64,000 nucleotides of DNA from a virus, in the IMG/VR virus record IMGVR_UViG_3300037258_000161, positions 1-64,000 of that record; one strand, 5' to 3'. Position numbers and translations under genes: made by a program. Shown here piece after piece: positions 1 through 64,000 of the stretch (positions are counted from its first letter, which is position 1; every line of letters starts with the position of its first letter). Below the pieces are notes generated by a model. It was not told the origin of the DNA, made no database searches, and saw nothing but the letters and a program-made list of their open reading frames with translations.

Positions 1-327
1 CTCCCCCGCGTAGATATACCCCCCCCTACCCCCCGAGCCCGGCGACGGACGAGGCGCTACGACTACGACGGCGACCTGGACTTCCTCCGCTTCTGGGAGG
101 TCTTCCCGATCAGGAAGGGCAAGCCCGAGGCATACGAGGCGTGGCTGGCCGCGAAGTCCCGCGGTGCCGATCCCGAGGTCATCATCGCGGCGGCCAAGCG
201 CTACGCCGAGGACCCGAACCGCAATCCCGCCAAGACGAAATACCCGCAGGGCTGGCTCAACGGCGAGCGCTACAGCGACGAGCCGGCCAGCGCCGACAAC
301 CCGAGCGAAAGGCACTACGAGTTCTGA
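1..327 (+). CDS. Replication protein (helicase-loader/initiator-like), C-terminal part
   Basis: The frame is open from base 1 to a TGA at 325-327, so the gene starts outside the window. The visible ~108 residues contain an FLRFWEVFP segment, then an ADPEVIIAAAKRYAEDPNR helix and YPQGWLNGERY. This pattern is common at the C-terminus of actinobacterial and phage replication-initiation or DnaB-loader-like proteins, after an N-terminal winged helix that would lie upstream. The stop overlaps the ATG of the primase/helicase gene (TGATG), so the two are translationally coupled. Replication role is inferred from the C-terminal pattern and the neighbour. Confidence 0.6.
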   Translation, partial: LPRVDIPPPTPRARRRTRRYDYDGDLDFLRFWEVFPIRKGKPEAYEAWLAAKSRGADPEVIIAAAKRYAEDPNRNPAKTKYPQGWLNGERYSDEPASADNPSERHYEF

Positions 328-1973
328 TGGACGTACTCCGCGAGATCGTGCTGCCCAAGCTCCAGGGCGTCCGGAAGTCGGGCGGATCATTCATGGCCCG
401 CTGCCCCGTCCCGGCCCACGAGGACTCCAAGGCGAGCCTGTCGCTCACCACGGGCAAGGATCACCCGGTGGTGTTCACGTGCCACGCCGGGTGCGAACGT
501 GACGACATCCTCGCCGCCATCGGGCTCACGTGGGACGACCTGTGCAAGCCACGGGAGAGCGATAGCCGCCAGGATGAGTGGACGCCCTACGGTGCAGCTC
601 AGGCGGTCTACCCGTATCACGACGAGTCCGGCACGCTGCTGTTCCAGGTGCTCCGGGCTCCGGGCAAGAGATTCGTCCAGCGCAGGCCCGACCAGACCGC
701 GAAGTCTGGCTGGGCGTACAAGCTCGACGACACCCGCCGCGTCCTGTTCCACCTGCCGAAGCTGATCGAGGATCTTCGCGACGGCTCCGAGGTATGGATC
801 GCGGAAGGCGAGAAGGACGTCCTCGCGCTTGAGCGGCACGGCTGCACCGCCACGTGCAATCCGGGCGGTGCCGGCAAGTGGCGCGAGCAGTACACCGAAG
901 TGCTCCGCGACGCCATCGTCCACATCGTCGCCGACCGTGACGAGCCCGGCCAGCGTCACGCCCGGCAGGTGTTCGCCAGCCTGCAAGGCGTGGCCGCAGC
1001 TGTCGAGATCGTGGAAGCAGCGGGGGAGGGCCTGCCGGGCGGCGGCAGGATCAAGGACGCCGCCGACCACTTCGCCGCGGGCCACACGACTGCGGACTTC
1101 GTTGTCACGCACCAGGAGAACGACCCGGTGCCCGACCTCGCACCCGACCTGCACGAGTTCCTTGCGGTAGACGACCCGCCCTACGACTGGCTCATCCCGC
1201 AGATTCTTGAGCGCGGTGACCGGCTCATCTGGACTGGCGGGGAGGGATCCGGAAAGTCGGTCTGCGTGAGGATCCTCTGCGTCGCCGCCGCGGCCGGGCT
1301 GCACCCCTTCAGGACGGCGAGCATCAGGCCCTGCAAGGTGCTGTTCATCGACCTGGAGAACAGCGAGCGGAAGACGCGCAAGCACTTCCGCGTCCTTGAG
1401 CGCGTAGCGCGGATCCGCGGCCAGCGAGTACCGGACGGCAACCTCCGGATCATCTGCCGGCCCGAGGGGATCAACGTCCTCAGCGACGACGGCGCTGCAT
1501 GGCTGCTGGAGCGCGTGACCGCCCACAAACCTGACGTGCTCTACATCGGGTCGTTCTACCGCATGCATGAGGCGGACATGAACGACGAGCGGGCCGCACG
1601 GAAGGTCACCGTCGTCCTGGATCACTGCCGGGCGCGGAGCGGCTGTGCCGTGGTCACCGAAGCACATTCCCCCCACGGCGACGGGATCACCCGGGCCGTG
1701 CGCCCGATCGGCTCAAGCCTGCTCATGCGCTGGCCCGAGCTCGGATACGGCATCCGCCCCGCCGCGGACTCCGAGCGCTCCGAGTCCGGCCATCACACGA
1801 AGGTTGACGTGGTGGCGTGGCGCGGCGCCCGGGACGACGACTACCGCTGGCCGAAGCAGCTCACCTGGGGATACAGCGACGGGGGCGACTGGCCGTGGAC
1901 TGACCCCACACAGCCCACCCTGCGCATCGCGCCTGACCACTCTGACCGCTACGACGAGACCGGCACCGACTAA
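327..1973 (+). CDS. Toprim primase / RecA-like helicase
   Basis: A 548-residue protein. Residues ~26-55 carry a CHC2-like zinc-binding arrangement (C26, H31, then CHAGC). Residues ~155-215 hold a Toprim fold with EGEKD and ADRDEPG acidic motifs. Residues ~300-480 form a RecA-type ATPase with Walker A GGEGSGKS and a hydrophobic strand ending VLFIDLEN. This order is typical of phage bifunctional primase-helicases that unwind and prime at the fork. The ATG at 327 is chosen because it overlaps the upstream stop; the open frame extends to 141 but that part shows a shadow-like arginine-rich composition. SSB follows 27 bp downstream. No DNA polymerase is visible, so the host enzyme is probably used. 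Confidence 0.88.
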   Translation: MDVLREIVLPKLQGVRKSGGSFMARCPVPAHEDSKASLSLTTGKDHPVVFTCHAGCERDDILAAIGLTWDDLCKPRESDSRQDEWTPYGAAQAVYPYHDESGTLLFQVLRAPGKRFVQRRPDQTAKSGWAYKLDDTRRVLFHLPKLIEDLRDGSEVWIAEGEKDVLALERHGCTATCNPGGAGKWREQYTEVLRDAIVHIVADRDEPGQRHARQVFASLQGVAAAVEIVEAAGEGLPGGGRIKDAADHFAAGHTTADFVVTHQENDPVPDLAPDLHEFLAVDDPPYDWLIPQILERGDRLIWTGGEGSGKSVCVRILCVAAAAGLHPFRTASIRPCKVLFIDLENSERKTRKHFRVLERVARIRGQRVPDGNLRIICRPEGINVLSDDGAAWLLERVTAHKPDVLYIGSFYRMHEADMNDERAARKVTVVLDHCRARSGCAVVTEAHSPHGDGITRAVRPIGSSLLMRWPELGYGIRPAADSERSESGHHTKVDVVAWRGARDDDYRWPKQLTWGYSDGGDWPWTDPTQPTLRIAPDHSDRYDETGTD

Positions 1974-2000
1974 TCAGCTCAGTGAACAAGGAGACATGAC

Positions 2001-2444
2001 ATGGCAGGCGACACCTCAATCACGATCACCGGCAACCTCACGGCGGACCCGGAGATGCGCTACACCCCGAGCGGCGTGGCGGTGGCCAAGTTCACCGTGG
2101 CCAGCACTCCGCGCACGTTCGACAAGCAGTCCAACGAGTTCAAGGACGGCGACACGCTGTTCCTCGGCTGCAACGTGTGGCGCCAGGCCGCGGAGAACGC
2201 AGCCGAGTCCCTCCAGCGCGGCATGCGCGTCATCGTCCACGGCAGGCTCCGCCAGCGGTCCTACGAAACCAAGGAGGGCGAGAAGCGCACCGTCTACGAG
2301 GTTGAGGTGGACGAGGTCGGCCCGTCGCTCCGCAGCGCCACGGCGAAGGTGATCAAGGCCAGCCGTGACAAGCCTGCAGCGCCGCAGACCGGATCCGACC
2401 CGTGGGCCGCAGATGGGGGATCCAGTGACACCCCGCCGTTCTGA
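2001..2444 (+). CDS. ssb: Single-stranded DNA-binding protein
   Basis: A 147-residue SSB. The N-terminal ~115 residues form an OB fold with the family pattern [17 protein letters not shown], then [19 protein letters not shown] and [13 protein letters not shown]. The tail is acidic and flexible and ends DTPPF, close to the DxPF tip that recruits replication and repair partners in bacteria. An AAGGAG-type ribosome site precedes the ATG. It follows the primase/helicase directly and protects single-stranded DNA at the replication fork. Confidence 0.95.
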
Positions 2445-2628
2445 TGCCCTCGAGGCGGACGCCGGGCCGCTGCCCCGCATCACGCCCTGGCGGGCCACGT
2501 GCAACCGGCTCGTCCTCGACGCCGCGGTCCGGGCCTACGACCAGCGCCACGGCCGCACATCCCGCCGCCGTTCGGCCCGCATCCCGAAGGTGCAGCCGTC
2601 ACGGCAGGAAGCGAGCGCAGCGGCATGA
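2425..2628 (+). CDS. Small basic protein, unknown
   Basis: A GTG start at 2425 follows a GGGGGA ribosome site and overlaps the 3' end of ssb by 20 bp. The 67-residue product is basic, with an [27 protein letters not shown] helical core and an arginine-rich tail. It is coupled to the next gene by an ATGA overlap. No family is recognised; nucleic-acid binding is only suggested by charge. Confidence 0.5.
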
Positions 2629-2792
2629 ACCCCGACACCTTCGACCGCTACGCCGAGCTACGCCAGCGCAGTGAGGACGCCGAGTGCTCGGCCCTGCGCC
2701 TCCGCCTCGGTGAGGACGATGCCCGCCAGTACGAGGCGGCCTACCAGCGGAGCAGGGCAAACCATCACCAACGGCAACGAGCAGCAGCATGA
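2625..2792 (+). CDS. Small hypothetical protein
   Basis: 55 residues, starting at an ATG that overlaps the previous stop (ATGA) and ending in an ATGA overlap with the next gene. The sequence is hydrophilic and predicted helical (FDRYAELRQRSEDAECSALR), rich in Arg and Glu. No family recognised. Confidence 0.55.
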   Translation: MNPDTFDRYAELRQRSEDAECSALRLRLGEDDARQYEAAYQRSRANHHQRQRAAA

Positions 2793-3034
2793 GCGCCGGA
2801 AGGAAACACGTCATGGGCAAACTCCGCTGGTGGATCGCCACCCAGCTGGACCGCCTGCCCGGCCAGTGCTGGGCCGACCTGGTCTCCTGGGCGCTCAGCT
2901 GGCCCGGCGGCGAGAAGCGACCGCTCTGGTCACCCGTCGGGGACGCCTGCCGCCGTGACGCCGCGGAGTGCGGCACCTGCTACTGCGGGAAGCTCCGGGC
3001 GCCGGTGGCCGAGGACGCCACGGTGCCCGCATGA
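2789..3034 (+). CDS. Small Cys/Trp-rich protein
   Basis: 81 residues, ATGA-coupled to the preceding gene. There is an amphipathic N-terminal helix (KLRWWIATQLDRL) and a C-terminal cysteine group (CRRDAAECGTCYCG) that could bind one metal ion. Unknown function; conserved-looking early phage gene by position only. Confidence 0.55.
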   Translation: MSAGRKHVMGKLRWWIATQLDRLPGQCWADLVSWALSWPGGEKRPLWSPVGDACRRDAAECGTCYCGKLRAPVAEDATVPA

Positions 3035-3213
3035 GCGCCATCGCCGACGCCGTGACCGCACTGCGCACCAGGACCGCGGCCGTCCCCGGCTTCAGCCCGT
3101 CCCTCGCCAGCCTCCTGGAAGCCTGCGCCGGTGACCCAGGCGAGGCCGGGAAACTCGCTCACGCTGTGGCTGAGGACGTCCTGGGGCCACGTGGCAGGGA
3201 GGACGAGGCATGA
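3031..3213 (+). CDS. Small hypothetical protein
   Basis: 60 residues, starting at an ATG overlapping the previous stop and coupled by ATGA to the membrane protein that follows. Helical, acidic at the C-terminus. No motif recognised; support is coupling and reading-frame quality only. Confidence 0.5.
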   Translation: MSAIADAVTALRTRTAAVPGFSPSLASLLEACAGDPGEAGKLAHAVAEDVLGPRGREDEA

Positions 3214-3503
3214 TCGCGCTCCTTGTCCTCGCCGCGTTCGTGGCACTCCTGGCGGCCACGGTGGCCGGGATCAGCCTCGCCACCCGCAACCCCCGGCTCA
3301 GGGCCCGCACGCGCGACCTGGAGGCCGGATACAGGGAGCTGTACGCGCTCGCCCGCCGCCTCCAGGACTGGTCGGCCGAAGCGCTGGACGACCCGCAGCG
3401 CCGCGTCGTCTACGACGAGGTCATGCGGGTGACCGGCACCGGAACTCCCGCGGGGGACAAGCTCCGCGGGCTAGCAGGAAAGGACGGGCCGCATGGCCTA
3501 TGA
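3210..3503 (+). CDS. Single-pass membrane protein
   Basis: 97 residues with one N-terminal transmembrane helix (IALLVLAAFVALLAATVAGI), then a charged, helical cytoplasmic-type domain with many Arg and Asp. It has no signal-peptidase site, so it is likely an N-anchored inner-membrane protein. It overlaps the next membrane gene and sits at the head of a three-gene envelope group with the lipoprotein. Function unknown. Confidence 0.65.
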   Translation: MIALLVLAAFVALLAATVAGISLATRNPRLRARTRDLEAGYRELYALARRLQDWSAEALDDPQRRVVYDEVMRVTGTGTPAGDKLRGLAGKDGPHGL

Positions 3504-3921
3504 CTCAGGCGGCACGGCCCGCATCCTGGGGATGACCGTTGCCGTGTTCGCATCCGTGGCAGCCGGGGTGATCCTGCTCGCCGCCCTGTTCATCGGACTG
3601 TGGCAGGCCGGCTGGATATTCACCCAGGCCAACGTGAATCGCACCGACCGCGTCACCCAGCAGGGCTACGCGAACCAGTCCGCCTTGCAGGCGCAGGTGT
3701 CGGCCGGGTTCACCAGCATCGCCAGCGAGCAGGCCGACGAGCAGAAGAACCCTGGGAACGTGGCGTTCGACCAGCCGCAGATCATCTCCCAGGCCGGCCA
3801 GATCTGCCAGCAGCTGCCGCAGTTCGCCCCCGGCTACCCCGTCAACTCCCAGTGGCGCAGCTGGGGCAACGCGAACTGCGCTGACGGTGCCCTGAGTGCG
3901 ACCTCCGCGCTCAGGAATTGA
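3493..3921 (+). CDS. Membrane-anchored exported protein
   Basis: 142 residues. A transmembrane helix at ~13-38 (VAVFASVAAGVILLAALFIG) is followed by an extracytoplasmic-type region rich in Gln, Asn and Ser, with two cysteines (ICQQL and NCADG) that may form a disulfide. It is co-transcribed with the preceding membrane gene and the following lipoprotein. The arrangement suggests a cell-surface role, for example altering the envelope of an infected or lysogenic cell; this is inference. Confidence 0.65.
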   Translation: MAYDSGGTARILGMTVAVFASVAAGVILLAALFIGLWQAGWIFTQANVNRTDRVTQQGYANQSALQAQVSAGFTSIASEQADEQKNPGNVAFDQPQIISQAGQICQQLPQFAPGYPVNSQWRSWGNANCADGALSATSALRN

Positions 3922-3941
3922 CAACAATGAAGGGATCGACG

Positions 3942-4565
3942 ATGAAGATCAGCAGACGGGGGACCGTCGCCGCAGTGGCCGTGTCCGGCCTCGCAGTACT
4001 GGCGCTCGCAGGCTGCACTGGCAGCGGCAGCGGAGGAAACGCGGCCGAGTCCGCGACGTCGCGGCAGGATCTGTCCACCTACGAGCAGGTCCAGCCCGCG
4101 CCGCACTTCCCGTACTCCGACATCCGGCAGACGATGATCGACGTGCAGGCGTCCCAGGCGCTGGGTGAGCAGACGACGAGCTTCTTCTTCAACATGGGGG
4201 CGCAGGACCCGTACTTCACGTGCCCGTCCAAGGGCGACCCGGTGCCGAACACGAGCCAGCTCACCAACCCGGACCAGGTGCAGAGCCTGGCGGTCCCGCA
4301 CTCCGGGGGCGCAGCGGTCACGATCGGGAACATTGACCCGAACGGCCTGTACTCGCCGAGCGCGTCGGACGGCACGAACGTCATGTGCCTCACGTCGGCC
4401 GGTACGGCTTACCTCGTGTATGCGGAGGGCCCGGTGACGACGTTCAACGCCCCGGCGCACTGGGACTACGGCAAGCACCAGCCGGTGATCTCCGGTGCCC
4501 CGGCGATGCCCACCTGCACCGTGCAGACCGTCAAGGGCAAGAAGCAGAGCGTCTGCGCCAAGTGA
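3942..4565 (+). CDS. Predicted lipoprotein
   Basis: 207 residues from the ATG at 3942, which has a GAAGGGA ribosome site; an in-frame ATG at 3927 and a TTG at 3918 are alternatives. A twin-charged n-region (KISRR), a hydrophobic stretch and a clean lipobox LAGC around residue ~25 predict lipid anchoring on the outer face of the membrane. The mature domain (~180 residues) has a C-rich end (PTCTVQTVKGKKQSVCAK) but no family I recognise. Phage lipoproteins expressed early or in lysogeny often block superinfection; here that is inference. A terminator-like hairpin follows the stop. Confidence 0.75.
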   Translation: MKISRRGTVAAVAVSGLAVLALAGCTGSGSGGNAAESATSRQDLSTYEQVQPAPHFPYSDIRQTMIDVQASQALGEQTTSFFFNMGAQDPYFTCPSKGDPVPNTSQLTNPDQVQSLAVPHSGGAAVTIGNIDPNGLYSPSASDGTNVMCLTSAGTAYLVYAEGPVTTFNAPAHWDYGKHQPVISGAPAMPTCTVQTVKGKKQSVCAK

Positions 4566-4566
4566 G

Positions 4567-4604
4567 CCCGGTACCGGGACCGGCCGGCTTAACCGCGGCC
4601 GGTC
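4567..4604. terminator. Palindrome plus strong hairpin after lipoprotein gene
   Basis: A perfect 12-bp palindrome (CCCGGTACCGGG, 4567-4578) abuts a 9-bp perfect GC stem GACCGGCCG/CGGCCGGTC (4578-4586 and 4596-4604) with a 9-nt loop. There is no U-run, as is usual for high-GC actinobacterial terminators. It separates the membrane/lipoprotein group from the next coupled gene run. Confidence 0.55.
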
Positions 4605-4654
4605 ACGGCTACCCAGCGTGAGCAACGGCAACCGCACCGACGAGAGGAACGAGC

Positions 4655-5548
4655 ATGCCTGACACCACCACCAGAGCCCAGGAGACCCCGGAGGGAGTGA
4701 AGCGCTGGCGCAGGATCCCAGCCGAGCCCGAAGTCCAGGCCGTGCAGCTCCTGGATGCGGACGACCTCGACTGGTACGCCATCGCCGCCTGGTGTGGCGG
4801 TGAAGTCGGAGTGCAGGCCGTCGGGGACTCGGGCGAGTTCGACTCCTACATCGAGATCCCGGGCCAGGAGCGCTGTGCATTCGAGGGTGCCTGGATCGTC
4901 AGGAGTGCCGCTGGCTTCCGGGTGATCGAGGACTTCGTGTTCGCGGAAACCTACGAGGCTGCCGCTGGCGGCCCGCAGACCGCACCCCACGCTCACGAGT
5001 TCCCCTGCCAGCCCCCAGACGGCGATCTCCTGGCCCCAGGGGACTGCCTGGTATGCGGGAAGCCCTACGCCCTGGACGTGGCGCAGAAGCGGGCAGCAGA
5101 GGCCGGGATGGTGCTCGTGGACCCGGACCAGGCTGACGAGGCCGCCCGGCTCAAGGCCGAGCTTTCCCGCGTCCAGTCCGCCGCTCAGACGCTCGGCAAG
5201 ATCGTCACCCGGCACGCGCAGTCAATGGAAGCCGCCCGCATCGAGATGTTCCAGAACGGCCCTGAGGCCGCGATGCAGTGGATTCTCAACTCACTGCCCG
5301 ATGTCTCCGACGAAGCCCCCGAAGACCAGTGGGATGGCAAGGAGACGGCAACGCAGTGGATCGACCGCACGCAGGCTGCCGACAGGGCGGCGGACGCGGC
5401 GGAGCCACAGTATGCGGCGGAGGCGCCCCGGGTGCTCGTGGACCCGGAAGACCTGCGGACGCTCCTGAAGGTCAATCACAGGTTCGCCTACGAGGCCGAG
5501 ATCGACGCCCGTGACCGGCTCGCTGCTGCGGTCGGGGTGGAGCGGTGA
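4655..5548 (+). CDS. Hypothetical protein with repeated VLVDP motif
   Basis: 297 residues. The N-terminal ~100 residues look like a small globular domain (VQAVQLLDADDLDWYAIAAW then EGAWIVRSAAGFRVI), a pattern seen in many phage proteins of unknown role. A CLVCG motif at ~130 may be half of a zinc site. Two VLVDP motifs (around residues 150 and 250) each precede acidic/leucine-rich helices, suggesting an internal duplication. It heads a long run of GTG/ATG-coupled small genes up to 8467. Function unknown. Confidence 0.7.
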   Translation: MPDTTTRAQETPEGVKRWRRIPAEPEVQAVQLLDADDLDWYAIAAWCGGEVGVQAVGDSGEFDSYIEIPGQERCAFEGAWIVRSAAGFRVIEDFVFAETYEAAAGGPQTAPHAHEFPCQPPDGDLLAPGDCLVCGKPYALDVAQKRAAEAGMVLVDPDQADEAARLKAELSRVQSAAQTLGKIVTRHAQSMEAARIEMFQNGPEAAMQWILNSLPDVSDEAPEDQWDGKETATQWIDRTQAADRAADAAEPQYAAEAPRVLVDPEDLRTLLKVNHRFAYEAEIDARDRLAAAVGVER

Positions 5549-5817
5549 GCGCCCCGAAGCGCAAGCGCACCTTCCGCGGCTACAAGAATGAGGCCCATGT
5601 CTGCGACCTCGGCTACCACGAGGGCGTCCCGATGGTGACGCCGCTGGCCACGACACCGGACTGCGAGCCGCACACATCGCATCCCAGGGACTATGTGGCC
5701 CATTCCGAATGGGCCGACCTGATGATGAAGACGCACGCCCAGCGCCAGTGCCGGGGATGTAAGCGATGGGCCATCTGGGAGCCGAAGAAGTCGGCTGCTG
5801 CGGGGGTGAAGGCGTGA
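5545..5817 (+). CDS. Small zinc-finger-like protein
   Basis: 90 residues from a GTG overlapping the preceding stop. The N-terminus is very basic (PKRKRTFRGYK). Paired Cys/His (HVCDLGYHEG and CEPHTSHP, then QCRGCKRWAIWE) could form one or two zinc sites. The CxxC-R-W ending resembles small phage zinc-ribbon proteins. DNA or RNA binding is plausible but unproven. Confidence 0.6.
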   Translation: MSAPKRKRTFRGYKNEAHVCDLGYHEGVPMVTPLATTPDCEPHTSHPRDYVAHSEWADLMMKTHAQRQCRGCKRWAIWEPKKSAAAGVKA

Positions 5818-6152
5818 GCTACGTGCGGTTCAGCGACGAGTCCGAGGTCTATCTGATCGGGACTAAGGCCGAGGGCGACGCTCACGTCATCGAGTGCTGC
5901 GGCTGCAGGCTCACCGCCGACGTCCGCAAAGCCCGCACCGATGAGGAACGCGCCCAGGTGGCGGACATCAGCATCTCGCTAACGGAGGCGGACCCTGCCG
6001 ATCTGGAATGGGACTGGGGCCCGGTCCAGCATTTCACGGCGGGCCCGGATGCGCTGGCGCACCTGCAAGCGCACCGCGAGGCTGGCCACAGGGTGCCGGA
6101 CTCTGCGTTCGACCGCATCCGGACCGACGACTGGCTGGCAGGTGCCCGGTGA
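5814..6152 (+). CDS. Hypothetical protein with CCGC motif
   Basis: 112 residues from a GTG at 5814 overlapping the previous TGA. A central ECCGCRLT motif and a C-terminal AHLQAHREAGHRVPD segment give Cys and His ligands typical of small metal-binding phage proteins. The earlier in-frame ATG at 5766 would extend into the preceding gene and is rejected because of the GTGA coupling. Unknown function. Confidence 0.6.
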   Translation: MSYVRFSDESEVYLIGTKAEGDAHVIECCGCRLTADVRKARTDEERAQVADISISLTEADPADLEWDWGPVQHFTAGPDALAHLQAHREAGHRVPDSAFDRIRTDDWLAGAR

Positions 6153-6466
6153 ATAGCACCGAGGGAGTGATCCGCCGCTCCGCCACACGCATCCAGCTGA
6201 TCAACGCCCTGCGCGAGGTAGAGCCGGGAGGCATGACCAGGGTCCGGTCCCTCGGTGCCCTGGCGAGCCTCATCCTGGACGGCCTGCCAGAGGTCTCCCC
6301 GCCGCCTGTCGGCCTTGTGGAGGCCGCACAGGAAGCCATCCGCCGCGAGCATTCCAGGCGCGGCTGGACGCTGCCCCAGGACTGGTGGTCACGGGAACTC
6401 GCCGGGGCCGTGGTGCGGGCAGTGATGCTGAGTGCTGCTGGAGGAGAGCGGGAGCCGCAGCCGTGA
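6149..6466 (+). CDS. Hypothetical protein
   Basis: 105 residues, GTG start coupled to the preceding gene. Predicted largely helical, with a possible HTH-like segment (ATRIQLINALREV) and a conserved-looking WTLPQDWWSRELAGAVVRAVM C-terminus. No family recognised. Confidence 0.5.
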   Translation: MNSTEGVIRRSATRIQLINALREVEPGGMTRVRSLGALASLILDGLPEVSPPPVGLVEAAQEAIRREHSRRGWTLPQDWWSRELAGAVVRAVMLSAAGGEREPQP

Positions 6467-6891
6467 ACGCCGAGGAGATCCCCGCAGCCAAGCCTGAGTG
6501 CGAGCACTACTGGGCGTTCCACTGCTTCGGCGGCCTGAGTGTGCGTCTCTGCAAGCTGTGTCACGAGCCGGACTGGAACGACGTGGCCGGTCAGCTGAGC
6601 GAGGCGGAGCGCAAGGGTGAACTGGCCGAGCGGGCCAAGCTCCAGCCAGCCATTGGCCGGGTGCAGCACCTCGCCACCACCGCGCAGGAGAAGGCCATCG
6701 AGCACGCGGTCCGCGCCGAGCGGAAGCGCATCGCGGAGCAGATTGATCTGCTGGCGGCCGAGTTCGCCACCCCGGACAGTAACGTGGGAACGCTTCGCTA
6801 CCTCGCTGAGCGCGCCACCTTCCCCGCCATACGGGAAGCGCTTCATGGTGCGGCCGAACTGGCACGGCGAGCAGGGGAGCCAGCGTCGTGA
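6463..6891 (+). CDS. Hypothetical protein with Cys pairs and coiled coil
   Basis: 142 residues from a GTG at 6463. An N-terminal CEHYWAFHCF then RLCKLCHEPDW set gives four Cys/His ligands of a zinc finger. A long charged helix follows (residues ~45-110, rich in ERKR and AERKRIAEQIDLLAAE), like the generic ERERI...LADEL helical domain found in many actinophage small proteins. Same architecture class as the genes at 7145 and 7392. Confidence 0.55.
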   Translation: MNAEEIPAAKPECEHYWAFHCFGGLSVRLCKLCHEPDWNDVAGQLSEAERKGELAERAKLQPAIGRVQHLATTAQEKAIEHAVRAERKRIAEQIDLLAAEFATPDSNVGTLRYLAERATFPAIREALHGAAELARRAGEPAS

Positions 6892-7148
6892 CCCGCACCG
6901 GATGGCTCAACTGGCGCGACTACCGCTGGATGTGGGCCTACCGCGGCTTGCAGGCCGTGCTCCTGGCCCTGCTGATCTTTCCCACGTTCGCGGTCTACTG
7001 GCCAGCCGTGGGGATCGTGTGGCTGTTTGAGCGGGTCACCGGCTGGCGGGAGGGCATCTACGTGCGCTGCTACAACCACGACCTCGCCAGGAGAGACGGG
7101 CTGGCCCGCAAGCCGGGTGCGGCGAAGCCGGAAGGGTGGCTGCCGTGA
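6888..7148 (+). CDS. Small two-helix membrane protein
   Basis: 86 residues from GTG. Two hydrophobic segments (LQAVLLALLIFPTFAVYW and AVGIVWLFERV) separated by a short turn suggest a hairpin in the membrane, with a charged C-terminal tail. It is embedded in the early gene run, not in the lysis cassette, so a holin role is unlikely. Function unknown. Confidence 0.6.
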   Translation: MTRTGWLNWRDYRWMWAYRGLQAVLLALLIFPTFAVYWPAVGIVWLFERVTGWREGIYVRCYNHDLARRDGLARKPGAAKPEGWLP

Positions 7149-7399
7149 CCCCCGCCGAGATCCCAGACGAGGTGGTCGCCGCGGCCCTGCAGGCCGATCA
7201 CGAGGAAGGCGTGCGCGACGGCAGGAGCTATCACCAGGTCGCGGAGCATCAGGTGCGCAGGCTCATCGCTGGTGCTGTCACGGCTGAGCGGGAACGAATC
7301 ATCCGGCTGGCCGACCGGAACGAGGCTGTCTGTACCGGCGACGAGGGGACGAGCTGCTACTTCTCGGCGCTGATCCGGGAGGTGCCGGCCGATGAGTGA
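7145..7399 (+). CDS. Small helical protein (paralogue of the next gene)
   Basis: 84 residues, GTG start at 7145 overlapping the previous TGA. The C-terminal half reads AERERIIRLADRNEAVC then YFSALIRE, closely mirrored in the next gene (DERDRIIALAERCYATC then YPFADAIRE). The two form a tandem paralogous pair. Unknown function. Confidence 0.55.
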   Translation: MTPAEIPDEVVAAALQADHEEGVRDGRSYHQVAEHQVRRLIAGAVTAERERIIRLADRNEAVCTGDEGTSCYFSALIREVPADE

Positions 7400-7742
7400 C
7401 GAGACCCTGCCACCCTGCCCCACCCCTTGTGACGACGACTGCGAACTGAACCCTGACGGCTGCCACGAGAGCCACATCCCCGATCACGGGAACAAGCGGG
7501 GTCACCAGCCGCACGGGTGCCTGGAGATCCGGCGCGCCATCGCTGCAGCTGTCGCGGCCGAGCAGGAGCGCGCCGAGGCTGAGCATGCGGAGTACCTGTC
7601 ACGGCTCACCCAAGAGATGGACGCGACGCTCCGCGACGAGCGGGACCGCATCATCGCGCTGGCCGAGAGGTGCTACGCCACCTGCCAGGACCAGAACGGT
7701 GACAGTTATCCGTTCGCGGATGCTATCCGGGAGCAGCAGTGA
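7392..7742 (+). CDS. Small Cys-rich helical protein (paralogue of the previous gene)
   Basis: 116 residues. The N-terminus has five cysteines (CPTPCDDDCELNPDGCHESH plus HGCLE), probably a metal site. A charged helix and the ERDRIIALAERCYATC block follow and match the preceding protein's C-terminus. Overlaps its neighbours by 8 and 4 bp. Function unknown. Confidence 0.55.
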   Translation: MSDETLPPCPTPCDDDCELNPDGCHESHIPDHGNKRGHQPHGCLEIRRAIAAAVAAEQERAEAEHAEYLSRLTQEMDATLRDERDRIIALAERCYATCQDQNGDSYPFADAIREQQ

Positions 7743-7924
7743 CCCCCGCCGAGTACGCAGCCTTCGTCCGCGAGGTCCGCGCCTTCCATGACGACGAGGA
7801 AGCCGCACGCATCATTGAGGCCGCCTGCCATCCGGAGTACAAGCCTCCCCTGCGCATTGACTTGGGACAGGCAAGGGCGGCAGCGAGGAGAGAAGCAGCC
7901 GAGGCCGAGGGTGGTGCGGCGTGA
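7739..7924 (+). CDS. Small hypothetical protein
   Basis: 61 residues, GTG start coupled to the preceding gene and GTGA-coupled to the next. Helical and acidic with an alanine-rich end. No motif recognised. Confidence 0.5.
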   Translation: MTPAEYAAFVREVRAFHDDEEAARIIEAACHPEYKPPLRIDLGQARAAARREAAEAEGGAA

Positions 7925-8073
7925 AGCGGGCCCAGTGTGAGCAGCCTTGGATGGCGCTCCCTGGCGACCAGGGACTGCTCGCACTGAGAGGCCACCCGGA
8001 GAACTGGCACTCTTGCGTGCGGCCCTCCGGGCATCCGCCGCCATGCATGTGTTACTGCGGGGGTCGGCCATGA
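7921..8073 (+). CDS. 50-residue Cys/His-rich protein
   Basis: Opens with GTG at 7921 and stops with TGA at 8071-8073; the stop overlaps the next ATG (8070). The product has C6, then WHSCVRPSGH, then PPCMCYCGG, a compact His/Cys set typical of tiny zinc-binding phage proteins. Both flanks are translationally coupled, which is the main reason to accept it. Confidence 0.55.
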   Translation: MKRAQCEQPWMALPGDQGLLALRGHPENWHSCVRPSGHPPPCMCYCGGRP

Positions 8074-8321
8074 CCGCCCTGGACGGGTGGGCCCCGCCGC
8101 CGGAGGAGTTCCGCCGGCTCGGTTTCAGTGGCCTGTTCACTGCCGAGTCTGAGGCGAGCGCGGAGACGCTGGACATCTGGGAGCCGAGGATGCCGTGCCT
8201 GCTGCCGGGGGACCGCTGGGTGGCACTGCGGGCCGACCGGGAGCGGGGAACCATCACGGTGGTGCGCCGGGATGACTCGGCGATCTGGGAGGCGTTCACA
8301 ACGCGGGGAGGTGCAGCGTGA
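8070..8321 (+). CDS. Hypothetical protein
   Basis: 83 residues. Starts at an ATG overlapping the previous TGA and ends with a GTGA overlap. The C-terminal half looks like a small beta barrel (LLPGDRWVALRADRERGTITVVRR). No family recognised. Confidence 0.5.
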   Translation: MTALDGWAPPPEEFRRLGFSGLFTAESEASAETLDIWEPRMPCLLPGDRWVALRADRERGTITVVRRDDSAIWEAFTTRGGAA

Positions 8322-8467
8322 GCACCCGGGTGGTCCGCGACTTCCGGCCCTTCCCTGTCCCGCATGATTCCAGGGAGGCTGCACGGTGGGCACTGAGGAC
8401 GGTACCGGCCGGCCTTGTCCTGGGGTTAGGGCTGGGCTGGCTGATCGGCCACTGGCGGCACAGGTGA
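8318..8467 (+). CDS. 49-residue membrane protein
   Basis: GTG at 8318 to TGA at 8465-8467. A short basic N-terminus precedes a single transmembrane helix (VPAGLVLGLGLGWLIGHW). It is the last gene of the coupled run that begins at 4655. The next gene is on the opposite strand 4 bp away. Role unknown. Confidence 0.5.
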   Translation: MSTRVVRDFRPFPVPHDSREAARWALRTVPAGLVLGLGLGWLIGHWRHR

Positions 8468-8471
8468 GCGA

Positions 8472-8648
8472 TCAGGCGCTGCGAGCCGGCCGCTTCGGCG
8501 GTTCGTCTGTGTCACCGATCCAGAATCGCAGCAGCCCGATCACCAGCGCGTTGACGTCTGTTCCAGTCTCGGTCACGGCGGCTTGCACGCGCTCCCTCAG
8601 TTCTTCCGGCGGTCGTGGTGTGATCGCCCGGTTGCGATGCTTGCCCAT
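8472..8648 (-). CDS. Ribbon-helix-helix-like DNA-binding protein
   Basis: 58 residues from the ATG at 8648. The order is a basic strand (KHRNRAITPRP), a helix (EELRERVQAAVTE) and a second helix (DVNALVIGLLRFWIG), which fits an Arc/CopG-type ribbon-helix-helix fold. An in-frame ATG at 8678 is rejected because two palindromic operators (8666-8679 and 8701-8712) would fall in or at the coding start. It is the only minus-strand gene in the early arm. The palindromes suggest autoregulation and possible control of the rightward gene at 8762. It could be a lysogeny or early-gene repressor; that is inference. Confidence 0.6.
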   Translation of the reverse strand: MGKHRNRAITPRPPEELRERVQAAVTETGTDVNALVIGLLRFWIGDTDEPPKRPARSA

Positions 8649-8665
8649 GACAGCGATCTTCGCAT

Positions 8666-8712
8666 AGTGGCTTGCCACTCGTCCAGTCCGGCGATAGGCT
8701 GTGGCTAGCCAC
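8666..8712. promoter_or_regulatory. Paired palindromic operators
   Basis: Two near-identical palindromes: AGTGGCTTGCCACT (8666-8679) and GTGGCTAGCCAC (8701-8712). Centres are 34 bp apart, about three helical turns. They lie between the ribbon-helix-helix-like gene (-) and the rightward gene at 8762, as expected for a cooperative autoregulatory operator. Confidence 0.6.
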
Positions 8713-8761
8713 TAGGAAGGTACCTCAGGTGCCCCAGTTGACTGGCGAGGAGGCTGACGCG

Positions 8762-8965
8762 ATGACTGCGGCGCGACCGCTGCTGTTCCTCGACGTTGAC
8801 GGCCCGCTGAACCCGTACGCGGCGGACCACGCCTACGCGGCCGAGCACACCACGGCCCCGTTCCTGCTCCAGTCGGTGAGCCCGCGCGTCGGCCTGCTGG
8901 CTGATGACTTCCGCACGCTGACCGAGTGGGCCCTGAGTATCGAGCCCGCGCCCAAGGAGGGCTAG
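8762..8965 (+). CDS. Truncated HAD-like phosphatase fragment
   Basis: 67 residues from an ATG with a GAGGAGG ribosome site. The N-terminus has the HAD nucleophile motif LLFLDVDGPLNPYAA (DxD). A full HAD domain needs motifs II-IV over 150 or more residues; here the protein ends after ~35 more residues unlike HAD (VSPRVGLLADDFRTLTEW). It is probably an internally deleted remnant or a fusion of two gene ends and is unlikely to be active. Confidence 0.55.
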   Translation: MTAARPLLFLDVDGPLNPYAADHAYAAEHTTAPFLLQSVSPRVGLLADDFRTLTEWALSIEPAPKEG

Positions 8966-8969
8966 AGAG

Positions 8970-9185
8970 ATGGCCGACTACACGAGCCGGACCGTGACGA
9001 CGACCCGCAAGGAGTACGCACTCCGGTCCCCGACCAACTGGGCCGAGGTGGGCAAGGTCATTGCGGTGATCGAGGGGGAACTGTCCGCCAAGCGCACCTA
9101 CGACAACGACGTGACCGTAGAGGCGCGGGACGACGAGATCGTGTTCTGGTTCGACGTGCCCTCTGGCGGGGAGCCCACCCCATGA
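8970..9185 (+). CDS. Small conserved-looking phage protein
   Basis: 71 residues. Beta-rich with the segment LRSPTNWAEVGKVIAVIEGEL and a C-terminal VTVEARDDEIVFWFD strand. This pattern recurs, as I remember, in Streptomyces phage small proteins, but no function is known to me. Overlaps the next gene by 4 bp. Confidence 0.6.
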   Translation: MADYTSRTVTTTRKEYALRSPTNWAEVGKVIAVIEGELSAKRTYDNDVTVEARDDEIVFWFDVPSGGEPTP

Positions 9186-9694
9186 CCACCATCAAGGCAG
9201 GCGACGAGTTGCGAGCCGCCGCGAAACTGATGCGGGAGCGCGCCATGGCGGCGACACCCGGCCCGTGGGAGCGTCCGCTCGACACCCGGCACAAGAACGT
9301 CGTCATCGCTGCACTGCCCGAGGGTGAGCAAGGCTCATGGATCAGCGGCACGATCCCGGCCGAGTTCGCCAGCCATAGCGGCATCACCGGGCGCTACGCC
9401 GGGCAGCGGGAGCGCGTAAGTGTCGTGGAGGCGAACATCTGGTCGATCGGCGGCTTCACGCGCAAGCGCAGCGGCCGGGACCTGGACTACATCGCCAGCA
9501 TGAACCCTGTTGTCGCGCTGGCCGTCGCTGATTGGCTGGACAACGAGGCTGCGGCCACGGAACTGGTTGCTGCGGAAGGCCCTGCGATAGGACTACCGAC
9601 GCCTGCTGCGGTCAAGCTCGCCCGCGCCTACCTCGGCAAGCAGATCGAGGCTCCGGCCAAGGTAGCCACCACCTTCACCGAGCAGGAGGGCTAG
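9182..9694 (+). CDS. Ea22-like early phage protein
   Basis: 170 residues. It contains the pattern LRAAAKLMRERAMAATPGPWE and later DYIASMNPVVALAVADWLD. This layout (an ATPGPW motif, then an IA.MNP..A....DWL motif) is widespread in phage early proteins of the Ea22-like type with unknown role. The gene at 10673 is a second, shorter member (ATRAPWRAHD and DAAFIAAARADVPRLL). Confidence 0.6.
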   Translation: MTTIKAGDELRAAAKLMRERAMAATPGPWERPLDTRHKNVVIAALPEGEQGSWISGTIPAEFASHSGITGRYAGQRERVSVVEANIWSIGGFTRKRSGRDLDYIASMNPVVALAVADWLDNEAAATELVAAEGPAIGLPTPAAVKLARAYLGKQIEAPAKVATTFTEQEG

Positions 9695-9696
9695 GC

Positions 9697-9885
9697 ATGG
9701 CCGCACCGTTGCTGTCCCCGCGCGAGTGGACTGAGCGCTGGACCGCACTCAAGGACCACCTCGGCACTCACCGGCAGGTCCGTCACGATCTTGCCCTGAA
9801 GTCCGGTGGCAGCAGTTACGACGAAGGCGTCATCCACGGCCTTGAAGTGGCGCTGGCCAAGATGGAAGAACTGGAGCAGTCATGA
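9697..9885 (+). CDS. Small hypothetical protein
   Basis: 62 residues from an ATG two bases after the previous stop, coupled by ATGA to the next. Helical (PREWTERWTALKDHLGTHRQ; VIHGLEVALAKMEELEQS). No family recognised. Confidence 0.5.
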   Translation: MAAPLLSPREWTERWTALKDHLGTHRQVRHDLALKSGGSSYDEGVIHGLEVALAKMEELEQS

Positions 9886-10163
9886 CCGATGCCGAGATGA
9901 TCCACGCCGGCGAAGTCGGGCCGGGCGCAGCCCTGCTGATCAGCGACAGCGGCGCATTCGTCCTGCGCAGCGGTGGCCACTCCACGGAACTGGACGCCGA
10001 CGCCCTCATCGCCGCGATTACCCGAGCAGGGCCACTGGCCGCACTCGTGGCCCGGTCGGCGACTCCCATCAGCGGGATGTCCGGCCCGGTTGAGCGGATG
10101 CTGGCGCGGTTCGGCTGCGAGCGCGTGGCTGGGACCCCTCCAGCAGGAGAGGGAGACCAGTGA
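9882..10163 (+). CDS. Small hypothetical protein
   Basis: 93 residues, ATGA-coupled. Short beta segments around SGAFVLRSGG and an Ala/Leu helix (ALIAAITRAGPLAALVARS). No family recognised. Confidence 0.5.
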   Translation: MTDAEMIHAGEVGPGAALLISDSGAFVLRSGGHSTELDADALIAAITRAGPLAALVARSATPISGMSGPVERMLARFGCERVAGTPPAGEGDQ

Positions 10164-10336
10164 GCGAGACCGAACTGCTGGCCGAGATCACCAGGCTTGC
10201 CGCCGAGCTGACCGCGATAGCAGGAGCCTCCCTCACGTTCACCGGGCGTGTCACCGTGCAGCCTTCACCGGAGGCACAGCGGGCCGCGGCGAGACTCCTG
10301 GCGGAGATCGGGCGCCAGGGAGAGGGGAAGCGCTAG
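10160..10336 (+). CDS. Small helical protein
   Basis: 58 residues from GTG at 10160, coupled by GTGA, stop TAG at 10334-10336. Two helices (ELLAEITRLAAELTAIAG and EAQRAAARLLAEIGRQ) flank a short strand. Unknown. Confidence 0.5.
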   Translation: MSETELLAEITRLAAELTAIAGASLTFTGRVTVQPSPEAQRAAARLLAEIGRQGEGKR

Positions 10337-10338
10337 CT

Positions 10339-10476
10339 ATGGACGTAGTGTTCGGGGCGCTCGACTGGATCGCGCTGCACTTGTTCCGGCGCCGTGTCCG
10401 GTGGCCCTGCTGGCTGCTGGACTGGGCCTGGTCGCGGCAGGCCACCCCGTACGTCGCAGGAGACGGGGAGCGGTGA
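10339..10476 (+). CDS. 45-residue Trp-rich protein
   Basis: ATG at 10339, two bases after the previous stop. The product is aromatic and basic (LDWIALHLFRRRVRWPCWLL), amphipathic and possibly membrane-associated. GTGA overlap with the next gene supports it. Confidence 0.45.
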   Translation: MDVVFGALDWIALHLFRRRVRWPCWLLDWAWSRQATPYVAGDGER

Positions 10477-10676
10477 GCGAGGATGCAGCTCGCGGCCAGT
10501 GGAACCCGGAGAACCTGCCCGAGGTTGTTGTCCACCGTTGCCCTCCGGCGGGAAGCGGGGAAATGCCTTGCTGTGGCCGGACACCCATTGAGGTTCCGCT
10601 GCACCACAGGCTCACACTGGACCCCGGACTTGTCACCTGCCCGGGACGGGAAATCGGCATCGAGGGGGAGCAGTGA
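10473..10676 (+). CDS. Small Cys-containing protein
   Basis: 67 residues from GTG at 10473. Cysteines in HRCPP, MPCCGRTPIEVP and LVTCPG could bind zinc. Coupled on both sides. Function unknown. Confidence 0.55.
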   Translation: MSEDAARGQWNPENLPEVVVHRCPPAGSGEMPCCGRTPIEVPLHHRLTLDPGLVTCPGREIGIEGEQ

Positions 10677-11110
10677 ACGGGACCCCGGCTGACCCTCTGG
10701 CCGCGTTCCTGGCCGACGCAGGGGAGCGGGAACGGGCCGCGACCAGGGCCCCGTGGCGGGCACACGACACCTGGCTTGAGTCCGGCGGTCACACGGCGAC
10801 AGTCCTGTCAGGCGAAGGTAACGCCACCGACCTGCGGGCATGGCTCCCGACCTTCGCAGGAGGCCTCGTGGCATGGGACGAGGGGCGCAACGCCTGGAAT
10901 GACGCCGCGTTCATCGCCGCGGCAAGGGCAGACGTCCCCCGTCTCCTCGCTGCGGTTGAGAAGGTGCTGGCACTCGCCGCCAAGCATGAGCACGGGGCCA
11001 CGCGTTGGGAGGACCCGCTGCCGGTGCCAACGTGGATCCCAGAACTACGCGAGGTCATCTCCCGCGAGCTCCTGGGTCCGGAAACCACTAGCACCGAGAT
11101 GGAAGGATGA
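10673..11110 (+). CDS. Ea22-like early phage protein, second copy
   Basis: 145 residues from GTG. Shares the ATRAPWRAHD... DAAFIAAARADVPRLLAAVEKVLAL layout with the protein at 9182. Last gene before RtcB, which starts only 5 bases downstream, so RtcB is likely in the same early transcript. Confidence 0.6.
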   Translation: MNGTPADPLAAFLADAGERERAATRAPWRAHDTWLESGGHTATVLSGEGNATDLRAWLPTFAGGLVAWDEGRNAWNDAAFIAAARADVPRLLAAVEKVLALAAKHEHGATRWEDPLPVPTWIPELREVISRELLGPETTSTEMEG

Positions 11111-11114
11111 GTAC

Positions 11115-12287
11115 GTGCAGCAACTGTCAAAGCGCCTCATGAACTGGGCTTCGATCCTGGAGGACAACACCCGGGAGCAGGCCGAGCGCACGTCTACGAT
11201 GCCGTTCATCTTCCCGCACGTGGCCCTGATGCCCGACGCTCACCTCGGCAAGGGCTGCAGCGTAGGGACAGTGGTCCCCACCCTCGGCGCGATCATGCCA
11301 GCTTGCGTTGGCGTCGATATCGGATGTGGGATGCAGGCCGTCCGTACCCAGTTCACGGCGGAGCGCGTACGGGAGCGCGGGAGCCTGGCTGCGCTGCGGG
11401 TGGCGATCGAGAACGCGATCCCACTGTCGGCCGGGAAGTACAACGAGACCCTGCGGGATGACCCGGGGACCGCAGCGCGCATCGCAGACCTTGAAGGCCA
11501 TGACGGTGCGGAGAGCGCCGAGCGGATCGCCCCGAACTGGCGGCTGCAGCTCGGCTCGCTCGGCAGCGGCAACCACTTCATCGAGATCAGCCTCGATGAG
11601 CAGGGCGACGTGTGGCTGTTCCTGCACTCCGGGTCGCGCGGGGTCGGGAACAAGCTTGCCGTCCGGCACATCAAGATCGCGCTTGAGCAGTGCCGCAAGC
11701 GGTGGATCTCGCTGCCCGATCCCGACCTGGCCTACCTGGTGCAGGGTGACCGGGAGTTCTGGGACTACATCCGTGACCTGCGGTGGGCGCAGAACTTCGC
11801 GCTGCTGAACCGCGCCGAGATGATGGACCGGGTCACGCAGTGCCTCGCTGAGTGGATGAACGAGCCGGTCACGGCACGGGAGACCGTCGCGTGCCACCAC
11901 AACTACACAGAACAAGAGCGCCACTTCGGGAAGGACGTGTGGCTGAGCCGCAAAGGCGCGATCGACGCGTCCGAGGGCACGCCCGGCCTGATCCCCGGCT
12001 CGATGGGCACCCGCTCCTACGTCGTGACCGGGAAGGGCGACCGTCTGGCGCTCAATTCCTCGCCGCACGGTGCCGGCCGCCAGCACTCCCGCTCCTCGGC
12101 GCGCAAGACCTTCACCCGGGCCGAGCTGGACGCGGCGATGGAGGGCATCGAGTGGCGGCAGACCGATGCCTTCCTGGATGAGATCCCGGGGGCCTACAAG
12201 CCGATCGATGTTGTGATGGAAGATGCGAGCGATCTTGTGGAGATCCGCCACACGCTGCGCCAGATCGTGAACGTGAAGGGCGACTAG
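11115..12287 (+). CDS. rtcB: RNA-splicing ligase RtcB
   Basis: 390 residues from GTG at 11115 with a GGAAGG ribosome site. All family motifs are visible: MPDAHLGKGCSVGTVV (~33-50), GVDIGCGM with the metal-binding Cys (~67-75), LGSGNHFIEI (~150), GSRGVGN, CHHNY, the guanylate-binding HGAGR (~317), and the terminal lysine in VNVKGD. RtcB joins 2',3'-cyclic-phosphate or 3'-phosphate RNA ends to 5'-OH ends using GTP and Mn2+, the ends left by anticodon nucleases. It is full length. It runs toward tRNA-Pro, with the CCA enzyme and an RlaP-like nucleotidyltransferase converging from the other side, so a tRNA repair role is the natural reading. Confidence 0.95.
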   Translation: MQQLSKRLMNWASILEDNTREQAERTSTMPFIFPHVALMPDAHLGKGCSVGTVVPTLGAIMPACVGVDIGCGMQAVRTQFTAERVRERGSLAALRVAIENAIPLSAGKYNETLRDDPGTAARIADLEGHDGAESAERIAPNWRLQLGSLGSGNHFIEISLDEQGDVWLFLHSGSRGVGNKLAVRHIKIALEQCRKRWISLPDPDLAYLVQGDREFWDYIRDLRWAQNFALLNRAEMMDRVTQCLAEWMNEPVTARETVACHHNYTEQERHFGKDVWLSRKGAIDASEGTPGLIPGSMGTRSYVVTGKGDRLALNSSPHGAGRQHSRSSARKTFTRAELDAAMEGIEWRQTDAFLDEIPGAYKPIDVVMEDASDLVEIRHTLRQIVNVKGD

Positions 12288-12296
12288 CGCTCCCGC

Positions 12297-12305
12297 TGTT
12301 ACGAT
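12297..12305 (+). promoter_or_regulatory. Extended -10 promoter for the tRNA transcript
   Basis: TG-T-TACGAT is an extended -10 (TGnTAnnnT) just after the rtcB stop. No good -35 is visible. The expected start near 12312 lies at the base of the hairpin at 12314, so the RNA would begin with that structure and continue into the tRNA. Confidence 0.4.
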
Positions 12306-12313
12306 GGATACAC

Positions 12314-12372
12314 CGGTCGGGAGGAGGCGCACCATGCGGGAACTGTCCGCCGCCAGCGCCTTCTCCCGACCG
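12314..12372 (+). promoter_or_regulatory. 17-bp hairpin holding the ribosome site of a 15-codon leader ORF
   Basis: CGGTCGGGAGGAGGCGC (12314-12330) pairs with GCGCCTTCTCCCGACCG (12356-12372), 17 bp with one G-U. The 5' arm contains a strong GGGAGGAGG ribosome site and the loop contains ATG 12334, opening a 15-codon ORF (MRELSAASAFSRPRP, stop 12379-12381). The tRNA starts 15 bases later. It may be an rtcB terminator, an attenuator, or a processing signal for the tRNA 5' end. Confidence 0.55.
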
Positions 12373-12395
12373 CGACCCTGACTGTGCTCTGCCAG

Positions 12396-12469
12396 CGGGG
12401 TGTGGGGAAGGTTGGTATCCCGCGTGATTTGGGATCACGAGATCGCCGGTTCGAATCCGGTCACCCCGA
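12396..12469 (+). tRNA. tRNA-Pro (anticodon TGG)
   Basis: A complete cloverleaf: acceptor CGGGGTG/CACCCCG (7 bp), D stem GGGA/TCCC, anticodon stem CGTGA/TCACG with loop TTTGGGA (anticodon TGG), 5-nt variable loop, T stem GCCGG/CCGGT with loop TTCGAAT, discriminator A. The C1-G72 pair is characteristic of tRNA-Pro. The CCA end is not encoded, so it must be added; the phage itself encodes a CCA-adding enzyme at 13413-14825. The last 9 bases overlap the 3' end of the antisense gene at 12461. Confidence 0.93.
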
Positions 12470-12736
12470 CGAGTCCTCCAGGCGCCTGATCCCGGCCGGG
12501 TCGTAGAGGAACCATCCCTCCCGTCCCCCGACCGCTGACGACGCGTACCAGCGGATCCCCACACACCAGCGGCCATGACGGTCCCTGCGCTGGCCGATGA
12601 CCCGGGCATCCGCCCAGGTGCCGTCCTGGAGCAGCACCCCGGCATCGGAGTCCTCGAGCCTGGTACTGCCTTCCACGGCATCTGCGGGCATGGCGCGCTC
12701 AAGCTGGGGCTCGCGGGAGGGGTCGGAGATGGTCAC
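12461..12736 (-). CDS. Small protein at the end of the RNA-repair operon
   Basis: 91 residues from GTG at 12736, overlapping the previous stop (GTGA). The core (GVLLQDGTWADARVIG, then WCVGIRWYA, then GREGWFLYDPAGIRRL) looks like a small SH3-like beta barrel of a type I believe is common in Streptomyces genomes. The TGA lies inside the acceptor/T-arm end of the convergent tRNA-Pro gene. Function unknown; its place in the operon hints at RNA binding. Confidence 0.6.
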   Translation of the reverse strand: MTISDPSREPQLERAMPADAVEGSTRLEDSDAGVLLQDGTWADARVIGQRRDRHGRWCVGIRWYASSAVGGREGWFLYDPAGIRRLEDSSG

Positions 12737-13416
12737 CCGGTCCACATGGCCGAGCGCACCCGCAGCAGCCACGCCTCGGCCGCAGCCTCGTCCGGGTCGG
12801 CCGGGAGCGGCGTCCGGATGGTGTCGAAGTCATGCTCAGCCTCGGCCAGCAGCGCGCGGGCCGCGTCGAGATCCCCGGCCGCCACCTGCTCCCCGAACTC
12901 GAAGAACTCGGCCGGGTTGCCCAGCCGCACATGCAGTTCGCCGGTCCGGTACAGTTCCCGTCCCTGCACGACCAGCCGCTTGAGGTGCCTCGCGTGCTTT
13001 GCCGTGCGCTTCCTGGTGTCGGCCGAGAACGAGCCGTCGCCACGGTTTTCCAGCTTCCGGAATTGCTGGGTGGCATACCCGAGGTGCGCATCCCTGACCC
13101 GCTTCGCAGACAGCAGCAACGAGCGGATGCCCACCAGCTCGTCGCCGAGGGGAGTGCGGACCTCCCACGAGTCCAGCCACACCAGCTCCGTGACGGTCGG
13201 GTTGCCGCCCAGGGCGAGCGAGACCCACTTCCGGGCCTCGTGGCAGGTGGAGTCCGGGTGCGTGGTGACGTGCGATTCCTGCGGCTTGTGCAGGCCATGG
13301 AACGCCACCGTGGGCGCAGCGAAAACGCCCAGCCTGTCAACGTCGGACTCCGGCGTGGCCAGCCCGTAAGCGGTTGAGCCCACCACGCCTGCCAGCAGGA
13401 TCGTTCCCGGGATCAT
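12733..13416 (-). CDS. RlaP/YcgL-type nucleotidyltransferase
   Basis: 227 residues from ATG 13416, preceded by GGAGGGAGG; an in-frame ATG at 13443 is less likely. The N-terminus has the polymerase-beta nucleotidyltransferase signature GSTAYGLATPESDVDRLGV (GS, then DxD). A helical region follows (ARKWVSLALGGNPTVTELVWL; RTAKHARHLKRLVVQGREL). This matches the family described as RNA-repair-ligase-associated RlaP (PF10127). It probably transfers a nucleotide to an RNA end. It is coupled (GTGA/ATGA) to the small protein downstream and the CCA enzyme upstream. Confidence 0.8.
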   Translation of the reverse strand: MIPGTILLAGVVGSTAYGLATPESDVDRLGVFAAPTVAFHGLHKPQESHVTTHPDSTCHEARKWVSLALGGNPTVTELVWLDSWEVRTPLGDELVGIRSLLLSAKRVRDAHLGYATQQFRKLENRGDGSFSADTRKRTAKHARHLKRLVVQGRELYRTGELHVRLGNPAEFFEFGEQVAAGDLDAARALLAEAEHDFDTIRTPLPADPDEAAAEAWLLRVRSAMWTG

Positions 13417-14825
13417 GCGGCCTCCCTCCGTGCGGCGAACCATGCGAGCGCGCCGGCCTCGTCATCGAACTCCCCGGCATCCTGCGCCGCGAGGGCGGCA
13501 GCAAGAACCGGCTTAAACGCCGGGCCCGGGATCATCCCGGCAGCGATGAGGTGGTCTCCGGTCAGCAGCCCCTTCGCGGGCCGCTCGGTCACCCTGAGTC
13601 CTGCCGCGAGTTCCAGCCAGCGGGCAGCCGGGTTCGCTGCCTGCGGATCGCCGCGCCCGGCCCGGTCAGCGCCGCAGACGATCGCCAGCTCGGCCATCGT
13701 CGCGGGCACGAGCCGCCGCGCCAGCCTGCGCACGGCTGGCTTTGTCGGCCGCCCGGTGCAGCACATGTGCTCTTTCACTAGCGGGACAATGTGCGCGATC
13801 ACCCCCTCCGGGCAGGCGACCGAGCGGAGGAATGCCTGGGCCGGCCCAACCCCCGCCGTAGCGTGGCCCTGGGATGTGATCCGCCCCCCGGTCCGCTGGG
13901 TGTGCGTCACCTTGCCCAGGTCGTGCAGGAGTGCGCCCATGACGACCACGAAGCGGTCAGCGCCAGTCAGCCCTGCGTCGTCGGCCAGTCCCGCGGCCTG
14001 GTCCCCGGCCAGCCCGGAGTGGACGTGGACATCTCCCTCCGGGTGCCATGCCGGGTCCTGCTCGACTTCGTGCAGGGATGCGATCTGCGGGAAGTGCCGC
14101 TCCCATCCGGTGTCCGCCAGCACCGTGAGTGCGGCGCTGAGGTGCCTGCCCTTGGTGCCGATCTTCTCGAACTCCACCCAGACGCGCTCTACTGGCAGCT
14201 CGGCGTAGGAGTCCGCCAGTGAGCGGCAGAGCGCGGCGGTTTCCGGGGCGAGCGTGAAGCCGAACCGGGCGGCGAACTGCACTGCGCGCAGCACTCGCAG
14301 CGGATCCTCGGCGAACGCGGCAGACGTGTGCCGCAGGATTCCGGCCCGGATGTCAGCTGTGCCCCCGTGGCAATCGACAACCTCGCCGGTCTCCGGGTCG
14401 AGCAGGATCGCGTTCATCGTGAAGTCGCGCCGGGCGCTCGCCTCCGCGAAGCTGAGGCTCATGTCGGGGAAGACCTCGAAGCCGCGGTGACCGGTACTGA
14501 CCTTCCGCTCCCGGCGCGGGACGTTCACGTCGAGGTCAGTCTCCCCGGCGCGGATCTTGAGCACGCCGAAGCTCTTGCCGACCTCGTCCACCCGCCCGGC
14601 CTGGCTGAGAGCTTCCGCCACGGCGGCGAAGGTCAGGCCGTAGACCTCAATGTCGATGTCCTTGGCCGCGTGGCCCGCGCCGATGATGGCATCCCGGACG
14701 CACCCGCCGACGAGCATGGGCCGTCCGCCTGCGCCACGGATGGCGGCAAGGATGCGCCCCGTCTCAGGATCAAGGTGCGTGGTGATGGTCACGGTAGGTG
14801 CTCTCTCGTTGGTGGAGGTGGTCAC
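13413..14825 (-). CDS. cca: CCA-adding tRNA nucleotidyltransferase
   Basis: 470 residues from GTG 14825, which overlaps the HNH stop; GTG 14792 (459 residues) is the alternative. Motifs in order: GGCVRDAI, DIDIEVYG (catalytic carboxylates), RRDFTMNAILLDPETGEVVD, EDPLRVLRAVQFAARFGF, and a C-terminal HD domain (LLHDLGKVTHT). This is a full-length class II bacterial CCA enzyme with HD domain, which builds or repairs the 3' CCA end of tRNAs. The phage tRNA-Pro has no encoded CCA and is a likely client. Phage copies are uncommon. Confidence 0.93.
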   Translation of the reverse strand: MTTSTNERAPTVTITTHLDPETGRILAAIRGAGGRPMLVGGCVRDAIIGAGHAAKDIDIEVYGLTFAAVAEALSQAGRVDEVGKSFGVLKIRAGETDLDVNVPRRERKVSTGHRGFEVFPDMSLSFAEASARRDFTMNAILLDPETGEVVDCHGGTADIRAGILRHTSAAFAEDPLRVLRAVQFAARFGFTLAPETAALCRSLADSYAELPVERVWVEFEKIGTKGRHLSAALTVLADTGWERHFPQIASLHEVEQDPAWHPEGDVHVHSGLAGDQAAGLADDAGLTGADRFVVVMGALLHDLGKVTHTQRTGGRITSQGHATAGVGPAQAFLRSVACPEGVIAHIVPLVKEHMCCTGRPTKPAVRRLARRLVPATMAELAIVCGADRAGRGDPQAANPAARWLELAAGLRVTERPAKGLLTGDHLIAAGMIPGPAFKPVLAAALAAQDAGEFDDEAGALAWFAARREAA

Positions 14826-15424
14826 GGGGTCAGGAACAACTGGCCCTGCGCCCGGCAGTAGAGGTCCGTCAGCACTGCTTCCCATGTCGCCGCCGAGACG
14901 ATCGGGCCGCGGCCAAAGTGGGCTCCGAAGCCAAGGATGCTGGACACGCCCTCGCCTTCGAGGCAGCCGAGGGCGACCTTCAACTGCTCGTCCGAGAATG
15001 TGGCGAGCGCTTTGAGCATCTCCCTGCCCGGCCCGGTGTACGACTTCACTGCCTCGCGAAAGCTCGACGTGAAGAAGAGTTCTGTATGGTCTCCGGTTCG
15101 CGGATGGCCAGCCAGCCACTTCCACATGTACCGGGGGTCGATGGTGTCTGGGGCCGCCAGGTGGCACTCATGGCAGAGGAGCACCCTGTTAGCCGGGTCA
15201 TCATCGGACCCGCCGAGCGACTTGGGTATGACGTGCGCCCGGTCCAGCGAGATGCCGCGCTCCCATGAATGGTCGCGACCCCATGCCTGTGCGTCGTACT
15301 TGCCCCACGCTCCGCAGGCAAAGCAGTCCGGCTCGCCCCGGTCGATGCACGGAACGTAGTCCGTCCCCGGTATCCAGCGCCCGGCCCAGTAGGCGGCTAC
15401 TTCCGCGATTGTTGGCTCGCTCAT
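14822..15424 (-). CDS. HNH endonuclease
   Basis: 200 residues. A CFACG then LDRAHVIPKSLGG then NRVLLCHECH arrangement gives the HNH beta-beta-alpha metal finger with zinc-binding Cys pairs (residues ~34-85). The C-terminal ~110 residues are helical (REMLKALATFSDEQLKVALG) and unfamiliar. It is overlapped at both ends (ATGA with the recombinase stop, GTGA with the CCA enzyme), so it is an integral operon member rather than a loose insertion. It could be a homing enzyme or an effector. Confidence 0.85.
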   Translation of the reverse strand: MSEPTIAEVAAYWAGRWIPGTDYVPCIDRGEPDCFACGAWGKYDAQAWGRDHSWERGISLDRAHVIPKSLGGSDDDPANRVLLCHECHLAAPDTIDPRYMWKWLAGHPRTGDHTELFFTSSFREAVKSYTGPGREMLKALATFSDEQLKVALGCLEGEGVSSILGFGAHFGRGPIVSAATWEAVLTDLYCRAQGQLFLTP

Positions 15425-16053
15425 GATTCCCCCTGTGTTGGTAGCGACGGCAGGTCCGCAGCTTCAAGCGCCGTGACGGCCTGCCCATTGGTCAGGTGGT
15501 CTAGGTAGCGCGCGGTCACGGCCACACTGGAATGACCCAGTAGCTTGCTGATGGTGGTCACGGTTTCCCCGGCTGCCTCAAGTTCGGCCGCGAAGGTGTG
15601 CCGCAGTCCGTGCGGGTGAACGCGTCGCTCAATGCCGGCCTTGGCGGCCATCCGCTTGAGCGCGTCCCGCACGTAGCGGTCGGACAGCTTGCCGCCGGCC
15701 AGCGTGCAGAACATCGGCCCGTTGCGGAGGCTGAGTCCGCGCCGGGTGTCGAGCCAGCGAGCCAGCGCGTCGTCGGCGCTTGGATGGAAGCCGCGAGTCT
15801 GGGGCTTGCCCGTCTTGGTGTCGAGCAGCCGGATGCTGTGCTTGGCCATGTCCACATCAGCCGGGCGCACCGCCAGAACTTCAGACACACGGAGACCGGA
15901 GCGGTAAAGCATGGTGATCATCGCGCGGTTGCGTATACCCGTTGGAGCCCGCATCGAGCACCCATGCAGGAGCATCGCCACCTCGGCCGGGCTAAGTAGC
16001 TCAGCGGGGAACTTCCGGTCCCAGTTCGGCGGATGCTGTCCTTTCTCTGCCAT
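15421..16053 (-). CDS. Short tyrosine recombinase
   Basis: 210 residues from ATG 16053 with an AGGTGG ribosome site; the frame is open to GTG 16101. The catalytic set is complete: Arg in SGLRVSEVLAV, Lys in TKTGKP, HxxR in HGLRHTFAAEL, His in LLGHSSVAV, Tyr in ARYLDH. Only ~40 residues precede the catalytic domain, so the usual N-terminal core-binding domain is short or absent and no arm-binding domain exists. It may be a Xer-like resolvase or excision partner rather than a standard integrase. It is the first gene of the operon running to 12461. Confidence 0.88.
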   Translation of the reverse strand: MAEKGQHPPNWDRKFPAELLSPAEVAMLLHGCSMRAPTGIRNRAMITMLYRSGLRVSEVLAVRPADVDMAKHSIRLLDTKTGKPQTRGFHPSADDALARWLDTRRGLSLRNGPMFCTLAGGKLSDRYVRDALKRMAAKAGIERRVHPHGLRHTFAAELEAAGETVTTISKLLGHSSVAVTARYLDHLTNGQAVTALEAADLPSLPTQGES

Positions 16054-16074
16054 AGTGGCCCACCTGACGGCTTG

Positions 16075-16102
16075 AGTGTTGCCTTTGACTATTAGCAACA
16101 CT
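16075..16102. promoter_or_regulatory. Inverted repeat upstream of the tyrosine recombinase
   Basis: AGTGTTGC (16075-16082) and GCAACACT (16095-16102) are perfect inverted repeats around a 12-bp AT-rich spacer. On the minus strand a TATAGT -10-like hexamer overlaps the right arm. A further GCAACA lies at ~16143. The geometry resembles a tyrosine-recombinase core site or an operator of its promoter. Confidence 0.45.
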
Positions 16103-16162
16103 ATATAGCGGCCACATCCCGCTCACAGGCCGACACGCGCAGAAGCAACATTATTCTGAACG

Positions 16163-17581
16163 TCAGCGCCACTCGTACAAGATCGCGCTCCGATCGAAAT
16201 ACCGGCCGTCCTGCATCGGCCCCCTCGGCCGTCCCCGCTGCGGCATGATCCACACCCAGGCGAACACGTCCCCGACGATGGCCCGCTGCCGCCCGATGTC
16301 CAGCCCGGCGAGCCACCCGCGGATCTCCTCCGCCGAGGCGGGCATCCCCGACAGCGGCGACGCCCCGGCAGCCGCAGCGAGCCGGGCGTTGAGCGCGGCG
16401 ATCTCCCGGTCCGCCCTTGCGGTCCCGGCCGCGAGCTGCCGCCTGTCGATGATCCCGGCGACCTTGTCCTCCACGAGGTCGTCCTTGGCCTTGCGCCAGG
16501 AGATCACCTGCGCCGCGATGGCGTCAGTGTCGGGCAGTTCCCTTCCCCTCGGTGCCGCCTGCTGCCCGTCCCGTGCGAGCCGCGTGGCCATCAGGTCGCG
16601 GATCCACTCGTCCACGGGGGAGCAGGTGCGGGAGACGTGCCCGGTGCAGCGGTAGACGGTGCGCCGGTCCCCGTGGTGGGTGTGCAGGAGGCCCTGGCAG
16701 ATGCCGCACTGGAACAGGCTCCCGCCGAGCCACCTGCGTTCCGGTCCCGGGGTGGTGCGGCGTGACGGGTCACCCAGGATGGCCTGGAGGCCGCGGAACA
16801 GGGTCACGTCGATGACGGCCGGCCACTGGCCCGTGACTCCCTCGGCCCCCTGCCAGACGTTGATGCCGGCGTTGCGTGGCCGCAGGAGGGTCCGCCTGAC
16901 CATGGGCGCGGTCCAGGTGCCGCCCCGCGAGCCTGTCACCCCGGCCGCGGTCCAGCGCTTGGCGATGGCCAGCAGCGGCGTGCCGCTGAGCACAGCGCTG
17001 GAGGCGTCGCGGAGGAGCTGCGCCTCGGACTCGCGGATGACCAGCCCGCCCCCGGTGCGCTCGTACCCGAACGGCCTGGGACCCCCGGACCAGATGCCCG
17101 CCGCTGCCTGCTCGGCCTTGAGGGCGAGGATGCGCTCGGTGAGGTGGTCCACCTCGTAGGCGGCGTCGGTGGCGTCGTTGCGCAGGCGCTTGCGCCCCGT
17201 GGCGGTGGAGAGGTCATAGGAGCCGCCCCGGGGAGTCTCCACCAGGTGCCTGCCGGCGGCGCAGACGCGGATGAGTTCCTCGGTGTCATCGGCGTTGCGG
17301 ATGAGCCGGTCGGCGTGCCAGGCGGCGACACCGAGTCCGGGTGTGGCGCGGAGGGCGGCGAGCATGTCGTCGAATCCCTCGCGCTCGGGCCGCGCTCCGC
17401 CTACCTTGCGGTATGCGGTCCGGTCGGTGTCGGTGTACTCGCCGAGGACTTTCGCGCCGAGGCTGCCGAGGTAGCCGGCGGTGACGGTGCGCTGGCGTGC
17501 AACGCCGGCGCGGCCTTTGCTCTTGCGGAGGTAGAGCACGTACCCGCGTGGCTCGTCCATGGACAGAGAGGCTATACCCAT
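16163..17581 (-). CDS. Large serine recombinase (integrase)
   Basis: 472 residues. The resolvase domain starts at YVLYLRKSKGRAG (catalytic Ser ~20), with D/R motifs ending in GVAAWHADRLIRNADD. A recombinase domain follows (RPFGYER; TWTAPMVRRTLLRPRNAGI), then a zinc ribbon (FQCGICQGLLHTH ... YRCTGHVSR.CSP) and a coiled-coil C-terminus. This is the classic phage integrase order for directional attP x attB integration. The start could also be ATG 17560. Its attP would normally lie beside the gene, likely in 17582-18335. It is encoded directly upstream of, but not overlapping, the tyrosine recombinase. Confidence 0.92.
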   Translation of the reverse strand: MGIASLSMDEPRGYVLYLRKSKGRAGVARQRTVTAGYLGSLGAKVLGEYTDTDRTAYRKVGGARPEREGFDDMLAALRATPGLGVAAWHADRLIRNADDTEELIRVCAAGRHLVETPRGGSYDLSTATGRKRLRNDATDAAYEVDHLTERILALKAEQAAAGIWSGGPRPFGYERTGGGLVIRESEAQLLRDASSAVLSGTPLLAIAKRWTAAGVTGSRGGTWTAPMVRRTLLRPRNAGINVWQGAEGVTGQWPAVIDVTLFRGLQAILGDPSRRTTPGPERRWLGGSLFQCGICQGLLHTHHGDRRTVYRCTGHVSRTCSPVDEWIRDLMATRLARDGQQAAPRGRELPDTDAIAAQVISWRKAKDDLVEDKVAGIIDRRQLAAGTARADREIAALNARLAAAAGASPLSGMPASAEEIRGWLAGLDIGRQRAIVGDVFAWVWIMPQRGRPRGPMQDGRYFDRSAILYEWR

Positions 17582-17951
17582 CCATCGCGCACTCTATTGC
17601 CTAAAATGGACTCCGAACGCCGCGCGCTCTGGCCAGGCATCTGACCTGCGGAAACGCCGCCCTGAGGCTGTTCCTGGCCAGGCTCTCCCGATAGGCTTGA
17701 CCCATCTCACCCGCCCACGACGTCGGACTTCCCCATGCTCTCTCTCGCCCTCGCGTTCCCCCTCGCTGCCCATCCCCGCCGTACAGCCCGGCGGGCCCGT
17801 GCAGTTGAACAGGCCCGGTCTGCGGCCCACGTGTGCGGGACTGAATCCCGGGTGCCGGTCCGCACCGGGGACGGGACGGGGACATGGGCCTGCCCGTGCC
17901 TGACGGGTCCGCACAGGGTGCTGGCAGTCGAGCGTGGATTAGTGCGGCGGG

Positions 17952-17967
17952 CCGGATTCGAACCTGC
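17952..17967 (-). other. tRNA T-arm-like fragment
   Basis: The minus strand reads GCAGGTTCGAATCCGGC, with a canonical T loop (TTCGAAT) but one A/G mismatch in the stem. I could not build an acceptor, D or anticodon arm around it. It may be a remnant of a tRNA 3' end carried as an attachment core, or chance. Confidence 0.25.
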
Positions 17968-18256
17968 TCGCGACGGCGTGAGCCGCCCTCCTTCCCCGCG
18001 GGCTTAGCCGGTCCTTCGCCCTTGGCGCCTTCGGGGCGGGTGATCCGGCAGCCTATGACACCCTCGGGGTTATCCCTAGCCAGGGGCCGCGCTACGTGCG
18101 ATCGGTGACCGGGCTGGGTCTGTCCAGCCGTGAGGCCCCAGCCAGCCCGGCCCCGGCGAATCGCGCGCCAGCCTTCATTCTACAGGGCGTGACCATTTTC
18201 GACTGGCTCGAACACGAAGTGTCACGTCCCCGGTAAGATGTTCGGGTACATACGGC

Positions 18257-18304
18257 GCTGCCAGCGGAGCGGTGAACTCCACTGGCAGCTAGGCCGTTCA
18301 CCGC
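18257..18304 (+). promoter_or_regulatory. Pseudoknot-like RNA leader
   Basis: Stem 1 is GCTGCCAG (18257-18264) with CTGGCAGC (18282-18289). Its 17-nt loop contains GCGGTGAAC (18269-18277), which pairs perfectly with GTTCACCGC (18296-18304). That is 8 + 9 perfect pairs in H-type pseudoknot order, or two mutually exclusive hairpins. It sits 31 nt before the ATG of the GIY-YIG gene and after a TAAGAT hexamer, so it would be in that gene's 5' leader. Confidence 0.55.
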
Positions 18305-18335
18305 ACCCCGTTGAAAGCACGGTGACGACGTCCCC

Positions 18336-19085
18336 ATGACGATACAGCCTGACGCGGGGACCACTCCGCTTGAGCGGTATCTCGCGGACATGGATGCCGA
18401 GAGGACACCTCGGCGCCCGAATACGCACAAGAACATGTGCCGCGGAGCCATGTGCACTGCGGATGTCCCGAATCTTGAGTTCGTGATCTTTGACGTCCTG
18501 GTAGCAGGCACCCGGAAGTGGGACGTCTGGAAGCTTTCCGAGAAGCTCCACGTGAGCGACAAGGTAGTACGCCGCACTCTGGCCCACCTGGTGGAGCACG
18601 GATGGCTAGTGGCCAGCAAGCCGCCGTGGGAGACGAAGCCAGGCCTTGACTGCACCTGCCCGGGCCGCAGATGGCGCGGGCGCACCCAGGATCGGCGTCC
18701 CCCGCCGGACGGCATTGAGAACAATGGCCGGACGGCCCTGTACCGGCTCTACGATGCCGAGGATCGCCTGCTCTACGTGGGGATCACCGACGTCCTGGCC
18801 GCCAGGATGCGGCAGCACGCGAAGGAGCAGCAGTGGTGGCCGGAGGTCGCCCGGCAGACCGTGGCGTGGTACGACGAGCGCGCCAAGGCGGACCTAGCCG
18901 AGACGCTTGCTGTCGCGGCCGAGAAGCCTCTCCACAACAAGGCCAAGCTCTACTCGCCGGCGCCCGCAGCCGACTTTGAGTGGATGAGGCAAATCTCCGT
19001 GACCTGTATCGGCTGCGACGCCAGGGCCCGGCGGGGGTGCCGGACTTGCTGGGAGCACGCTGAGCTTGAGTTGAGGACCGCCTAG
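18336..19085 (+). CDS. Winged-helix / GIY-YIG nuclease fusion
   Basis: 249 residues. Residues ~45-95 look like a winged helix (WDVWKLSEKLHVSDKVVRR then LVEHGWLVASK). Residues ~128-205 are a GIY-YIG domain (ALYRLYDAEDRLLYVGIT, conserved Arg in AARMRQH, Glu in LAETLAVAAEKPLHN). The C-terminus has CIGCDARARRGCRTC, a zinc ribbon. So it is a DNA-reading head, nuclease and zinc finger in one chain. It heads the plus-strand operon after the pseudoknot leader. A regulator-nuclease or homing role is possible. Confidence 0.8.
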   Translation: MTIQPDAGTTPLERYLADMDAERTPRRPNTHKNMCRGAMCTADVPNLEFVIFDVLVAGTRKWDVWKLSEKLHVSDKVVRRTLAHLVEHGWLVASKPPWETKPGLDCTCPGRRWRGRTQDRRPPPDGIENNGRTALYRLYDAEDRLLYVGITDVLAARMRQHAKEQQWWPEVARQTVAWYDERAKADLAETLAVAAEKPLHNKAKLYSPAPAADFEWMRQISVTCIGCDARARRGCRTCWEHAELELRTA

Positions 19086-19208
19086 GGGGACCGCGTTCGT
19101 TCCCGTCTGGGCTCTCCCCCGTCCTGCTCCCGATGAGTCCTGGAAGGTGTGGGCACCGGGGACGACCGGGGCCGAGGTGAACGCACCTAGTGATGGGAGA
19201 CTGGCCGT

Positions 19209-19520
19209 ATGACGAACGCTGCCATTGAGGGTTCCGAGTGGGTAAGGCTCGGCCCGGCCACCCAGGCTGTCACGCCGATCCTCGCCTGTAAGGGCTGCGG
19301 CGCCACCAAGACGCAACTGACCGCCGATCCCACGGACGTCTTCCCCTCGGAGCACTGCGGCGAGTGCCCTCCATGGATCTGCCAGACGTGCGGAGGGATG
19401 GACTCGGCGACGGAGCATTGCCCGTGCTGGACCGACCTGACGACGATGCCGCTGGCCGACCAGAAGGCCATCTTCGCCACTGACGGCGGCTTCAATATCG
19501 GCGGGAGGATGGACACGTGA
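19209..19520 (+). CDS. Zinc-ribbon protein
   Basis: 103 residues. Cys pairs CKGCG, HCGEC, ICQTCGG and CPCW give eight cysteines, enough for two zinc ribbons. It starts directly after the first copy of the repeated leader and is GTGA-coupled to a 21-codon ORF. Nucleic-acid or protein binding is likely; role unknown. Confidence 0.6.
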   Translation: MTNAAIEGSEWVRLGPATQAVTPILACKGCGATKTQLTADPTDVFPSEHCGECPPWICQTCGGMDSATEHCPCWTDLTTMPLADQKAIFATDGGFNIGGRMDT

Positions 19521-19582
19521 GCGAGGACGAGACCCAGGCCATCATCGACTGGCTCCGCAGTCACAGGGGAACGGGTTCATGA
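19517..19582 (+). CDS. 21-residue coupled ORF
   Basis: GTG at 19517 overlaps the preceding TGA; the product is VSEDETQAIIDWLRSHRGTGS. Its TGA overlaps the next ATG (19579). It may be a real micro-protein or a coupling device that hands ribosomes to the next gene. Confidence 0.35.
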   Translation: MSEDETQAIIDWLRSHRGTGS

Positions 19583-19791
19583 AGATACGCGACCGGGTGC
19601 TCCGGGGTTTCGGCTACCTCACCCTTGACCCGTCGCCGCGACTGCGCAGGCTGCGCGAGCGGGCACAGGACGACATGCTTGTCCGTGCCGGCCAGCATGT
19701 GGGGCCGTTGCCGCCACTCCCAGACAGCGCCTACGGGCCTGATGCGGTCCCGCTGGACCTCTCAGGCGTACCGCGTCGCCCTTCCCTGTAA
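19579..19791 (+). CDS. Small basic protein
   Basis: 70 residues. Basic N-terminus (KIRDRVLRGFGYLTL; RLRRLRERAQDDMLVR) and a proline-rich tail. No family recognised. Confidence 0.45.
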   Translation: MKIRDRVLRGFGYLTLDPSPRLRRLRERAQDDMLVRAGQHVGPLPPLPDSAYGPDAVPLDLSGVPRRPSL

Positions 19792-19898
19792 GCCTTCCCG
19801 CCGTGGCTGCCGTACCTGCCAGGACTGCCCGGCACCGGAGATCAGCAATGGGAGACTGACCGCATGAGCGCTGGCCAGCAAGACGCCGCCACAGTGCC
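19792..19898 (+). pseudogene. Probable remnant gene with retained leader
   Basis: Between two small genes, this 107-bp stretch keeps a CRTCQDCP zinc-ribbon-like string in one frame, then the second copy of the repeated leader, then a 12-codon ORF from ATG 19864 that stops at once. It looks like a zinc-ribbon gene largely deleted while its leader survived. Confidence 0.35.
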
Positions 19899-20192
19899 AT
19901 GATCCCCGTAGGCGAACGCATCCTCCTGCAAGTGCGATGGACGGACTGCACGAACGTGGCCGGCGGCTGGCATGACGCCGAAGACCTGGAGCACTTCGCC
20001 ACCAGTGGGGCCTGGGAATGCTCCAATACCGGCTGGCTGGTCTGGGAGGACGACAAGTGCTACGTGCTGGCGGCCCGGATGACGGACGACGGGAAGAATG
20101 TCGGGCTGGTTGAGCGGATACCGAAGTCTGCCGTCACGGACAAGCAGGTCGTCACTGTAAGCAGCAGCGGCGATGGGAGACTGACCGCGTGA
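19899..20192 (+). CDS. Small beta-rich hypothetical protein
   Basis: 97 residues. Alternating strands (ILLQVRWTDC, GWLVWEDDKCYVLAARM, NVGLVERIPKSAV) suggest an SH3- or Tudor-like barrel. Starts 7 bp after the remnant and overlaps the next gene by 4 bp through the third leader copy. Unknown. Confidence 0.5.
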   Translation: MIPVGERILLQVRWTDCTNVAGGWHDAEDLEHFATSGAWECSNTGWLVWEDDKCYVLAARMTDDGKNVGLVERIPKSAVTDKQVVTVSSSGDGRLTA

Positions 20193-20437
20193 GCACCGAG
20201 TTCGTCTGCACTCCCTGCCGTCTGCGCCAGCCCGGTAGTCACGGCTGCCAGGATCTCGCCTGCACCTGCTGCTATGGCGACGTCTGGCGAGAGCAACTGT
20301 GCCGCGAGGCGGACTGCTGGGCCGCCGACCGGCCGCAGCACATCCACTCCCCGTGGGGTGGCTACCACATCGACATGGTCAACGACAAGGGCGAGACAGT
20401 GGAGCGCATCCCGCGCGAACGTACGGCCCAAGCCTGA
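20189..20437 (+). CDS. Cys-rich zinc-binding protein
   Basis: 82 residues from GTG. Cysteines CTPCRLRQPGSHGCQDLACTCC and CREADC with flanking His form one or two zinc sites. TGATGG coupling to the next gene. Unknown function. Confidence 0.55.
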   Translation: MSTEFVCTPCRLRQPGSHGCQDLACTCCYGDVWREQLCREADCWAADRPQHIHSPWGGYHIDMVNDKGETVERIPRERTAQA

Positions 20438-20613
20438 TGGCGATCAATCCCGTGCGGCTCGTGCTCGGTCCGCCGTGCATCGACCACGATCCCGGCTGGG
20501 CCGAACGGGTCGGCGCTATCGGCTACCCGGACGCGGAGGCCGTCAGCGAACTGGCCCCAGACATGCCAAACGACCCCGGCCAGCCGCCCAGCCCAGAAGG
20601 GCCGGAAGGCTGA
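20437..20613 (+). CDS. Small hypothetical protein
   Basis: 58 residues from ATG 20437, overlapping the previous TGA. Ends in a proline/glutamate-rich tail. No family recognised. Confidence 0.4.
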   Translation: MAINPVRLVLGPPCIDHDPGWAERVGAIGYPDAEAVSELAPDMPNDPGQPPSPEGPEG

Positions 20614-20645
20614 CCGGGGTCAGGTTCAGGTAGAGCGGCTGGTGC

Positions 20646-20903
20646 CTACATCTTCGCCGCCGCGGGTTTCGCGTCAGCCTCAAGCCTCGGGATTTCCTTC
20701 ACGAGGTACCCCGCGATCCCCCCTGCCGCTATCCCGATCACGGCAGACACGGTCCCTGCCTCGGTAGCGGTCTCATGCAGGCCGAGACGTGTCACTGCCA
20801 GCGCCACGATGAGCGTCAGGACGTTGGCGACCACAGCGGCGATGAGTTTGCGGTTGGGGACCCAGCTTGCGGGGGGCGGGGATGGCGGTGCGGTTGTGGT
20901 CAT
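20646..20903 (-). CDS. Holin-like membrane protein
   Basis: 85 residues with a proline-rich N-terminus, then WVPNRKLIAAVVANVLTLIVA (TM1) and AVIGIAAGGIAGYLVKEIP (TM2), and a charged C-terminal tail. This layout is typical of actinophage two-helix holins. It is isolated from the endolysin cassette by one plus-strand gene, which is unusual, but its strand matches. Holins time lysis by forming membrane holes. Confidence 0.7.
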   Translation of the reverse strand: MTTTAPPSPPPASWVPNRKLIAAVVANVLTLIVALAVTRLGLHETATEAGTVSAVIGIAAGGIAGYLVKEIPRLEADAKPAAAKM

Positions 20904-20945
20904 GGATCACCCTCCTGACGTGCGGAAACGTGGGACAATGGATGG

Positions 20946-21311
20946 GTGACCGAGTTGGCGACTAGGTGGGGCGACTATGTGTTCAGGCGCCTGGCCGACC
21001 TGACGCGTGGCGACGGCAAGGACGACTGGGATGGCCAGTGGCCGTCGCCCGTCACCATCGGCTCGGCGGGGAGGTGGGCTACCGAGACCTTCCCGGGCGA
21101 TGCGCCGACGCCCTCAGTCGTCCCGACCGAGGAAGGCTTCGTGGCCTTCGTCTGGCGCAAGGGCGGCTGGGACATTGAGGTCGAGGTTGACCGGGAAAGT
21201 CACGCCGAGGTGTGGTTCCATCGCAGCGACGACGGCACCAACGAGTCCGGCTCGCTGGACGGGCACCGCGACCGGCTGCGGGACCTGCTCAGCGAACTAG
21301 GGCGCACCTAA
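20946..21311 (+). CDS. Hypothetical protein
   Basis: 121 residues from GTG. Beta-rich (FVAFVWRKGGWDIEVEVD ... AEVWFHRSD) with a C-terminal helix. Resembles small phage/host proteins of the type that carry EVWF and LREL elements; no function known. It lies between the holin-like gene and the endolysin, both on the other strand. Confidence 0.55.
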   Translation: MTELATRWGDYVFRRLADLTRGDGKDDWDGQWPSPVTIGSAGRWATETFPGDAPTPSVVPTEEGFVAFVWRKGGWDIEVEVDRESHAEVWFHRSDDGTNESGSLDGHRDRLRDLLSELGRT

Positions 21312-21378
21312 GTGGTGACCGGGCCATTCCCGTCCTCGCTGCCGCCCTTGTAACTCACCGCCGTTGCAGTGAGCGACG

Positions 21379-21406
21379 CGGGGAACGGTGAACCGTGGCA
21401 TCCCCG
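21379..21406. terminator. Hairpin between convergent genes
   Basis: CGGGGA/TCCCCG encloses ACGG-TGAA-CCGT, giving a two-part stem between the end of the plus-strand gene (21311) and the end of the endolysin gene (21416). It could terminate transcription from both sides. Confidence 0.4.
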
Positions 21407-21415
21407 TGCAGTGCC

Positions 21416-22228
21416 TCATGCCGGCACCCTCAGAACCGCGCCAGCGGGGACAGGCAAGGTCGCGGGGATGCGGCCTTCAAATACGGCATTGAGCCAGGTG
21501 GCCACGTCGGGCTCGAACTTCCCGTCGTGGTTGGCAGTCCTGCGGATGATCCCGGCCGGTGTCCACCCCGGATGCCTCCCGCACAGTGCGGTCAGCGACG
21601 TCTTGCCGTCGCTGGTCCAGTTCTGCTCGCTCACCGCTGCCACTGGTCCCTCCCCAGGACGCCACTGCCCGAAGTCTGCCGTCACGGCCTCGTCGAGGTC
21701 CACGGCCTGGTTCCCGACGCTCTTGTTGATCGCCGTCTGGCGGATCTGCGCCCCGGGATGCCACTTCCCGCCCGACCAGGCGAGGGTCTGGAACGCCCAC
21801 TTGCAGACACCTTTCCCCAGTGCCGCCGTGACGACCGCCAGCCCCCCGTAGACGCCCGTGGCGTCCTTCCCCAGCACTGAGGCGGCACCGCGGAGGCAGT
21901 CCAGCACGGCGGGGATCTGGCCCGGCTGGGCGTCGAAGTCGCACCCGAGGTAGACGGGGCGTCCTGCGGGCATCCCGGCGTCTCGGCCGAGCTTCAGGGC
22001 GGTCCTGGCCGCGGCCTGACCGGCGTCAGCGCCGCCGAGCATCCACGTCGCCGGTCCCTCGTAGACGCTGGCGATCCACAGTCCCGCTGACGCGAGGGCG
22101 GTGGCCTCGCCGTGGCTGATGCCCTTGGCGCCGCCGTCCAGGTAGCGGATCACGAACCTGTAGCCAGCGGCGTGGATGGCTCCGGGGCTGGGTCTCGAGA
22201 AGCTGTAGTCGACGCCCTGGGTGCTCAC
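21416..22228 (-). CDS. Endolysin, DUF1906 glycoside-hydrolase-like
   Basis: 270 residues from GTG 22228 with an AAGGAGG ribosome site. Residues ~3-200 match the Rv2525c-like glycoside-hydrolase-like fold (GVDYSFSRPSPGAIHAAGY, FVIRYLDG, VYLGCDFDAQPGQIPAVLDC, VDLDEAVTADFGQW). The C-terminal ~70 residues (SLTALCGRHPGWTPAGII ... IPATLPVPAGAVLRVP) look like a small wall-binding module. It would cleave cell-wall glycan after holin release. Membrane protein genes of the lysis cassette are coupled just upstream. Confidence 0.88.
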   Translation of the reverse strand: MSTQGVDYSFSRPSPGAIHAAGYRFVIRYLDGGAKGISHGEATALASAGLWIASVYEGPATWMLGGADAGQAAARTALKLGRDAGMPAGRPVYLGCDFDAQPGQIPAVLDCLRGAASVLGKDATGVYGGLAVVTAALGKGVCKWAFQTLAWSGGKWHPGAQIRQTAINKSVGNQAVDLDEAVTADFGQWRPGEGPVAAVSEQNWTSDGKTSLTALCGRHPGWTPAGIIRRTANHDGKFEPDVATWLNAVFEGRIPATLPVPAGAVLRVPA

Positions 22229-22521
22229 GGTGCCTCCTTGGCTTTGTGGGCACGGTGCATGGCCAGGATGTGGTGATGGGTGGGCTTGCCGTCCGGGTGA
22301 TGCTTGCGGCAGACGACGTACGTGGTGCCCTCGACGTGCTGCCTGCCGATCCGCCAGCACCCTCGGACGTGGCAGTTCACGCGGTGCCAGCCGGCGAAGA
22401 TCGCGCCGAGCAGGGCGACCTCGCCTATGTCGCTGCCGAAGCCGCTCCAAAATCCGTAATACGGGCCAGGTTCGTTGACCGTCCCGGTGTGGACGGCCAG
22501 CCAGTGGAGGAACCAGTTCAC
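22225..22521 (-). CDS. Lysis-cassette membrane protein
   Basis: 98 residues from GTG 22521, overlapping the stop of the upstream small gene (ATGTGA). An N-terminal hydrophobic stretch (WFLHWLAVHTG ... VALLGAIFAGWH) precedes a basic Cys/His-rich end (NCHVRGCWRIGRQHVEG; VCRKHHPDGKPTHHH). This type occurs beside actinophage endolysins. The His/Cys cluster could bind metal. Confidence 0.65.
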   Translation of the reverse strand: MNWFLHWLAVHTGTVNEPGPYYGFWSGFGSDIGEVALLGAIFAGWHRVNCHVRGCWRIGRQHVEGTTYVVCRKHHPDGKPTHHHILAMHRAHKAKEAP

Positions 22522-22688
22522 ATGCGCTTCGCGGTCTGGATGAGCGGCACTGCGATCCAGAACAGCAGGCCGAGCGGCACGAGGACGCCCAGCACCCACG
22601 CCGAGGGCTCACGCAGCTTCGGCGCCAGCACCGCGAACAGGAAGCAGGCAGCACCGAGCAGCAGCAGGATGAAGTAGATCTTCTCCAC
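22518..22688 (-). CDS. 56-residue two-helix membrane protein
   Basis: GTG 22688 to TGA 22518-22520. Two hydrophobic helices (IYFILLLLGAACFLFAVLA and VLGVLVPLGLLFWIAVPL) are joined by a short KLREPSA turn, with a KR-containing tail. A small holin or antiholin is plausible given the position between the endolysin and other lysis genes. Confidence 0.6.
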   Translation of the reverse strand: MEKIYFILLLLGAACFLFAVLAPKLREPSAWVLGVLVPLGLLFWIAVPLIQTAKRM

Positions 22689-22701
22689 GGGGACCTCCAG
22701 G

Positions 22702-23121
22702 TCAGATGAAGCTGGCGGCGAAGCACAGGCCAGCAGCGATGAGCAGGATCCCGAATGTCTGCACCCACGCCAGGAGTCCGCGTTCCGGCCTCAGCCAGCT
22801 GATGGCCCCGGCGACGATGGCCACGAGCGCCAGCGACGGGCCGAGGGCCGCGAGGCCGTGCGCCAGCAGGTACGGCAGGGCCGGGACGACACAGGCCGCC
22901 AGTGCCGCCGCACCGTTGGCGAGTGCTGGCCAGTAGCCCGCATCGCTGTCGGACAGGTAGGCCCCGGCACTCATGCCAACGAGTTCGGCCAGGCCGGCAC
23001 CGATAGCGGCGTGGACCAGTGCGTCAGGGTGGCCGGTCAGGCTCACGACCAGGCCGAGCGCCAGGACGAGGCCGTCTGCCGCGCCGAACGTGGCCTGCTT
23101 GCGGAGGATGGTGGGCGTCAC
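22702..23121 (-). CDS. VIT/CCC1-like membrane protein
   Basis: 139 residues with about four to five transmembrane helices. The N-terminus FGAADGLVLALGLVVSLTG, then GLAELVGMSAGAYLSDSDAG, then a VPALPYLL loop, matches the order seen in vacuolar-iron-transporter (VIT1/CCC1) proteins. It is shorter than those (usually ~220-240) and lacks the cytoplasmic metal-binding helices. It may be a degenerate transporter adopted as a holin-type protein. It is coupled by ATGA to the gene upstream. Confidence 0.65.
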   Translation of the reverse strand: MTPTILRKQATFGAADGLVLALGLVVSLTGHPDALVHAAIGAGLAELVGMSAGAYLSDSDAGYWPALANGAAALAACVVPALPYLLAHGLAALGPSLALVAIVAGAISWLRPERGLLAWVQTFGILLIAAGLCFAASFI

Positions 23122-23603
23122 GGCTTGATGCGGTAGGCACGTTCACAGTTGCGCGACGCCCAGCCCACGGCGATCTCGGCGCGGGCGTGCGCGAGGTAGG
23201 CACGCGCGGCCGGGGTCGCATGCGCCGGGGTGCGCAGGATGCCGTTCAGGACGCTCTCCTGCCGTGCCAGGCGCACATTGTTGGCCTGGCACCCGGCCAG
23301 GTTGGAGGCATGCACATCCTGCACGGTGGCCGCGTTGCGCTTCGCCGCCGCGATGGCGTTCCGCTCGCCGTGGAGCGCGACGAACGCGACCGTCGTGGCG
23401 GTGACGTCCAGCAGGAGCCCGACGACGGCGATGATGATCAGGATCCTGTTGAGCCGCCCGTACCGCGCGAGGGCGGCGTCCCGTTCCTCGCTGCCGGTCT
23501 TGACCTCATCCAGCCGGGAACTGAGCCCGTTCACGGACCCGGTGAGCGCCCGGGCCGCGTCGAGGGCTTCCTGGTTGCGGCCGGGCGGCGTTGCGTGGCT
23601 CAT
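23118..23603 (-). CDS. Membrane-anchored coiled-coil protein
   Basis: 161 residues. A soluble helical N-terminus (~1-45), a single TM helix (ILIIIAVVGLLLDVTATTVAFVAL) and a ~90-residue exported helical domain with two cysteines. This resembles spanin- or Rz-like topology reversed, or a minor membrane protein common beside Streptomyces phage lysins. Role unknown. Confidence 0.6.
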   Translation of the reverse strand: MSHATPPGRNQEALDAARALTGSVNGLSSRLDEVKTGSEERDAALARYGRLNRILIIIAVVGLLLDVTATTVAFVALHGERNAIAAAKRNAATVQDVHASNLAGCQANNVRLARQESVLNGILRTPAHATPAARAYLAHARAEIAVGWASRNCERAYRIKP

Positions 23604-23755
23604 GACGGCGTCAGCTCCTCGGCCGGGGCGTCGGGGGCCGGGGGTGCGGCCGGTGCGAGGATGGCCTGCAGGGCGTCCACGCTGGCCCGCAGCTGGTCCA
23701 TCAGGGCGTCGGCGTCGGCGACGACCTTGCGTATCTCCGCGTCCTTACTGGCCAT
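23600..23755 (-). CDS. Small acidic protein
   Basis: 51 residues from ATG 23755. One helix (EIRKVVADADALMDQLRASVDALQAIL) then a Pro/Ala-rich acidic tail. Overlaps neighbours on both sides, supporting translation. Confidence 0.5.
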   Translation of the reverse strand: MASKDAEIRKVVADADALMDQLRASVDALQAILAPAAPPAPDAPAEELTPS

Positions 23756-24032
23756 CGGGATCACCTTCGCCGTCGAGCCCGGCGAGCTTGCCGAGAAGCC
23801 ACGCCATGCGCTGCGACTGGGTGATGGCCTCGGTGACGAGTTCCCGGATCTGCGCAGGGGACATGCCCTCCCCTTGCTTGGTGAAGGCGCTGGCGCTGAG
23901 GTCCGCAAGTTGCTGTGCGGTGGGCATGCCGGCTGCGCGCTCGCGGACCCGGGCAGCCATCAGGCGCGTCTCCTCGGAGATCTCATCTTCGGTCCCGGTC
24001 ACGGGCGCTGCCCTCCCGCCGCTCGCGGTCAC
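23745..24032 (-). CDS. Small helical protein
   Basis: 95 residues from GTG 24032 (AGGAA ribosome site); TTG 24038 is an alternative. Helical with QQLADLSASAF and SPAQIRELVTEAITQSQRMAWLLGKLAG. Overlaps the upstream gene by 50 bp. No family recognised. Confidence 0.5.
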   Translation of the reverse strand: MTASGGRAAPVTGTEDEISEETRLMAARVRERAAGMPTAQQLADLSASAFTKQGEGMSPAQIRELVTEAITQSQRMAWLLGKLAGLDGEGDPDGQ

Positions 24033-24369
24033 GGACAAGTTCCTGCAGGAGTGGCAGGAGGCTCTGTGTCGCCGCGGTGAACGAGACCAGCATCGGGACG
24101 AGCTGATCTGTCGCGAGCTTCAGCGCCTCGTCTCGCTGGTCCTCGGCCTGCTTCTTCTCCGCGATGAGCCTGATGTTCTCCGCCACGAGGTCGCTGCGGG
24201 CGGCCGAGACGGAGTTGTTCATCACCGACTTGGGGACGATGTAGCCGAGCCCGAATAGGACAATTCCTACCCCAAGCGGCCCGAAGCCCAGAATGTAGGA
24301 GATCGCATCTCCGGTGACGGAGCCGACGGGCGTGACACTGGTGGCCAGGAGCCAGTAACCTGCCCACAC
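23983..24369 (-). CDS. Membrane protein with coiled coil
   Basis: 128 residues from GTG 24369 after a G-rich ribosome site. N-terminal hydrophobic segments (ISYILGFGPLGVGIVLFGLGYIV) precede a long charged helix (LVAENIRLIAEKKQAEDQRDEALKLA). First gene of the leftward lysis cassette after the fiber genes. Unknown function. Confidence 0.6.
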   Translation of the reverse strand: MWAGYWLLATSVTPVGSVTGDAISYILGFGPLGVGIVLFGLGYIVPKSVMNNSVSAARSDLVAENIRLIAEKKQAEDQRDEALKLATDQLVPMLVSFTAATQSLLPLLQELVRDRERREGSARDRDRR

Positions 24370-24475
24370 CAGCGCCCCCCGTCTTTTGGTTGTCCTGGTG
24401 TGCCTTACGGGGCCGGTATCCCGGGCCCGTCTCCCTCGTGTGCGCAGTTACCTCACGTCACCGGATGACTACAGC

Positions 24476-24481
24476 TAGCAT
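24476..24481 (+). promoter_or_regulatory. -10 hexamer of a leaderless promoter
   Basis: TAGCAT lies 8 nt before ATG 24490. No ribosome site precedes the gene. The geometry implies transcription starting at or next to the start codon. Confidence 0.45.
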
Positions 24482-24489
24482 CGGGGCGC

Positions 24490-25839
24490 ATGAGTGCCAT
24501 GATGCTGCGCAGGGACCACGCAGCCGCCAGGACTGCCCGCTGCGGCAGGGGAACGCTGTGGCAGGCCCGCATCGTCTGCCTGTCGGCCTTCGGGCCCTAC
24601 GTGACGGGCAGCGCGCGCACCGAGCAGATCGCGGTGTTCGGCCTGCTCGCGCTGATCCTGATCTCCGGATGGCCGCGGATCGTGAACGCAGGGACGGTCC
24701 CGCCGGTGCCGTTCCTGGTGACCTGGGGCGGCCTGTACGCGGTCATGCTGATCTCTACCGTGTGGCGCCCGTTCGATCCCGGGTTCTACGGCGCGCAGCC
24801 CGTCTCCCACTCGCTCTCGGCCCTCGCGCTGCCTGGCGCCCTGATGGTCATCACGTGGTACTGGTCACTGCGGGCCGGGGCGGTTGCGCTGATCCGCGCG
24901 GTGGCCCCGCTGATCACCGGGGGAATGAGCGTGAACACGCTCATCGAGCTGGCCCAGGTCTCGGCGGGGAAAGCGGCGGTGAGCGGTCTCCTGCCGCACT
25001 TCTGGTCCGCTCCCGGGCAGGCTGTCACAGTCGCCGCGAACGCCGCGCAGAACGGCCGGTACACCGGGATCTTCGACCAGCCCGCGGAGGCCGGCATCGC
25101 CTACGGGGTGGCGCTGCTGTGCGTGATCTGGCTGGCCCGGCGCGGGGTGACCCGTCTTCCGGTGACCGTGATCGCGGGCGTCCTGGTGACCGCCGGCGGG
25201 GTCCTGACGCTGTCGAAGGTGTTCCTGCTGGCCGCTATTCCCGTTGCGGTGGTGACGGTGCTGCGCGGCCCGGCGAGGATCCGGGCTGTCCTGGTGACGT
25301 CCGCATCGGCGGCGGTGCTGTGGGCGGCCGGTTCGGCGGGGATGCTTCCCGCGTGGCACCTGGGCGGTGTGGCGCTGGGGAGTCTCGCGCACCCGGGCAG
25401 TTCCCTGGCGTCGCAGTACACCGGGGGCCGGTATGGCTCAGGGGGCACTCTCGGCCCTGTCGCGTCCGATGTGCTGCACGCTTCCCCGTGGGCCGGTTTC
25501 GGCGCCGGGGGGCTGAACGCGGCCTACGATTCGCTGTGGCTGGAAGTGCTCGCGGTCAGCGGGGTCCTGGGCGTTGTCCTCGCCGCCGTCATGCTGGTCA
25601 TGCTGGCGTCGCGCTGGCTGGCGCTGAGGGCGTCGCTGGCGCTGCCGGAGTGGCATCTGGCGGGAGGCGTCCTGGCCCTCGCCGCCGGCGCGTCCCTGGG
25701 CATCCCGTCGCTGACGGCGAACCGTGCCGCCACATTGCTGTGGCTGATCCTCGGCGTGCTGATCACGGCACGATCAGGCGGCCCAGACTTCCATCACGGC
25801 CGGGCTGGCCTGGCTAGCGGGAATCGTCTTGCTGGCTGA
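24490..25839 (+). CDS. O-antigen polymerase/ligase-like membrane protein
   Basis: 449 residues with about ten transmembrane helices. The loop GRYTGIFDQPAEAGIAYGVALLCVIWLA matches the G-x-F-x-x-P-x-E-x-G pattern of the Wzy/O-antigen ligase family, followed by LTLSKVFLL and a large extracytoplasmic loop ending FGAGGLNAAYDSLWLEVLAVSG. Such enzymes join sugar repeat units on lipid carriers at the outer membrane face of the plasma membrane. It is a plus-strand gene among leftward late genes with its own promoter and overlaps the 3' end of the fiber gene by 66 bp. It could modify the host surface to exclude other phages. Confidence 0.7.
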   Translation: MSAMMLRRDHAAARTARCGRGTLWQARIVCLSAFGPYVTGSARTEQIAVFGLLALILISGWPRIVNAGTVPPVPFLVTWGGLYAVMLISTVWRPFDPGFYGAQPVSHSLSALALPGALMVITWYWSLRAGAVALIRAVAPLITGGMSVNTLIELAQVSAGKAAVSGLLPHFWSAPGQAVTVAANAAQNGRYTGIFDQPAEAGIAYGVALLCVIWLARRGVTRLPVTVIAGVLVTAGGVLTLSKVFLLAAIPVAVVTVLRGPARIRAVLVTSASAAVLWAAGSAGMLPAWHLGGVALGSLAHPGSSLASQYTGGRYGSGGTLGPVASDVLHASPWAGFGAGGLNAAYDSLWLEVLAVSGVLGVVLAAVMLVMLASRWLALRASLALPEWHLAGGVLALAAGASLGIPSLTANRAATLLWLILGVLITARSGGPDFHHGRAGLASGNRLAG

Positions 25840-28143
25840 GCCCATGGCGTACAGGGTGACGGTGCTGGCTGCGGTGCCGGACGCCAGCGCCCAGTCCATC
25901 TGGTATTTCTGGCCAGCAGTAAGCCCGGTGAGCACCTGGCTGGCGGACCACAGGCCGAAACTGGTGACCGCGTTCACGAGGAATACGCTGCCGTACAGAT
26001 TCCCCGAAGCGTGATCGAGCAGGCCCCAGCAGTGCAGCACGGCCGTGGTGGGAGCGGTGCCGTTCGCCGTCAGCCTCACGAGCACCTGGCCTGAGGCGGG
26101 AGCCGTGAACGAGACCGTCATGTTCACCTGGTCAACCGCTGCCAGCGTCGTGCTGCTGCTGGTGTAGATCGCCCTCGTGCCCGGTGCGAACTGGTTGACA
26201 CCCAGCAGGTAGGGCTGGTCAGGGCCGTAGCTTGGCTGGTCGAACACTGACGGGATGGTGCAGGGGTTGACGAACAGCGACCCGTTATTCGCGTAGAGGT
26301 TCGGCCCGATGAGGTGGCCGCCGCAGGCGTCACTGCCCTGGCCCATGTGCACGGCCGTGGAGGTGTTGTCGTGGATGTCGTTCCCGGCCACCACGCAGTT
26401 CCTGGCGACCATGTTGATGCCGTAGGTGCCGTTGTGGTGGAGCTCGCAGCCGGTGACGGTCAGGCTGGAGGCGTAGTCCACCCAGATGCCCGTGCCGGTG
26501 TTGTTCGCGCACACGCATCCCGAGATGGTCCCGCCCACGTCGGTGAAGATGTGGGAGCCGTCCAGGGCATACGCAGTGGTGGCGTCCAGGGCGTTGCCGA
26601 GGGCGCCGAAGGAAAAGGCCGTGGCGGTGTTCGAGGTGATGACCGCGGACTCGCCGTTGCCGGTCCCCCCGGTGAAGCGGATCGTCCAGCCTGCCCACTG
26701 GCTGGAAGTCCAGGACCGGGTGGAGTCCGTCAGGCTCGTGGTGGTGCCCGAGGAGGCGGTCCCGGTGACCTGGCTGCTTCCCCAGAGCACGTCGACGCCG
26801 ATGCCCCCGGCGCCGTTGCCCTCGCACCGCACCCCGGTGATGGTGAAATCGTGGCAGCCCTCGGATACGCATACCCCGTAGCCGGAGGTGCCGTTACCTG
26901 AGCAGTCACCCCCCGTGACCTGGAAGTCCGAGCACGGGGTGTTGAAGCTGGCGAAGTTGAACACCACCCCGTGGGCGGTGTTGCCGGTGCAGATGGGGCC
27001 GGTGATGTGCGTGCCCGCGGAGCCCTGGACCAGGATGCCGGACCGGCTGGAGCCGGTACCGCAGGCAGTGCAGACCGGGCGCACGATCCTGCAGTTCAGG
27101 CCGCCCGCGATCACGATGCCCGAGGCGCCGAGGTTCGTGACGGCGGCGTCCTCGAGGAAGGCCGTGACGGTATAGGTGCCGATCACGGCCGAGGCCACGG
27201 ATATGCCCTGCTGCCAGCCGTTCTGCACGGTGACCCGGCGGATGCTGATCCCGGTCACGCTCGCGCTGGCCGCCGTGACGCTGATGCCCATCTGCGTCGC
27301 AGCCGATCCGCTATTGGTATTGCCGGCGGAGTTCAGGTCGATCGTCAGGTCATGCCATGCCGCGTTTGACACGCTTGCGGCGGTGAAGACGTTGAAGGCG
27401 GAGGATCCTGAGGCGACCTTGATGGTCGTGAGGGACCGCCCGAGCCCGGCGATGGTGACACCGGCCGGGACGGCCACGCTCGCGTTGACCCAGAACGTGC
27501 CGGCGCCGAGCTGGACCAGGCCGCCCCCGGACGCGCTGGCGGCGGAGATGGCCGCGGAGATGGCCGCCTTGTCCGCGGCCCCGGTGGTGTCCGCCGACGC
27601 CTGGAGGAGCCTCGTCCAGCTCACGGCCTGCCAGGCGGCGTTCCCGGACGAGTCGGATCCCAGGTAGTCCCCCGCTGCCGCGCCGGACGGGATCCGCAGT
27701 GCGGGCGATCCGCCGAGGGTGAGCGTCCCCGACAGTGTGCCGCCGGTGAGCGGGACGTAGGCGCTGAGCGCCGTCCCGGGGGTCGCGGGGACCAGTGCGG
27801 AGAAGTCCAGCGTGGATGGTGAGCCGGGCAGGAACGCGGTGAAGGTGTCGGGGATGCCCGCGTCGAGGGTGAACTGGTAGGCCCAGTTCGCCGGGGCCAG
27901 TCCTGCCGTGTCGGTCGCGGCGAGGGGGAGCGAGAACGTCCCGCCGCTGCTGTGCCCGAAGCTGCGCCGAACCCCGCAGGCAGCCACGACGATGAACCCG
28001 GAGGCGTCGGTCACGGTGACAGGGATGACCTGCGTGCCCCTGGTGATCACGGGGACCGCCGTGATGGTGCCGCTGACCGGCTGGCCGGATGCGTCTGCCA
28101 CGGTGCCGGTCAGCGTCACCAGCGGCGGGATGGTGACGGGCAT
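25774..28143 (-). CDS. Tail fiber / receptor-binding protein with beta-helix
   Basis: 789 residues from ATG 28143, overlapping the stop of the previous fiber gene. Residues ~1-170 are the N-terminal domain shared with four neighbouring fibers (LVTLTGTVADASGQPVSGTI; GTLTLGGSPALRI). Residues ~180-640 form a right-handed parallel beta-helix with pectate-lyase-like rungs. The C-terminal ~130 residues (PGTRAIYTSSSTTLAAV ... [10 protein letters not shown]) are shared with the 796-residue fiber. It probably binds or degrades a host surface polymer. The longer open frame to 28422 overlaps the neighbour and is rejected. Confidence 0.8.
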   Translation of the reverse strand: MPVTIPPLVTLTGTVADASGQPVSGTITAVPVITRGTQVIPVTVTDASGFIVVAACGVRRSFGHSSGGTFSLPLAATDTAGLAPANWAYQFTLDAGIPDTFTAFLPGSPSTLDFSALVPATPGTALSAYVPLTGGTLSGTLTLGGSPALRIPSGAAAGDYLGSDSSGNAAWQAVSWTRLLQASADTTGAADKAAISAAISAASASGGGLVQLGAGTFWVNASVAVPAGVTIAGLGRSLTTIKVASGSSAFNVFTAASVSNAAWHDLTIDLNSAGNTNSGSAATQMGISVTAASASVTGISIRRVTVQNGWQQGISVASAVIGTYTVTAFLEDAAVTNLGASGIVIAGGLNCRIVRPVCTACGTGSSRSGILVQGSAGTHITGPICTGNTAHGVVFNFASFNTPCSDFQVTGGDCSGNGTSGYGVCVSEGCHDFTITGVRCEGNGAGGIGVDVLWGSSQVTGTASSGTTTSLTDSTRSWTSSQWAGWTIRFTGGTGNGESAVITSNTATAFSFGALGNALDATTAYALDGSHIFTDVGGTISGCVCANNTGTGIWVDYASSLTVTGCELHHNGTYGINMVARNCVVAGNDIHDNTSTAVHMGQGSDACGGHLIGPNLYANNGSLFVNPCTIPSVFDQPSYGPDQPYLLGVNQFAPGTRAIYTSSSTTLAAVDQVNMTVSFTAPASGQVLVRLTANGTAPTTAVLHCWGLLDHASGNLYGSVFLVNAVTSFGLWSASQVLTGLTAGQKYQMDWALASGTAASTVTLYAMGSASKTIPASQASPAVMEVWAA

Positions 28144-31007
28144 CAGGAGATACGCCGGGCAACTGCGTAGCTCCCGGCCTTCGGCGTTAGCGTGCTTCCG
28201 CCCGCAGTCCCGGCGTCCAGTTGCGGGTAGACGGTGCCGCTGGCAGAGAAGGACGCGAGGATCTTGATGGTGAGCGGCATCCCGTTGGTTCCGGTGTCGG
28301 TGGCCGACCCATTGCCGGTCAGGGTGATGGGCCCGGCGTAGGCCTTCGGGTTGCCGCCCCCGGACAGGGCGACGGTGATCCAGCAGGAGCCATAGGAGAC
28401 TGACGGGTTGCTGATTCCCCACCCGACATTGTTTCCGCTGCTGGCCGAGATGGTGTACCTGATGGCGAACTCGATGAGGTACGTGCCGCCCGAGACCACG
28501 GGGACGCCGAGCGCGGTCAGGTTCGCGAGGGAGGTACTGGTGATCCCGGTCGCATCCGAGGTCAATTCCGCGTAGGTGCTGATCTGCCCGTCGTACTGGC
28601 TGCCGCCCAGCGTGGAGCCGTTCACGATATTGGAGCCCGCGTCGTTGCCGACGAAGGTGAACTGGCTCGCATAGGTCGCGTTAAAGTTGATCGGTGCGCT
28701 GGCGTACTCGCCGTTGAACTGGTTGCCGGAGAAGTTGAACGGGCCCGTGGTGCACGCGCTGGCGTCGATGCAGTTCAGCGTCGATTGCGTCCACTGGCAG
28801 TTCGTGATCGACAGCGGCCCGGTCACGGGGGCGTCGAGCTGGATGCCGTTGTAGGAGTTCGTCGCCGCGCCCTGGCACTGGATGCCGCTGATGCGGATCT
28901 TCGCGCCGGCCTGGATGCGGATGGCCTGCGGGATGGAATGCACGGGGCTGGAGTTGTCCGCCCCGTAGTCCCCGCCGGTGATCTCCACATCCTGCGTGGC
29001 CACGCCGATCAGCAGCGACACCGACGCCGTGGCGGTCGCGTTGACCGCGGCCTGTGTGGCCAGCACGTTGTTCCCGGACGCGGGGACGACCTGGCACATC
29101 GTGAAGCCGACGCCAGGCGTCACAGTCTGGATGACGGTCCCGGAGGGGATGCCGGGCCCGGACACGTTCTTGCCCAGGTCGGTGGACAGGATCGCCGTGT
29201 CGGTCACCGCCGGGGAACCGGAGGTGGTGCCGCAGCTAGCGTCGGTCCGGCCGCCCATCCGCAGCGACGCACCGGAGGCGTAGCAGGCGTACATCCGCAG
29301 CTCGCCGTAGCAGGAGCCGAAGTCGAACCCGATGGGCTGGAAGGTGCCGCCGGGCAGGATCGCCTCGGGCGGGTAGACGCCGCCGCCGTTGTAGTTCGCC
29401 CCGACGTTGATGAGGGTGATGCCGTAGTTGGGCTGGCCGATGCCGAGGGTGTTGCGGCAGACGAGGGAGCAGATCCCGTTGATGTCGCAGCCGATCATCC
29501 ACAGCGACCCGTTGCACGAGTCCGACACCACGCCGACGGAGTCCCCGGAGATGCCCGTGGACAGGATGTGCAGCGGGTTCTGCGTGTAGATCCCGTAGTT
29601 CCGGCCGTAGATCCAGCAGCCGACGATCTCGGTCCGGCCGCCGCCGTTGAAGCAGGAGATCCCGTTGAAGCTGTTGTAAAGCCACATGTTGTTCATCCGG
29701 ACCGTGCCGCCGGTCTGGAAGTTGATCGCCGACCCGGCGGTCGAGCCTGCGATGGTGAGCTGCACATTCGACGCGGTTGCGGTCGCGTTGGCGCTCATCG
29801 TGAACGAGGTCCCGGCGACCACTGACAGGATCGTCGTCCCGCCCGGGATCCCGGCCCCGGTGACGGTCTTCCCGACGTCGACGGTGCCGATCGCGGAGTC
29901 CAGGACGACGGCGCTGCCACTGGTGGTGACACACGAGATGTCGGTGACGGTCAGCGATACCGTGGCGGATGCGGTGGCTGCCTGGCTCATCACGAACGAC
30001 GTGCTGGCGACGACACTGACGATGGTGGTGCTCGCGGGGATCCCGGACCCGGTGACGCTGCGGCCGACGTCGGCGGTCTTGACGTGCGAGTCGGTGACGG
30101 TCGTGCTGGTGCTGGTCGTGACGCACCCGGAGTCGGTGCGGCTGACGCTGCCGAAGTCGGTGTGGTTCGACCCGACCGAGGAGTCCAGGTACATGTAGCT
30201 GAACGCGACCCCGTTGCCCGCCGCCACGTAGAACGTGTCGTAGTTCCCGGTGGCCTTGATCCGGGAGCCGTACCCGTCGCCCATGACGTGCAGGCCGTCC
30301 CCGTACGAGGACAGGGTGATGGTGCCGGTGGTCTTGTAGTCCCCGCTCGCGGCCGGGAAGTACAGGCAGCCGCCGCCCTGTGCGCTGAGCGCGTTCGCCG
30401 CGGCCTGGATGGCGCTGGTGTCGTCGTGGCTGCCGTTCCCGAGCGCCCCGTAGTTCCGCACGTTGAACACGGGGGAAGGCGCGGGCTGCCACGTCCCGTT
30501 GCCGGAACTGTCCGAGGTGAAGACGTTCCCCGCGACGGCACCCGTGGAGATCCGCAGCGGCGGGGAGCCGCCGAGGGTGAGCGTCCCTGAGACGCTCCCT
30601 CCGGTAATGGGGATGTAGGAGGTCAGCGCGGTCCCCGGCGTGACCGGGGTGAGCGCCGAGAGGTCAACGGGGGACGGGGAGGCGGGCAGCAGGACCGTGA
30701 AGACCTCGGTCGTCCCGGCCTGGAGGGTGAGCCTGTAAGCCCACCCGCTAGGTGCGAGCCCCGCCGTGTCGGTGGACGTGAGCGGCATCGAGAAGTAGCC
30801 GGCGGTCGATGCGGAGAACTGCCTGCTCACCCCGCACGGGGCGACGACGACCTGCCCGGACGTGTCCGTCACGTTCGTCGGGACGGGCGCGTTACCCGGT
30901 GCCGGGATGATCACCGGGACGGCGGTGATGGTGCCGGAGACCGGCTCGCCGGAGGCGTCCGTGACGGTGCCGGTGAGCGTCGTCAGGGGGGGCAGCGTGG
31001 CAGTCAT
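28143..31007 (-). CDS. Tail fiber with pectate-lyase-like beta-helix
   Basis: 954 residues from ATG 31007. N-terminal shared domain (~1-175), then a pectate-lyase-3-like start (FNVRNYGALGNGSHDDTSAIQAA) and a long beta-helix. Three copies of a ~60-residue block (consensus TTSGS..V.DS...T.DVGK.V.G.GIP.GT.I.SV) occur at ~295-355, ~358-420 and ~592-668. The C-terminal ~140 residues form a beta-sandwich. Probably a depolymerase-type tailspike. Coupled by TGATG overlaps on both sides. Confidence 0.8.
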   Translation of the reverse strand: MTATLPPLTTLTGTVTDASGEPVSGTITAVPVIIPAPGNAPVPTNVTDTSGQVVVAPCGVSRQFSASTAGYFSMPLTSTDTAGLAPSGWAYRLTLQAGTTEVFTVLLPASPSPVDLSALTPVTPGTALTSYIPITGGSVSGTLTLGGSPPLRISTGAVAGNVFTSDSSGNGTWQPAPSPVFNVRNYGALGNGSHDDTSAIQAAANALSAQGGGCLYFPAASGDYKTTGTITLSSYGDGLHVMGDGYGSRIKATGNYDTFYVAAGNGVAFSYMYLDSSVGSNHTDFGSVSRTDSGCVTTSTSTTVTDSHVKTADVGRSVTGSGIPASTTIVSVVASTSFVMSQAATASATVSLTVTDISCVTTSGSAVVLDSAIGTVDVGKTVTGAGIPGGTTILSVVAGTSFTMSANATATASNVQLTIAGSTAGSAINFQTGGTVRMNNMWLYNSFNGISCFNGGGRTEIVGCWIYGRNYGIYTQNPLHILSTGISGDSVGVVSDSCNGSLWMIGCDINGICSLVCRNTLGIGQPNYGITLINVGANYNGGGVYPPEAILPGGTFQPIGFDFGSCYGELRMYACYASGASLRMGGRTDASCGTTSGSPAVTDTAILSTDLGKNVSGPGIPSGTVIQTVTPGVGFTMCQVVPASGNNVLATQAAVNATATASVSLLIGVATQDVEITGGDYGADNSSPVHSIPQAIRIQAGAKIRISGIQCQGAATNSYNGIQLDAPVTGPLSITNCQWTQSTLNCIDASACTTGPFNFSGNQFNGEYASAPINFNATYASQFTFVGNDAGSNIVNGSTLGGSQYDGQISTYAELTSDATGITSTSLANLTALGVPVVSGGTYLIEFAIRYTISASSGNNVGWGISNPSVSYGSCWITVALSGGGNPKAYAGPITLTGNGSATDTGTNGMPLTIKILASFSASGTVYPQLDAGTAGGSTLTPKAGSYAVARRIS

Positions 31008-33397
31008 CAGGCTGCCCACACCTCCATGACGGCGGGGCTCCCGATGTTGGTCGTGGTCGCGGTCGTGCCGGTGATCCCGCGGACGAAGACGCTGACCGTG
31101 CTCGAGCCCGTGTTCGACGCCAGCGCCCAGTCCATCTGGTAGGCGGTGCCGGGAGTCAGGCCGGTGATGCGCTGAGGCACCGAGTAGGCCCCGGGGGCTG
31201 TCGTGGCCATGACGTACATCTGGGAGCCGTAGAGGGTTGTTGTCGTGGTGTGGTCGGTGAGCCCGAAGACGACCTGGACGGCTGTCGAGGGCGCGTCCAC
31301 CCAGGCGGACAGCCTGACGAGCACGGCCCCCGATGCGGGGGCAGTGAAGGACACGGTCAGGTTGGCAGCGTCCATCGCCGCGAGTGTCGTGCTGTTGCTG
31401 GTGTAAGTGGACCGGGTGCCGGGGGCGTACTGGCAGACGGCCAGCAGGTTCGTCGGGTGGACGTGACCGGAATCCGCGGCCAGCCCGTTCGACCCCGCGG
31501 CCTGCGAGCCCAGCGCGAGGATGTGCCCGGCGGTCGTGTCGAGCTGGGCGATCTTGGCCCAGGTGCCCGGGGTGCCCGCCGAGGTGCAGACCCAGATGTT
31601 CCCGGCCTGCGTGACAACGTAGTCACCGGCGGCGAACGTCCCGGAGGCGGGCGCACCTGAGGCGGTGGCCCCCGCGTACCGGCTCGCCGCGGTCGCGCCG
31701 GTGAGGCCCGTCGGGGCGAGGACGGCCGGCTGGGGGTGAACGTGCCCCGCATCGGCTGCCTTGCCCGCCGAGCCGGCCGCCGCAGTTCCGGGGGAGGCCG
31801 CGATGTCCCCGGACGTGGCGTCCAGGGCTATGCCGTTCGCCGCTGCGGTGATCCGGCCCTTCGTGTCGACGGTGATGTTCGCCGCCGTGTAGGAGGCCGC
31901 CGTGACCGCCGTGGTGCCCAGTGTCGGGCTTGGGTAGGTGCCCGTCAGGTCCCCGCCGGCGGATTCCCCGGAGATGACGAGGCCCGTGGTCGGGTGGATG
32001 TGGTCGGCCGCCGCGGCCTGGGTCAATGAGCCAGCGGCAGCCGACCCGCTGAGGGCCTTGATGTCGCTGGCGGTAGTGTCCACCTGCAGCGGCAGCGTCC
32101 ACGAGGCGTGCGTCGAGTCGGTGGCGATGGGCACCCGCCCGCTGGCCACGGTTCCCGAGACCGCCACGGCTCCGATGTTGGACGTGAACGGGTGGATGTG
32201 GTCGGCAGGTGACGCCTGCGTGCTCACGCCCGGGGAGGCGGCACCGAGCGCGGCCGGGTTGTCGACCGAGTCGATCGCCAGCGTGTCCGCCGTCTGCCAC
32301 GTGGCCGCCGAGGGGCCAGTGCAGATGATCGCCTTGCCAGTGGCCGGCGAGCCGCTGACGGTGACCCCGTTGATGATGCTGGTGGACGGGTGAATGTGCC
32401 CGGCGTCCGACGCCTTGCCCACCGAGCCAGGGGCGGCAGTGCCGAGGGCCAGCGGGTTGTCGGTGCTGTCGATCAGCAGGCCGCCGCCCGCGTAGAACGC
32501 CCACACGATCGCCGTCGTGCCGATCGTGAACGGCCCCGCCGAGGCGACAAACCAGCCCGTGTCGGTGCCCGCCGTCCCGGCTTCGACCAGGGCGAACGCG
32601 CCCGGCACCTGGGAGCCGGTACTCATGTCACTGGCGCGGGTGAGGATGTAGGGCAGCGAGCCCGAGCCGGCCTGGGTGGTCACGTAGATCCCGTTATGGG
32701 ACTGGGTAACCTCGTTCTTGACCAGCACCCGGTCACCAGCGGAGACGCTGACGCCGTCCACGGTCAGCGCGGCGTTCGCCGTGGCGGTGAGCACCCCGGA
32801 GGCGTAGGTGTTGCCAGCCAGTGCCGCAGCGGTCGCCAGACGGACCGCAGGCTTCGCGTCCAGCCCCGCCGACGCCGTGTCCACGTAACCCTTGGTGGCC
32901 ACTTCCAGGGCCGTCTGGGGCGACTCGGAGGCGTACAGGGGGCCTGTCATCGTCCCGCCGGCGAGCGGGACTGCTCCCACCTCGGATGCGGTCAGCACCA
33001 CAGCGCCGGTCTGCCCGTTGATGCTGTAGACCGCAGTCCCGGAAGGGGTGGCGAACGGTGGCGACGGGGCGACTGTGGATAGCTGCACCGAGGCGCCGAG
33101 CGAGGAAGGCAGCAGAACCGTGAACGGGTAGCTGTCCATCCCCTGCACGTCGATCATGACCCTGTAGGCCCATTGCCCTGCGGGGCTCAGCCCGGAGTTG
33201 TCAGTGCAGGGGAGCGTGAGCGTGAAGGTGCCTGTGGCCTGATTCACCGGAACGGTGACCGGCTGGATCGGGAAGACCACATTGCCGTCGGCCAGGCGGC
33301 AGGTGGCAGTGAAGGACACGCTCCCGCCAAGCGGGTTCCCGGTGATATCCGAATAGGCGTCGGTCACCGTGATCGTGGTGAGGCCACCAGGCAGCAT
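31007..33397 (-). CDS. Tail fiber with repeated HIHP motifs
   Basis: 796 residues from ATG 33397 after a GAGGAGGG site. Divergent shared N-terminal domain (~1-120), a [20 protein letters not shown] segment, then a long shaft of ~40-residue repeats each carrying A-D-H-I-H-P or G-H-V-H-P. Paired His of this kind bind metal ions in trimeric phage fibers. The C-terminal domain ends [10 protein letters not shown] as in the 789-residue fiber. Likely a trimeric side or tip fiber. Confidence 0.78.
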
Positions 33398-33470
33398 TCC
33401 GGAACCCTCCTCGCAGTGTTCTGGCAAGCGCGGAGTACCGGGGATGGACCCGGTACGGGAGGCGTTCTGG

Positions 33471-34553
33471 CTAGATGGCCTGCACGGTCATGGCCACGGG
33501 GAGCCCCTGGCTTGTGCTGCCGAAGCCGGGAGAGGTTCCGGACTGCCCGATCGCATTGACGGTCAGCGTTCCGGCGCTCGCGATGGCGAACATGAGGTCC
33601 AGGTTGTAGCTCGTACCGGCGGTCAGGCCGGTGACGATGAATTCGAGCGACTGCGGCAGGTTCACTCCGGTCGCCGGCAGGCTGAACGCCGGGGTTTTGC
33701 CGACCATCGGCGTGACGGTCCCATGGGCCGCCAGGCCGAACGCGACGGCATCCGCAGCGCTGACCTGCGCGGAGAAGGCCGCAGTCACGACGACGCTGCC
33801 GGATGGCGGGGCGGCGAAGGAACCCGTGTTCACGTTGGCACTGGACACCGCGGCAAAGGTTGCCGAGGTGGTGGTGAGCGACGCCTGGGCCCCTGGCGCG
33901 TACTGGGTGGGCGTGCAGAGGTACTGGCCGGAGACGACGCCCCACGCCGGGGCGGCGCTGACGGTGCCGTTGCCGGTCTGGGTGAACACCTTGACCTGGG
34001 CGGTCGTGTTCCCTGCCAGCCGGGCGCTCGCGTTCGCCCCGGAACCGTAGGTGATGTCACCGAGGGTCGTATTGGGCGAGAGCGCGTTGAAGGCCGCCGA
34101 TGCGGTCCCCGCGCCGGTGCCGCCCTGGGTGACAGGAACGTGGCCGCTGCTGTTGAGGCCGGCGACTCCGGACGGCTGCCCGATATTGGCCGTGGGCACA
34201 TACGTGGAGGTCTCGGGTGCGTCAGTGATGGTCTCCAGCGTGGAGATGTCCTGCGTGGAGGCGGTCGCGTAGGCCAGCGAGAAGGAGTACGCGGCTGGCG
34301 CGATCCCGGTGATGTACTCCGTGCAGTTCCACACCCATCCCGACGGCAGCAGGTCGCTGTTGTCCGTCGCATACAGCTCGACCGAGAAGGCACCTTCCGT
34401 GCTGAGGGTCGCCGTGATCGGTGACTGGCGGACAATCTCGGAGTCCGTGGCATCGGTCAGCTGGGTGTTCGGGACAAACTTCAGGTAGCCGGCGAGCGGG
34501 GCACCCGTCCCATCCTGGTAGGTGCCCGTCAGGGTCACTTTGTTCAATGCCAC
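33471..34553 (-). CDS. Tail fiber protein
   Basis: 360 residues from GTG 34553 (GGAGG site). N-terminal domain [22 protein letters not shown] shared with the 608-residue fiber, a short linker ([27 protein letters not shown], a motif common in phage fibers), and a C-terminal ~130-residue beta-sandwich related to that of the 796-residue fiber ([20 protein letters not shown]). Smallest member of the family. Confidence 0.75.
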
Positions 34554-34609
34554 AATCTGCCTCCGGCCGGGGTGGATGGTGTCAGGAAGGGGCAGCCGGA
34601 AGGCTGCGG

Positions 34610-35293
34610 TCAGGCGGTGAAAGCGAGCAACGCCGAGCCTGCGGTGACGGTGACGGAGCCTGGAGTCAGCGCGAGGGCGATGCCTGCATGGACGGCCTGA
34701 TTGGTGCTTGTGGTCGCCGAGTAACTCACCGTCCCCGCGGACCCGGGGATCTGGTAGTCCGCCACAAGGCCCCCATAGACGCTGCTGACGCGCTGCACCT
34801 CGCCAGCCGCGCTATTCCACGGCGACCCCGCGCCGCTGATGGCCAGAAGCGAGGACGAGTTCCCTGCGAGCATCCCGATCTGCACGGTGCCCGCAGGCGC
34901 GGATGCGGTAGTCCCGGACGCCCAGCTGGTGGTGTTCGGGACGGTCGTGACCAGCGACGACGCGGGCGTTACCGACAGCGCCGGCGCGTTGCCCATGCCG
35001 GAGAACTCGAAGGCGAAGATGTTCTGGATTGTCGCGTCCGAAGCGGTGAAGGCAACGTTGCTGGCACTCCCGTTGCAGTCCGGGTCCAGCCACACCGCGA
35101 TGACCTGGCCGCCCCCTGAGACGGTGATCAGCGACGACCAGTTGTCGTTGGATCCACCGAGGGTGACCTTCGACACCGACGACGCCCCATAGGCCTGCAC
35201 GCAGGCGATGAGGCAGTTCCCGGCTGCCGCATTTGATCCAAGAGTGGTGCTGCTGCCGGCACCGCTCGAGGACTGGACGAAGGCAGCAGTCAT
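34610..35293 (-). CDS. Beta-sandwich tail-associated protein
   Basis: 227 residues from ATG 35293, whose A overlaps the previous TAA. Sequence AAGNCLIACVQAYGASSVSKVTLGG, then VIAVWLDPDC, then FAFEFSGMGNAPAL fits a single-domain beta-sandwich seen as a stand-alone phage tail or fiber-tip protein. It lacks the shared N-terminal domain. Likely attaches to the neighbouring fiber; exact role unknown. Confidence 0.6.
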   Translation of the reverse strand: MTAAFVQSSSGAGSSTTLGSNAAAGNCLIACVQAYGASSVSKVTLGGSNDNWSSLITVSGGGQVIAVWLDPDCNGSASNVAFTASDATIQNIFAFEFSGMGNAPALSVTPASSLVTTVPNTTSWASGTTASAPAGTVQIGMLAGNSSSLLAISGAGSPWNSAAGEVQRVSSVYGGLVADYQIPGSAGTVSYSATTSTNQAVHAGIALALTPGSVTVTAGSALLAFTA

Positions 35294-37119
35294 TAGAAGC
35301 CCAGCGAGGATCCGGCAAAAATCCATTTGCCTTTGCTGGAGGAGTAGATGAAGCCGAGGATGTCCCTCGCACTGGCCGTCGCCGTCAGGGACGGTGCCCC
35401 GGCCGTGCCGAAGATGTAGGCGGAACTGAAGGCGACCGTCCGGCCCCCAGTGCCGTCCTGGATGATCTCGAACGTGATCTTCTGGCCGTCCGTGAGGTTG
35501 GTCGGCGTCCCCATCGTCGCGGTACTGGCCGTGAGGGTGAGCCGGAAGTGGTTTCCCTGGCTGGCGTCCACGCTGACCGTCGTGGCGTAGGTAAGCACGA
35601 ACACCCCGGCAGTGAGGGCCTTCGTGGTGGAAACCACGCCAGTGAAGGCAGCTCCTGCCAGGAGGGCCAGGCCCGTATAGGGATGCACGTGCCCGGCGTC
35701 AGCGGGCGTCCCGACCGACCCGGCCGCGGCCGATGAGGCCAGCGCCTGGATGTCTGAGGCCGTGGCATCCGTCAGCGCCGACCATGACGCCGCCGAGCTG
35801 CTCGTGCAGACGATGATCTTGCCGCTGGCAGGCGTCCCAGAGACTGTTACGCCGTTGATCACCGACGTCGTGGGGTGGATGTGGCCGGCATCCGCCGCGA
35901 GCCCGGTAGATCCCGCAGCGCGTGAGCCCAGTGGCTGGATGTCCGTGGCCGTGGAGTCGAGGATGGTGCCCCACGCCGCCGCAGACGAACTGGAGCAGAC
36001 GATCAGCTTCCCCGCAGCTGCAGTCCCCGAGACGGTGACCCCGTTGATGATGCTGGTGGACGGGTGGACATGGTCTGCTGGTGACGCCTGCCCGCTGACG
36101 CCAGGCGATGCGGAACCGAGCGCAGCCGGGTTGTCGCTCGTATCCAGGGTCACGCCCGCAGCGGGAGTGGACCAGGTCGCAGCACTCCCGGACGTGCAGA
36201 CGATCGACTTGCCTGAGGAAGGCGAGCCGGAGACGGTGACCCCGTTGATGATGCTCGTCGCCGGGTGGACGTGGTCGGCCCGCGCGGCCTGCGTGTTCGT
36301 GCCCGCCGCCTGGGTCCCGAGTGCGGCGATGTCGCCGCTCGTGCTGTCGAGCGTGACCCCGGATCCGGACGGCTGCCAGGACGCCTGCCCGGTGCCGTTC
36401 GAGGTGAGAATGTCCCCTGAGGCAGCCCCGTGGGTGATCTGCAGGGGAGAAGTCCCGCTGAGGATCAGGGTGCCGGGGATAGTGCCGCCCGCCAGCGGCA
36501 GAAGCACTGCTTCTGCCGCCTCCGCGCGGGTCGTCTCGGCGTCCACGTACTGCTTCGGCGCGGCCTGCAGGCTCGCGGACGGATTGGCGGGCAGCACGAT
36601 CGCGCCCGTCATGGTGCCGCCCGTGAGCAGGAGCTTCCCGCTCTCCGCAGCCTCGGCCCGCGTGGTCTCGGCGTCCACGTAGGCCTTGGTCGCGGCCATC
36701 AGGGACGTCGTGGGGGCACCGGCAAGGGTCAGCGGGCCAGTGAGCGTGCCGCCCTCGATCGCGAGGTATTCCGCCACCGGAGGGGCCAGCACGACAGCGT
36801 CCAGGCTGGAGATGTCCTGCGTGTCCCCGTCCGCGGAAGGCAGGAAGAAGCTCCATGTCCGGGGGGCGATCCCGGTGATGACTTCCTTGACGGTCCAGAC
36901 CCAGCCCTCAGGGGCGAGATTGGCATCATCCGTCGCGATCAGCGGCACCGAGAAGTGCCCGTCGGGGTCCAGCGTGATACTGATCGCCGCCTGGCGCATC
37001 AGCTGCTGGCCTGCCGCGTCCGTGAGCGGCACGTTCGGCACGAACAGGACGTAGCCCGCCAGGGCGTTGCCGAGCCCGTCGATGTACGTGCCGGTGAGGT
37101 TCACGGTGGTCAGCGCCAC
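35293..37119 (-). CDS. Tail fiber with HIHP repeats
   Basis: 608 residues from GTG 37119 (GGGAGG site). Shared N-terminal domain (TVNLTGTYIDGLGNALAGYV) followed by two MAATKAYVDAETTRAEAAE-type repeats, then a shaft of six or so repeats with [10 protein letters not shown] and AGHIHP or ADHVHP, and a C-terminal knob (VFVLTYATTVSVDASQGNHF ... GKWIFAGSSLGF). Probably trimeric. Same family as the 796-residue fiber. Confidence 0.78.
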   Translation of the reverse strand: MALTTVNLTGTYIDGLGNALAGYVLFVPNVPLTDAAGQQLMRQAAISITLDPDGHFSVPLIATDDANLAPEGWVWTVKEVITGIAPRTWSFFLPSADGDTQDISSLDAVVLAPPVAEYLAIEGGTLTGPLTLAGAPTTSLMAATKAYVDAETTRAEAAESGKLLLTGGTMTGAIVLPANPSASLQAAPKQYVDAETTRAEAAEAVLLPLAGGTIPGTLILSGTSPLQITHGAASGDILTSNGTGQASWQPSGSGVTLDSTSGDIAALGTQAAGTNTQAARADHVHPATSIINGVTVSGSPSSGKSIVCTSGSAATWSTPAAGVTLDTSDNPAALGSASPGVSGQASPADHVHPSTSIINGVTVSGTAAAGKLIVCSSSSAAAWGTILDSTATDIQPLGSRAAGSTGLAADAGHIHPTTSVINGVTVSGTPASGKIIVCTSSSAASWSALTDATASDIQALASSAAAGSVGTPADAGHVHPYTGLALLAGAAFTGVVSTTKALTAGVFVLTYATTVSVDASQGNHFRLTLTASTATMGTPTNLTDGQKITFEIIQDGTGGRTVAFSSAYIFGTAGAPSLTATASARDILGFIYSSSKGKWIFAGSSLGF

Positions 37120-37184
37120 GGAGGCCTCCCGGCATCGCTCAGGGCCGCACCGGGCGGCATGGGACAGGGAGGGCCGGCAGACGG

Positions 37185-37496
37185 CTAATCAGGCCACGCG
37201 GTGACGATGCCTGACGCGCGGTACAGGTACGCGCGCTCCGCGCAGCAGGCCGGCTTGTGGTGCCTGGACACCCGCAGGGCGTGCGCGAGGCCGCGGTCGC
37301 TGTTCGGCTCGAACAGCAGCGTCAGGCAGGCGGGGCAGCGGAACTCGACGTACTGGCCGTTGCAGATCAGCCTGCCCTCGCCGTAGGCGGCCGTGACATG
37401 GGCGAAGCCACCCTGCGCCCGGGGCCCGGCGAGCGGGGGGAAATGCTGGCGCTGGCGCCAGAGATCAGCCAGGACCGCGGCGGTCAGGTGCGGCAT
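37185..37496 (-). CDS. Zinc-finger-like protein in tail module
   Basis: 103 residues. CPAC and RHHKPACC provide zinc ligands; basic elsewhere. Sits between a fiber gene and a tail protein gene, but its sequence looks like a soluble metal-binding protein rather than a structural one. Unknown function. Confidence 0.5.
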   Translation of the reverse strand: MPHLTAAVLADLWRQRQHFPPLAGPRAQGGFAHVTAAYGEGRLICNGQYVEFRCPACLTLLFEPNSDRGLAHALRVSRHHKPACCAERAYLYRASGIVTAWPD

Positions 37497-37519
37497 GACG
37501 CCTCCCGTCTGGTCATCGC

Positions 37520-38578
37520 CTAGTCCGGGAGCAGCCCTCCCGCGCCACTGCTGCTGCCCGACGAGGTCACGGTGGACGTCGTCGGGAAGATCGCCGCGAG
37601 GAGATCCGAGAACGAGCTCGCGACGGATTGCATAGGAGTGATGGTCGCCGTCTGGGCCGCATCATCGAACTCGTATTCCCCCACGACGAAGGTGACCGGA
37701 GCCGCGGTGACCTCGCCGCCGTACCCCGCATCGGTGAGGATGAGGCGGCACACCCCTCCGGCGTGCTCGGCGCCGAGGTCAACCGGGACACCGCCCGTGT
37801 TCAGGAGCTGCCCCGGGGCGACGGTGAACGGCCCGGCGAAGTTCGCCCGGTTGTACCGCTTGAGCACCGCGTTCCCGTTGGCTTCCACTGCGCCCGCGGT
37901 CATGACGCCATTGCTGCTCAGGTCGTAGAAGTCCTCGGTGGTCCCGTGCGCGGCGATGTCCGCCGCATTGGTGACGTTCACGGTGCCGTAGGTGGCTGCC
38001 GTGGCCGTGGAGGAGGTGTCGTCGGTGATCTGGTAGTACAGGAACAGGCTGTTGATGTCCGCGGCGACCGTCCTGGCCACGGGGATCGTGCAGACGAGCA
38101 GCCGGTTCACCGTCGTCGGCAGCACCCCGATCGACAAGGTGTTGTCGCGGCGGTCGATGCTCCACCCGAGCGCACCCTGGACGGTAATGCCGGACAGGAA
38201 GTCGGAGATCATCTGTGATCCGGAGTCCACCTGGTCACCGAGCCAGAGTCCGGAGACCCCGGAGACCCCGGGGTTGCGCCAGTTCATGCCGCGGGCTATC
38301 GCCTGGTTGATGTGGTCGTCCGGGTCGTCCCAGGTCGTGTAGATATCGCAGAACTGGGTGGCAAAGGCTCCTGAGCCATGGGCGGCCAGGGTCCAGCCGT
38401 CCGTGCCAGGTGCTGGCTCGTCCATGAGGCCGTTCCAGACAACCCCGGTCCCCCGGTAGATCCTGACGATGCGGCCGGGGTTCAGCGCCTCGGTGCGGAA
38501 TGTGGGGGGCACCTGGAGGAGCGCTGACATCTGGTCGCAGCCGCCCGGGTAACTGAACGAAAATTTCAGTCCGGACAC
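37520..38578 (-). CDS. Minor tail protein
   Basis: 352 residues from GTG 38578 (no better upstream start in frame). Sequence pattern FSYPGGCDQMSALLQVPP, RIVRIYRGTGVVWNGLMDEP and DPDDHINQAIARGMNWRNPG resembles the baseplate/tip proteins downstream of the distal tail protein in siphoviruses. A 148-bp non-coding gap precedes it. Likely part of the tail tip complex. Confidence 0.7.
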   Translation of the reverse strand: MSGLKFSFSYPGGCDQMSALLQVPPTFRTEALNPGRIVRIYRGTGVVWNGLMDEPAPGTDGWTLAAHGSGAFATQFCDIYTTWDDPDDHINQAIARGMNWRNPGVSGVSGLWLGDQVDSGSQMISDFLSGITVQGALGWSIDRRDNTLSIGVLPTTVNRLLVCTIPVARTVAADINSLFLYYQITDDTSSTATAATYGTVNVTNAADIAAHGTTEDFYDLSSNGVMTAGAVEANGNAVLKRYNRANFAGPFTVAPGQLLNTGGVPVDLGAEHAGGVCRLILTDAGYGGEVTAAPVTFVVGEYEFDDAAQTATITPMQSVASSFSDLLAAIFPTTSTVTSSGSSSGAGGLLPD

Positions 38579-38726
38579 ATGGCCGATTGCCCCGAGCCAG
38601 CGCGAGTCGCTTCCATCCTGCTTAGTCGTGAGAATTTGCGAGAGATCTCGGCGCTCGATGGCTACACCACTCCTCCCGTTTTACGGAGTGGCTGCGTGCC
38701 CGCTCACGACATCGGAAGCACGTGGC

Positions 38727-39143
38727 CTAGGCCAGGATGTTCCCGGCCGTCAGCCTTCCGATCAGCGCATTCAGCAAGTCCGCCATGTCATTGACCGTCG
38801 TGTTCACGCTATTGAACTCGGCGTTCGTGATGTTGTTGCTCGCCCCGGAACCGCTGATCGTCCCGACCCCGGTGTGCGCCTGGGTCCCGGGCACCGCTGC
38901 CTGCGTGACCGTGCCGAGGTAGCTCTGCTGGGTGTTCCCGCCGAGCCGTGTCCCCAGGTTCGTGAGGTTGGTCGTTTGCGTGGTGATGTTCGTGGTGTTG
39001 GTATTGGTCGCCGTCCAGTGCGCCGCATAGTCGGCGCTGACGCGGTTCTTGGTGTTGTTGGCCTTCCGGCTCGGCACCGACCGGCCGCTCGCCATCGCCA
39101 GTGAGACGAGCCAGATGCCGAGCAGGAACGCGAGTCTGCGCAC
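38727..39143 (-). CDS. Small tail-module protein with signal-peptide-like start
   Basis: 138 residues from GTG 39143 with a GGGAGGAG ribosome site. The N-terminus RRLAFLLGIWLVSLAMASG reads as a signal peptide with an AMA-S cleavage site. The rest is Asn/Thr-rich low complexity (NTNTTNITTQTTNLTNLGTR) and then helical. Alternatively the start is ATG 39095, giving a soluble tail protein. The strong site favours the longer form. Confidence 0.55.
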   Translation of the reverse strand: MRRLAFLLGIWLVSLAMASGRSVPSRKANNTKNRVSADYAAHWTATNTNTTNITTQTTNLTNLGTRLGGNTQQSYLGTVTQAAVPGTQAHTGVGTISGSGASNNITNAEFNSVNTTVNDMADLLNALIGRLTAGNILA

Positions 39144-39161
39144 TGGGCACTCCTCCCTGAA

Positions 39162-41645
39162 TTAGGACAATCTGTCCAGGAACCAGCGCGGCGAGTAGTA
39201 TGCGGCCAGACTGGGCACGCCGGTCATTGAGTAGCAGAGCAGGGTGTTTGCGTTTCCCGGATCCACCGTCAGGGGTCCTCCGCTGACGAACGAATTCGCC
39301 AGCACGGACACCGCCTGCGACCTGCCGAACGCGCTGCCCATCACCCGGCCGAGATCGCGGTCGCTCGCCGGCTCGTCGACATACATGATCGGGTACTCAG
39401 TGGATGGCAGGTTGACCCAGCAGGTCTGTCCCTGAGTGTCGAGGATCAGGCAGTCCAGGTAGCGCGTGCTGGTGAAGTTGTCGGTCACCGCGACGGCGAA
39501 GCTCGCCGCAGTGTTGTCTGGGGCAATGTCTGCGACGGGGAGGGTAAGTTCCCCGATGGTCACCATGCCGTTGGTCACGTCGGTGGAGGGGGTGAAGGTG
39601 CGGCTGACCTGCGCGGTGATCGAAGGTCCGGAGGCATACTCGTACTGGTAGACGGTGATCGTGACGGTGTGCGCGCTGCTCGCGCTGGCCCACGACGCCG
39701 CGGTCAGCATGAAACTGTATGTGCCGCCAAAGCTAGCACTGATGCCGCTGACCAGCGACGGGACCGGGTAGAGGGTTGAGCCGTTCGGCACGTCCCCGCC
39801 GCTGCCCACGGACAGGAACGGCGTCAGCGAAGCGGGCGAATCGGGGCCGGGCCGGTGGGCCACCAAGGTTGAGAATGGCGTCGGGGACGCGTAGGTGATC
39901 GAGACCTGTCCGGCTGCCCCGTTCCCGCCGGCCTTGGCGGTACCGGAGGACCGCGCCCCACCCCCACCGCCGCCAGGAGCCGACCCGGCGGTGCCGTTGC
40001 CACTGCTGGCGGTCTGGCCGTTCCCGCCCTTGCCGCCACCGGAGACTGCCGCGCCTCCCGTGGCGCCGGAGCCGGGATTCCCGGCCGAGATGGGACCGCC
40101 AGCGCTACCAGCACCACCGCCGTGACTGCTCGCTACCCCGGCCGCGCCCGCGCCACCGCCGGAGTGCTGGGTGTTGAGGCTCCCCGTCCCGCCGGGCCCC
40201 GGGGTGCCGTTAGCGTGCCCAGGCTGGCCCGTGTTCGCCTCGACGAGTACGCCGCCGTCGCCCGTGAAGTAGGAGTTCTGCCCGGCATTCCCGTCGGCGC
40301 CGGAGACTCCTATGCCGCCCGCGCCGACGAAGCCGCCGTAGGGGTTGCCGGGCGTGAAGGGGACCTCGGGCTCAAAAGCCCATTCGGCCCCTCCGGCGCC
40401 TCCGCCTACGGCTCCTGATCCGGTTGCGCCACCACCCGCGGATGTTCCCGCAGTGGTGCCGACAGCGCCCGTGGTCACGCCCGCTGGTGCGTCCCAGGTG
40501 AATGCGCCAGGGGAACTGAAGGTGTCCGTCGCAGTCGCGGACGCCTGCTGGAACTGCAGGCTGATGGGTGCCGGAGCGGTCCCGGTGATCCCAGCCAGCG
40601 AGTAGATCGTGCCCCTGGTCCCGGCTGCTGCGGTCGCGGACACCGGGACGGCCTGCAGGTCGTTCAGGTAGGCGACAACGTTGACGAGCTCGCCATTGGA
40701 ACTGTTCCACAGGGAGATCGAGTAGCTGGTGATGTCGTCGTAGGCGAACGACGGGTTCCCCTGCGGGATGTGCGCGGTGATGTAGGTCCACGCCGGCTTA
40801 GAGATGGAGTCGGAGACCGTGACGGACTTGGTGGTGCCCAGCGACAGGGTGTGGCCGGTGCCGTCATGCAGCGTGATCGCGAAGGTGACCGGCGGGAAGC
40901 CCGAGTAGTAGTAGTAACTTGAGCCGAACCCGGCCCACAGTCCCACGGAGACAAGCCCGGTGATATCCACTCCGGCGGCGGATGCCGAGTAGGACGCCAC
41001 CCCTTCGGACCCGACGTCCTTCCCGCTGCCTCCCGAGCCGGGATTCCAGAACGCCGAGTAACTCCCGGTGATCGCCTGCGTGGATTGCGACCAGTCAGTC
41101 CCCGAGACACTGGAGAAGCTGTCCAGCGTCACTGCGGAGGGGGGAGCCGTGGTGCCGGTGATCGGCGAGGAGAAGCTCAGCTGGTTGGCCGTGTCGGACC
41201 GGCCGTACGGGAGCGCCTGGAAGGCGATCTCGATGCCGTCGGAGAACTGCTGCGCGTCAATCAGGTCATAGGCAGGAGTGGACGGGCTGGCGCGGAAGCA
41301 GTCCAGGATAAGCGGCAGGCCGCCGTCCCGGGTCCACGTCAGCGTCCACGTCTGCTGGTCAATCAGCTCGAGCAAGGTCTCACGGGCACCGGCCAGGGTG
41401 GTCCTGTCCGGAGCCGTGATGGCGACCGGGAGTTTGATCGTCCTGTTTGACGCGCGGGTGCCATAGGGCCGCTCGCCGTTGAGGATCAGGCTCTCGACGA
41501 TGTCCACGACAGGCTGCGGGGCGCCGAGGTCGAACCCGGGCGACAGGGTGAACGTGGCACCGTCACACAGCGGGAGCGAGGACTGGACGCCTGCACCGCC
41601 GCCGAGCAGCTCGATCAGGCCCCCGACAATGAGGCTGTCCGCCAC
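39162..41645 (-). CDS. Distal tail protein with glycine-rich domain
   Basis: 827 residues. The N-terminal ~160 residues match Dit-type distal tail proteins (ESLILNGERPYGTRASNRTIKLPV; ARETLLELIDQQTWTLTW). After a beta-sandwich region comes a ~180-residue glycine-rich stretch (~390-575) built of GGxGG and GNPG repeats, as in polyglycine-II fiber tips. The C-terminal ~230 residues are beta-rich. It caps the tail tube below the tape measure and may itself contact the host. Confidence 0.8.
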   Translation of the reverse strand: MADSLIVGGLIELLGGGAGVQSSLPLCDGATFTLSPGFDLGAPQPVVDIVESLILNGERPYGTRASNRTIKLPVAITAPDRTTLAGARETLLELIDQQTWTLTWTRDGGLPLILDCFRASPSTPAYDLIDAQQFSDGIEIAFQALPYGRSDTANQLSFSSPITGTTAPPSAVTLDSFSSVSGTDWSQSTQAITGSYSAFWNPGSGGSGKDVGSEGVASYSASAAGVDITGLVSVGLWAGFGSSYYYYSGFPPVTFAITLHDGTGHTLSLGTTKSVTVSDSISKPAWTYITAHIPQGNPSFAYDDITSYSISLWNSSNGELVNVVAYLNDLQAVPVSATAAAGTRGTIYSLAGITGTAPAPISLQFQQASATATDTFSSPGAFTWDAPAGVTTGAVGTTAGTSAGGGATGSGAVGGGAGGAEWAFEPEVPFTPGNPYGGFVGAGGIGVSGADGNAGQNSYFTGDGGVLVEANTGQPGHANGTPGPGGTGSLNTQHSGGGAGAAGVASSHGGGAGSAGGPISAGNPGSGATGGAAVSGGGKGGNGQTASSGNGTAGSAPGGGGGGARSSGTAKAGGNGAAGQVSITYASPTPFSTLVAHRPGPDSPASLTPFLSVGSGGDVPNGSTLYPVPSLVSGISASFGGTYSFMLTAASWASASSAHTVTITVYQYEYASGPSITAQVSRTFTPSTDVTNGMVTIGELTLPVADIAPDNTAASFAVAVTDNFTSTRYLDCLILDTQGQTCWVNLPSTEYPIMYVDEPASDRDLGRVMGSAFGRSQAVSVLANSFVSGGPLTVDPGNANTLLCYSMTGVPSLAAYYSPRWFLDRLS

Positions 41646-41657
41646 GGGCCCTCCGCT

Positions 41658-44600
41658 CTAGCTGTACCGGCCCTTCTGGGCTGCCGCCTTCGCCACGCTG
41701 TTCAGCACGTCCGCCACCGCGGTTCCGGTTGCCTGCCCGATCTGCTTGGCGTTCGTGGTGGTGAGCAGCCCGATGAGCTTGTTCATCTGCTGCCGCGTGG
41801 CCAGGGTGTTGTCCACCGAGTGGATGTCCCGCAGCTGGGAGACGACCGTGGCCGCCTGGGAGCGGGTGAATCCCGCCTGCGACGTGCCGCCGTTGATGGA
41901 CTGACCCGCACCCCCGCCGCCCGCAGTGCTGGCCACGGCGGTCGCCGCCCCGCCACCCGAGCCGCCGCTGCCCGTGGTCAGCTTGACCTTGATCTTGAGG
42001 CCGACATCGAAGTCCTTGCGGACCTCCTTGGCGATCTCGTCACCAAGATCACGCATTTTCTTCTTGAGCTTCGATTCCTCGGCGGTCAGCCCGGACAGGA
42101 ACCCCTTGGAGATGTTCTGGCCGTACTGGATGTCCGCGGCCCGATTGCCGATCAGCTTGTCTTCCTGGGCAATTTTCTTCTCGTCGGCGTTGATCTCGTC
42201 GATGAGCTTCTTGCCGCCGGCGAGCGCCGCCTTCAGGTAGGTGTATCCGTCCACCGGGCCGAGGGCGATGGCCTGCTCGATGAACGTCTTGTCCAGTCCC
42301 GCTCTCTGCGCCTGCCCGATGATGCCGAAGAAGTTCTGAAGATCCTTCAGGTCCTGTGCGAGCTGGGTCTGGATCCCGGCACCGATCTGGGACGCGGTCT
42401 CGCCCGTCTTGGGTGCGGTGAGACTGGACAGGTCGGAGAACGACCCCAGGTTTGAGGTCACCGAGGAGGCGAACTGCTTCATATTCGCTATCTCGGTTGC
42501 GATGGCCGCCGACTTGTCGGCCAGCTTCTCCAGCGCCGACGTCTGGCTGTTCAGCGTGCCCAGGAGCTGCTGCCGCGCCGAGCCTGTGTAGTACTTGCGG
42601 ACCTCGTCGTCGAGCTGCTTCGCCTCAGACTCGATCTGTGACGCGGTCTTCAGCGACCCGTCGCTGAACGCCTTCGCGATGCTCGCCCCGGCCTGCTGCG
42701 CCGCCTGGAGAGCCGCGGGGGACAGCCGCTTCGCGAGGTCCGCCTGCTGCTGCGCCAGATCCTCGCCGCCGAGCCCACTGCGGCCCCATCCGGGGGCCCA
42801 GGGCGGGAGATTGAAGGTGAAGTTGAAGGTATCCGCACCCTCAACGGCTGACACCGCCCCGCCGATGGCGAAGTGGTGTGGCACGTTCTGGCGCCCGGTG
42901 ACACGCGATCCGCCGTACTTCGCGTTGAGCGCATGAATGGCGGAGGAACCCCCGAGCCCGCGAACCGCCTCCGGGACGAGGATGCCCTCGCCAGGCGAGA
43001 GCATCGCGTGCACCGAGTCAACGCCCGGCGCATATCCCGGGATGACGCCGCCGGTAGCCGCGCCCGGGGCAGTCGGCTTCAGTTCCCCGATCGTCGGCGC
43101 CGCTCCAGTGCTCCCGTGCACGAGCACGTCGATATTGATGGTCTTGGAGTGCAGGGCGGCGATCTGGGCGTTCAGTTCAGCGATGAGCTTCGCCGCGCCC
43201 TGACCGTGCAGCCCGGCGGCGTCGAACTGGTTGACCAGGCGCTGCAGCGGCGCGATGGCCTTCGTCGTGCTGCCCGTGGACGTCAGGATGTCCCCGGACA
43301 GCTTCAGGGCCGCCGCCGCCGCCCCAGTCGATGCAGTCGTCGCGGCTTGCGTCGCCGTACTGTAGGTCCCCAGCCGGCCATGTGAGGCCGCCAGGGCCGA
43401 CGCGAGGGAGGTCTGGTCCTGCTTGAAGGTCACCGTGTCGTTCATCAGGGTCAGTTGCGGGGTAACCAGCGCCGCGAAGGCGTTGTTCAGCGCCGAAACC
43501 TTCTCTGTTGTCGTCGCGGTGGCGCTCCCGAGGATTCCTTCCTCGATCGCGAGCTTCGACGTCGCAGTGGACGCCTGAGCTCCGGCCATGGCGTAGGCGA
43601 TGGTCTTGTTCGCCGCATCCTGGGCGGACCGGCCGCCCTTGGCGAACGCCGACGACGACACCCCGGCCGCCTCGGCGGCCTTGATGGCCTGCGCCTGGCT
43701 GATCCCGAGCGCCTGCTCAACCTCGCCGAGACCGGCTTTCAGGTTCTTCGCCGACGCCGACGCCTGCTGCTGCGCCGTCGCTACCTGACCCTGAGCCTGG
43801 ACGTACGCCTCGGAGCCGTAGCGGCCCTTCTCGAAGCCCGACGCCGTGTCCTGGATGTCCTTGTTCAGCTTCACGGCACCGGAGCCGGTCAGGGACATCT
43901 GGCTGGCCAGCTTCTGGTAGCCCGCCACATTGAAGCCGCTGGCCTGGTCGGCTTCCCGCATCTTGTCAATGAGGCCGGAGAGGGACGGGGTGTCCTGCAG
44001 CGCCACGTACCCGAGGGCACCGATGGCGACCGCAGCGCCGCCGATGAGGGCGGCTGGCGGTATGGCGGCACCGAGGGCCAGCATTGCAGCACCGAGGCCG
44101 CCAGAGCCGATCGCTGCCGCCGCTCCGTCTGCTGCGACAGCGGTTCCCTCGATGGCGGTAGTCCCTGCGGCGGCCTCGGCCGCCGCGGCCGTCGTCGCGG
44201 CAGCCGTTGCCTCCGTGGCGGCAGCCGCGCCCTCCTCGGCCACTCCAAGGCCCTTGTATGCGGCCGTGACCTGCGCCACCCACGCCCACTTGCCGGACAG
44301 GCCGGCGATGACATCCGAGGAGACCGTGAAGTCGGCATTGGAAATGGAGCCCAGTTCAACGGCTGCGGAGAACGCCTTGACGGCCGCCGTGACGCTGCCG
44401 ATTGGGCCGCGGAGTGCCAGGTACGCGAGCCCGGCATCCACGAGGAGGGGATTCGCGCGCAGCAGGGGTGACACGACGTCGGATATGCCAGTCGCCAGCG
44501 CGGTGACCGGCGGCAGGACGGCATGCAGCCCGGCCACGAGATCGCCTGTGAGGGCGCCCGTGATCTGCAGGATCGGGGGCAGGAGCTTGTCCAGGGCACC

Positions 44601-45686
44601 GATCAGGGTGTTCACCAGCGCAACGGACTGCGTGGCATTCCCGTTGGAGGCGAACGTCTGGAAAAGGTCACCCAGGGTCTTGCCCAGCAGCGACGCGGTC
44701 TGCCCGAGTTCGGCTTCCGCCGGCTGCATTTCACGAAGCGCCGAGGTGAACTCCGGCAGGAACTCCGCAGCCCCCTGGTGCAGCCCCGACAGCAGATCTC
44801 TCAGCCCGGGAAGGCCGGCCTGGAAGGCGGCTGCCACTTCCGGGGTCAGCCCCTCAAGGCCCGTGGCGAATTCCTGCAGCGAGGGCAGGAGTTCGGTGGC
44901 AATGGGGGCCAGTTCGGTGATGGCCTCGTCCTTGACCCCGGTGAACATCGAGGTCACCGCGGCCTTGAGTTTCGGGTCCCCGGCGATCACCGCGGCGGCG
45001 ATGCCGCCCACGAGCCCCACGCCTATCGCGGCCCCGGCCGCCGGAGCCAGGGCAGCCGCCCCGACGAGGATGCCGGCGATGAGGGTGCCGAGGCCGATGC
45101 CGCCCCCGCCGGCTGCCGAGCCTGAGTCGCTCACCCCCTTGAGGGCAGCGCCAGCCTCAATGGCCTTGTCCCGGACACTGGCGAGGGACTCGGCCTCCGC
45201 CTCATTGGCCGCGGCACTCTCCGCAGCTGCCCCCGCCTCTTCCGCGACAGCACCGGCTAGCTCATTGAGGGCGCCCCCGGCTTCGGCTCCGTCGCGGCCC
45301 ACATTGGCCAGGGCTTCCGCGAAGGCTTCGGAAGACGCGTCCCCGCCGTCCATGAGGCCGGCGAGTTCCTCAACCGAGCCGCCCAGGGCCTGGGTGGTCG
45401 CGGCCACCTGGCCCATCTGGTCCCGCAGATGGGAGGCACCCTCGGAGGTGGTGGCAAGGCTGTCGTCCAGGGTGCCGAGTTCGGCATCGACTTCTGCGAC
45501 ATTGCTGTTGATGTTGAGCTTGGTGTCGGCAAGGGCGGCTTCTATGCCCTCTTTGAGATGATCACCGATCTCAACGCCCAGCTCGTCAGCCTCGGGCAGT
45601 ATCTGGCTTTTAAGCTTGTCTGACCAGCCCTGGGCGCTCGGCACCACGGCGACGGTCACAGACCCGACTTCGCCCGCAGAAGGCAC
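41658..45686 (-). CDS. Tape measure protein
   Basis: 1342 residues, by far the longest protein, alanine-rich and helical. Two hydrophobic blocks (~200-240, and ~530-570 near AAMLALGAAIPPAALIGGAAVAIGAL) would insert in the membrane during DNA ejection. The C-terminal part has GGVIPGYAPGVDSVHAMLSPGEGILVPEAV, a hallmark of actinophage tape measures. Length should set the tail at roughly 200 nm (0.15 nm per residue). Lies right after the frameshifted chaperone genes, the standard order. Confidence 0.95.
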   Translation of the reverse strand: MPSAGEVGSVTVAVVPSAQGWSDKLKSQILPEADELGVEIGDHLKEGIEAALADTKLNINSNVAEVDAELGTLDDSLATTSEGASHLRDQMGQVAATTQALGGSVEELAGLMDGGDASSEAFAEALANVGRDGAEAGGALNELAGAVAEEAGAAAESAAANEAEAESLASVRDKAIEAGAALKGVSDSGSAAGGGGIGLGTLIAGILVGAAALAPAAGAAIGVGLVGGIAAAVIAGDPKLKAAVTSMFTGVKDEAITELAPIATELLPSLQEFATGLEGLTPEVAAAFQAGLPGLRDLLSGLHQGAAEFLPEFTSALREMQPAEAELGQTASLLGKTLGDLFQTFASNGNATQSVALVNTLIGALDKLLPPILQITGALTGDLVAGLHAVLPPVTALATGISDVVSPLLRANPLLVDAGLAYLALRGPIGSVTAAVKAFSAAVELGSISNADFTVSSDVIAGLSGKWAWVAQVTAAYKGLGVAEEGAAAATEATAAATTAAAAEAAAGTTAIEGTAVAADGAAAAIGSGGLGAAMLALGAAIPPAALIGGAAVAIGALGYVALQDTPSLSGLIDKMREADQASGFNVAGYQKLASQMSLTGSGAVKLNKDIQDTASGFEKGRYGSEAYVQAQGQVATAQQQASASAKNLKAGLGEVEQALGISQAQAIKAAEAAGVSSSAFAKGGRSAQDAANKTIAYAMAGAQASTATSKLAIEEGILGSATATTTEKVSALNNAFAALVTPQLTLMNDTVTFKQDQTSLASALAASHGRLGTYSTATQAATTASTGAAAAALKLSGDILTSTGSTTKAIAPLQRLVNQFDAAGLHGQGAAKLIAELNAQIAALHSKTINIDVLVHGSTGAAPTIGELKPTAPGAATGGVIPGYAPGVDSVHAMLSPGEGILVPEAVRGLGGSSAIHALNAKYGGSRVTGRQNVPHHFAIGGAVSAVEGADTFNFTFNLPPWAPGWGRSGLGGEDLAQQQADLAKRLSPAALQAAQQAGASIAKAFSDGSLKTASQIESEAKQLDDEVRKYYTGSARQQLLGTLNSQTSALEKLADKSAAIATEIANMKQFASSVTSNLGSFSDLSSLTAPKTGETASQIGAGIQTQLAQDLKDLQNFFGIIGQAQRAGLDKTFIEQAIALGPVDGYTYLKAALAGGKKLIDEINADEKKIAQEDKLIGNRAADIQYGQNISKGFLSGLTAEESKLKKKMRDLGDEIAKEVRKDFDVGLKIKVKLTTGSGGSGGGAATAVASTAGGGGAGQSINGGTSQAGFTRSQAATVVSQLRDIHSVDNTLATRQQMNKLIGLLTTTNAKQIGQATGTAVADVLNSVAKAAAQKGRYS

Positions 45687-45733
45687 GCTTTGTCACCGCC
45701 TTCCCGCTCGCCGGTCCGGGCAGCGGGAAAGCC

Positions 45734-46536
45734 TCACTCCAGCGCCGGTATCTCCAGTCCCCCCTCGGCCGCCCTCTTCCGCAGGCGCGGATCCAGGCGC
45801 AGCCTGTCTTTCATGCTGAGCCGCTTCCTCCTCGGCCTGGCGCCGGGGCGCTGCACCGGGTCAGGAGGCGACCCGGCTGCATTGCCGCCGGCGCTCGCTG
45901 CCACGGTGGTCCACCGCAGCAGCCGCACCTCGTCCACGAGCAGGGCCAGAAGCATCTCCGGGGAAGACCAGCGGCCGGCGTCCGGATCAACCGGCTCCAC
46001 TGGTGCCGCGTCCGGGTCATCCTGCGCGGCGTTGCGGAGCCCGGTCAGCGTCAGGGACTCCGGAGGGAGCGCGTCGATCAGTACGAGGAGCTTGCGCAGG
46101 CTGAGCTTGCCGCGGTAGTGATCAAGCAGGTCCAGCCCGTAGTAACGGTGCAGGTCGGCCTCTAGCGCCTCGTGGTGCTCCTTGAGGAACGCGAGCGCCG
46201 AGAGGGTTTTCCCGGCGTGATACCACTGGCAGAGGACACGACCTCGATGATCCGCTCAAGCTGGTAGTTCCGGACCTTCGCCGCGGTGAACGCCTTGAAG
46301 TCCTTGTCGCTCAGGACGCGCTGCGCCCACGCGATCGAGTTTCCGTTCCCGAGGAACACGCTGGCCTCGTGCGGCCAGTCCTTCTGATGCGGGAAGGTGA
46401 CGACCTTCCCGCCGATGCGGACGCTCGTGGGCTCGCCGACCGCCTCACGGCGCAGGGCGTCATCTTCGGCGTCCAGGTCGAGGTCAACAACGTCAGCCTC
46501 TTCAGCGTCCCGTTCCGGGGCGTCTGCGGCGGTCAT
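45734..46536 (-). CDS. Tail assembly chaperone, -1 frameshift fusion (gpGT-like)
   Basis: The upstream frame (46162-46536) is shifted -1 at 46207-46213 into a frame open to a TGA at 45734. The fusion would be 267 residues. The downstream part starts KTLSALAFLKEHHEALEADL and continues to DPRLRKRAAEGGLEIPALE, which aligns in type with gpT domains. gpG and gpGT chaperones load the tape measure and recruit tail tube subunits. Located between the major tail protein and the tape measure as expected. Confidence 0.85.
46162..46536 (-). CDS. Tail assembly chaperone, unshifted product (gpG-like)
   Basis: 124 residues. The core FPHQKDWPHEASVFLGNGNSIAWAQRVLSDKDFKAF is typical of siphovirus gpG-like chaperones in actinophages. 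Without the frameshift, translation passes the slippery site and ends after an Arg/Ser-rich tail. Confidence 0.85.
   Translation of the reverse strand: MTAADAPERDAEEADVVDLDLDAEDDALRREAVGEPTSVRIGGKVVTFPHQKDWPHEASVFLGNGNSIAWAQRVLSDKDFKAFTAAKVRNYQLERIIEVVSSASGITPGKPSRRSRSSRSTTRR
46207..46213 (-). promoter_or_regulatory. Slippery heptamer GGGAAAA
   Basis: On the minus strand the sequence CCG GGA AAA C contains G GGA AAA in the gpG frame, the classical X-XXY-YYZ slippery form. Slipping by -1 enters the gpT-like frame, which is open for 157 further residues. Confidence 0.85.
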
Positions 46537-46618
46537 TCAGGGTCCTCTCTGGCGCTCCCATTCCGGCAGCGCGGACGGCAGGAAACGGCCCGGTACATTC
46601 CGCACCGGGCCGCACTGG

Positions 46619-47224
46619 TTACGCGAAGAACGGCGTCAGATCAGCGGCGCCGTAGTCGATGTAGCGCTGGATCGCCGCCCTGGTGGACCCGATCATGTCG
46701 GGGTACAGGGTGATGGTCAGCTGGATGGTCTCGGCGTCGGTCTGCTGCTGCTGGTCGTTGCCGCGGCTGGTCACCTTGGCGTTGACAGCGAAGTTCCGCA
46801 TCGCCTTGTCGCCGTCGATGGTGTCGAACAGGAAGCAGTACCTGTTGTCGGTGGGGATCTCGGGCATCAGGTACGTGGCCACGGTGGTGCCGGTCGCAGG
46901 CTGCAGCTGGTCGAGCAGCACATCGTCGTACAGCGCCCTGACGGCGGGGTTCAGGCCCTCCATGAAGGTGACGTCGAACGTCTTAGGGGCTGCGGACGTG
47001 ATGGTGCGGATCGGGTCCAGTGTGCCGGCCGCCATCACATCCTTGATGGTCTCGGCCAGCTTGAAGGTGGCACCCGTGGTGTCCACCCAGCCCAGGCAGA
47101 TCCACGGCGATGTCACCGCAGCGAAGCCCGCGGGCGGCGTAGTACCCAGGTCGGCGTAGTACGCCATGACATCACCTGCGGCATATGTGAGGTCAGCTGA
47201 CCTAGTGTCCGTAATGAGACTCAC
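46619..47224 (-). CDS. Major tail protein
   Basis: 201 residues from GTG 47224. Tube-protein pattern: YAAGDVMAYYADLGTTPPAG, SPWICLGWVDTTGATF, FDVTFMEGLNPAVRALYDDV, and a C-terminal strand IQLTITLYPD. Directly precedes the chaperone genes. Forms the tail tube. Confidence 0.88.
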   Translation of the reverse strand: MSLITDTRSADLTYAAGDVMAYYADLGTTPPAGFAAVTSPWICLGWVDTTGATFKLAETIKDVMAAGTLDPIRTITSAAPKTFDVTFMEGLNPAVRALYDDVLLDQLQPATGTTVATYLMPEIPTDNRYCFLFDTIDGDKAMRNFAVNAKVTSRGNDQQQQTDAETIQLTITLYPDMIGSTRAAIQRYIDYGAADLTPFFA

Positions 47225-47235
47225 CCTCTATCTAG

Positions 47236-47934
47236 TCAGGTTTCCTCACCGCCCGTCCCATTAGGCGATGTGGGGGCGGATTTGGGTTCGGTAGTGACTG
47301 CCGGCCAGACGACCTGCGCTCTTGCGGTCAGGACGTTCTTCCGGTACGTCGGGTCCTGCCACTGGGCCTTCCGGGTCGCACTGAGTTTCGCTAGCGCCTC
47401 CGCAGAGTGCGTTCGGCCTATGTGAGCTTCCGAGCGGTTCTTACGGCCCTCTTCGGAGCGCTGCCCTGCCAGGATGGCGGCACGTTTCTCCTTGTCAGCC
47501 CACATAGCGCGACCGTTCGCGGACATCGTGGCCAGCAGTTCCGGGCTCTTCTCGCGACCGCGGTTAGCCGCCCCGATCTTGGCCCGCGTCTCGGCGGACA
47601 CCACGCGCCCGCGGTGTGCCGCGCTGAGCTTGGCCCGCGTCTCAGGGGAGATCGAGCCCTTGATGCGCTCATTGAGCAGTGCGCCGCGGGTGAGTTTGCG
47701 CAGGGCGATGATGCATGCCCGCTCCACCTTGTTGGCCTCTTCGCCGTCCTCGACGATGGCGATGATCCGGAAGGCTGGCGGAGCATCCAGCGTCCGCAGC
47801 CACTGGTGCAGCTTGTTGTTCCTGCGGGTGCGGTCGTTCCAGTGCTGGCGCTGCCTGCCTTTACCGCTCACGGACTGCCCGATGTACCTGATCTCACCCG
47901 CGTCGCCGAGTACGGCGTAGATGTCTGTAGCCAT
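47236..47934 (-). CDS. GIY-YIG homing endonuclease with NUMOD3 repeats
   Basis: 232 residues from ATG 47934. N-terminal GIY-YIG domain (TDIYAVLGDAGEIRYIGQS ... ERACIIALRKLTRGALLNER). Several NUMOD3-type DNA-binding repeats follow (SPETRAKLSAAHRGR, SAETRAKIGAANRGR, SPELLATMSANG). It sits between tail genes, a typical intron-free homing position, and may promote spread of this gene cluster. Confidence 0.88.
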   Translation of the reverse strand: MATDIYAVLGDAGEIRYIGQSVSGKGRQRQHWNDRTRRNNKLHQWLRTLDAPPAFRIIAIVEDGEEANKVERACIIALRKLTRGALLNERIKGSISPETRAKLSAAHRGRVVSAETRAKIGAANRGREKSPELLATMSANGRAMWADKEKRAAILAGQRSEEGRKNRSEAHIGRTHSAEALAKLSATRKAQWQDPTYRKNVLTARAQVVWPAVTTEPKSAPTSPNGTGGEET

Positions 47935-47942
47935 GCGGTCTA

Positions 47943-47970
47943 TTGTACATCCATGTACATGAGCTAGCAT
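47943..47970 (+). promoter_or_regulatory. Promoter with overlapping palindromic operator
   Basis: TGTACAT-CC-ATGTACA (47944-47959) is a perfect 7-bp inverted repeat. It overlaps a TTGTAC -35 (47943-47948) with a 16-bp spacer to TAGCAT (47965-47970). The start would fall at ATG 47978, giving a leaderless mRNA for the antitoxin-like gene, with autorepression likely. Confidence 0.6.
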
Positions 47971-47977
47971 GGATGTC

Positions 47978-48169
47978 ATGAGCGAGTCTTCAGAGAAAGG
48001 CGTCGCCGAGTTGCGGCTTGAACTGGCCGACGTCCTCAATGCCGCCGCCGTGCGCGGCGAGATAACCTACGTCACCAACCGCGGGAGGCGCATGGCCGCC
48101 GTCGTCCCCATTCCCGTCGCTGAGGCGGCCGAAGCGGCGGCCAAGTCGAGGACTGATCGGCAGAGATGA
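47978..48169 (+). CDS. Phd/YefM-like antitoxin
   Basis: 63 residues from ATG 47978. VAELRLELADVLNAAAVRGEITYVTNRGRRMAAVVPIP is the N-terminal DNA-binding fold of Phd/YefM antitoxins. No RelE/Doc/VapC toxin follows; the coupled gene is a DUF6221-type protein. The palindromic operator and leaderless promoter fit autoregulation. The in-frame ATG at 47969 is upstream of the predicted transcript start. Confidence 0.75.
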   Translation: MSESSEKGVAELRLELADVLNAAAVRGEITYVTNRGRRMAAVVPIPVAEAAEAAAKSRTDRQR

Positions 48170-48624
48170 CTACCGATAAGGCCGTTGACGTCTGGCTGAT
48201 CGCCTTCCTGTCCGCCCGGCTGGACGAGGACGAGCTGGCCGCGCGGAACGCGGGCGGGGAGACATGGGACTTCACGGGCCCGGACTGCAAGGTACGCGTC
48301 CGCGAGCCTGACGGCGACCTCGGGCGCATCATCGCCTACTGCCGGCACGGCGAGCCACTGAACGAAGATCTGGCGCTCGCAATCCATATCGGCCACAACG
48401 ACCCAGCCCGCACGCTCCGCGAGATCGAGATCGAGATCGAGATCAGGCGGGCGAGGCTGAGGCGGTACCTGGAACAGCCCAGCTGGCACCTGCCCGAGGG
48501 TGTCCGCGACACCGACGAGCGCCAGCGCGCCCAGATAGTGAAAGACGTACTGGACGGCGAGGTCCGGGAGGACGCCGCCGTCTACAGCGACCATCCGGAC
48601 TACCGGCAGGAGTGGAAACCATGA
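48166..48624 (+). CDS. DUF6221-type protein
   Basis: 152 residues, ATGA-coupled to the antitoxin-like gene. Signature pieces: IAFLSARLDEDEL, an IGHNDPARTLREIEIE segment and the terminal YSDHPDYRQEWKP. This actinobacterial family has no known function to me. A GAGATC tandem repeat (four copies near 48420) encodes EIEIEIEI within it. A second family member lies at 56224. Its place behind an antitoxin-like gene raises the possibility of a partner role. Confidence 0.75.
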   Translation: MTTDKAVDVWLIAFLSARLDEDELAARNAGGETWDFTGPDCKVRVREPDGDLGRIIAYCRHGEPLNEDLALAIHIGHNDPARTLREIEIEIEIRRARLRRYLEQPSWHLPEGVRDTDERQRAQIVKDVLDGEVREDAAVYSDHPDYRQEWKP

Positions 48625-48824
48625 CCGGCCAGATCCTGGTCATCCTGGGGATTGCGATTGCCGTGTTCGTAACGGTCATCCTGGGTGCGTTCTTGTATGC
48701 GGCGCTCAAGGGGGCCACATTCCGTGAGGCGTGGCACCTCTGGTGGGAAGCTGTGGACCGCGAATACAAGGAGCACCCGACGTGGATTGCCCGGTGGCGC
48801 AGGCGCCGGCGAGCGCCTAAGTGA
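48621..48824 (+). CDS. Small membrane protein
   Basis: 67 residues from ATG 48621, coupled by ATGA. One TM helix (ILVILGIAIAVFVTVILGAFLYAAL) then an amphipathic Trp/Arg-rich tail (WHLWWEAVDREY ... RWRRRRRAPK). Last gene of a three-gene plus-strand moron inserted among leftward tail genes. A short palindrome at its end (GCCCTG-T-CAGGGC) straddles the convergent stop. Confidence 0.6.
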   Translation: MTGQILVILGIAIAVFVTVILGAFLYAALKGATFREAWHLWWEAVDREYKEHPTWIARWRRRRRAPK

Positions 48825-48833
48825 CGTGCCCTG

Positions 48834-49265
48834 TCAGGGCCGGGCGTGGATCTCGTAGCTCGCGCCGTAACGCGACATGTCCTGGTTCTCGTCGGGGATC
48901 CACCGCGGCCCGACTACCACCGTGACCGTCTGGACCGTCCCCTCCGGCAGGCTCACCCCCCGCAGCTGCCACAGCAGGAGGCATTCGCAGGCCTGCGCGA
49001 TGGCGTACGCCGCATCCCGGTCGAACGAGTACACGTCCAGGTCCACGATCGGGCGGTCCACGAAATAGCTCCGCGTCGCACCGGACACGCGGCTGATCCG
49101 GGTCCACGCACCGGACGCGCCAGGGGGGATGTACGGCAGGTCGGTGCAGAGCCTCACCGGGGCGAGCACGGCGTTCTGCCCGAGCCCCTGCTGCCCGGTG
49201 AGCCAGTTGAGCAGCAACACCTCGATGTCAGGGAACGGCTTCGGGCTGAACCTCGGCAGCGGCAC
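48834..49265 (-). CDS. Tail terminator / completion protein
   Basis: 143 residues. PDIEVLLLNWLTG and DRPIVDLDVYSFDRDAAYAIAQACE fit the tail-terminator fold that caps the tail tube. It lies between the HK97-gp10-like gene and the moron/major tail region, the usual order. Confidence 0.75.
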   Translation of the reverse strand: MPLPRFSPKPFPDIEVLLLNWLTGQQGLGQNAVLAPVRLCTDLPYIPPGASGAWTRISRVSGATRSYFVDRPIVDLDVYSFDRDAAYAIAQACECLLLWQLRGVSLPEGTVQTVTVVVGPRWIPDENQDMSRYGASYEIHARP

Positions 49266-49266
49266 G

Positions 49267-49605
49267 TCAGTCGCCGGCCGCGCTCATCAGCGCGTTGAGC
49301 ATCGTGTGGTGAGCCAGCTGGCGGTGCGTGCCGTACTCGACCCAGCGGGCTTCGGGGGCTGAGTTCGAGATGATTGCTGCCGCCCTGTCCCCTTTCCAGC
49401 CGCCAGCGCTGGTGATCGTCATAGAGAAGGAGTCCTTGTACCGGCCGCGGTGCGGATCTTCCCAGTCGCCGTGATAGACGGGGGCCGTGGCGATGCACTG
49501 CGCCAGGACGTTCGCGCCGCGGCGTCCCATCTCGGCCTGCAGGAAGTCCGAGCGGAGCATGGCACCGATTCCGGCATAGCTGCCCTGGTAGGTGCTGCCG
49601 CCCAT
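49267..49605 (-). CDS. HK97 gp10-like tail-completion protein
   Basis: 112 residues. Pattern: GIGAMLRSDFLQAEMGRRGANVLAQCIATAPV, then GRYKDSFSM, then ARWVEYGTHRQLAHHTMLNAL, as in HK97 gp10-like proteins that join head and tail. Two bases from the terminator gene. Confidence 0.82.
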   Translation of the reverse strand: MGGSTYQGSYAGIGAMLRSDFLQAEMGRRGANVLAQCIATAPVYHGDWEDPHRGRYKDSFSMTITSAGGWKGDRAAAIISNSAPEARWVEYGTHRQLAHHTMLNALMSAAGD

Positions 49606-49614
49606 TGGTGCCCC

Positions 49615-49986
49615 CTAACCCGCCTCGGTAGACATGTGGGCCGTGGCGCCCGTGACGCGCTTCAGGTGGACGAAGACCGGGCCGACGAGGCCGGTAAAGG
49701 GCGACGTCCAGGTGCCACCCTCGCCAGTAATCTCGAACGTTTCGCCGTTCTCGCGGATGATCCGGTCCTGCGGCGCGACCGGTGTTCCCCGGGGCAGGTA
49801 CATCTGGCCACCAGCCGTGACCTGCTCAGTGCCGATCGCGGCTTCGGCCTCGGTACCGGGCTCCCATGCGACGGGGCCGACCGTAGAGTCGGTGAAGGTG
49901 ATGATGTCGTTGCCGCGAGCGCTCCGGCCGGTTATGGCCGCCCTTTGGTACGTGACGTACTCACCTGGACCGCCGGGATCCAGCAT
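49615..49986 (-). CDS. Head-tail stopper
   Basis: 123 residues. Beta-rich: YVTYQRAAITGRSARGNDIIT ... QMYLPRGTPVAPQDRIIRENGETFEITGEGG. This matches the SPP1 gp16/phi-C31-type stopper family position and composition. Follows the connector and an inserted HNH gene. Confidence 0.75.
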   Translation of the reverse strand: MLDPGGPGEYVTYQRAAITGRSARGNDIITFTDSTVGPVAWEPGTEAEAAIGTEQVTAGGQMYLPRGTPVAPQDRIIRENGETFEITGEGGTWTSPFTGLVGPVFVHLKRVTGATAHMSTEAG

Positions 49987-50007
49987 CGGCTACCTCCCGC
50001 GCTCCGG

Positions 50008-50343
50008 TCAGGCCACGTGCTTCCAGGTCACCCGGTTGACGACGTCGTGCACGGTCGGCTGCTTTACGCCATAGGCGGCACCGAGGGTCTGCTGGGAGAC
50101 GCCGCCTGCGTCCCATCTGCGGCGTATCTCTCTCACTTTGTCCTCGTTCAATTTGGCGCAGCAGTGCTCGTTGCCCTTGGCTGGGTGAAGTGAGCCATGG
50201 CGCAGCGAGTCCTGCACGTTCTCGCTGTGAGTGCCGAACTCAAGGTTGGACGCAGCACAGTCGGTCTTGATGCCGTTCTTGTGCCGGCGGACCAGACCGG
50301 GCGGCAGAGGTCCGAGGAAAGCGGCCAGGTCGTATCCGCGCAT
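50008..50343 (-). CDS. HNH homing endonuclease (compact)
   Basis: 111 residues. LAAFLGPLPPGLVRRHKNGIKTDCAASNLEFGTHSEN is the second half of an HNH_3 finger. A DNA-binding module follows (HCCAKLNEDKVREIRRRWDAGG ... SQQTLGAAYGVKQPTVHDVVNRVTWKH). The N-terminal strand is missing compared with full homing enzymes. It is coupled to the connector by an ATG overlap. It may be inactive or an active minimal form. Confidence 0.8.
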   Translation of the reverse strand: MRGYDLAAFLGPLPPGLVRRHKNGIKTDCAASNLEFGTHSENVQDSLRHGSLHPAKGNEHCCAKLNEDKVREIRRRWDAGGVSQQTLGAAYGVKQPTVHDVVNRVTWKHVA

Positions 50344-50987
50344 TAGCGCAGGCGCGTCATGATCGTGCCAGTCGTGAGCCGGTAGTCCTTCAGTGCCGCG
50401 AGGTCAGCCTGAGTCAGGGCGACCGCCACGCCACCGCCAGACCGCTCCAAACGGTACGAATACGCCCCTAATGTTTCCCCGATCACGCCCGCCGCAAGAG
50501 TCGGCGCCGCGAGTACTGACAGCACTGCATTCGCGCAGACCATCACCACGTCGTCGGGTACCTCGGGGTAACCGTAGTTCCGGCAGACCTTGAAGGTCTG
50601 GGGGTACAAATCGGAATCCCAGTACACATAGGGCAGGTTGATGATGAAGTCGGTCCCCACGTCCAACCGGATGCGGTCGATCCCGTCGAAGATGAACCAG
50701 GTGATCGGGATGTCCGGCAAATCAATGCCGCCGCCGAAGTCGCTCCCGATCGCGGTCACGGAGATGACCTCGGTCGTGGTCTTGTCCGGCAGCAGGATCT
50801 CGGAGTCGTGGCCGCGGAAGATGCCCGTCTCATCCGCGTGCAGCAGGAAGTCCCGCCGGCAGTAGCGGCGGATCTGCGCCGAGGCGTCGGCCAGGAGCGC
50901 CGGGGCACGCGTGGCCTCAGCCTCGGTCAGGTCGCGCCCCAGCCGCGCGGCGACGTCATCCGGCTGGGCGAGAGGGGGCGGGCTCAT
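50343..50987 (-). CDS. Head-tail connector (adaptor)
   Basis: 214 residues. N-terminus PPPLAQPDDVAARLGRDLTEAEATRAPALLADASAQIRRYC is the hallmark of HK97 gp6/SPP1 gp15-like adaptors. It forms the ring under the portal. Right order downstream of the capsid genes. Confidence 0.85.
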   Translation of the reverse strand: MSPPPLAQPDDVAARLGRDLTEAEATRAPALLADASAQIRRYCRRDFLLHADETGIFRGHDSEILLPDKTTTEVISVTAIGSDFGGGIDLPDIPITWFIFDGIDRIRLDVGTDFIINLPYVYWDSDLYPQTFKVCRNYGYPEVPDDVVMVCANAVLSVLAAPTLAAGVIGETLGAYSYRLERSGGGVAVALTQADLAALKDYRLTTGTIMTRLR

Positions 50988-51035
50988 CGGCTACCCCTTC
51001 CTGCCGTCACCGGATGACGTCGCCGCGGTCAGGTG

Positions 51036-51389
51036 CTAGTGGGTGCGGATGCGGCCGGTCACCCAGAGGGTGATCTTCGCCGTGGTCCCCTGCAGGCCAC
51101 TGAGGAAGTCGCCGGGCTGCATGACGATGCCGAGTGTGCCGAGGGTTGAGGCCAGCGATGACGAGGACACCGCCGCCACGGACAGGGCGGCGGCCACGCG
51201 GTGCGTGACCCCGGCGGTACCCCCCGAGGGCACGACGTCCAGCGTGTAGCCGTACGCGGTGCTCCCGTCGTTGTTGCAGGCCACCACGTTGTCGAGGATC
51301 CAGTCCTCGCCGGCCGGAACGGTGGCGAGGGTGGTCGCCGAGGTAGTCGGCTGTCCCTTGTAGAAGTTGGCGTTCTGGAGCGGTCCCAT
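51036..51389 (-). CDS. Head-associated protein (decoration-like)
   Basis: 117 residues. Beta-rich (ATLATVPAGEDWILDNVVACNNDGS; VMQPGDFLSGLQGTTAKITLWVTGR), without helices. Position directly after the major capsid gene suggests a head decoration or structural protein. No family recognised with certainty. Confidence 0.6.
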   Translation of the reverse strand: MGPLQNANFYKGQPTTSATTLATVPAGEDWILDNVVACNNDGSTAYGYTLDVVPSGGTAGVTHRVAAALSVAAVSSSSLASTLGTLGIVMQPGDFLSGLQGTTAKITLWVTGRIRTH

Positions 51390-51440
51390 GCGTCTTCTCC
51401 TGTTCCTGGTTCGTGTCTTCGTGTTGCCCGGGAACCGGCG

Positions 51441-52442
51441 TCAGACGGCGCTCGCGATGGCACCGAAGGGCCAGCGCTGCTGGGTCCCCCCCGCTCCGTC
51501 GATCGTCTCGGTCGGCTGCATGATGGTGACCGGGTTCGCGGTGGCATAGGCCATGCGGAAGGTCAGCTTCATGGCCACGGCGTTCTGCTGGAGGAGGTTG
51601 AGGACGACCTGCCCGGAGTCGTTGCTGATGACGCCCACATCGGTCATCTGGAACGAGATGTCCTGCCGCAGCCCGATCACAGCCTTGGTCCAGTCGCCGC
51701 ACAGCACCTGGGCCTTGGCGCCTTGCCACGAGCCGTTCTTGACCTCCGTCATCGTGTAGCCGTACAGAAGCGAGTTCCCCGTCGCCTTGCCGTTCTGCAT
51801 GTCGGGGGCATAGATCGGGACACCCTGTTCCGACCGCAGTCCCTTCAGCCGCCATCCCAGGCCGGGACGCGCGGCGAAGCCGTCCACCGTGTAGCCGGTC
51901 TGGGACATTGCGTCCCCGAGGGCCGCGATGGACTGCCCGAAGTCGTCCGCCGACTCGGTCCCGGCGGAATCCAGGTAACCATCCTGGACGACGTTCCCGG
52001 CCGCTACCGCACCGTCGTAGATCGCCTGTCCCCATGTGGTGGGCTTGGCGACATTCCAGAAAACAGCCGAGTCGATCAGTGCGCCGAGCGCCTCCACCAT
52101 CCGCGGCTGGACCTGCGCCCAGACATCCACATCGGCGTCATCGAGATACGCCTTCGGAACGGGGATGATCGTGGCGAGTTCCTCCACGACCAGCTGGACG
52201 CCCTTCCATGCCTGCGCCGCCGTCTGCACGAGGCCCGTGTCGCCTCCGACGAAGTAGGCGACCGGCAGCATGTCCAGCACGGGGATGCGCTGGGTCTTGG
52301 AGGACAGCGGCATGTGCGCCATCAGGCCCAGGGCCGCGCTCGAAGTCGGGAGTTCCTGGAAGATCTCGTTGCTCAGCGGCTCCGGCACGAGTGCGTCGGA
52401 ACCGCTGGAGCGCGAGATGAGGTCGTTATAGACACCCGTCAT
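51441..52442 (-). CDS. Major capsid protein (HK97 fold)
   Basis: 333 residues. LISRSSGSDALVPEPLSNEIFQELP at the start, then AQAWKGVQLVVEELATIIPVPKAYLDDAD (E-loop/spine-like), and a C-terminal AVAMKLTFRMAYATANPV strand, all typical of HK97-fold capsid proteins of actinophages. A scaffold gene precedes it. A duplicate of its first residues lies at 53574-53639. Confidence 0.92.
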   Translation of the reverse strand: MTGVYNDLISRSSGSDALVPEPLSNEIFQELPTSSAALGLMAHMPLSSKTQRIPVLDMLPVAYFVGGDTGLVQTAAQAWKGVQLVVEELATIIPVPKAYLDDADVDVWAQVQPRMVEALGALIDSAVFWNVAKPTTWGQAIYDGAVAAGNVVQDGYLDSAGTESADDFGQSIAALGDAMSQTGYTVDGFAARPGLGWRLKGLRSEQGVPIYAPDMQNGKATGNSLLYGYTMTEVKNGSWQGAKAQVLCGDWTKAVIGLRQDISFQMTDVGVISNDSGQVVLNLLQQNAVAMKLTFRMAYATANPVTIMQPTETIDGAGGTQQRWPFGAIASAV

Positions 52443-52495
52443 CGGGCTTACCGCCTTTCACTGTGGGGCAGCCCGGCATGGCGGTGCTGCTGGAA

Positions 52496-53194
52496 TTACC
52501 TGGAACGGAGGTCTTCGTACTGGTTGCGGATCCACTCGCCGCCAGTCCGCGGCGCGTCACGGCCCGCAGGGGACGCCCCGGCGCGCATGGCTTCTACGGG
52601 CCGGCGCCCGCGGGCTGCCGCCGCCGTTCCCGCGGCAGTGGCTGAGGTGCCGTTCGCGCCAGCCGCCGCCTGGGCCGTGGCGAGCTGGGCCGCCACCTGG
52701 TCGGCGACACGGTTGTTGATCTCGGCGGCGATGGCCTCCGCATTCGCGTTGATCTCGTCCTCGGTCGCACCGCTGAGCGTGTCGATCAGCCCGGGAGGGA
52801 GTCCGTACGTGGCCGCCGCGAGGGTGCGGTGATAGCGGCCCTCCGCGTCAGCCGCGCGCTGCTCAGCCGCGGCCCGGGCGTCGGTCTCACGCTGGAGCTC
52901 GGTCTTCTGGGCGTCCTCGATCGCGGCGAGCTTCCTGGCTGCCTCGCCGCCCGCCTGGACCTGGTTTCTGTACCTGTTCGCCGCCGTCTCGTTCTTGCGG
53001 GACAGGTCCCGCCACTTCTTTGCCTCAGCCTGCGCCGCGGCGAGCGGGTCACCCTCGGTGCCGTCATCGCCGCCGGTGAGAGCGTCGGCGAGCATCTCCG
53101 CCGGGTCACCCCCGGCGTCAGCGGCCGGGGCTGCGGGTGCGGTGGCGTCAGCGGTTCCGGTGCCTTCCGCCCCGGCTCCTGCGTCTTCGGACAT
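52496..53194 (-). CDS. Scaffolding protein
   Basis: 232 residues from ATG 53194 (GGGAGG site). Acidic Ala/Gly-rich N-terminus, a long central coiled coil (KKWRDLSRKNETAANRYRNQ ... RETDARAAAEQRAADAEGRYH) and a C-terminal RNQYEDLRSR tail. Standard scaffold composition, immediately upstream of the capsid gene. Confidence 0.85.
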   Translation of the reverse strand: MSEDAGAGAEGTGTADATAPAAPAADAGGDPAEMLADALTGGDDGTEGDPLAAAQAEAKKWRDLSRKNETAANRYRNQVQAGGEAARKLAAIEDAQKTELQRETDARAAAEQRAADAEGRYHRTLAAATYGLPPGLIDTLSGATEDEINANAEAIAAEINNRVADQVAAQLATAQAAAGANGTSATAAGTAAAARGRRPVEAMRAGASPAGRDAPRTGGEWIRNQYEDLRSR

Positions 53195-53273
53195 GCGGAT
53201 GCCTCCCATTCCGGGAAATGAAAAAGCCCTCCGCCATTCCGGCTGAGAGCTCCGTGGTGCCGCGCGAGCGCGG

Positions 53274-53558
53274 TTACTTGCGGGTGGGGCCGTCCGCCTT
53301 GAGGCTGCCGTCAGGTGCCCAGGTCGGGGGAATACGGGAAGAGAGACCCAGCTGTTTCGCGCGCATCATGACGAATCTCCGGACCGCCGCGCGTGCCTCG
53401 TCGGTAGCAGGCTTGATGCGGCCGATCGCCTTGATGGCGTTGTCCAGGTCAGCGGCGTTCTGAATGTTGAACCGGGGGCGCCCACCGGGCTTCGCTGGAG
53501 GCAGCGCCTTCCGCTGCTTCTGGAGCTTCCGCATGGTCGCGACGTCGGGTGTGGCCAT
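53274..53558 (-). CDS. Small basic head-module protein
   Basis: 94 residues from ATG 53558 (AGGAAGGAAG site). MRKLQKQRKALPPAKPGGRPRF then RIKPATDEARAAVRRFVMMRAKQLG. Basic and helical. A recurring gene next to capsid genes in related phages, role unknown. The open frame continues upstream into a duplicated capsid fragment. Confidence 0.65.
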   Translation of the reverse strand: MATPDVATMRKLQKQRKALPPAKPGGRPRFNIQNAADLDNAIKAIGRIKPATDEARAAVRRFVMMRAKQLGLSSRIPPTWAPDGSLKADGPTRK

Positions 53559-53573
53559 GGGCCGCTTCCTTCC

Positions 53574-53639
53574 TGGCGAGAGGGGTTCGGGGACGAGGGG
53601 GTCACTGCCACTCGAGCGGGAGATGGCTGAGCCATAGGA
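53574..53639 (-). pseudogene. Duplicated N-terminal fragment of the major capsid gene
   Basis: In frame with the gene above, this stretch encodes SYGSAISRSSGSDPLVPEPLS. The major capsid protein begins with NDLISRSSGSDALVPEPLS. A ~15-residue near-identical block outside the capsid gene, with no capsid body after it, marks a recombination scar. Confidence 0.7.
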
Positions 53640-53672
53640 AGCCACGGGACCTCCCGTCGCTACGCTGGGAGC

Positions 53673-53858
53673 ATGGCCAAGGTTCACCTGCAGGTCCGGG
53701 CCGCTGGACCGGGTCGCGCACGGAAGCTCGCCCGGTACATGACCCGGTGGGAGGGCGGTACTACGCGACCCGAGGTGCCCCTACCGCGTCAGGGTGAGCC
53801 TTATCCCAGTACCGCCGCCATGCCCGCACTGCATCCGGTCCAGAGAAACCTCTGGTGA
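53673..53858 (+). CDS. Small basic protein with leaderless promoter
   Basis: 61 residues starting MAKVHLQVRAAGPGRARKLARYM. A TACGCT -10-like hexamer (53661-53666) ends 6 nt before the ATG, the same spacing as other unit heads here. It overlaps the antisense end of the MuF-like gene by ~100 bp, which lowers confidence. Unknown function. Confidence 0.35.
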   Translation: MAKVHLQVRAAGPGRARKLARYMTRWEGGTTRPEVPLPRQGEPYPSTAAMPALHPVQRNLW

Positions 53859-54567
53859 CCCGCCTCCATTGCCGGTACAGGTCGTTGTCGCGGAGGGCCT
53901 TGGCGTCTTCCCTGCTAAAGGCTGCTGCGGCGCTGCAACGGCAACGCGAATGCGCCTTAAATCCTGCGGTCTGGGCGGTTTTGTACACTGCGCCACGTCC
54001 CGCTAGAAGGGCGCACCACGCGCATGGATCCGCCGCCGTAACGCGGTACCAGGCGACCGCTGCCGAGTCCTGCTGGACGGCCTGCAGGACCGCTGTGCGG
54101 GCCCCGTTCTGGATCAGCCGGGTAGCCGCCGACGCCATCACGTTCCCGGTCGCCTGCGCCGCCTGCGGGACGGGCTGCCCGGCCTTGATGCGCTTCAGCA
54201 GCGAGTACGGGCCGGTCGAGTCCAGCGTGGCCGTGACGAGTTCCGGGGGAGGCGGAGGGGGCACGCTCAGCAGCGGGGGAAGCGTGACCACCCCGGCTGC
54301 TGAGCGGGCCTGCTGATAGTACGCGTTCCCCGCCTGCCCCATCGCCTGTGACTGGGTCCCGATGACCGCGGTGATGGACGTGCGCACCTGGGGCCATGAC
54401 GAGATCACGTTCCGCAGGTCAAGCAGTCCCCACAGGCTGGTGATCTGCGAGAGAAGCCATGCCACCTGCCACGCCTGCTGCTGCCTGGAAGATTCGGCGA
54501 TCTGGGCCTGCGCCGCACGGGACGCGGTCGGCTGCGTGAGCGGCACCGGCCCGGCGTAGAGGCTCAC
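53761..54567 (-). CDS. MuF-like minor head protein
   Basis: 268 residues. Helical N-terminus, a proline-rich linker (LSVPPPPPPELV), then WYRVTAADPCAWCALLAGRGAVY ... FKAHSRCRCSAAAAF, the Cys/His motif of MuF-type proteins. These associate with the portal and are ejected or mature the capsid. Coupled by ATGA to the portal. Confidence 0.85.
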   Translation of the reverse strand: MSLYAGPVPLTQPTASRAAQAQIAESSRQQQAWQVAWLLSQITSLWGLLDLRNVISSWPQVRTSITAVIGTQSQAMGQAGNAYYQQARSAAGVVTLPPLLSVPPPPPPELVTATLDSTGPYSLLKRIKAGQPVPQAAQATGNVMASAATRLIQNGARTAVLQAVQQDSAAVAWYRVTAADPCAWCALLAGRGAVYKTAQTAGFKAHSRCRCSAAAAFSREDAKALRDNDLYRQWRRVTRGFSGPDAVRAWRRYWDKAHPDAVGAPRVA

Positions 54568-56177
54568 ACGCCGTGGGTCCGTTTCAATGCTGGCCCCTGG
54601 AAGGGATCGTCATCACCCGGAGGTGCCTGCTGGGCGCCCTGGGTCATCTGCGACTCGATCAGCTGATCCAGTTCCGCCAGCGCACCCTGCTTCGACGCTG
54701 CGGCCTTCCAGCGGGCCACATCATCGGCACTCGTCCCCGGCACCCGCTGCCACAGTTCCGTCGCGGGCACGCCGAGCATCTGGGTGAGTTTCCCGAGGGC
54801 GTCCACGGTGCCGGCGAACGCCCGGCCGCCCGTGTCGCGCCAGACGATCACCGCGGCGTCGTCATTCCACCCGGCCAGGTCGCCGGCTGCTTTCGACGCG
54901 AGCTGGAAGGTCTGCTTGTGGGGCTCGTTCAGGACACCCTGGGCCTCTTCCACTCTGCGGTCGAGCGCGTCGCGACTCGCAGTCAGGGCGTCTGCGGACA
55001 GATTTACCATCTGCCCCAAAAGATAATAAGGCGGCAACTGCGTGATGGTGCTCATGTGCACGATCGTGGCCTCGGCCGACTTGAGAAACCCCGTGAGATC
55101 CGTTTGCGCGAATTCACCGAATTTCGTGTCGGAATCCTCAGCCGTAAAGAGGCGGTCAACACCAGCCCGGAACGGCTCCTTCGGGTTCCCGTCCTCGTCA
55201 GACACAACCATCCCCGTGACCCACCGCTGCCTGAAAGCCCCGTACTGCTGGGCCATCAGGGCATTGAAGGTCGTGGTGTTCAGCTGGTCCTGCAGCGGGA
55301 TCAGCGGCTCCACGATCCCGGAGACGTCCATCTCGCCGTCAAGGTCAATCTGGTGCAGGTAGCGAACGACGGGGCACACCCCGAGCCCATGCTCGCTGAC
55401 CGCCTGTGTTCCGTTGAGCAGGACCGGGTCGTCGTCCTGCGGCCAGAACAGGCCCTCAGTGTCGGCCTTCCCGGTCAGCGTGTAGACCTTCTGGTCGTCA
55501 TACAGCCGCACGATCCGCCGCGCCCCGCCGGGCGCGTTGACGACGGTCTCCTCGACTGCGTAGGCAGGCCATTCGTCGTCAACGTCATCGGCGTACAGGG
55601 CGGTGAGGCGCCGCGGCGACACCGGCCGGATCACCGGATACGGCTCCCCGGGCAGCACCACTGTGTAGGCGAGCCCGTACTCGATCACCGAGCGGTGCAG
55701 GCCGTGCTGACGGCCTCCCATCCGGTTGGCCTGCCAGATCCGCCACGGCCCGTCATCTTCCTGCGGGGACTGGGCCTCTGCATGCGCGGCCTTCGCCTGG
55801 GCGAGAATCCCCGCCGCCCCAGCGGTATCACCGGCCTGCAGGGCGTCGTGAGCGCCCGCCAGGGCCACCGACACGTCATCGACCACATCCGCCGCCGCGC
55901 TCGGCCGGTAGCCGTCCACGTGCAGGTTCTGGCTAATCGTGGACACCACCAGCGGCAGGAAGTTCACCACCGACCGGTGCAGCAGCCAGCGGTACTCCTC
56001 CCGCGCGCCCCGCGGCACGTACACCGAGTCGTGGCGCCCGCGCATGTACTTGGAGATCCGCTTCAGGCGCCGCTGCTCGTGACCGCGGATGGCGAGGATC
56101 TTCTGCGCAAGCTGCGGGATGTCCTGGCTGTTTGCTGCGGAGGGAGCGTCGGCCTGCGCGAGCGTCATGACGGTCAC
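54564..56177 (-). CDS. Portal protein
   Basis: 537 residues, SPP1 gp6-like portal of actinophages. Features: YMRGRHDSVYVPRGAREEYRW, NTTTFNALMAQQYGAFRQRWVTG, and the C-terminal helical wing (ALTASRDALDRRVEEAQGVLNEPHKQTFQLA). Sits between TerL and the MuF-like gene, the standard place. It forms the dodecameric ring for DNA entry. Open frames antisense to it are shadows. Confidence 0.92.
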   Translation of the reverse strand: MTVMTLAQADAPSAANSQDIPQLAQKILAIRGHEQRRLKRISKYMRGRHDSVYVPRGAREEYRWLLHRSVVNFLPLVVSTISQNLHVDGYRPSAAADVVDDVSVALAGAHDALQAGDTAGAAGILAQAKAAHAEAQSPQEDDGPWRIWQANRMGGRQHGLHRSVIEYGLAYTVVLPGEPYPVIRPVSPRRLTALYADDVDDEWPAYAVEETVVNAPGGARRIVRLYDDQKVYTLTGKADTEGLFWPQDDDPVLLNGTQAVSEHGLGVCPVVRYLHQIDLDGEMDVSGIVEPLIPLQDQLNTTTFNALMAQQYGAFRQRWVTGMVVSDEDGNPKEPFRAGVDRLFTAEDSDTKFGEFAQTDLTGFLKSAEATIVHMSTITQLPPYYLLGQMVNLSADALTASRDALDRRVEEAQGVLNEPHKQTFQLASKAAGDLAGWNDDAAVIVWRDTGGRAFAGTVDALGKLTQMLGVPATELWQRVPGTSADDVARWKAAASKQGALAELDQLIESQMTQGAQQAPPGDDDPFQGPALKRTHGV

Positions 56178-56211
56178 GCTCGGCCACCGCCCCCCGCGTT
56201 GCCAGCGTCTC

Positions 56212-56217
56212 TAGGCT
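56212..56217 (+). promoter_or_regulatory. -10 hexamer of a leaderless promoter
   Basis: TAGGCT ends 6 nt before ATG 56224, between the divergent portal start (56177) and the DUF6221-type gene. No ribosome site precedes the ATG. Confidence 0.45.
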
Positions 56218-56223
56218 GGATGG

Positions 56224-56601
56224 ATGGCAGACGATGAATACGCAGCCCAGACGGCCTTCCTGCGGGCACGCCTGGACGAGGACGAGGTGTGGGCACGCGA
56301 GGCTGTGCCGCGACCATGGCTCACCCAGGACAACTTCATCGAGTCGCCCGATGGCGGCGAGGTGGCCCGGTTCAACATGAAGGCGGACGCCAGGCTCGCC
56401 GCCCAATACGACCCGGCCCGGGTGCTCCGCGAGGTTGAGGCCAAGCGGAGGATCCTGGATCAGCTGGGGACCGACCTGTCATACCGGCCGCCTGTCCCGG
56501 TGGGCCACCGACGCGCGTGGGCTATCGCGTCGCTGATCGCGGAAGCTATGGCCGGTCCCTACAGCGACCACCCGGACTACCGGCGGGAGCGGAAGCCCTA
56601 G
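56224..56601 (+). CDS. DUF6221-type protein, second copy
   Basis: 125 residues. TAFLRARLDEDEVWAREAV, then YDPARVLREVEAKRRILDQL, then YSDHPDYRRERKP give the same signature as the gene at 48166. It is a single-gene plus-strand moron between portal and TerL, with its own leaderless promoter, and its end overlaps the TerL stop by 4 bp. It may be expressed in lysogens. Function unknown. Confidence 0.75.
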   Translation: MADDEYAAQTAFLRARLDEDEVWAREAVPRPWLTQDNFIESPDGGEVARFNMKADARLAAQYDPARVLREVEAKRRILDQLGTDLSYRPPVPVGHRRAWAIASLIAEAMAGPYSDHPDYRRERKP

Positions 56602-58280
56602 CTGAACCCGTAGACCTTCCCCGAACGGGGCTTCTTCTCCGCTGGCTTGCCGGCCAGGTACAGCCGCCGCACCATCCGGGCGCCGATCACGCACACCGCG
56701 GCGTCGATCTTCTTCGGCGAGTCCCTGGTCTCCTTCGCGACCGACACGCCCCACCTATTCGGGTGCCGCCGCGCGTTCCCCACATGCCGGGCAACCCGCG
56801 AGTCACCGTCGTGGGTGAACGCCCGGTCCTCGATCTCCTGCAGGGTGAGCTCGCACGCCATCGTGAAGTCATAGACCCGGGTCCGCATATCCCACGCGAC
56901 CGGCTGCGGATCCTTCCCGCCCGGCACCGCGTGGAGCTTCAGCTGGTCGCCGTAGCGCTTCGGCCACTCGACCTTGGTGAACGACTCCCACTCACGGACG
57001 TCCGCGAAGAACGCAACGACGTTCCAGTGCTCGAAGGAGTGCTCCACGGCCGCGTCGACCTGTGCGACGGGAACCGGCTGGGCCTCCACGCCGGCACGTG
57101 CAGGCGCCGGCTCCCAGACCTCTATGCAGAAGACGTGGCCGGTCTCGACATGGCAGCCGAGGAGCGCGGTCGCGTCATTGGTGCGCGAGCCGTCGAAGAA
57201 CATGACGATCTCGTCGCCATCAGGGACTGGCACCGAGGGGTCGGAGATGGCCGCCCACTCCTGCGGCGTGACCCAACTCGTCAGTGACGCGACCGGCTGG
57301 TTCAGGTAGAACCGCCTGGCAACGTCCGGGGCGGTCCGCAGCGACAGGATGCGGTCCATGATCGTCTGCTGGTCAACCCAGAAGCAGTCGTGATACGCCG
57401 CTGCGATCCCGGTCCGCAGGGAATCGTCGTCGGTCAGGTCCGTGTCCGGCGGGGCAACGTACGCGTCGTAGAGAATCTTCGCCCGCGACCGGGTGAGCCC
57501 TTCCTCCTGGGCCACCCACGCGTCCCACGTAGCCTCGGCCACCGAGCCCGCGCCAGGCTCCCACGCGTTGCACGTCTCCACGCCACGGCTGCCCGACTTC
57601 GCCATGTTGCGGTCCATCACCGCAGCGAGCTCAGAACCGCCGTTCGCAGGGCGCCACAGTTCGGTCTCGTCAAGCAGCCCGAACGTCGTCAGCGCGCCCT
57701 CAGCGGCGGACGCCGATGAGGTGATGATCTCTAGCTGGCCGCCGTTCTCGCTGTACGTGACCGTCTTCCCCGGGTCGAGCCCGAAGTCGCGCACGAGCCG
57801 CGAGCTCTTGGGCATCATCGCCCGGACCATGCGGTTTGTGTTCGCGGTCTGGGACTCTGACGTGGCCGCGATCTGCACCAGCGGCATGTCCACGGGCTTG
57901 CCGCGGACACCGCCCCACGTCCGGGGGTCGTCAGGGTCGCGTTCGCAGAAGTGGGAGAAGCGCACGGGCCCGCAGAGTTCCGTGATGCAGTGCGCGCCGG
58001 CCCCGGGCGACTTCCCGGCACCTTTGCTGAGCCTGCGCACCCCATGCTGGTACAGCCATCGCGTGGTGATCTCCTCCAGCGAGTACCACCACAAGATCCA
58101 GTGGCGCTGCGACGGCGTGTACTCCCACGGCAGCCCCGCTCGCGGGCCGTTCGGGTGCCTCAGGTACTTCGCCGCGAAGAAGATTGCCTCGTAGCCCAGC
58201 GTGAACTCAGGCTCGCCTGGAGGAAGCGTTACCAGCCGGTCGAGCGGGCCCGGTAGCTCAGTTGGCCTCGCGCTTGCCAC
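56598..58280 (-). CDS. Terminase large subunit
   Basis: 560 residues. ATPase: Gly/Lys loop HGVRRLSKGAGKSPGAGA and Walker B-like LTTFGLLDETELW. Nuclease: an EIVMFFDGSRTNDATALLG acidic strand and later Asp residues (HWNVVAFFADVREW). This is a TerL of the phage class with an atypical Walker A. It packages DNA through the portal. Overlaps the TerS gene by 23 bp. Confidence 0.92.
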   Translation of the reverse strand: MASARPTELPGPLDRLVTLPPGEPEFTLGYEAIFFAAKYLRHPNGPRAGLPWEYTPSQRHWILWWYSLEEITTRWLYQHGVRRLSKGAGKSPGAGAHCITELCGPVRFSHFCERDPDDPRTWGGVRGKPVDMPLVQIAATSESQTANTNRMVRAMMPKSSRLVRDFGLDPGKTVTYSENGGQLEIITSSASAAEGALTTFGLLDETELWRPANGGSELAAVMDRNMAKSGSRGVETCNAWEPGAGSVAEATWDAWVAQEEGLTRSRAKILYDAYVAPPDTDLTDDDSLRTGIAAAYHDCFWVDQQTIMDRILSLRTAPDVARRFYLNQPVASLTSWVTPQEWAAISDPSVPVPDGDEIVMFFDGSRTNDATALLGCHVETGHVFCIEVWEPAPARAGVEAQPVPVAQVDAAVEHSFEHWNVVAFFADVREWESFTKVEWPKRYGDQLKLHAVPGGKDPQPVAWDMRTRVYDFTMACELTLQEIEDRAFTHDGDSRVARHVGNARRHPNRWGVSVAKETRDSPKKIDAAVCVIGARMVRRLYLAGKPAEKKPRSGKVYGFS

Positions 58281-58704
58281 GCCACGCCGCCATGCTCGCC
58301 ACGGCCGCCGCTTCGTCCGGGTCCTCGGGCTTATCGCGCTCCAGTTCCAGCCGCAGGCGACGCCTGTCGCCCTCGGTCATCAGCAGCCGGGCCATCAGCG
58401 CGTCCCAGGCCGCGAACATCACCGCCGACGGGCGGCCAGAGTTCAGCTGCTGCGACATGACCTCCGAGCCGATCCGCAGCATGTTCCAGTCGGTCGGCTC
58501 CCAGAACGCGCTCTGCCCCGACCGCCCAGCGGACTCGTACAGGTCTCGGATCAGCGGATGCCACGCAGGGTCGGGCTCGGGCACGCCAGGCCCGGAGGAT
58601 GCCCCACGGCTGCCTGCTGGTGCCTTCGTGACGGGCCCTGCTGGATCCTTGTTCGTCCTCCGGCGCTGGTCTGTGCGCTTCGGGACCGGGCCGCGGCTAC
58701 CCAC
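58258..58704 (-). CDS. Terminase small subunit
   Basis: 148 residues from GTG 58704; TTG 58713 is an alternative. GSRGPVPKRTDQRRRTN start, then a helical core (WHPLIRDLYESAGRSGQSAFWEPTDWNMLRIG ... DALMARLLMTEGDRRRLRLEL). Typical of actinophage TerS. It recognises the packaging site, probably nearby in 58705-60114. Confidence 0.8.
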   Translation of the reverse strand: MGSRGPVPKRTDQRRRTNKDPAGPVTKAPAGSRGASSGPGVPEPDPAWHPLIRDLYESAGRSGQSAFWEPTDWNMLRIGSEVMSQQLNSGRPSAVMFAAWDALMARLLMTEGDRRRLRLELERDKPEDPDEAAAVASMAAWRGKREAN

Positions 58705-58799
58705 GGTGGACAACCTTCATCGACTGCTCCCATTCCGGGTACGGCCCATTCCGGGCTACTGCCAGGGATGGCCCGCATTCCGCAGGGAGCCCTAGCCGA

Positions 58800-59696
58800 T
58801 CAGGAGCGGCTTCGGAGCGCCGCCTCGTTGTTCTTCCTGCTGTTACAGGAGTAGTGGGCGCACTGAGCGTTCGCCGGCTCATGGAACCCGCGTGGCTCTC
58901 CCTCGCGGGGCCGCAGCGGGACGATGTGGTCGATCGTCGGTGAGAGGAGGTCCGGCCAGACGGCGCCCCGGCTGACGGGCTTCCCGCAGAGCTGGCAGAT
59001 CCAGCCGTCGCGCTCAAAGATCTCCAACGGCTCAACAGGTGCCCGGAACGCAGCCGCCTCCACGGCCCGGCGTACATGCGAGGCGATCCGGCCGTAGCAG
59101 CGCTGCGAGCACGTCCTGGTCTTCGGGTCAATACTCACAAACCATGTACCGCAGCACGAGCAGCGACCTGAATACCACTGCTGGCGCAGGCGTGGCAGCC
59201 TCGGGCTGGCTGCCTTGAGCCGCGCTAGTAGACGTGGATGCAGCCATCCTTCGGGGCGTTCCCAGAGGACTACCTGCGAGCGGGCTGCGCGCACGGCGTC
59301 ATAGTCGCAACTCACGGAGCGGCCGGAGCGGCAGCTATCCGAGCAGTAGAACGAAGTTGGAGCGGGTGCCTGCCACAAATCGCCGCAGCTTTGGCATATC
59401 AGCGTCCATTTGCGCGTCTTATTGTGGCAACTATTTGAGCAGAACCAGGTACGGGGCTCGGAGTTCGTCCATTTCTTGCCGCAGTTCTCGCACGTGTGCT
59501 CGTAGCGGTATTGGGATCTCCACGTCTTCCCGGTGCGCTTGGCGTAGCTGCGGAAATACTCTCTCGCCCGATCATTATTGCGCCGCCGTTTACATTCAGG
59601 CGCAGAGCATGTTTTCCACCTCTCCTGCGCCGTCTCGGTGCCGCAGTACTCGCAGGCACCCCGGACGGGCGCAGGGACTGGCACGAGGATCCTCAT
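58800..59696 (-). CDS. Multi-zinc-ribbon HNH endonuclease
   Basis: 298 residues from ATG 59696. Four Cys4-type ribbons (CEYCGTE..CSAPEC; CENCGKKW..CSNSC; CQSCGDLW..CSDSC; CSCCGTWF..CSQRC) precede an HNH finger (CQLCGKPVSRG ... TIDHIVPLRPRE ... CAHYSCNSRKNN). HNH proteins beside terminases assist cohesive-end or packaging cleavage in many phages. The repeated ribbons suggest specific DNA reading. Leaderless-type -10 (TAAGCT) lies 6 nt upstream. Confidence 0.87.
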   Translation of the reverse strand: MRILVPVPAPVRGACEYCGTETAQERWKTCSAPECKRRRNNDRAREYFRSYAKRTGKTWRSQYRYEHTCENCGKKWTNSEPRTWFCSNSCHNKTRKWTLICQSCGDLWQAPAPTSFYCSDSCRSGRSVSCDYDAVRAARSQVVLWERPEGWLHPRLLARLKAASPRLPRLRQQWYSGRCSCCGTWFVSIDPKTRTCSQRCYGRIASHVRRAVEAAAFRAPVEPLEIFERDGWICQLCGKPVSRGAVWPDLLSPTIDHIVPLRPREGEPRGFHEPANAQCAHYSCNSRKNNEAALRSRS

Positions 59697-60114
59697 ACGC
59701 CCAGCTTAGAGGCCCCTACCGACAGTCTCACGGGGGTCGAAATACGTATCCACAGGCCGCCGCTATACGGGGCCGGTCGGGCGAAGCCCGGCATTTGGGC
59801 ACTCCCCCCACCCCTGCCATTGCTGCAGTGCGCATCCCGTGCCAGGCCTTGCCCGCGGCCCTCTGTATGCACACCGTGGCCTGCGCGGATGCCCGTACCC
59901 CGCACCGTGCCGAGCTCACCGGCACTGCTGGCAGCTGGCCACCATCCCCGCGGGGGACTGCCGCGGATTCCTGGCCGCTATTCCCTCGAGGCTGGCTTTC
60001 CGTGCCCCGATTGCCGCGTGGCTTAGTGCCTGCTCTCAGGTGGACTCAGCAAGCTTTGCCTGTGCTTTGCGCGATTCGCTTGCCTGCCAATTCGGTAGGC
60101 CATACGGTAGTGGT
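59697..60114. promoter_or_regulatory. Divergent intergenic region with two promoters
   Basis: About 420 bp without a convincing gene. On the left, TAAGCT (59703-59708, minus) sits 6 nt from the HNH ATG. On the right is the strong promoter at 60080-60108. The middle is C-rich and featureless to the eye. A packaging or replication site could be here given the neighbouring TerS/HNH genes, but nothing shows it directly. Confidence 0.5.
60080..60108 (+). promoter_or_regulatory. Leaderless promoter with ATTCGGTAG spacer motif
   Basis: TTGCCT (60080-60085), a 17-bp spacer, TACGGT (60103-60108), then 6 nt to ATG 60115. The spacer holds ATTCGGTAG ending 4 nt before the -10. The promoter at 63799-63828 has the same 9-mer at the same offset. 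Confidence 0.65.
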
Positions 60115-60288
60115 ATGCCAATCAACCAGACCGCTAAGCGCCTCGAAGCGGGCGCCCCGCAATGGGTGCGGGATGCCCAGGCCGATCTGTACCTCTGCCA
60201 GTGCGGCCAGCAGGCCATATCTATCTGGGCTGGCACGGGCAGGCCGATCTGTGACACGTGCCTGCAGCGGAAGCAGCGGCAGTCATGA
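60115..60288 (+). CDS. Small zinc-binding protein
   Basis: 57 residues from ATG 60115. LYLCQCGQQAISIW and ICDTCLQRK supply four cysteines of a zinc ribbon; the N-terminus is amphipathic. First gene after a strong leaderless promoter, ATGA-coupled to the next gene. Possibly an early regulator; unproven. Confidence 0.6.
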   Translation: MPINQTAKRLEAGAPQWVRDAQADLYLCQCGQQAISIWAGTGRPICDTCLQRKQRQS

Positions 60289-61181
60289 CTGCCGCTAAGC
60301 GCGTCGTGCGCGCTGTCCGCATTGCCTTCCGTGCCGCGCGCATCCTCGCGACTGATCCGCAGCTCCCGTGGCTGCTGCGCATCCTCTTCGTTATCGGATG
60401 CGTGCAGATCCCGGTGTGCCCAGTGGATGAAGTCGCCATGGCGCTGGCGCTCGGGTGGCTGTTCCTGTTCCACCGTGACCGCCTGGCGCATGCCGTGCGC
60501 GAGGCCCGCTCATCCGATCCGAAGGAGCGCAAGCCCATGAACGTTCGCAAGCTCGCTGTTGCTGCCGCCGCCAGCCTCGCCGCTCTGGCCGCAGTCATCT
60601 CGCTCACTGCCGGTCTCATGCCGGCATCTGCCGCGGCCCGCTCGCCGCTCGCTACTGTCATCGCTCACGGCGTGCGGATGCCGCAGCACCACGAGACCAC
60701 CTGCACCCGCCAGCTTGAGGTGATGGGTGCTGCCGAGTACGAGACCGGCGTGCACCCCGGTTCATACACCATCGCGCCTGTCGCCCTCGCCGGCCCGCGT
60801 GCATGGGCCCGGCAGCTGCGGCGCGCTGGCCTGTTCCTGCTGGCAGCGACCGCGGAGGGCGTTCACGATGCGGCCTCGGCGCATGACTTCACGATGGCGC
60901 TGCTGGCGTCGGTGAAGGCGGCGCGTATGGGCGTGGACTGCCGCAGCGGCTATCCGGCGCCTTCACCGGCCGCGTGCGCCCGCCTGTCACCGCGGCCGGG
61001 TCACGTCCCGCCGGCGTTCGAGATCGGCGCCTCCGGTCTCACGTGGCAGTACGTGACGAAGCGGGAGGCGGCTTACTTCCACGTGTCCCGCTGCTCTGTG
61101 GTGGTCGTGAGCCACAACCGCTACGGGCAGGATGCGGACTTCATCCTCACGCCGTCGGGGCGCGTGACTGGCCGCAGCTGA
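60285..61181 (+). CDS. Membrane protein fused to a secreted domain
   Basis: 298 residues. Residues 1-84 form a basic helix and two TM segments (LLRILFVIGCVQIPV and VAMALALGWLFLF). An in-frame ATG at 60537, preceded by GAAGGAG 9 nt upstream, begins a signal peptide (NVRKLAVAAAASLAALAAV ... ASAAA) and a ~180-residue exported domain with cysteines. So a shorter secreted product of 214 residues is probable beside or instead of the fusion. Function unknown; a surface role for an infected cell is plausible. Confidence 0.6.
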   Translation: MTAAKRVVRAVRIAFRAARILATDPQLPWLLRILFVIGCVQIPVCPVDEVAMALALGWLFLFHRDRLAHAVREARSSDPKERKPMNVRKLAVAAAASLAALAAVISLTAGLMPASAAARSPLATVIAHGVRMPQHHETTCTRQLEVMGAAEYETGVHPGSYTIAPVALAGPRAWARQLRRAGLFLLAATAEGVHDAASAHDFTMALLASVKAARMGVDCRSGYPAPSPAACARLSPRPGHVPPAFEIGASGLTWQYVTKREAAYFHVSRCSVVVVSHNRYGQDADFILTPSGRVTGRS

Positions 61182-61261
61182 CTGCCACGGTGGCGCTCGC
61201 TGCTCACGAGGGCGAGCGCTGCCGCGGTGGCCAGATGGCGCCGGTAACCACGGGGGATCAC

Positions 61262-61369
61262 ATGCGCAGTGCCGCGCGGGAGATCGAGACCAGGATCGCG
61301 GAGTGGCTCACCAGCTTCGCGGAGAAGCAGATGCGGCGCAGGCCGCTCACTGAAGGGGGATCACGATGA
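61262..61369 (+). CDS. 35-residue helical protein
   Basis: ATG 61262 follows GGGGGA; ATG 61235 and GTG 61190 are longer alternatives. Sequence REIETRIAEWLTSFAEKQMRRR is one amphipathic helix with a basic end. ATGA-coupled to the DUF3631 gene. Confidence 0.4.
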   Translation: MRSAAREIETRIAEWLTSFAEKQMRRRPLTEGGSR

Positions 61370-62556
61370 CGATCACGACGGACGCGCCTAGGACGCCACT
61401 CGACGAGGTGCGCAGCTTCCTGGGCAAGTTCATCGACGCCAGCGACACCCAGCTGGACGCCATCACGCTCTGGGTGGCGCACACCAACGTGCTGGGCGCG
61501 TTCCCGGCGTCGCCGCGCCTGCTGATCACCAGCCGTGACCCGGGCTGCGGCAAGTCGGAGACGCTGCGGCGGATCCGCGACCTGTCGCAGAACGGGTGGA
61601 GCGCCAAGGGCACGAGCTTCGCCATCCGCGCCAAGCTCGGCGAGCCGGACCGGCCGACAATCACGGTGGACGAGGTGAGCGACGTGTTCGGCAAGTCGGG
61701 CCGCTCAGGTGCGACTCACCCGCTGGGCACGCTGCTGCGGCTCGGCTACAAGGCAGGCGAGACGGACTGCTTCGCGCAGAACAAGGTGGCCGAGGAGATC
61801 AGCATCTACACGGCGGCGGCGATGGCCGGGCGCGGTGCGGCCGTGCCGGACGACATCCGCTCGCGGTGCGTCATCATCAAGCTCAAGCCGGGCCGGCCTG
61901 CGGAGGATTACGTGATCCGCGAGCACGAGCCACAGGCGCGGATGCTGCGGGACGCGCTCGGCCAGTGGGTGAAGTCGCAGTTCGGCGAGGTGCAGAAGTT
62001 CCGGGCGCGCGGCCTGCACCCGAAGCTGACCGGCCGCCGGCGCGAGATTTGGGAGCCGCTGCTGGCTGTGGCTAAGGCGGGTGGCGAGGAGTGGCTGCGG
62101 CGCGGCCTGTCGGCGCTGCTCGACCTGGCGCTGGACGAGTCCGACCAGCCGGTTCTGACGCCGCAGCAGACCGTGCTCCGCGACATGGCGAAGGCGGCCG
62201 GGCTGGTGGAACTGGCTGGCGGCACCGAGGACGGCTTCGCTCTGGGCGCTGACCTGCGCGAGGAGATGCGGCGCATGGGTGAGCCAATGTACGAGACGCT
62301 GGCCGACCGGGCGCTGTCGATGCTGATGGCCGAAGCGGTGGCGGACGCCTCGCCTGACGGGCAGGCGATCGTGACGGTGGGCGAGCGGCGCGGGCGCGGC
62401 TACCGGCTGGCGGACATCCGCGCCGAGTGGGCTGCGCGCGCTCCGGTCGGTTCGGCCGAGGAAGTCGCGGACACTGAGCCGCTCGACCCGGATGCGGTTG
62501 AGTTCGTCGCGCAACCTGACGACCTGACAACCTCGACGACCTCGGACGCGGCCTGA
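61366..62556 (+). CDS. DUF3631-type ATPase
   Basis: 396 residues. Walker A SRDPGCGKSETLRRI (~50), Walker B-like RPTITVDEVSDVFG (~100), then GLLRLGYKAGE-type region and RCVIIKLKPGRP, as in DUF3631 proteins. The C-terminus is a regulatory-looking region (YRLADIRAEWAARAP). Usually found with replication or mobile-element genes. Its position at the other end of the early region fits replication support. Exact role unknown. Confidence 0.82.
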   Translation: MTITTDAPRTPLDEVRSFLGKFIDASDTQLDAITLWVAHTNVLGAFPASPRLLITSRDPGCGKSETLRRIRDLSQNGWSAKGTSFAIRAKLGEPDRPTITVDEVSDVFGKSGRSGATHPLGTLLRLGYKAGETDCFAQNKVAEEISIYTAAAMAGRGAAVPDDIRSRCVIIKLKPGRPAEDYVIREHEPQARMLRDALGQWVKSQFGEVQKFRARGLHPKLTGRRREIWEPLLAVAKAGGEEWLRRGLSALLDLALDESDQPVLTPQQTVLRDMAKAAGLVELAGGTEDGFALGADLREEMRRMGEPMYETLADRALSMLMAEAVADASPDGQAIVTVGERRGRGYRLADIRAEWAARAPVGSAEEVADTEPLDPDAVEFVAQPDDLTTSTTSDAA

Positions 62557-62573
62557 TTTTTGCCGCAATCTCA

Positions 62574-62610
62574 GCCGATAGGCGTCACCCTGATGGGTGG
62601 CGCCATCGGC
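62574..62610. terminator. 16-bp hairpin after the DUF3631 gene
   Basis: GCCGAT (bulged A) GGCGTCACCC, loop TGAT, GGGTGGCGCC ATCGGC. Sixteen pairs including one G-U, 18 bp after the stop. No U-run follows. Likely terminator of the 60115-62556 operon. Confidence 0.6.
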
Positions 62611-62650
62611 ATGTCCGGGCATGAACCCGGTAAGCTTGGAGAACACAAAC

Positions 62651-62683
62651 GCCCTGGTGAGCGCTGCAAACACCCACCAGGGC
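62651..62683 (+). promoter_or_regulatory. Hairpin upstream of the GIY-YIG gene
   Basis: GCCCTGGTG (62651-62659) pairs with CACCAGGGC (62675-62683), 9 bp perfect, 15-nt loop. It lies 23 nt before GTG 62707, so it would be in the 5' leader of that gene and close to its ribosome site. Confidence 0.45.
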
Positions 62684-62706
62684 ACGACCTGAGAAGGCAG
62701 GCCGCT

Positions 62707-63426
62707 GTGAGCAATCTACCCTTGGGCGAGATCCCCGCTGATGCGCTGATGAGGGAACTCGGTGCCCGTGACTTCGACCCGCGCGGCTTCTTCGTCTACA
62801 TCCTGTGGGATGCCGAGGATGAGGCCGTCTACGTGGGCCAGTCGGCCAACATCCTGTCGCGGCTCGGCAACCACATGCAGGACGCGGAGAAGCGCGGCCA
62901 GACGGTGCGCGCGTCGTTTATCCGCTGCGAGACGCGGCGCGAGATGGACGCCACTGAGGCATGGCTGATCAGCAAACTAGACCCGAAGCTCAACATCGCC
63001 CTCACGGACAAGCCGCGCAGCGTGCGCCGTAAGGCGATTGCGGTCTGGCCGACCGACGCGCAGATGGCGTCAGAGGACGCTGCTGCCGATGCCCGCTGGA
63101 TACCTGCCGCCGGGCGGCTGGTATCACGGGCCGCCCTTGACCAGCTGGTCGCCGACATCGTGACCGTGTGGAAGCCGACGGTGAGATTGCGCAGCGTTGC
63201 GTGGCTCACGGACGCCCTGCTCGCGATCCCCGGTGGCCAGTACGCGGCCATGTGGGACTCAAACCGGGTGTTCGCGATGCACAACCTGGAGTGGATGCTG
63301 GAGTACAGGCTGGGCATTGAGCCGCACCCTGGCATCGACGGCGCCTGTGGTGTGCGCACAGTTGGCTGGCGGCGCGACCAGTTCCCTGCCGACCTGCCAG
63401 CCTCCGCTTTGGTGACAACCCACTGA
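62707..63426 (+). CDS. GIY-YIG nuclease-domain protein
   Basis: 239 residues from GTG 62707. GIY-YIG domain at ~20-105 (GFFVYILWDAEDEAVYVGQSANILSRLGNHMQ; catalytic Glu in MDATEAWLISKLDPKLN). The C-terminal ~120 residues are unfamiliar (VRLRSVAWLTDALLAIPGG ... LEWMLEYRLGIEPHPG). A free-standing homing or defence-type nuclease is possible. The open frame to 62560 runs through two hairpins and is rejected. Confidence 0.8.
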   Translation: MSNLPLGEIPADALMRELGARDFDPRGFFVYILWDAEDEAVYVGQSANILSRLGNHMQDAEKRGQTVRASFIRCETRREMDATEAWLISKLDPKLNIALTDKPRSVRRKAIAVWPTDAQMASEDAAADARWIPAAGRLVSRAALDQLVADIVTVWKPTVRLRSVAWLTDALLAIPGGQYAAMWDSNRVFAMHNLEWMLEYRLGIEPHPGIDGACGVRTVGWRRDQFPADLPASALVTTH

Positions 63427-63487
63427 CCTGCGGCGAGTCACGATCGCTCACCGGCCGGCAAGCGCGGCGCGCGGGCAAAGCCTCCGG

Positions 63488-63739
63488 TTAGCGGGACGGC
63501 CACGAGGGCACACGGGACGGCTTAGCCGCTGCACCGTTGCCCGTGCCTATCCCCCGTGCATCCAGCTCCGCAGCGACAGCCTCACGGACGAGCAAGCGCA
63601 TCTGCTCGTCCGGGTCGGGCAGCAGGCGCCGCGCCTCGAGCGCCTCACGCAGCAGCACCGGGATAGACGCGCCGGACTGCTTCCACGCCGCCCAGAGGTC
63701 GTCGGGTAGCTCGCTGCTGGTTTTCCTGCCTGCACCCAT
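63488..63739 (-). CDS. Ribbon-helix-helix-like small protein
   Basis: 83 residues from ATG 63739. GRKTSSELPDDLWAAWKQSGASIPVLLREALEARRLL reads as strand-helix-helix, like the protein at 8472 and plasmid/phage CopG-type regulators. A TAGCCT -10-like hexamer ends 7 nt upstream. Divergent from the gene at 63835. Candidate regulator. Confidence 0.55.
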   Translation of the reverse strand: MGAGRKTSSELPDDLWAAWKQSGASIPVLLREALEARRLLPDPDEQMRLLVREAVAAELDARGIGTGNGAAAKPSRVPSWPSR

Positions 63740-63798
63740 GCGGGACAGGCTACCTGACGGGGCGCCGGAAACAAGTTCCGCGACTTGCCACGTTGCGG

Positions 63799-63828
63799 TT
63801 GACCTGCGGATTCGGTAGCGGGTACTGT
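63799..63828 (+). promoter_or_regulatory. Leaderless promoter with ATTCGGTAG spacer motif
   Basis: TTGACC (63799-63804), 18-bp spacer, TACTGT (63823-63828), then 6 nt to ATG 63835. ATTCGGTAG (63810-63818) ends 4 nt before the -10, exactly as at 60080. Confidence 0.7.
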
Positions 63829-63834
63829 AGTCCC

Positions 63835-64000
63835 ATGATCGCAAGGATGGTGGTCCGGAGGGCGGTGCGGCAGTCGCGCCGCAACTCCCGCGCGCGGCGC
63901 CCGAGGCCGGCGGTGCGCGTGATCGTCATCCCCGCGGCGCGGCGGGTGCAGGCGGTGCGCAGTGAGCGCACGGCGCGGCCGGCATGGGCGGACGTGAGCG
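63835..64000 (+). CDS. Arginine-rich ORF, runs off the window
   Basis: From ATG 63835 the frame is open to the window end (55 codons). The product is very basic (MIARMVVRRAVRQSRRNSRA) with one hydrophobic stretch VRVIVIPAARRV. The strong leaderless promoter supports it. Composition alone does not prove a gene. Confidence 0.45.
   Translation, partial: MIARMVVRRAVRQSRRNSRARRPRPAVRVIVIPAARRVQAVRSERTARPAWADVS

Follow-up and report, generated by a model that had tools for sequence, protein, structure and literature searches.

The window analysed here, 64,000 nucleotides long, opens a 108-kb IMG/VR virus record (IMGVR_UViG_3300037258_000161). It carries HK97-type capsid genes, a portal, a terminase, a tape measure and fibre genes, the majority of them on the minus strand. 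Between fibre and lysis genes lies a plus-strand gene for a 449-aa membrane protein, whose surroundings are as follows (G002 is a related phage, IMGVR_UViG_3300044692_000050):

24490..25839, plus strand: Wzy-like polytopic membrane protein gene, 449 aa, candidate glycan polymerase
25774..28422, minus strand: tail fibre/spike with a right-handed beta-helix (PF13229, PF12708)
24370..24489, no strand: divergent intergenic region of 120 bp between the Wzy-like gene and the leftward lysis-side genes
23983..24369, minus strand: 128-aa protein adjoining the Wzy-like gene; its counterpart adjoins the homologue in G002 (37% identity)
23745..24038, minus strand: 97-aa protein of the fibre-lysis interval, kept in G002 (41% over 61 aa)
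23118..23603, minus strand: 161-aa protein of the fibre-lysis interval, kept in G002 (31%)
21416..22768, minus strand: endolysin with an Rv2525c-like glycoside-hydrolase domain
16163..17581, minus strand: large serine recombinase (resolvase and recombinase domains)
15421..16101, minus strand: tyrosine integrase

An earlier note on this DNA placed the gene, in reverse orientation, between fibre and lysis genes, and the fibre gene on one side and the endolysin on the other bear this out. The 3' ends of the Wzy-like and fibre/spike genes overlap tail to tail by 66 bp. The same note gave the gene its own promoter. A scan of 24200-26000 for sigma-70-like sites, a type of scan that is weak for an actinophage of 68% G+C, returned none; the 120-bp gap, which is the only room for the promoters of this gene and of the leftward lysis-side genes, could still hold one. 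We found no wzx, wzz, glycosyltransferase or polymerase-inhibitor gene beside the Wzy-like gene.

Compared with its nearest IMG/VR relatives, the window portal shows 55-62% identity, rising to 81% over a 348-residue stretch in one 5-kb IMG/VR fragment; it is at most about 40% identical to those of named Arthrobacter and Curtobacterium phages. The named phages that come closest in portal and tape measure have Arthrobacter, Curtobacterium and Microbacterium as hosts, so the Gram-positive host assumed in the earlier note is plausible, and the window probably represents a soil phage of Gram-positive actinobacteria. The tyrosine integrase and the large serine recombinase make a temperate lifestyle plausible. 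That two such genes adjoin each other in one phage (15421-17581) is an observation in its own right.

A selected gene in a conserved slot

The open reading frame, for which ATG codons at 24499 and 24502 are alternative starts, shows a coding-like G+C content by codon position (0.70/0.57/0.88). A long antisense frame might also arise by chance in a genome of 68% G+C, where such frames are common and of which the window's list of open reading frames holds many. The chance reading has practically no probability left and we rejected it: apart from 66 bp the frame lies outside the fibre gene, and it has homologues down to 26% identity that share its membrane topology and diverge mainly at third codon positions. 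Compared with the homologue in G002, identity by codon position is 0.64/0.73/0.50, and the third base differs at 112 of the 227 residues that are identical in the two proteins. This concentration of divergence at third positions indicates purifying selection. The Wzy-like frame is a real, selected gene.

At least five more phage or provirus records contain homologues, which are 26-54% identical to the window protein, the range also spanned by pairwise identities within the family, which has five intact members and one broken one. The closest is encoded by the 102-kb record of G002, whose portal is 61% identical to that of the window. Its Wzy-like protein (54% identity) is likewise encoded antisense, by a gene whose 3' end lies within that of a fibre gene, and behind it come counterparts of the three lysis-side proteins (128, 97 and 161 aa); these neighbours are less similar to their window counterparts (31-41%) than the Wzy-like proteins are to each other (53-54%). 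In G002 an OrfB/TnpB-like frame also lies between the Wzy-like gene and the lysis genes.

Searching 2.9 million viral contigs with nucleotide patterns of the two best-conserved motifs yielded three further distinct intact homologues, in L090 (a 37.8-kb record), L101 (16.6 kb) and L102 (record 2903870927). The L102 record has an identifier whose format points to an isolate genome, not a metagenome, and its tape measure is nearest to those of Microbacterium phages. A homologue in the replicate contigs L088 and L091 (L091 51-1311, minus strand) is broken by an internal deletion and a change of frame, as if the trait had been gained and lost. A profile built from five sequences found the known members and nothing further within the fetched set, and a wider motif scan returned almost only terminases. 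Searches of phages and plasmids with the family members by tblastn gave no match, while a D3 Wzy control worked; scans of genome contigs with peptides private to the two closest members gave none either, a result that with such narrow queries leaves room for cellular relatives. Among related phages, G003, G007 and G019 had no match to the Wzy-like protein (G007 and G019 being partial records), and its lack in G003 marks the gene as accessory, at least relative to that phage. The gene stands last in the records of L090 and L102, at a point where a provirus may have been cut by IMG/VR, and may be a host gene at these two loci; elsewhere it is internal.

The position of the gene is conserved throughout. 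At six of six loci it is antisense to, and convergent with, a fibre or spike gene: the 3' ends overlap in the window, in G002 (24 bp) and in L101 (33 bp), and are separated by 67 bp in L102, about 180 bp in L099 and 574 bp in L090. The neighbour has a beta-helix or pectate-lyase-like fold of the glycan-targeting kind in the window, L090 and L101, a GDSL esterase domain in L099 and a glycine-rich fibre domain in G002; in that of L102 no domain was recognised.

In related phages, long frames at L067 10816-12027 (minus strand) and L073 15557-16840 (plus strand), which start RSAYRCRAYP and RTAYKCRAYP and contain FGCVRVVWNRTLA, resemble inserted OrfB/TnpB-type transposases. In G003, a gene among the head genes (L073 16841-17797, minus strand) has a start that resembles a GT-B glycosyltransferase.

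Profiles, predicted structure and conserved residues

The earlier note recognised a Wzy-like protein and proposed a search with PF04932 (Wzy_C). This profile gave no match to the window protein at E<=10, and neither did Pfam, NCBIfam and PHROGs profiles give anything above chance for it or any family member. PDB sequences had no match, a profile-profile comparison with D3 Wzy, VarioGold, WaaL, WzyE and WbbH scored no better than one with unrelated transporters, and an HMM of the core motif gave no signal against Wzy, WaaL and shuffled controls. PF04932 did reach the L101 homologue weakly, with 5.9 bits (E 0.096) over profile positions 17-149 (133 of 149), below the curated cut-off of 31.7 bits. 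The matched region is equivalent to residues 201-366 of the window protein; in WaaL it carries the catalytic loop. Wzy proteins have little sequence identity with one another, as reviews emphasise (PMC12004945), and Wzy-beta of phage D3, an experimentally studied polymerase, itself stays under the PF04932 cut-off with 25.4 bits; the profile misses are thus compatible with membership of the Wzy class.

Ten helices had been claimed for the protein. A simple hydropathy scan finds about 10 segments, so its polytopic nature stands, but the AlphaFold model has 12 membrane-length helices with a predicted topology. This model is of low confidence (mean pLDDT 51, pTM 0.52); an earlier run from two sequences reached a pLDDT of 34 and was discarded. 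The longest loop of the model (283-348) lies between helices 9 and 10, near the C-terminus. A Foldseek search against 350,542 PDB chains placed the O-antigen ligase WaaL first (7tpg_B; E 0.033, probability 0.89, full length), ahead of a second match at E 0.6 and probability 0.14, with transporters only at E>=1. The TM-score of the WaaL match is low (0.24) and the model weak (pLDDT 51), so we treat it as a lead only. A fold search of BFVD with the same model returned no match.

Conservation among five homologues is concentrated on the predicted outer face, where 25 of 139 loop positions are invariant compared with 1 of 55 in the inner loops; lysine and arginine show the inverse bias. The invariant polar or charged residues of this face are R190, K243, R314, D347, E352 and R412. 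R314 falls in the long loop, and K243 is aligned with R215 of WaaL in weak alignments. The spacing of D347-S-x9-G-x-x-G equals that of H-N-x9-G-x-x-G in E. coli WaaL (H338) and nearly that around H300 of D3 Wzy-beta. The distance from the candidate second arginine to the catalytic residue is 33 here, 50 in WaaL and 28-30 in D3. All family members have aspartate at the position of the catalytic histidine of WaaL, and the ligase motif H-[NSQ]-x9-G-x-x-[GTY] is absent. In the inverting bacterial polysaccharide polymerases of clan GT-C1, conserved arginines lie on the outer face and Asp or Glu stands where ligases have His; this is the state of both GT-C1 polymerases and SEDS proteins, whereas ligases keep the histidine (PMC10920833). 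The window protein resembles this clan in its predicted helix number, its predicted long outer loop near the C-terminus, its conservation on the predicted outer face and, as far as weak alignments show, its pattern of Arg with Asp/Glu, although neither Pfam nor NCBIfam contains its sequence family.

The Wzy-like identity thus found no backing in profile searches of the window protein, and gains indirect support from the 7TPG fold match, the weak Wzy_C match in L101, and the architecture and residue pattern. The protein is likely to be a very divergent member of the Wzy polymerase/WaaL ligase class, with a GT-C fold like that of clan GT-C1, and within this class we clearly favour a polymerase over a ligase.

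Other functions have to be weighed against this assignment. A WaaL/PglL-like enzyme that shares the fold but works as a ligase or O-oligosaccharyltransferase would transfer a lipid-linked glycan of the host onto a wall polymer, a lipid, or a phage or host protein instead of polymerising repeats. The best fold match is indeed a ligase, and the Wzy_C domain is common to ligases and polymerases (PMC3643930). Such an enzyme is nevertheless unlikely here, given the aspartate at the catalytic position in all members, where ligases keep His (PMC10920833), and given that no acceptor-protein gene is adjacent. Somewhat less likely still is a membrane protein with an unrelated fold that confers superinfection exclusion, either blocking the entry of DNA or acting non-enzymatically. 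An antisense accessory gene in a phage would suit that role, as would the failure of every enzyme profile to match; with its 449 residues, roughly 12 helices and an outer face bearing invariant polar and charged residues, however, the protein looks more like an enzyme or a carrier, and the fold search singled out WaaL. A transporter or flippase would account for a polytopic protein with charged residues in or near its helices. We consider it improbable: none of the six records had an MFS_1 profile match at E<=10, matches to NCBIfam and Pfam were at chance level only, and the fold search ranked transporters no better than E>=1. A better match to a transporter family, which the earlier note had named as grounds for dropping its reading, did not appear, profiles for SEDS (FtsW/RodA) and PF13425 also giving nothing at E<=10.

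A candidate enzyme of surface conversion

We conclude, with a probability of about 0.6, that the gene encodes a lone glycan polymerase that is expressed by the prophage and alters the surface polysaccharide of the host. The enzyme would be embedded in the membrane of the host cell, its active site facing outwards. There the invariant K243, R314 and R190 may bind the diphosphate of a sugar repeat that is linked to lipid-PP, with D347 as the putative base in place of the histidine of WaaL. Using the host's own lipid-PP-linked repeat units as substrate, it would join or re-link the units of the surface polysaccharide, giving a polymer of different linkage or length. Expression in lysogens, the change of polymer and exclusion are inferences. 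Because the gene runs against the late genes, the lysogen may express it from its own transcript, with a promoter within 24370-24489, and antisense transcription of the late fibre operon may suppress it during lysis. Phages whose spikes match the original polysaccharide would no longer recognise the altered one and would fail to bind.

Phage Wzy proteins are known to convert the serotype of Gram-negative hosts that carry LPS or capsule. The comparison drawn in the earlier note with Pseudomonas phage D3, which remodels the surface of its host and thereby keeps other phages out, holds for the position of the gene: D3 wzy-beta (NC_002484, 23421-24581, minus strand) occupies the opposite strand between the genes for tail protein orf27 and for the endolysin, the slot used in all members of the present family. 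Both proteins are phage-borne and polytopic, and both have a long outer loop with an arginine and the catalytic-position residue, followed by x8-9-G-x-x-G. They share no significant sequence similarity, however, and the catalytic position is His in D3 Wzy-beta and Asp in the window protein. The D3 unit adds an inhibitor of the alpha-polymerase and an O-acetylase, whereas the window gene stands alone, with no frame of either type seen at its locus and only 120 bp to its neighbour; the D3 target is Gram-negative LPS, that of the window phage a probable Gram-positive glycan. A single prophage polymerase has a precedent in WzyPh1 of Acinetobacter baumannii 36-1454, which, acting alone and without an inhibitor gene, changes the linkage between capsule repeats (PMC9241936), in a different host and capsule. 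In the Variovorax phage VarioGold (OP296522), a gene of the O-antigen ligase family also lies near lysis genes and a tail spike on the opposite strand; its product is a relative of D3 Wzy (31%) and, apart from the motif spacing, has no detectable similarity to the window protein. WaaL (PDB 7TPG; GT121), the top fold match, has the 12 helices and the long outer loop close to the C-terminus that are predicted for the window protein, and weak alignments suggest that basic residues and the catalytic position correspond. The window protein differs in having Asp for the catalytic His, in that PF04932 does not reach it and in that no LPS core acceptor is expected.

The sequences apparently form a divergent phage family that has not been described before and whose role is of a known kind, and a limited literature search found no report of an equivalent of phage Wzy serotype conversion in actinobacteriophages. 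More tentatively, and at rather less than even odds, this would be an undescribed actinobacteriophage family of Asp-type glycan polymerases that forms a one-gene system of Gram-positive surface conversion, in which the genes for a spike and a receptor-altering enzyme are physically coupled and travel as a cassette and antisense late transcription serves as the off-switch in lytic growth. If actinobacteriophages do have an equivalent of Wzy serotype conversion, Gram-positive prophages would also rebuild surface glycans, the family would offer a handle on the polysaccharides that actinophages use as receptors, and a sequence family undetected by current Pfam, NCBIfam and PHROGs models would be added.

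Elsewhere in the window, an RtcB RNA ligase (10776-12287, plus strand; 77% identical to RtcB of G003), a tRNA-Pro(tgg) (12396-12470, plus strand) and a tRNA nucleotidyltransferase/poly(A)-polymerase-like protein (13413-15167, minus strand) look like a phage set for tRNA repair. Two homing-endonuclease-like proteins with GIY-YIG domains are encoded on the plus strand at 18336-19085 and 62560-63426.
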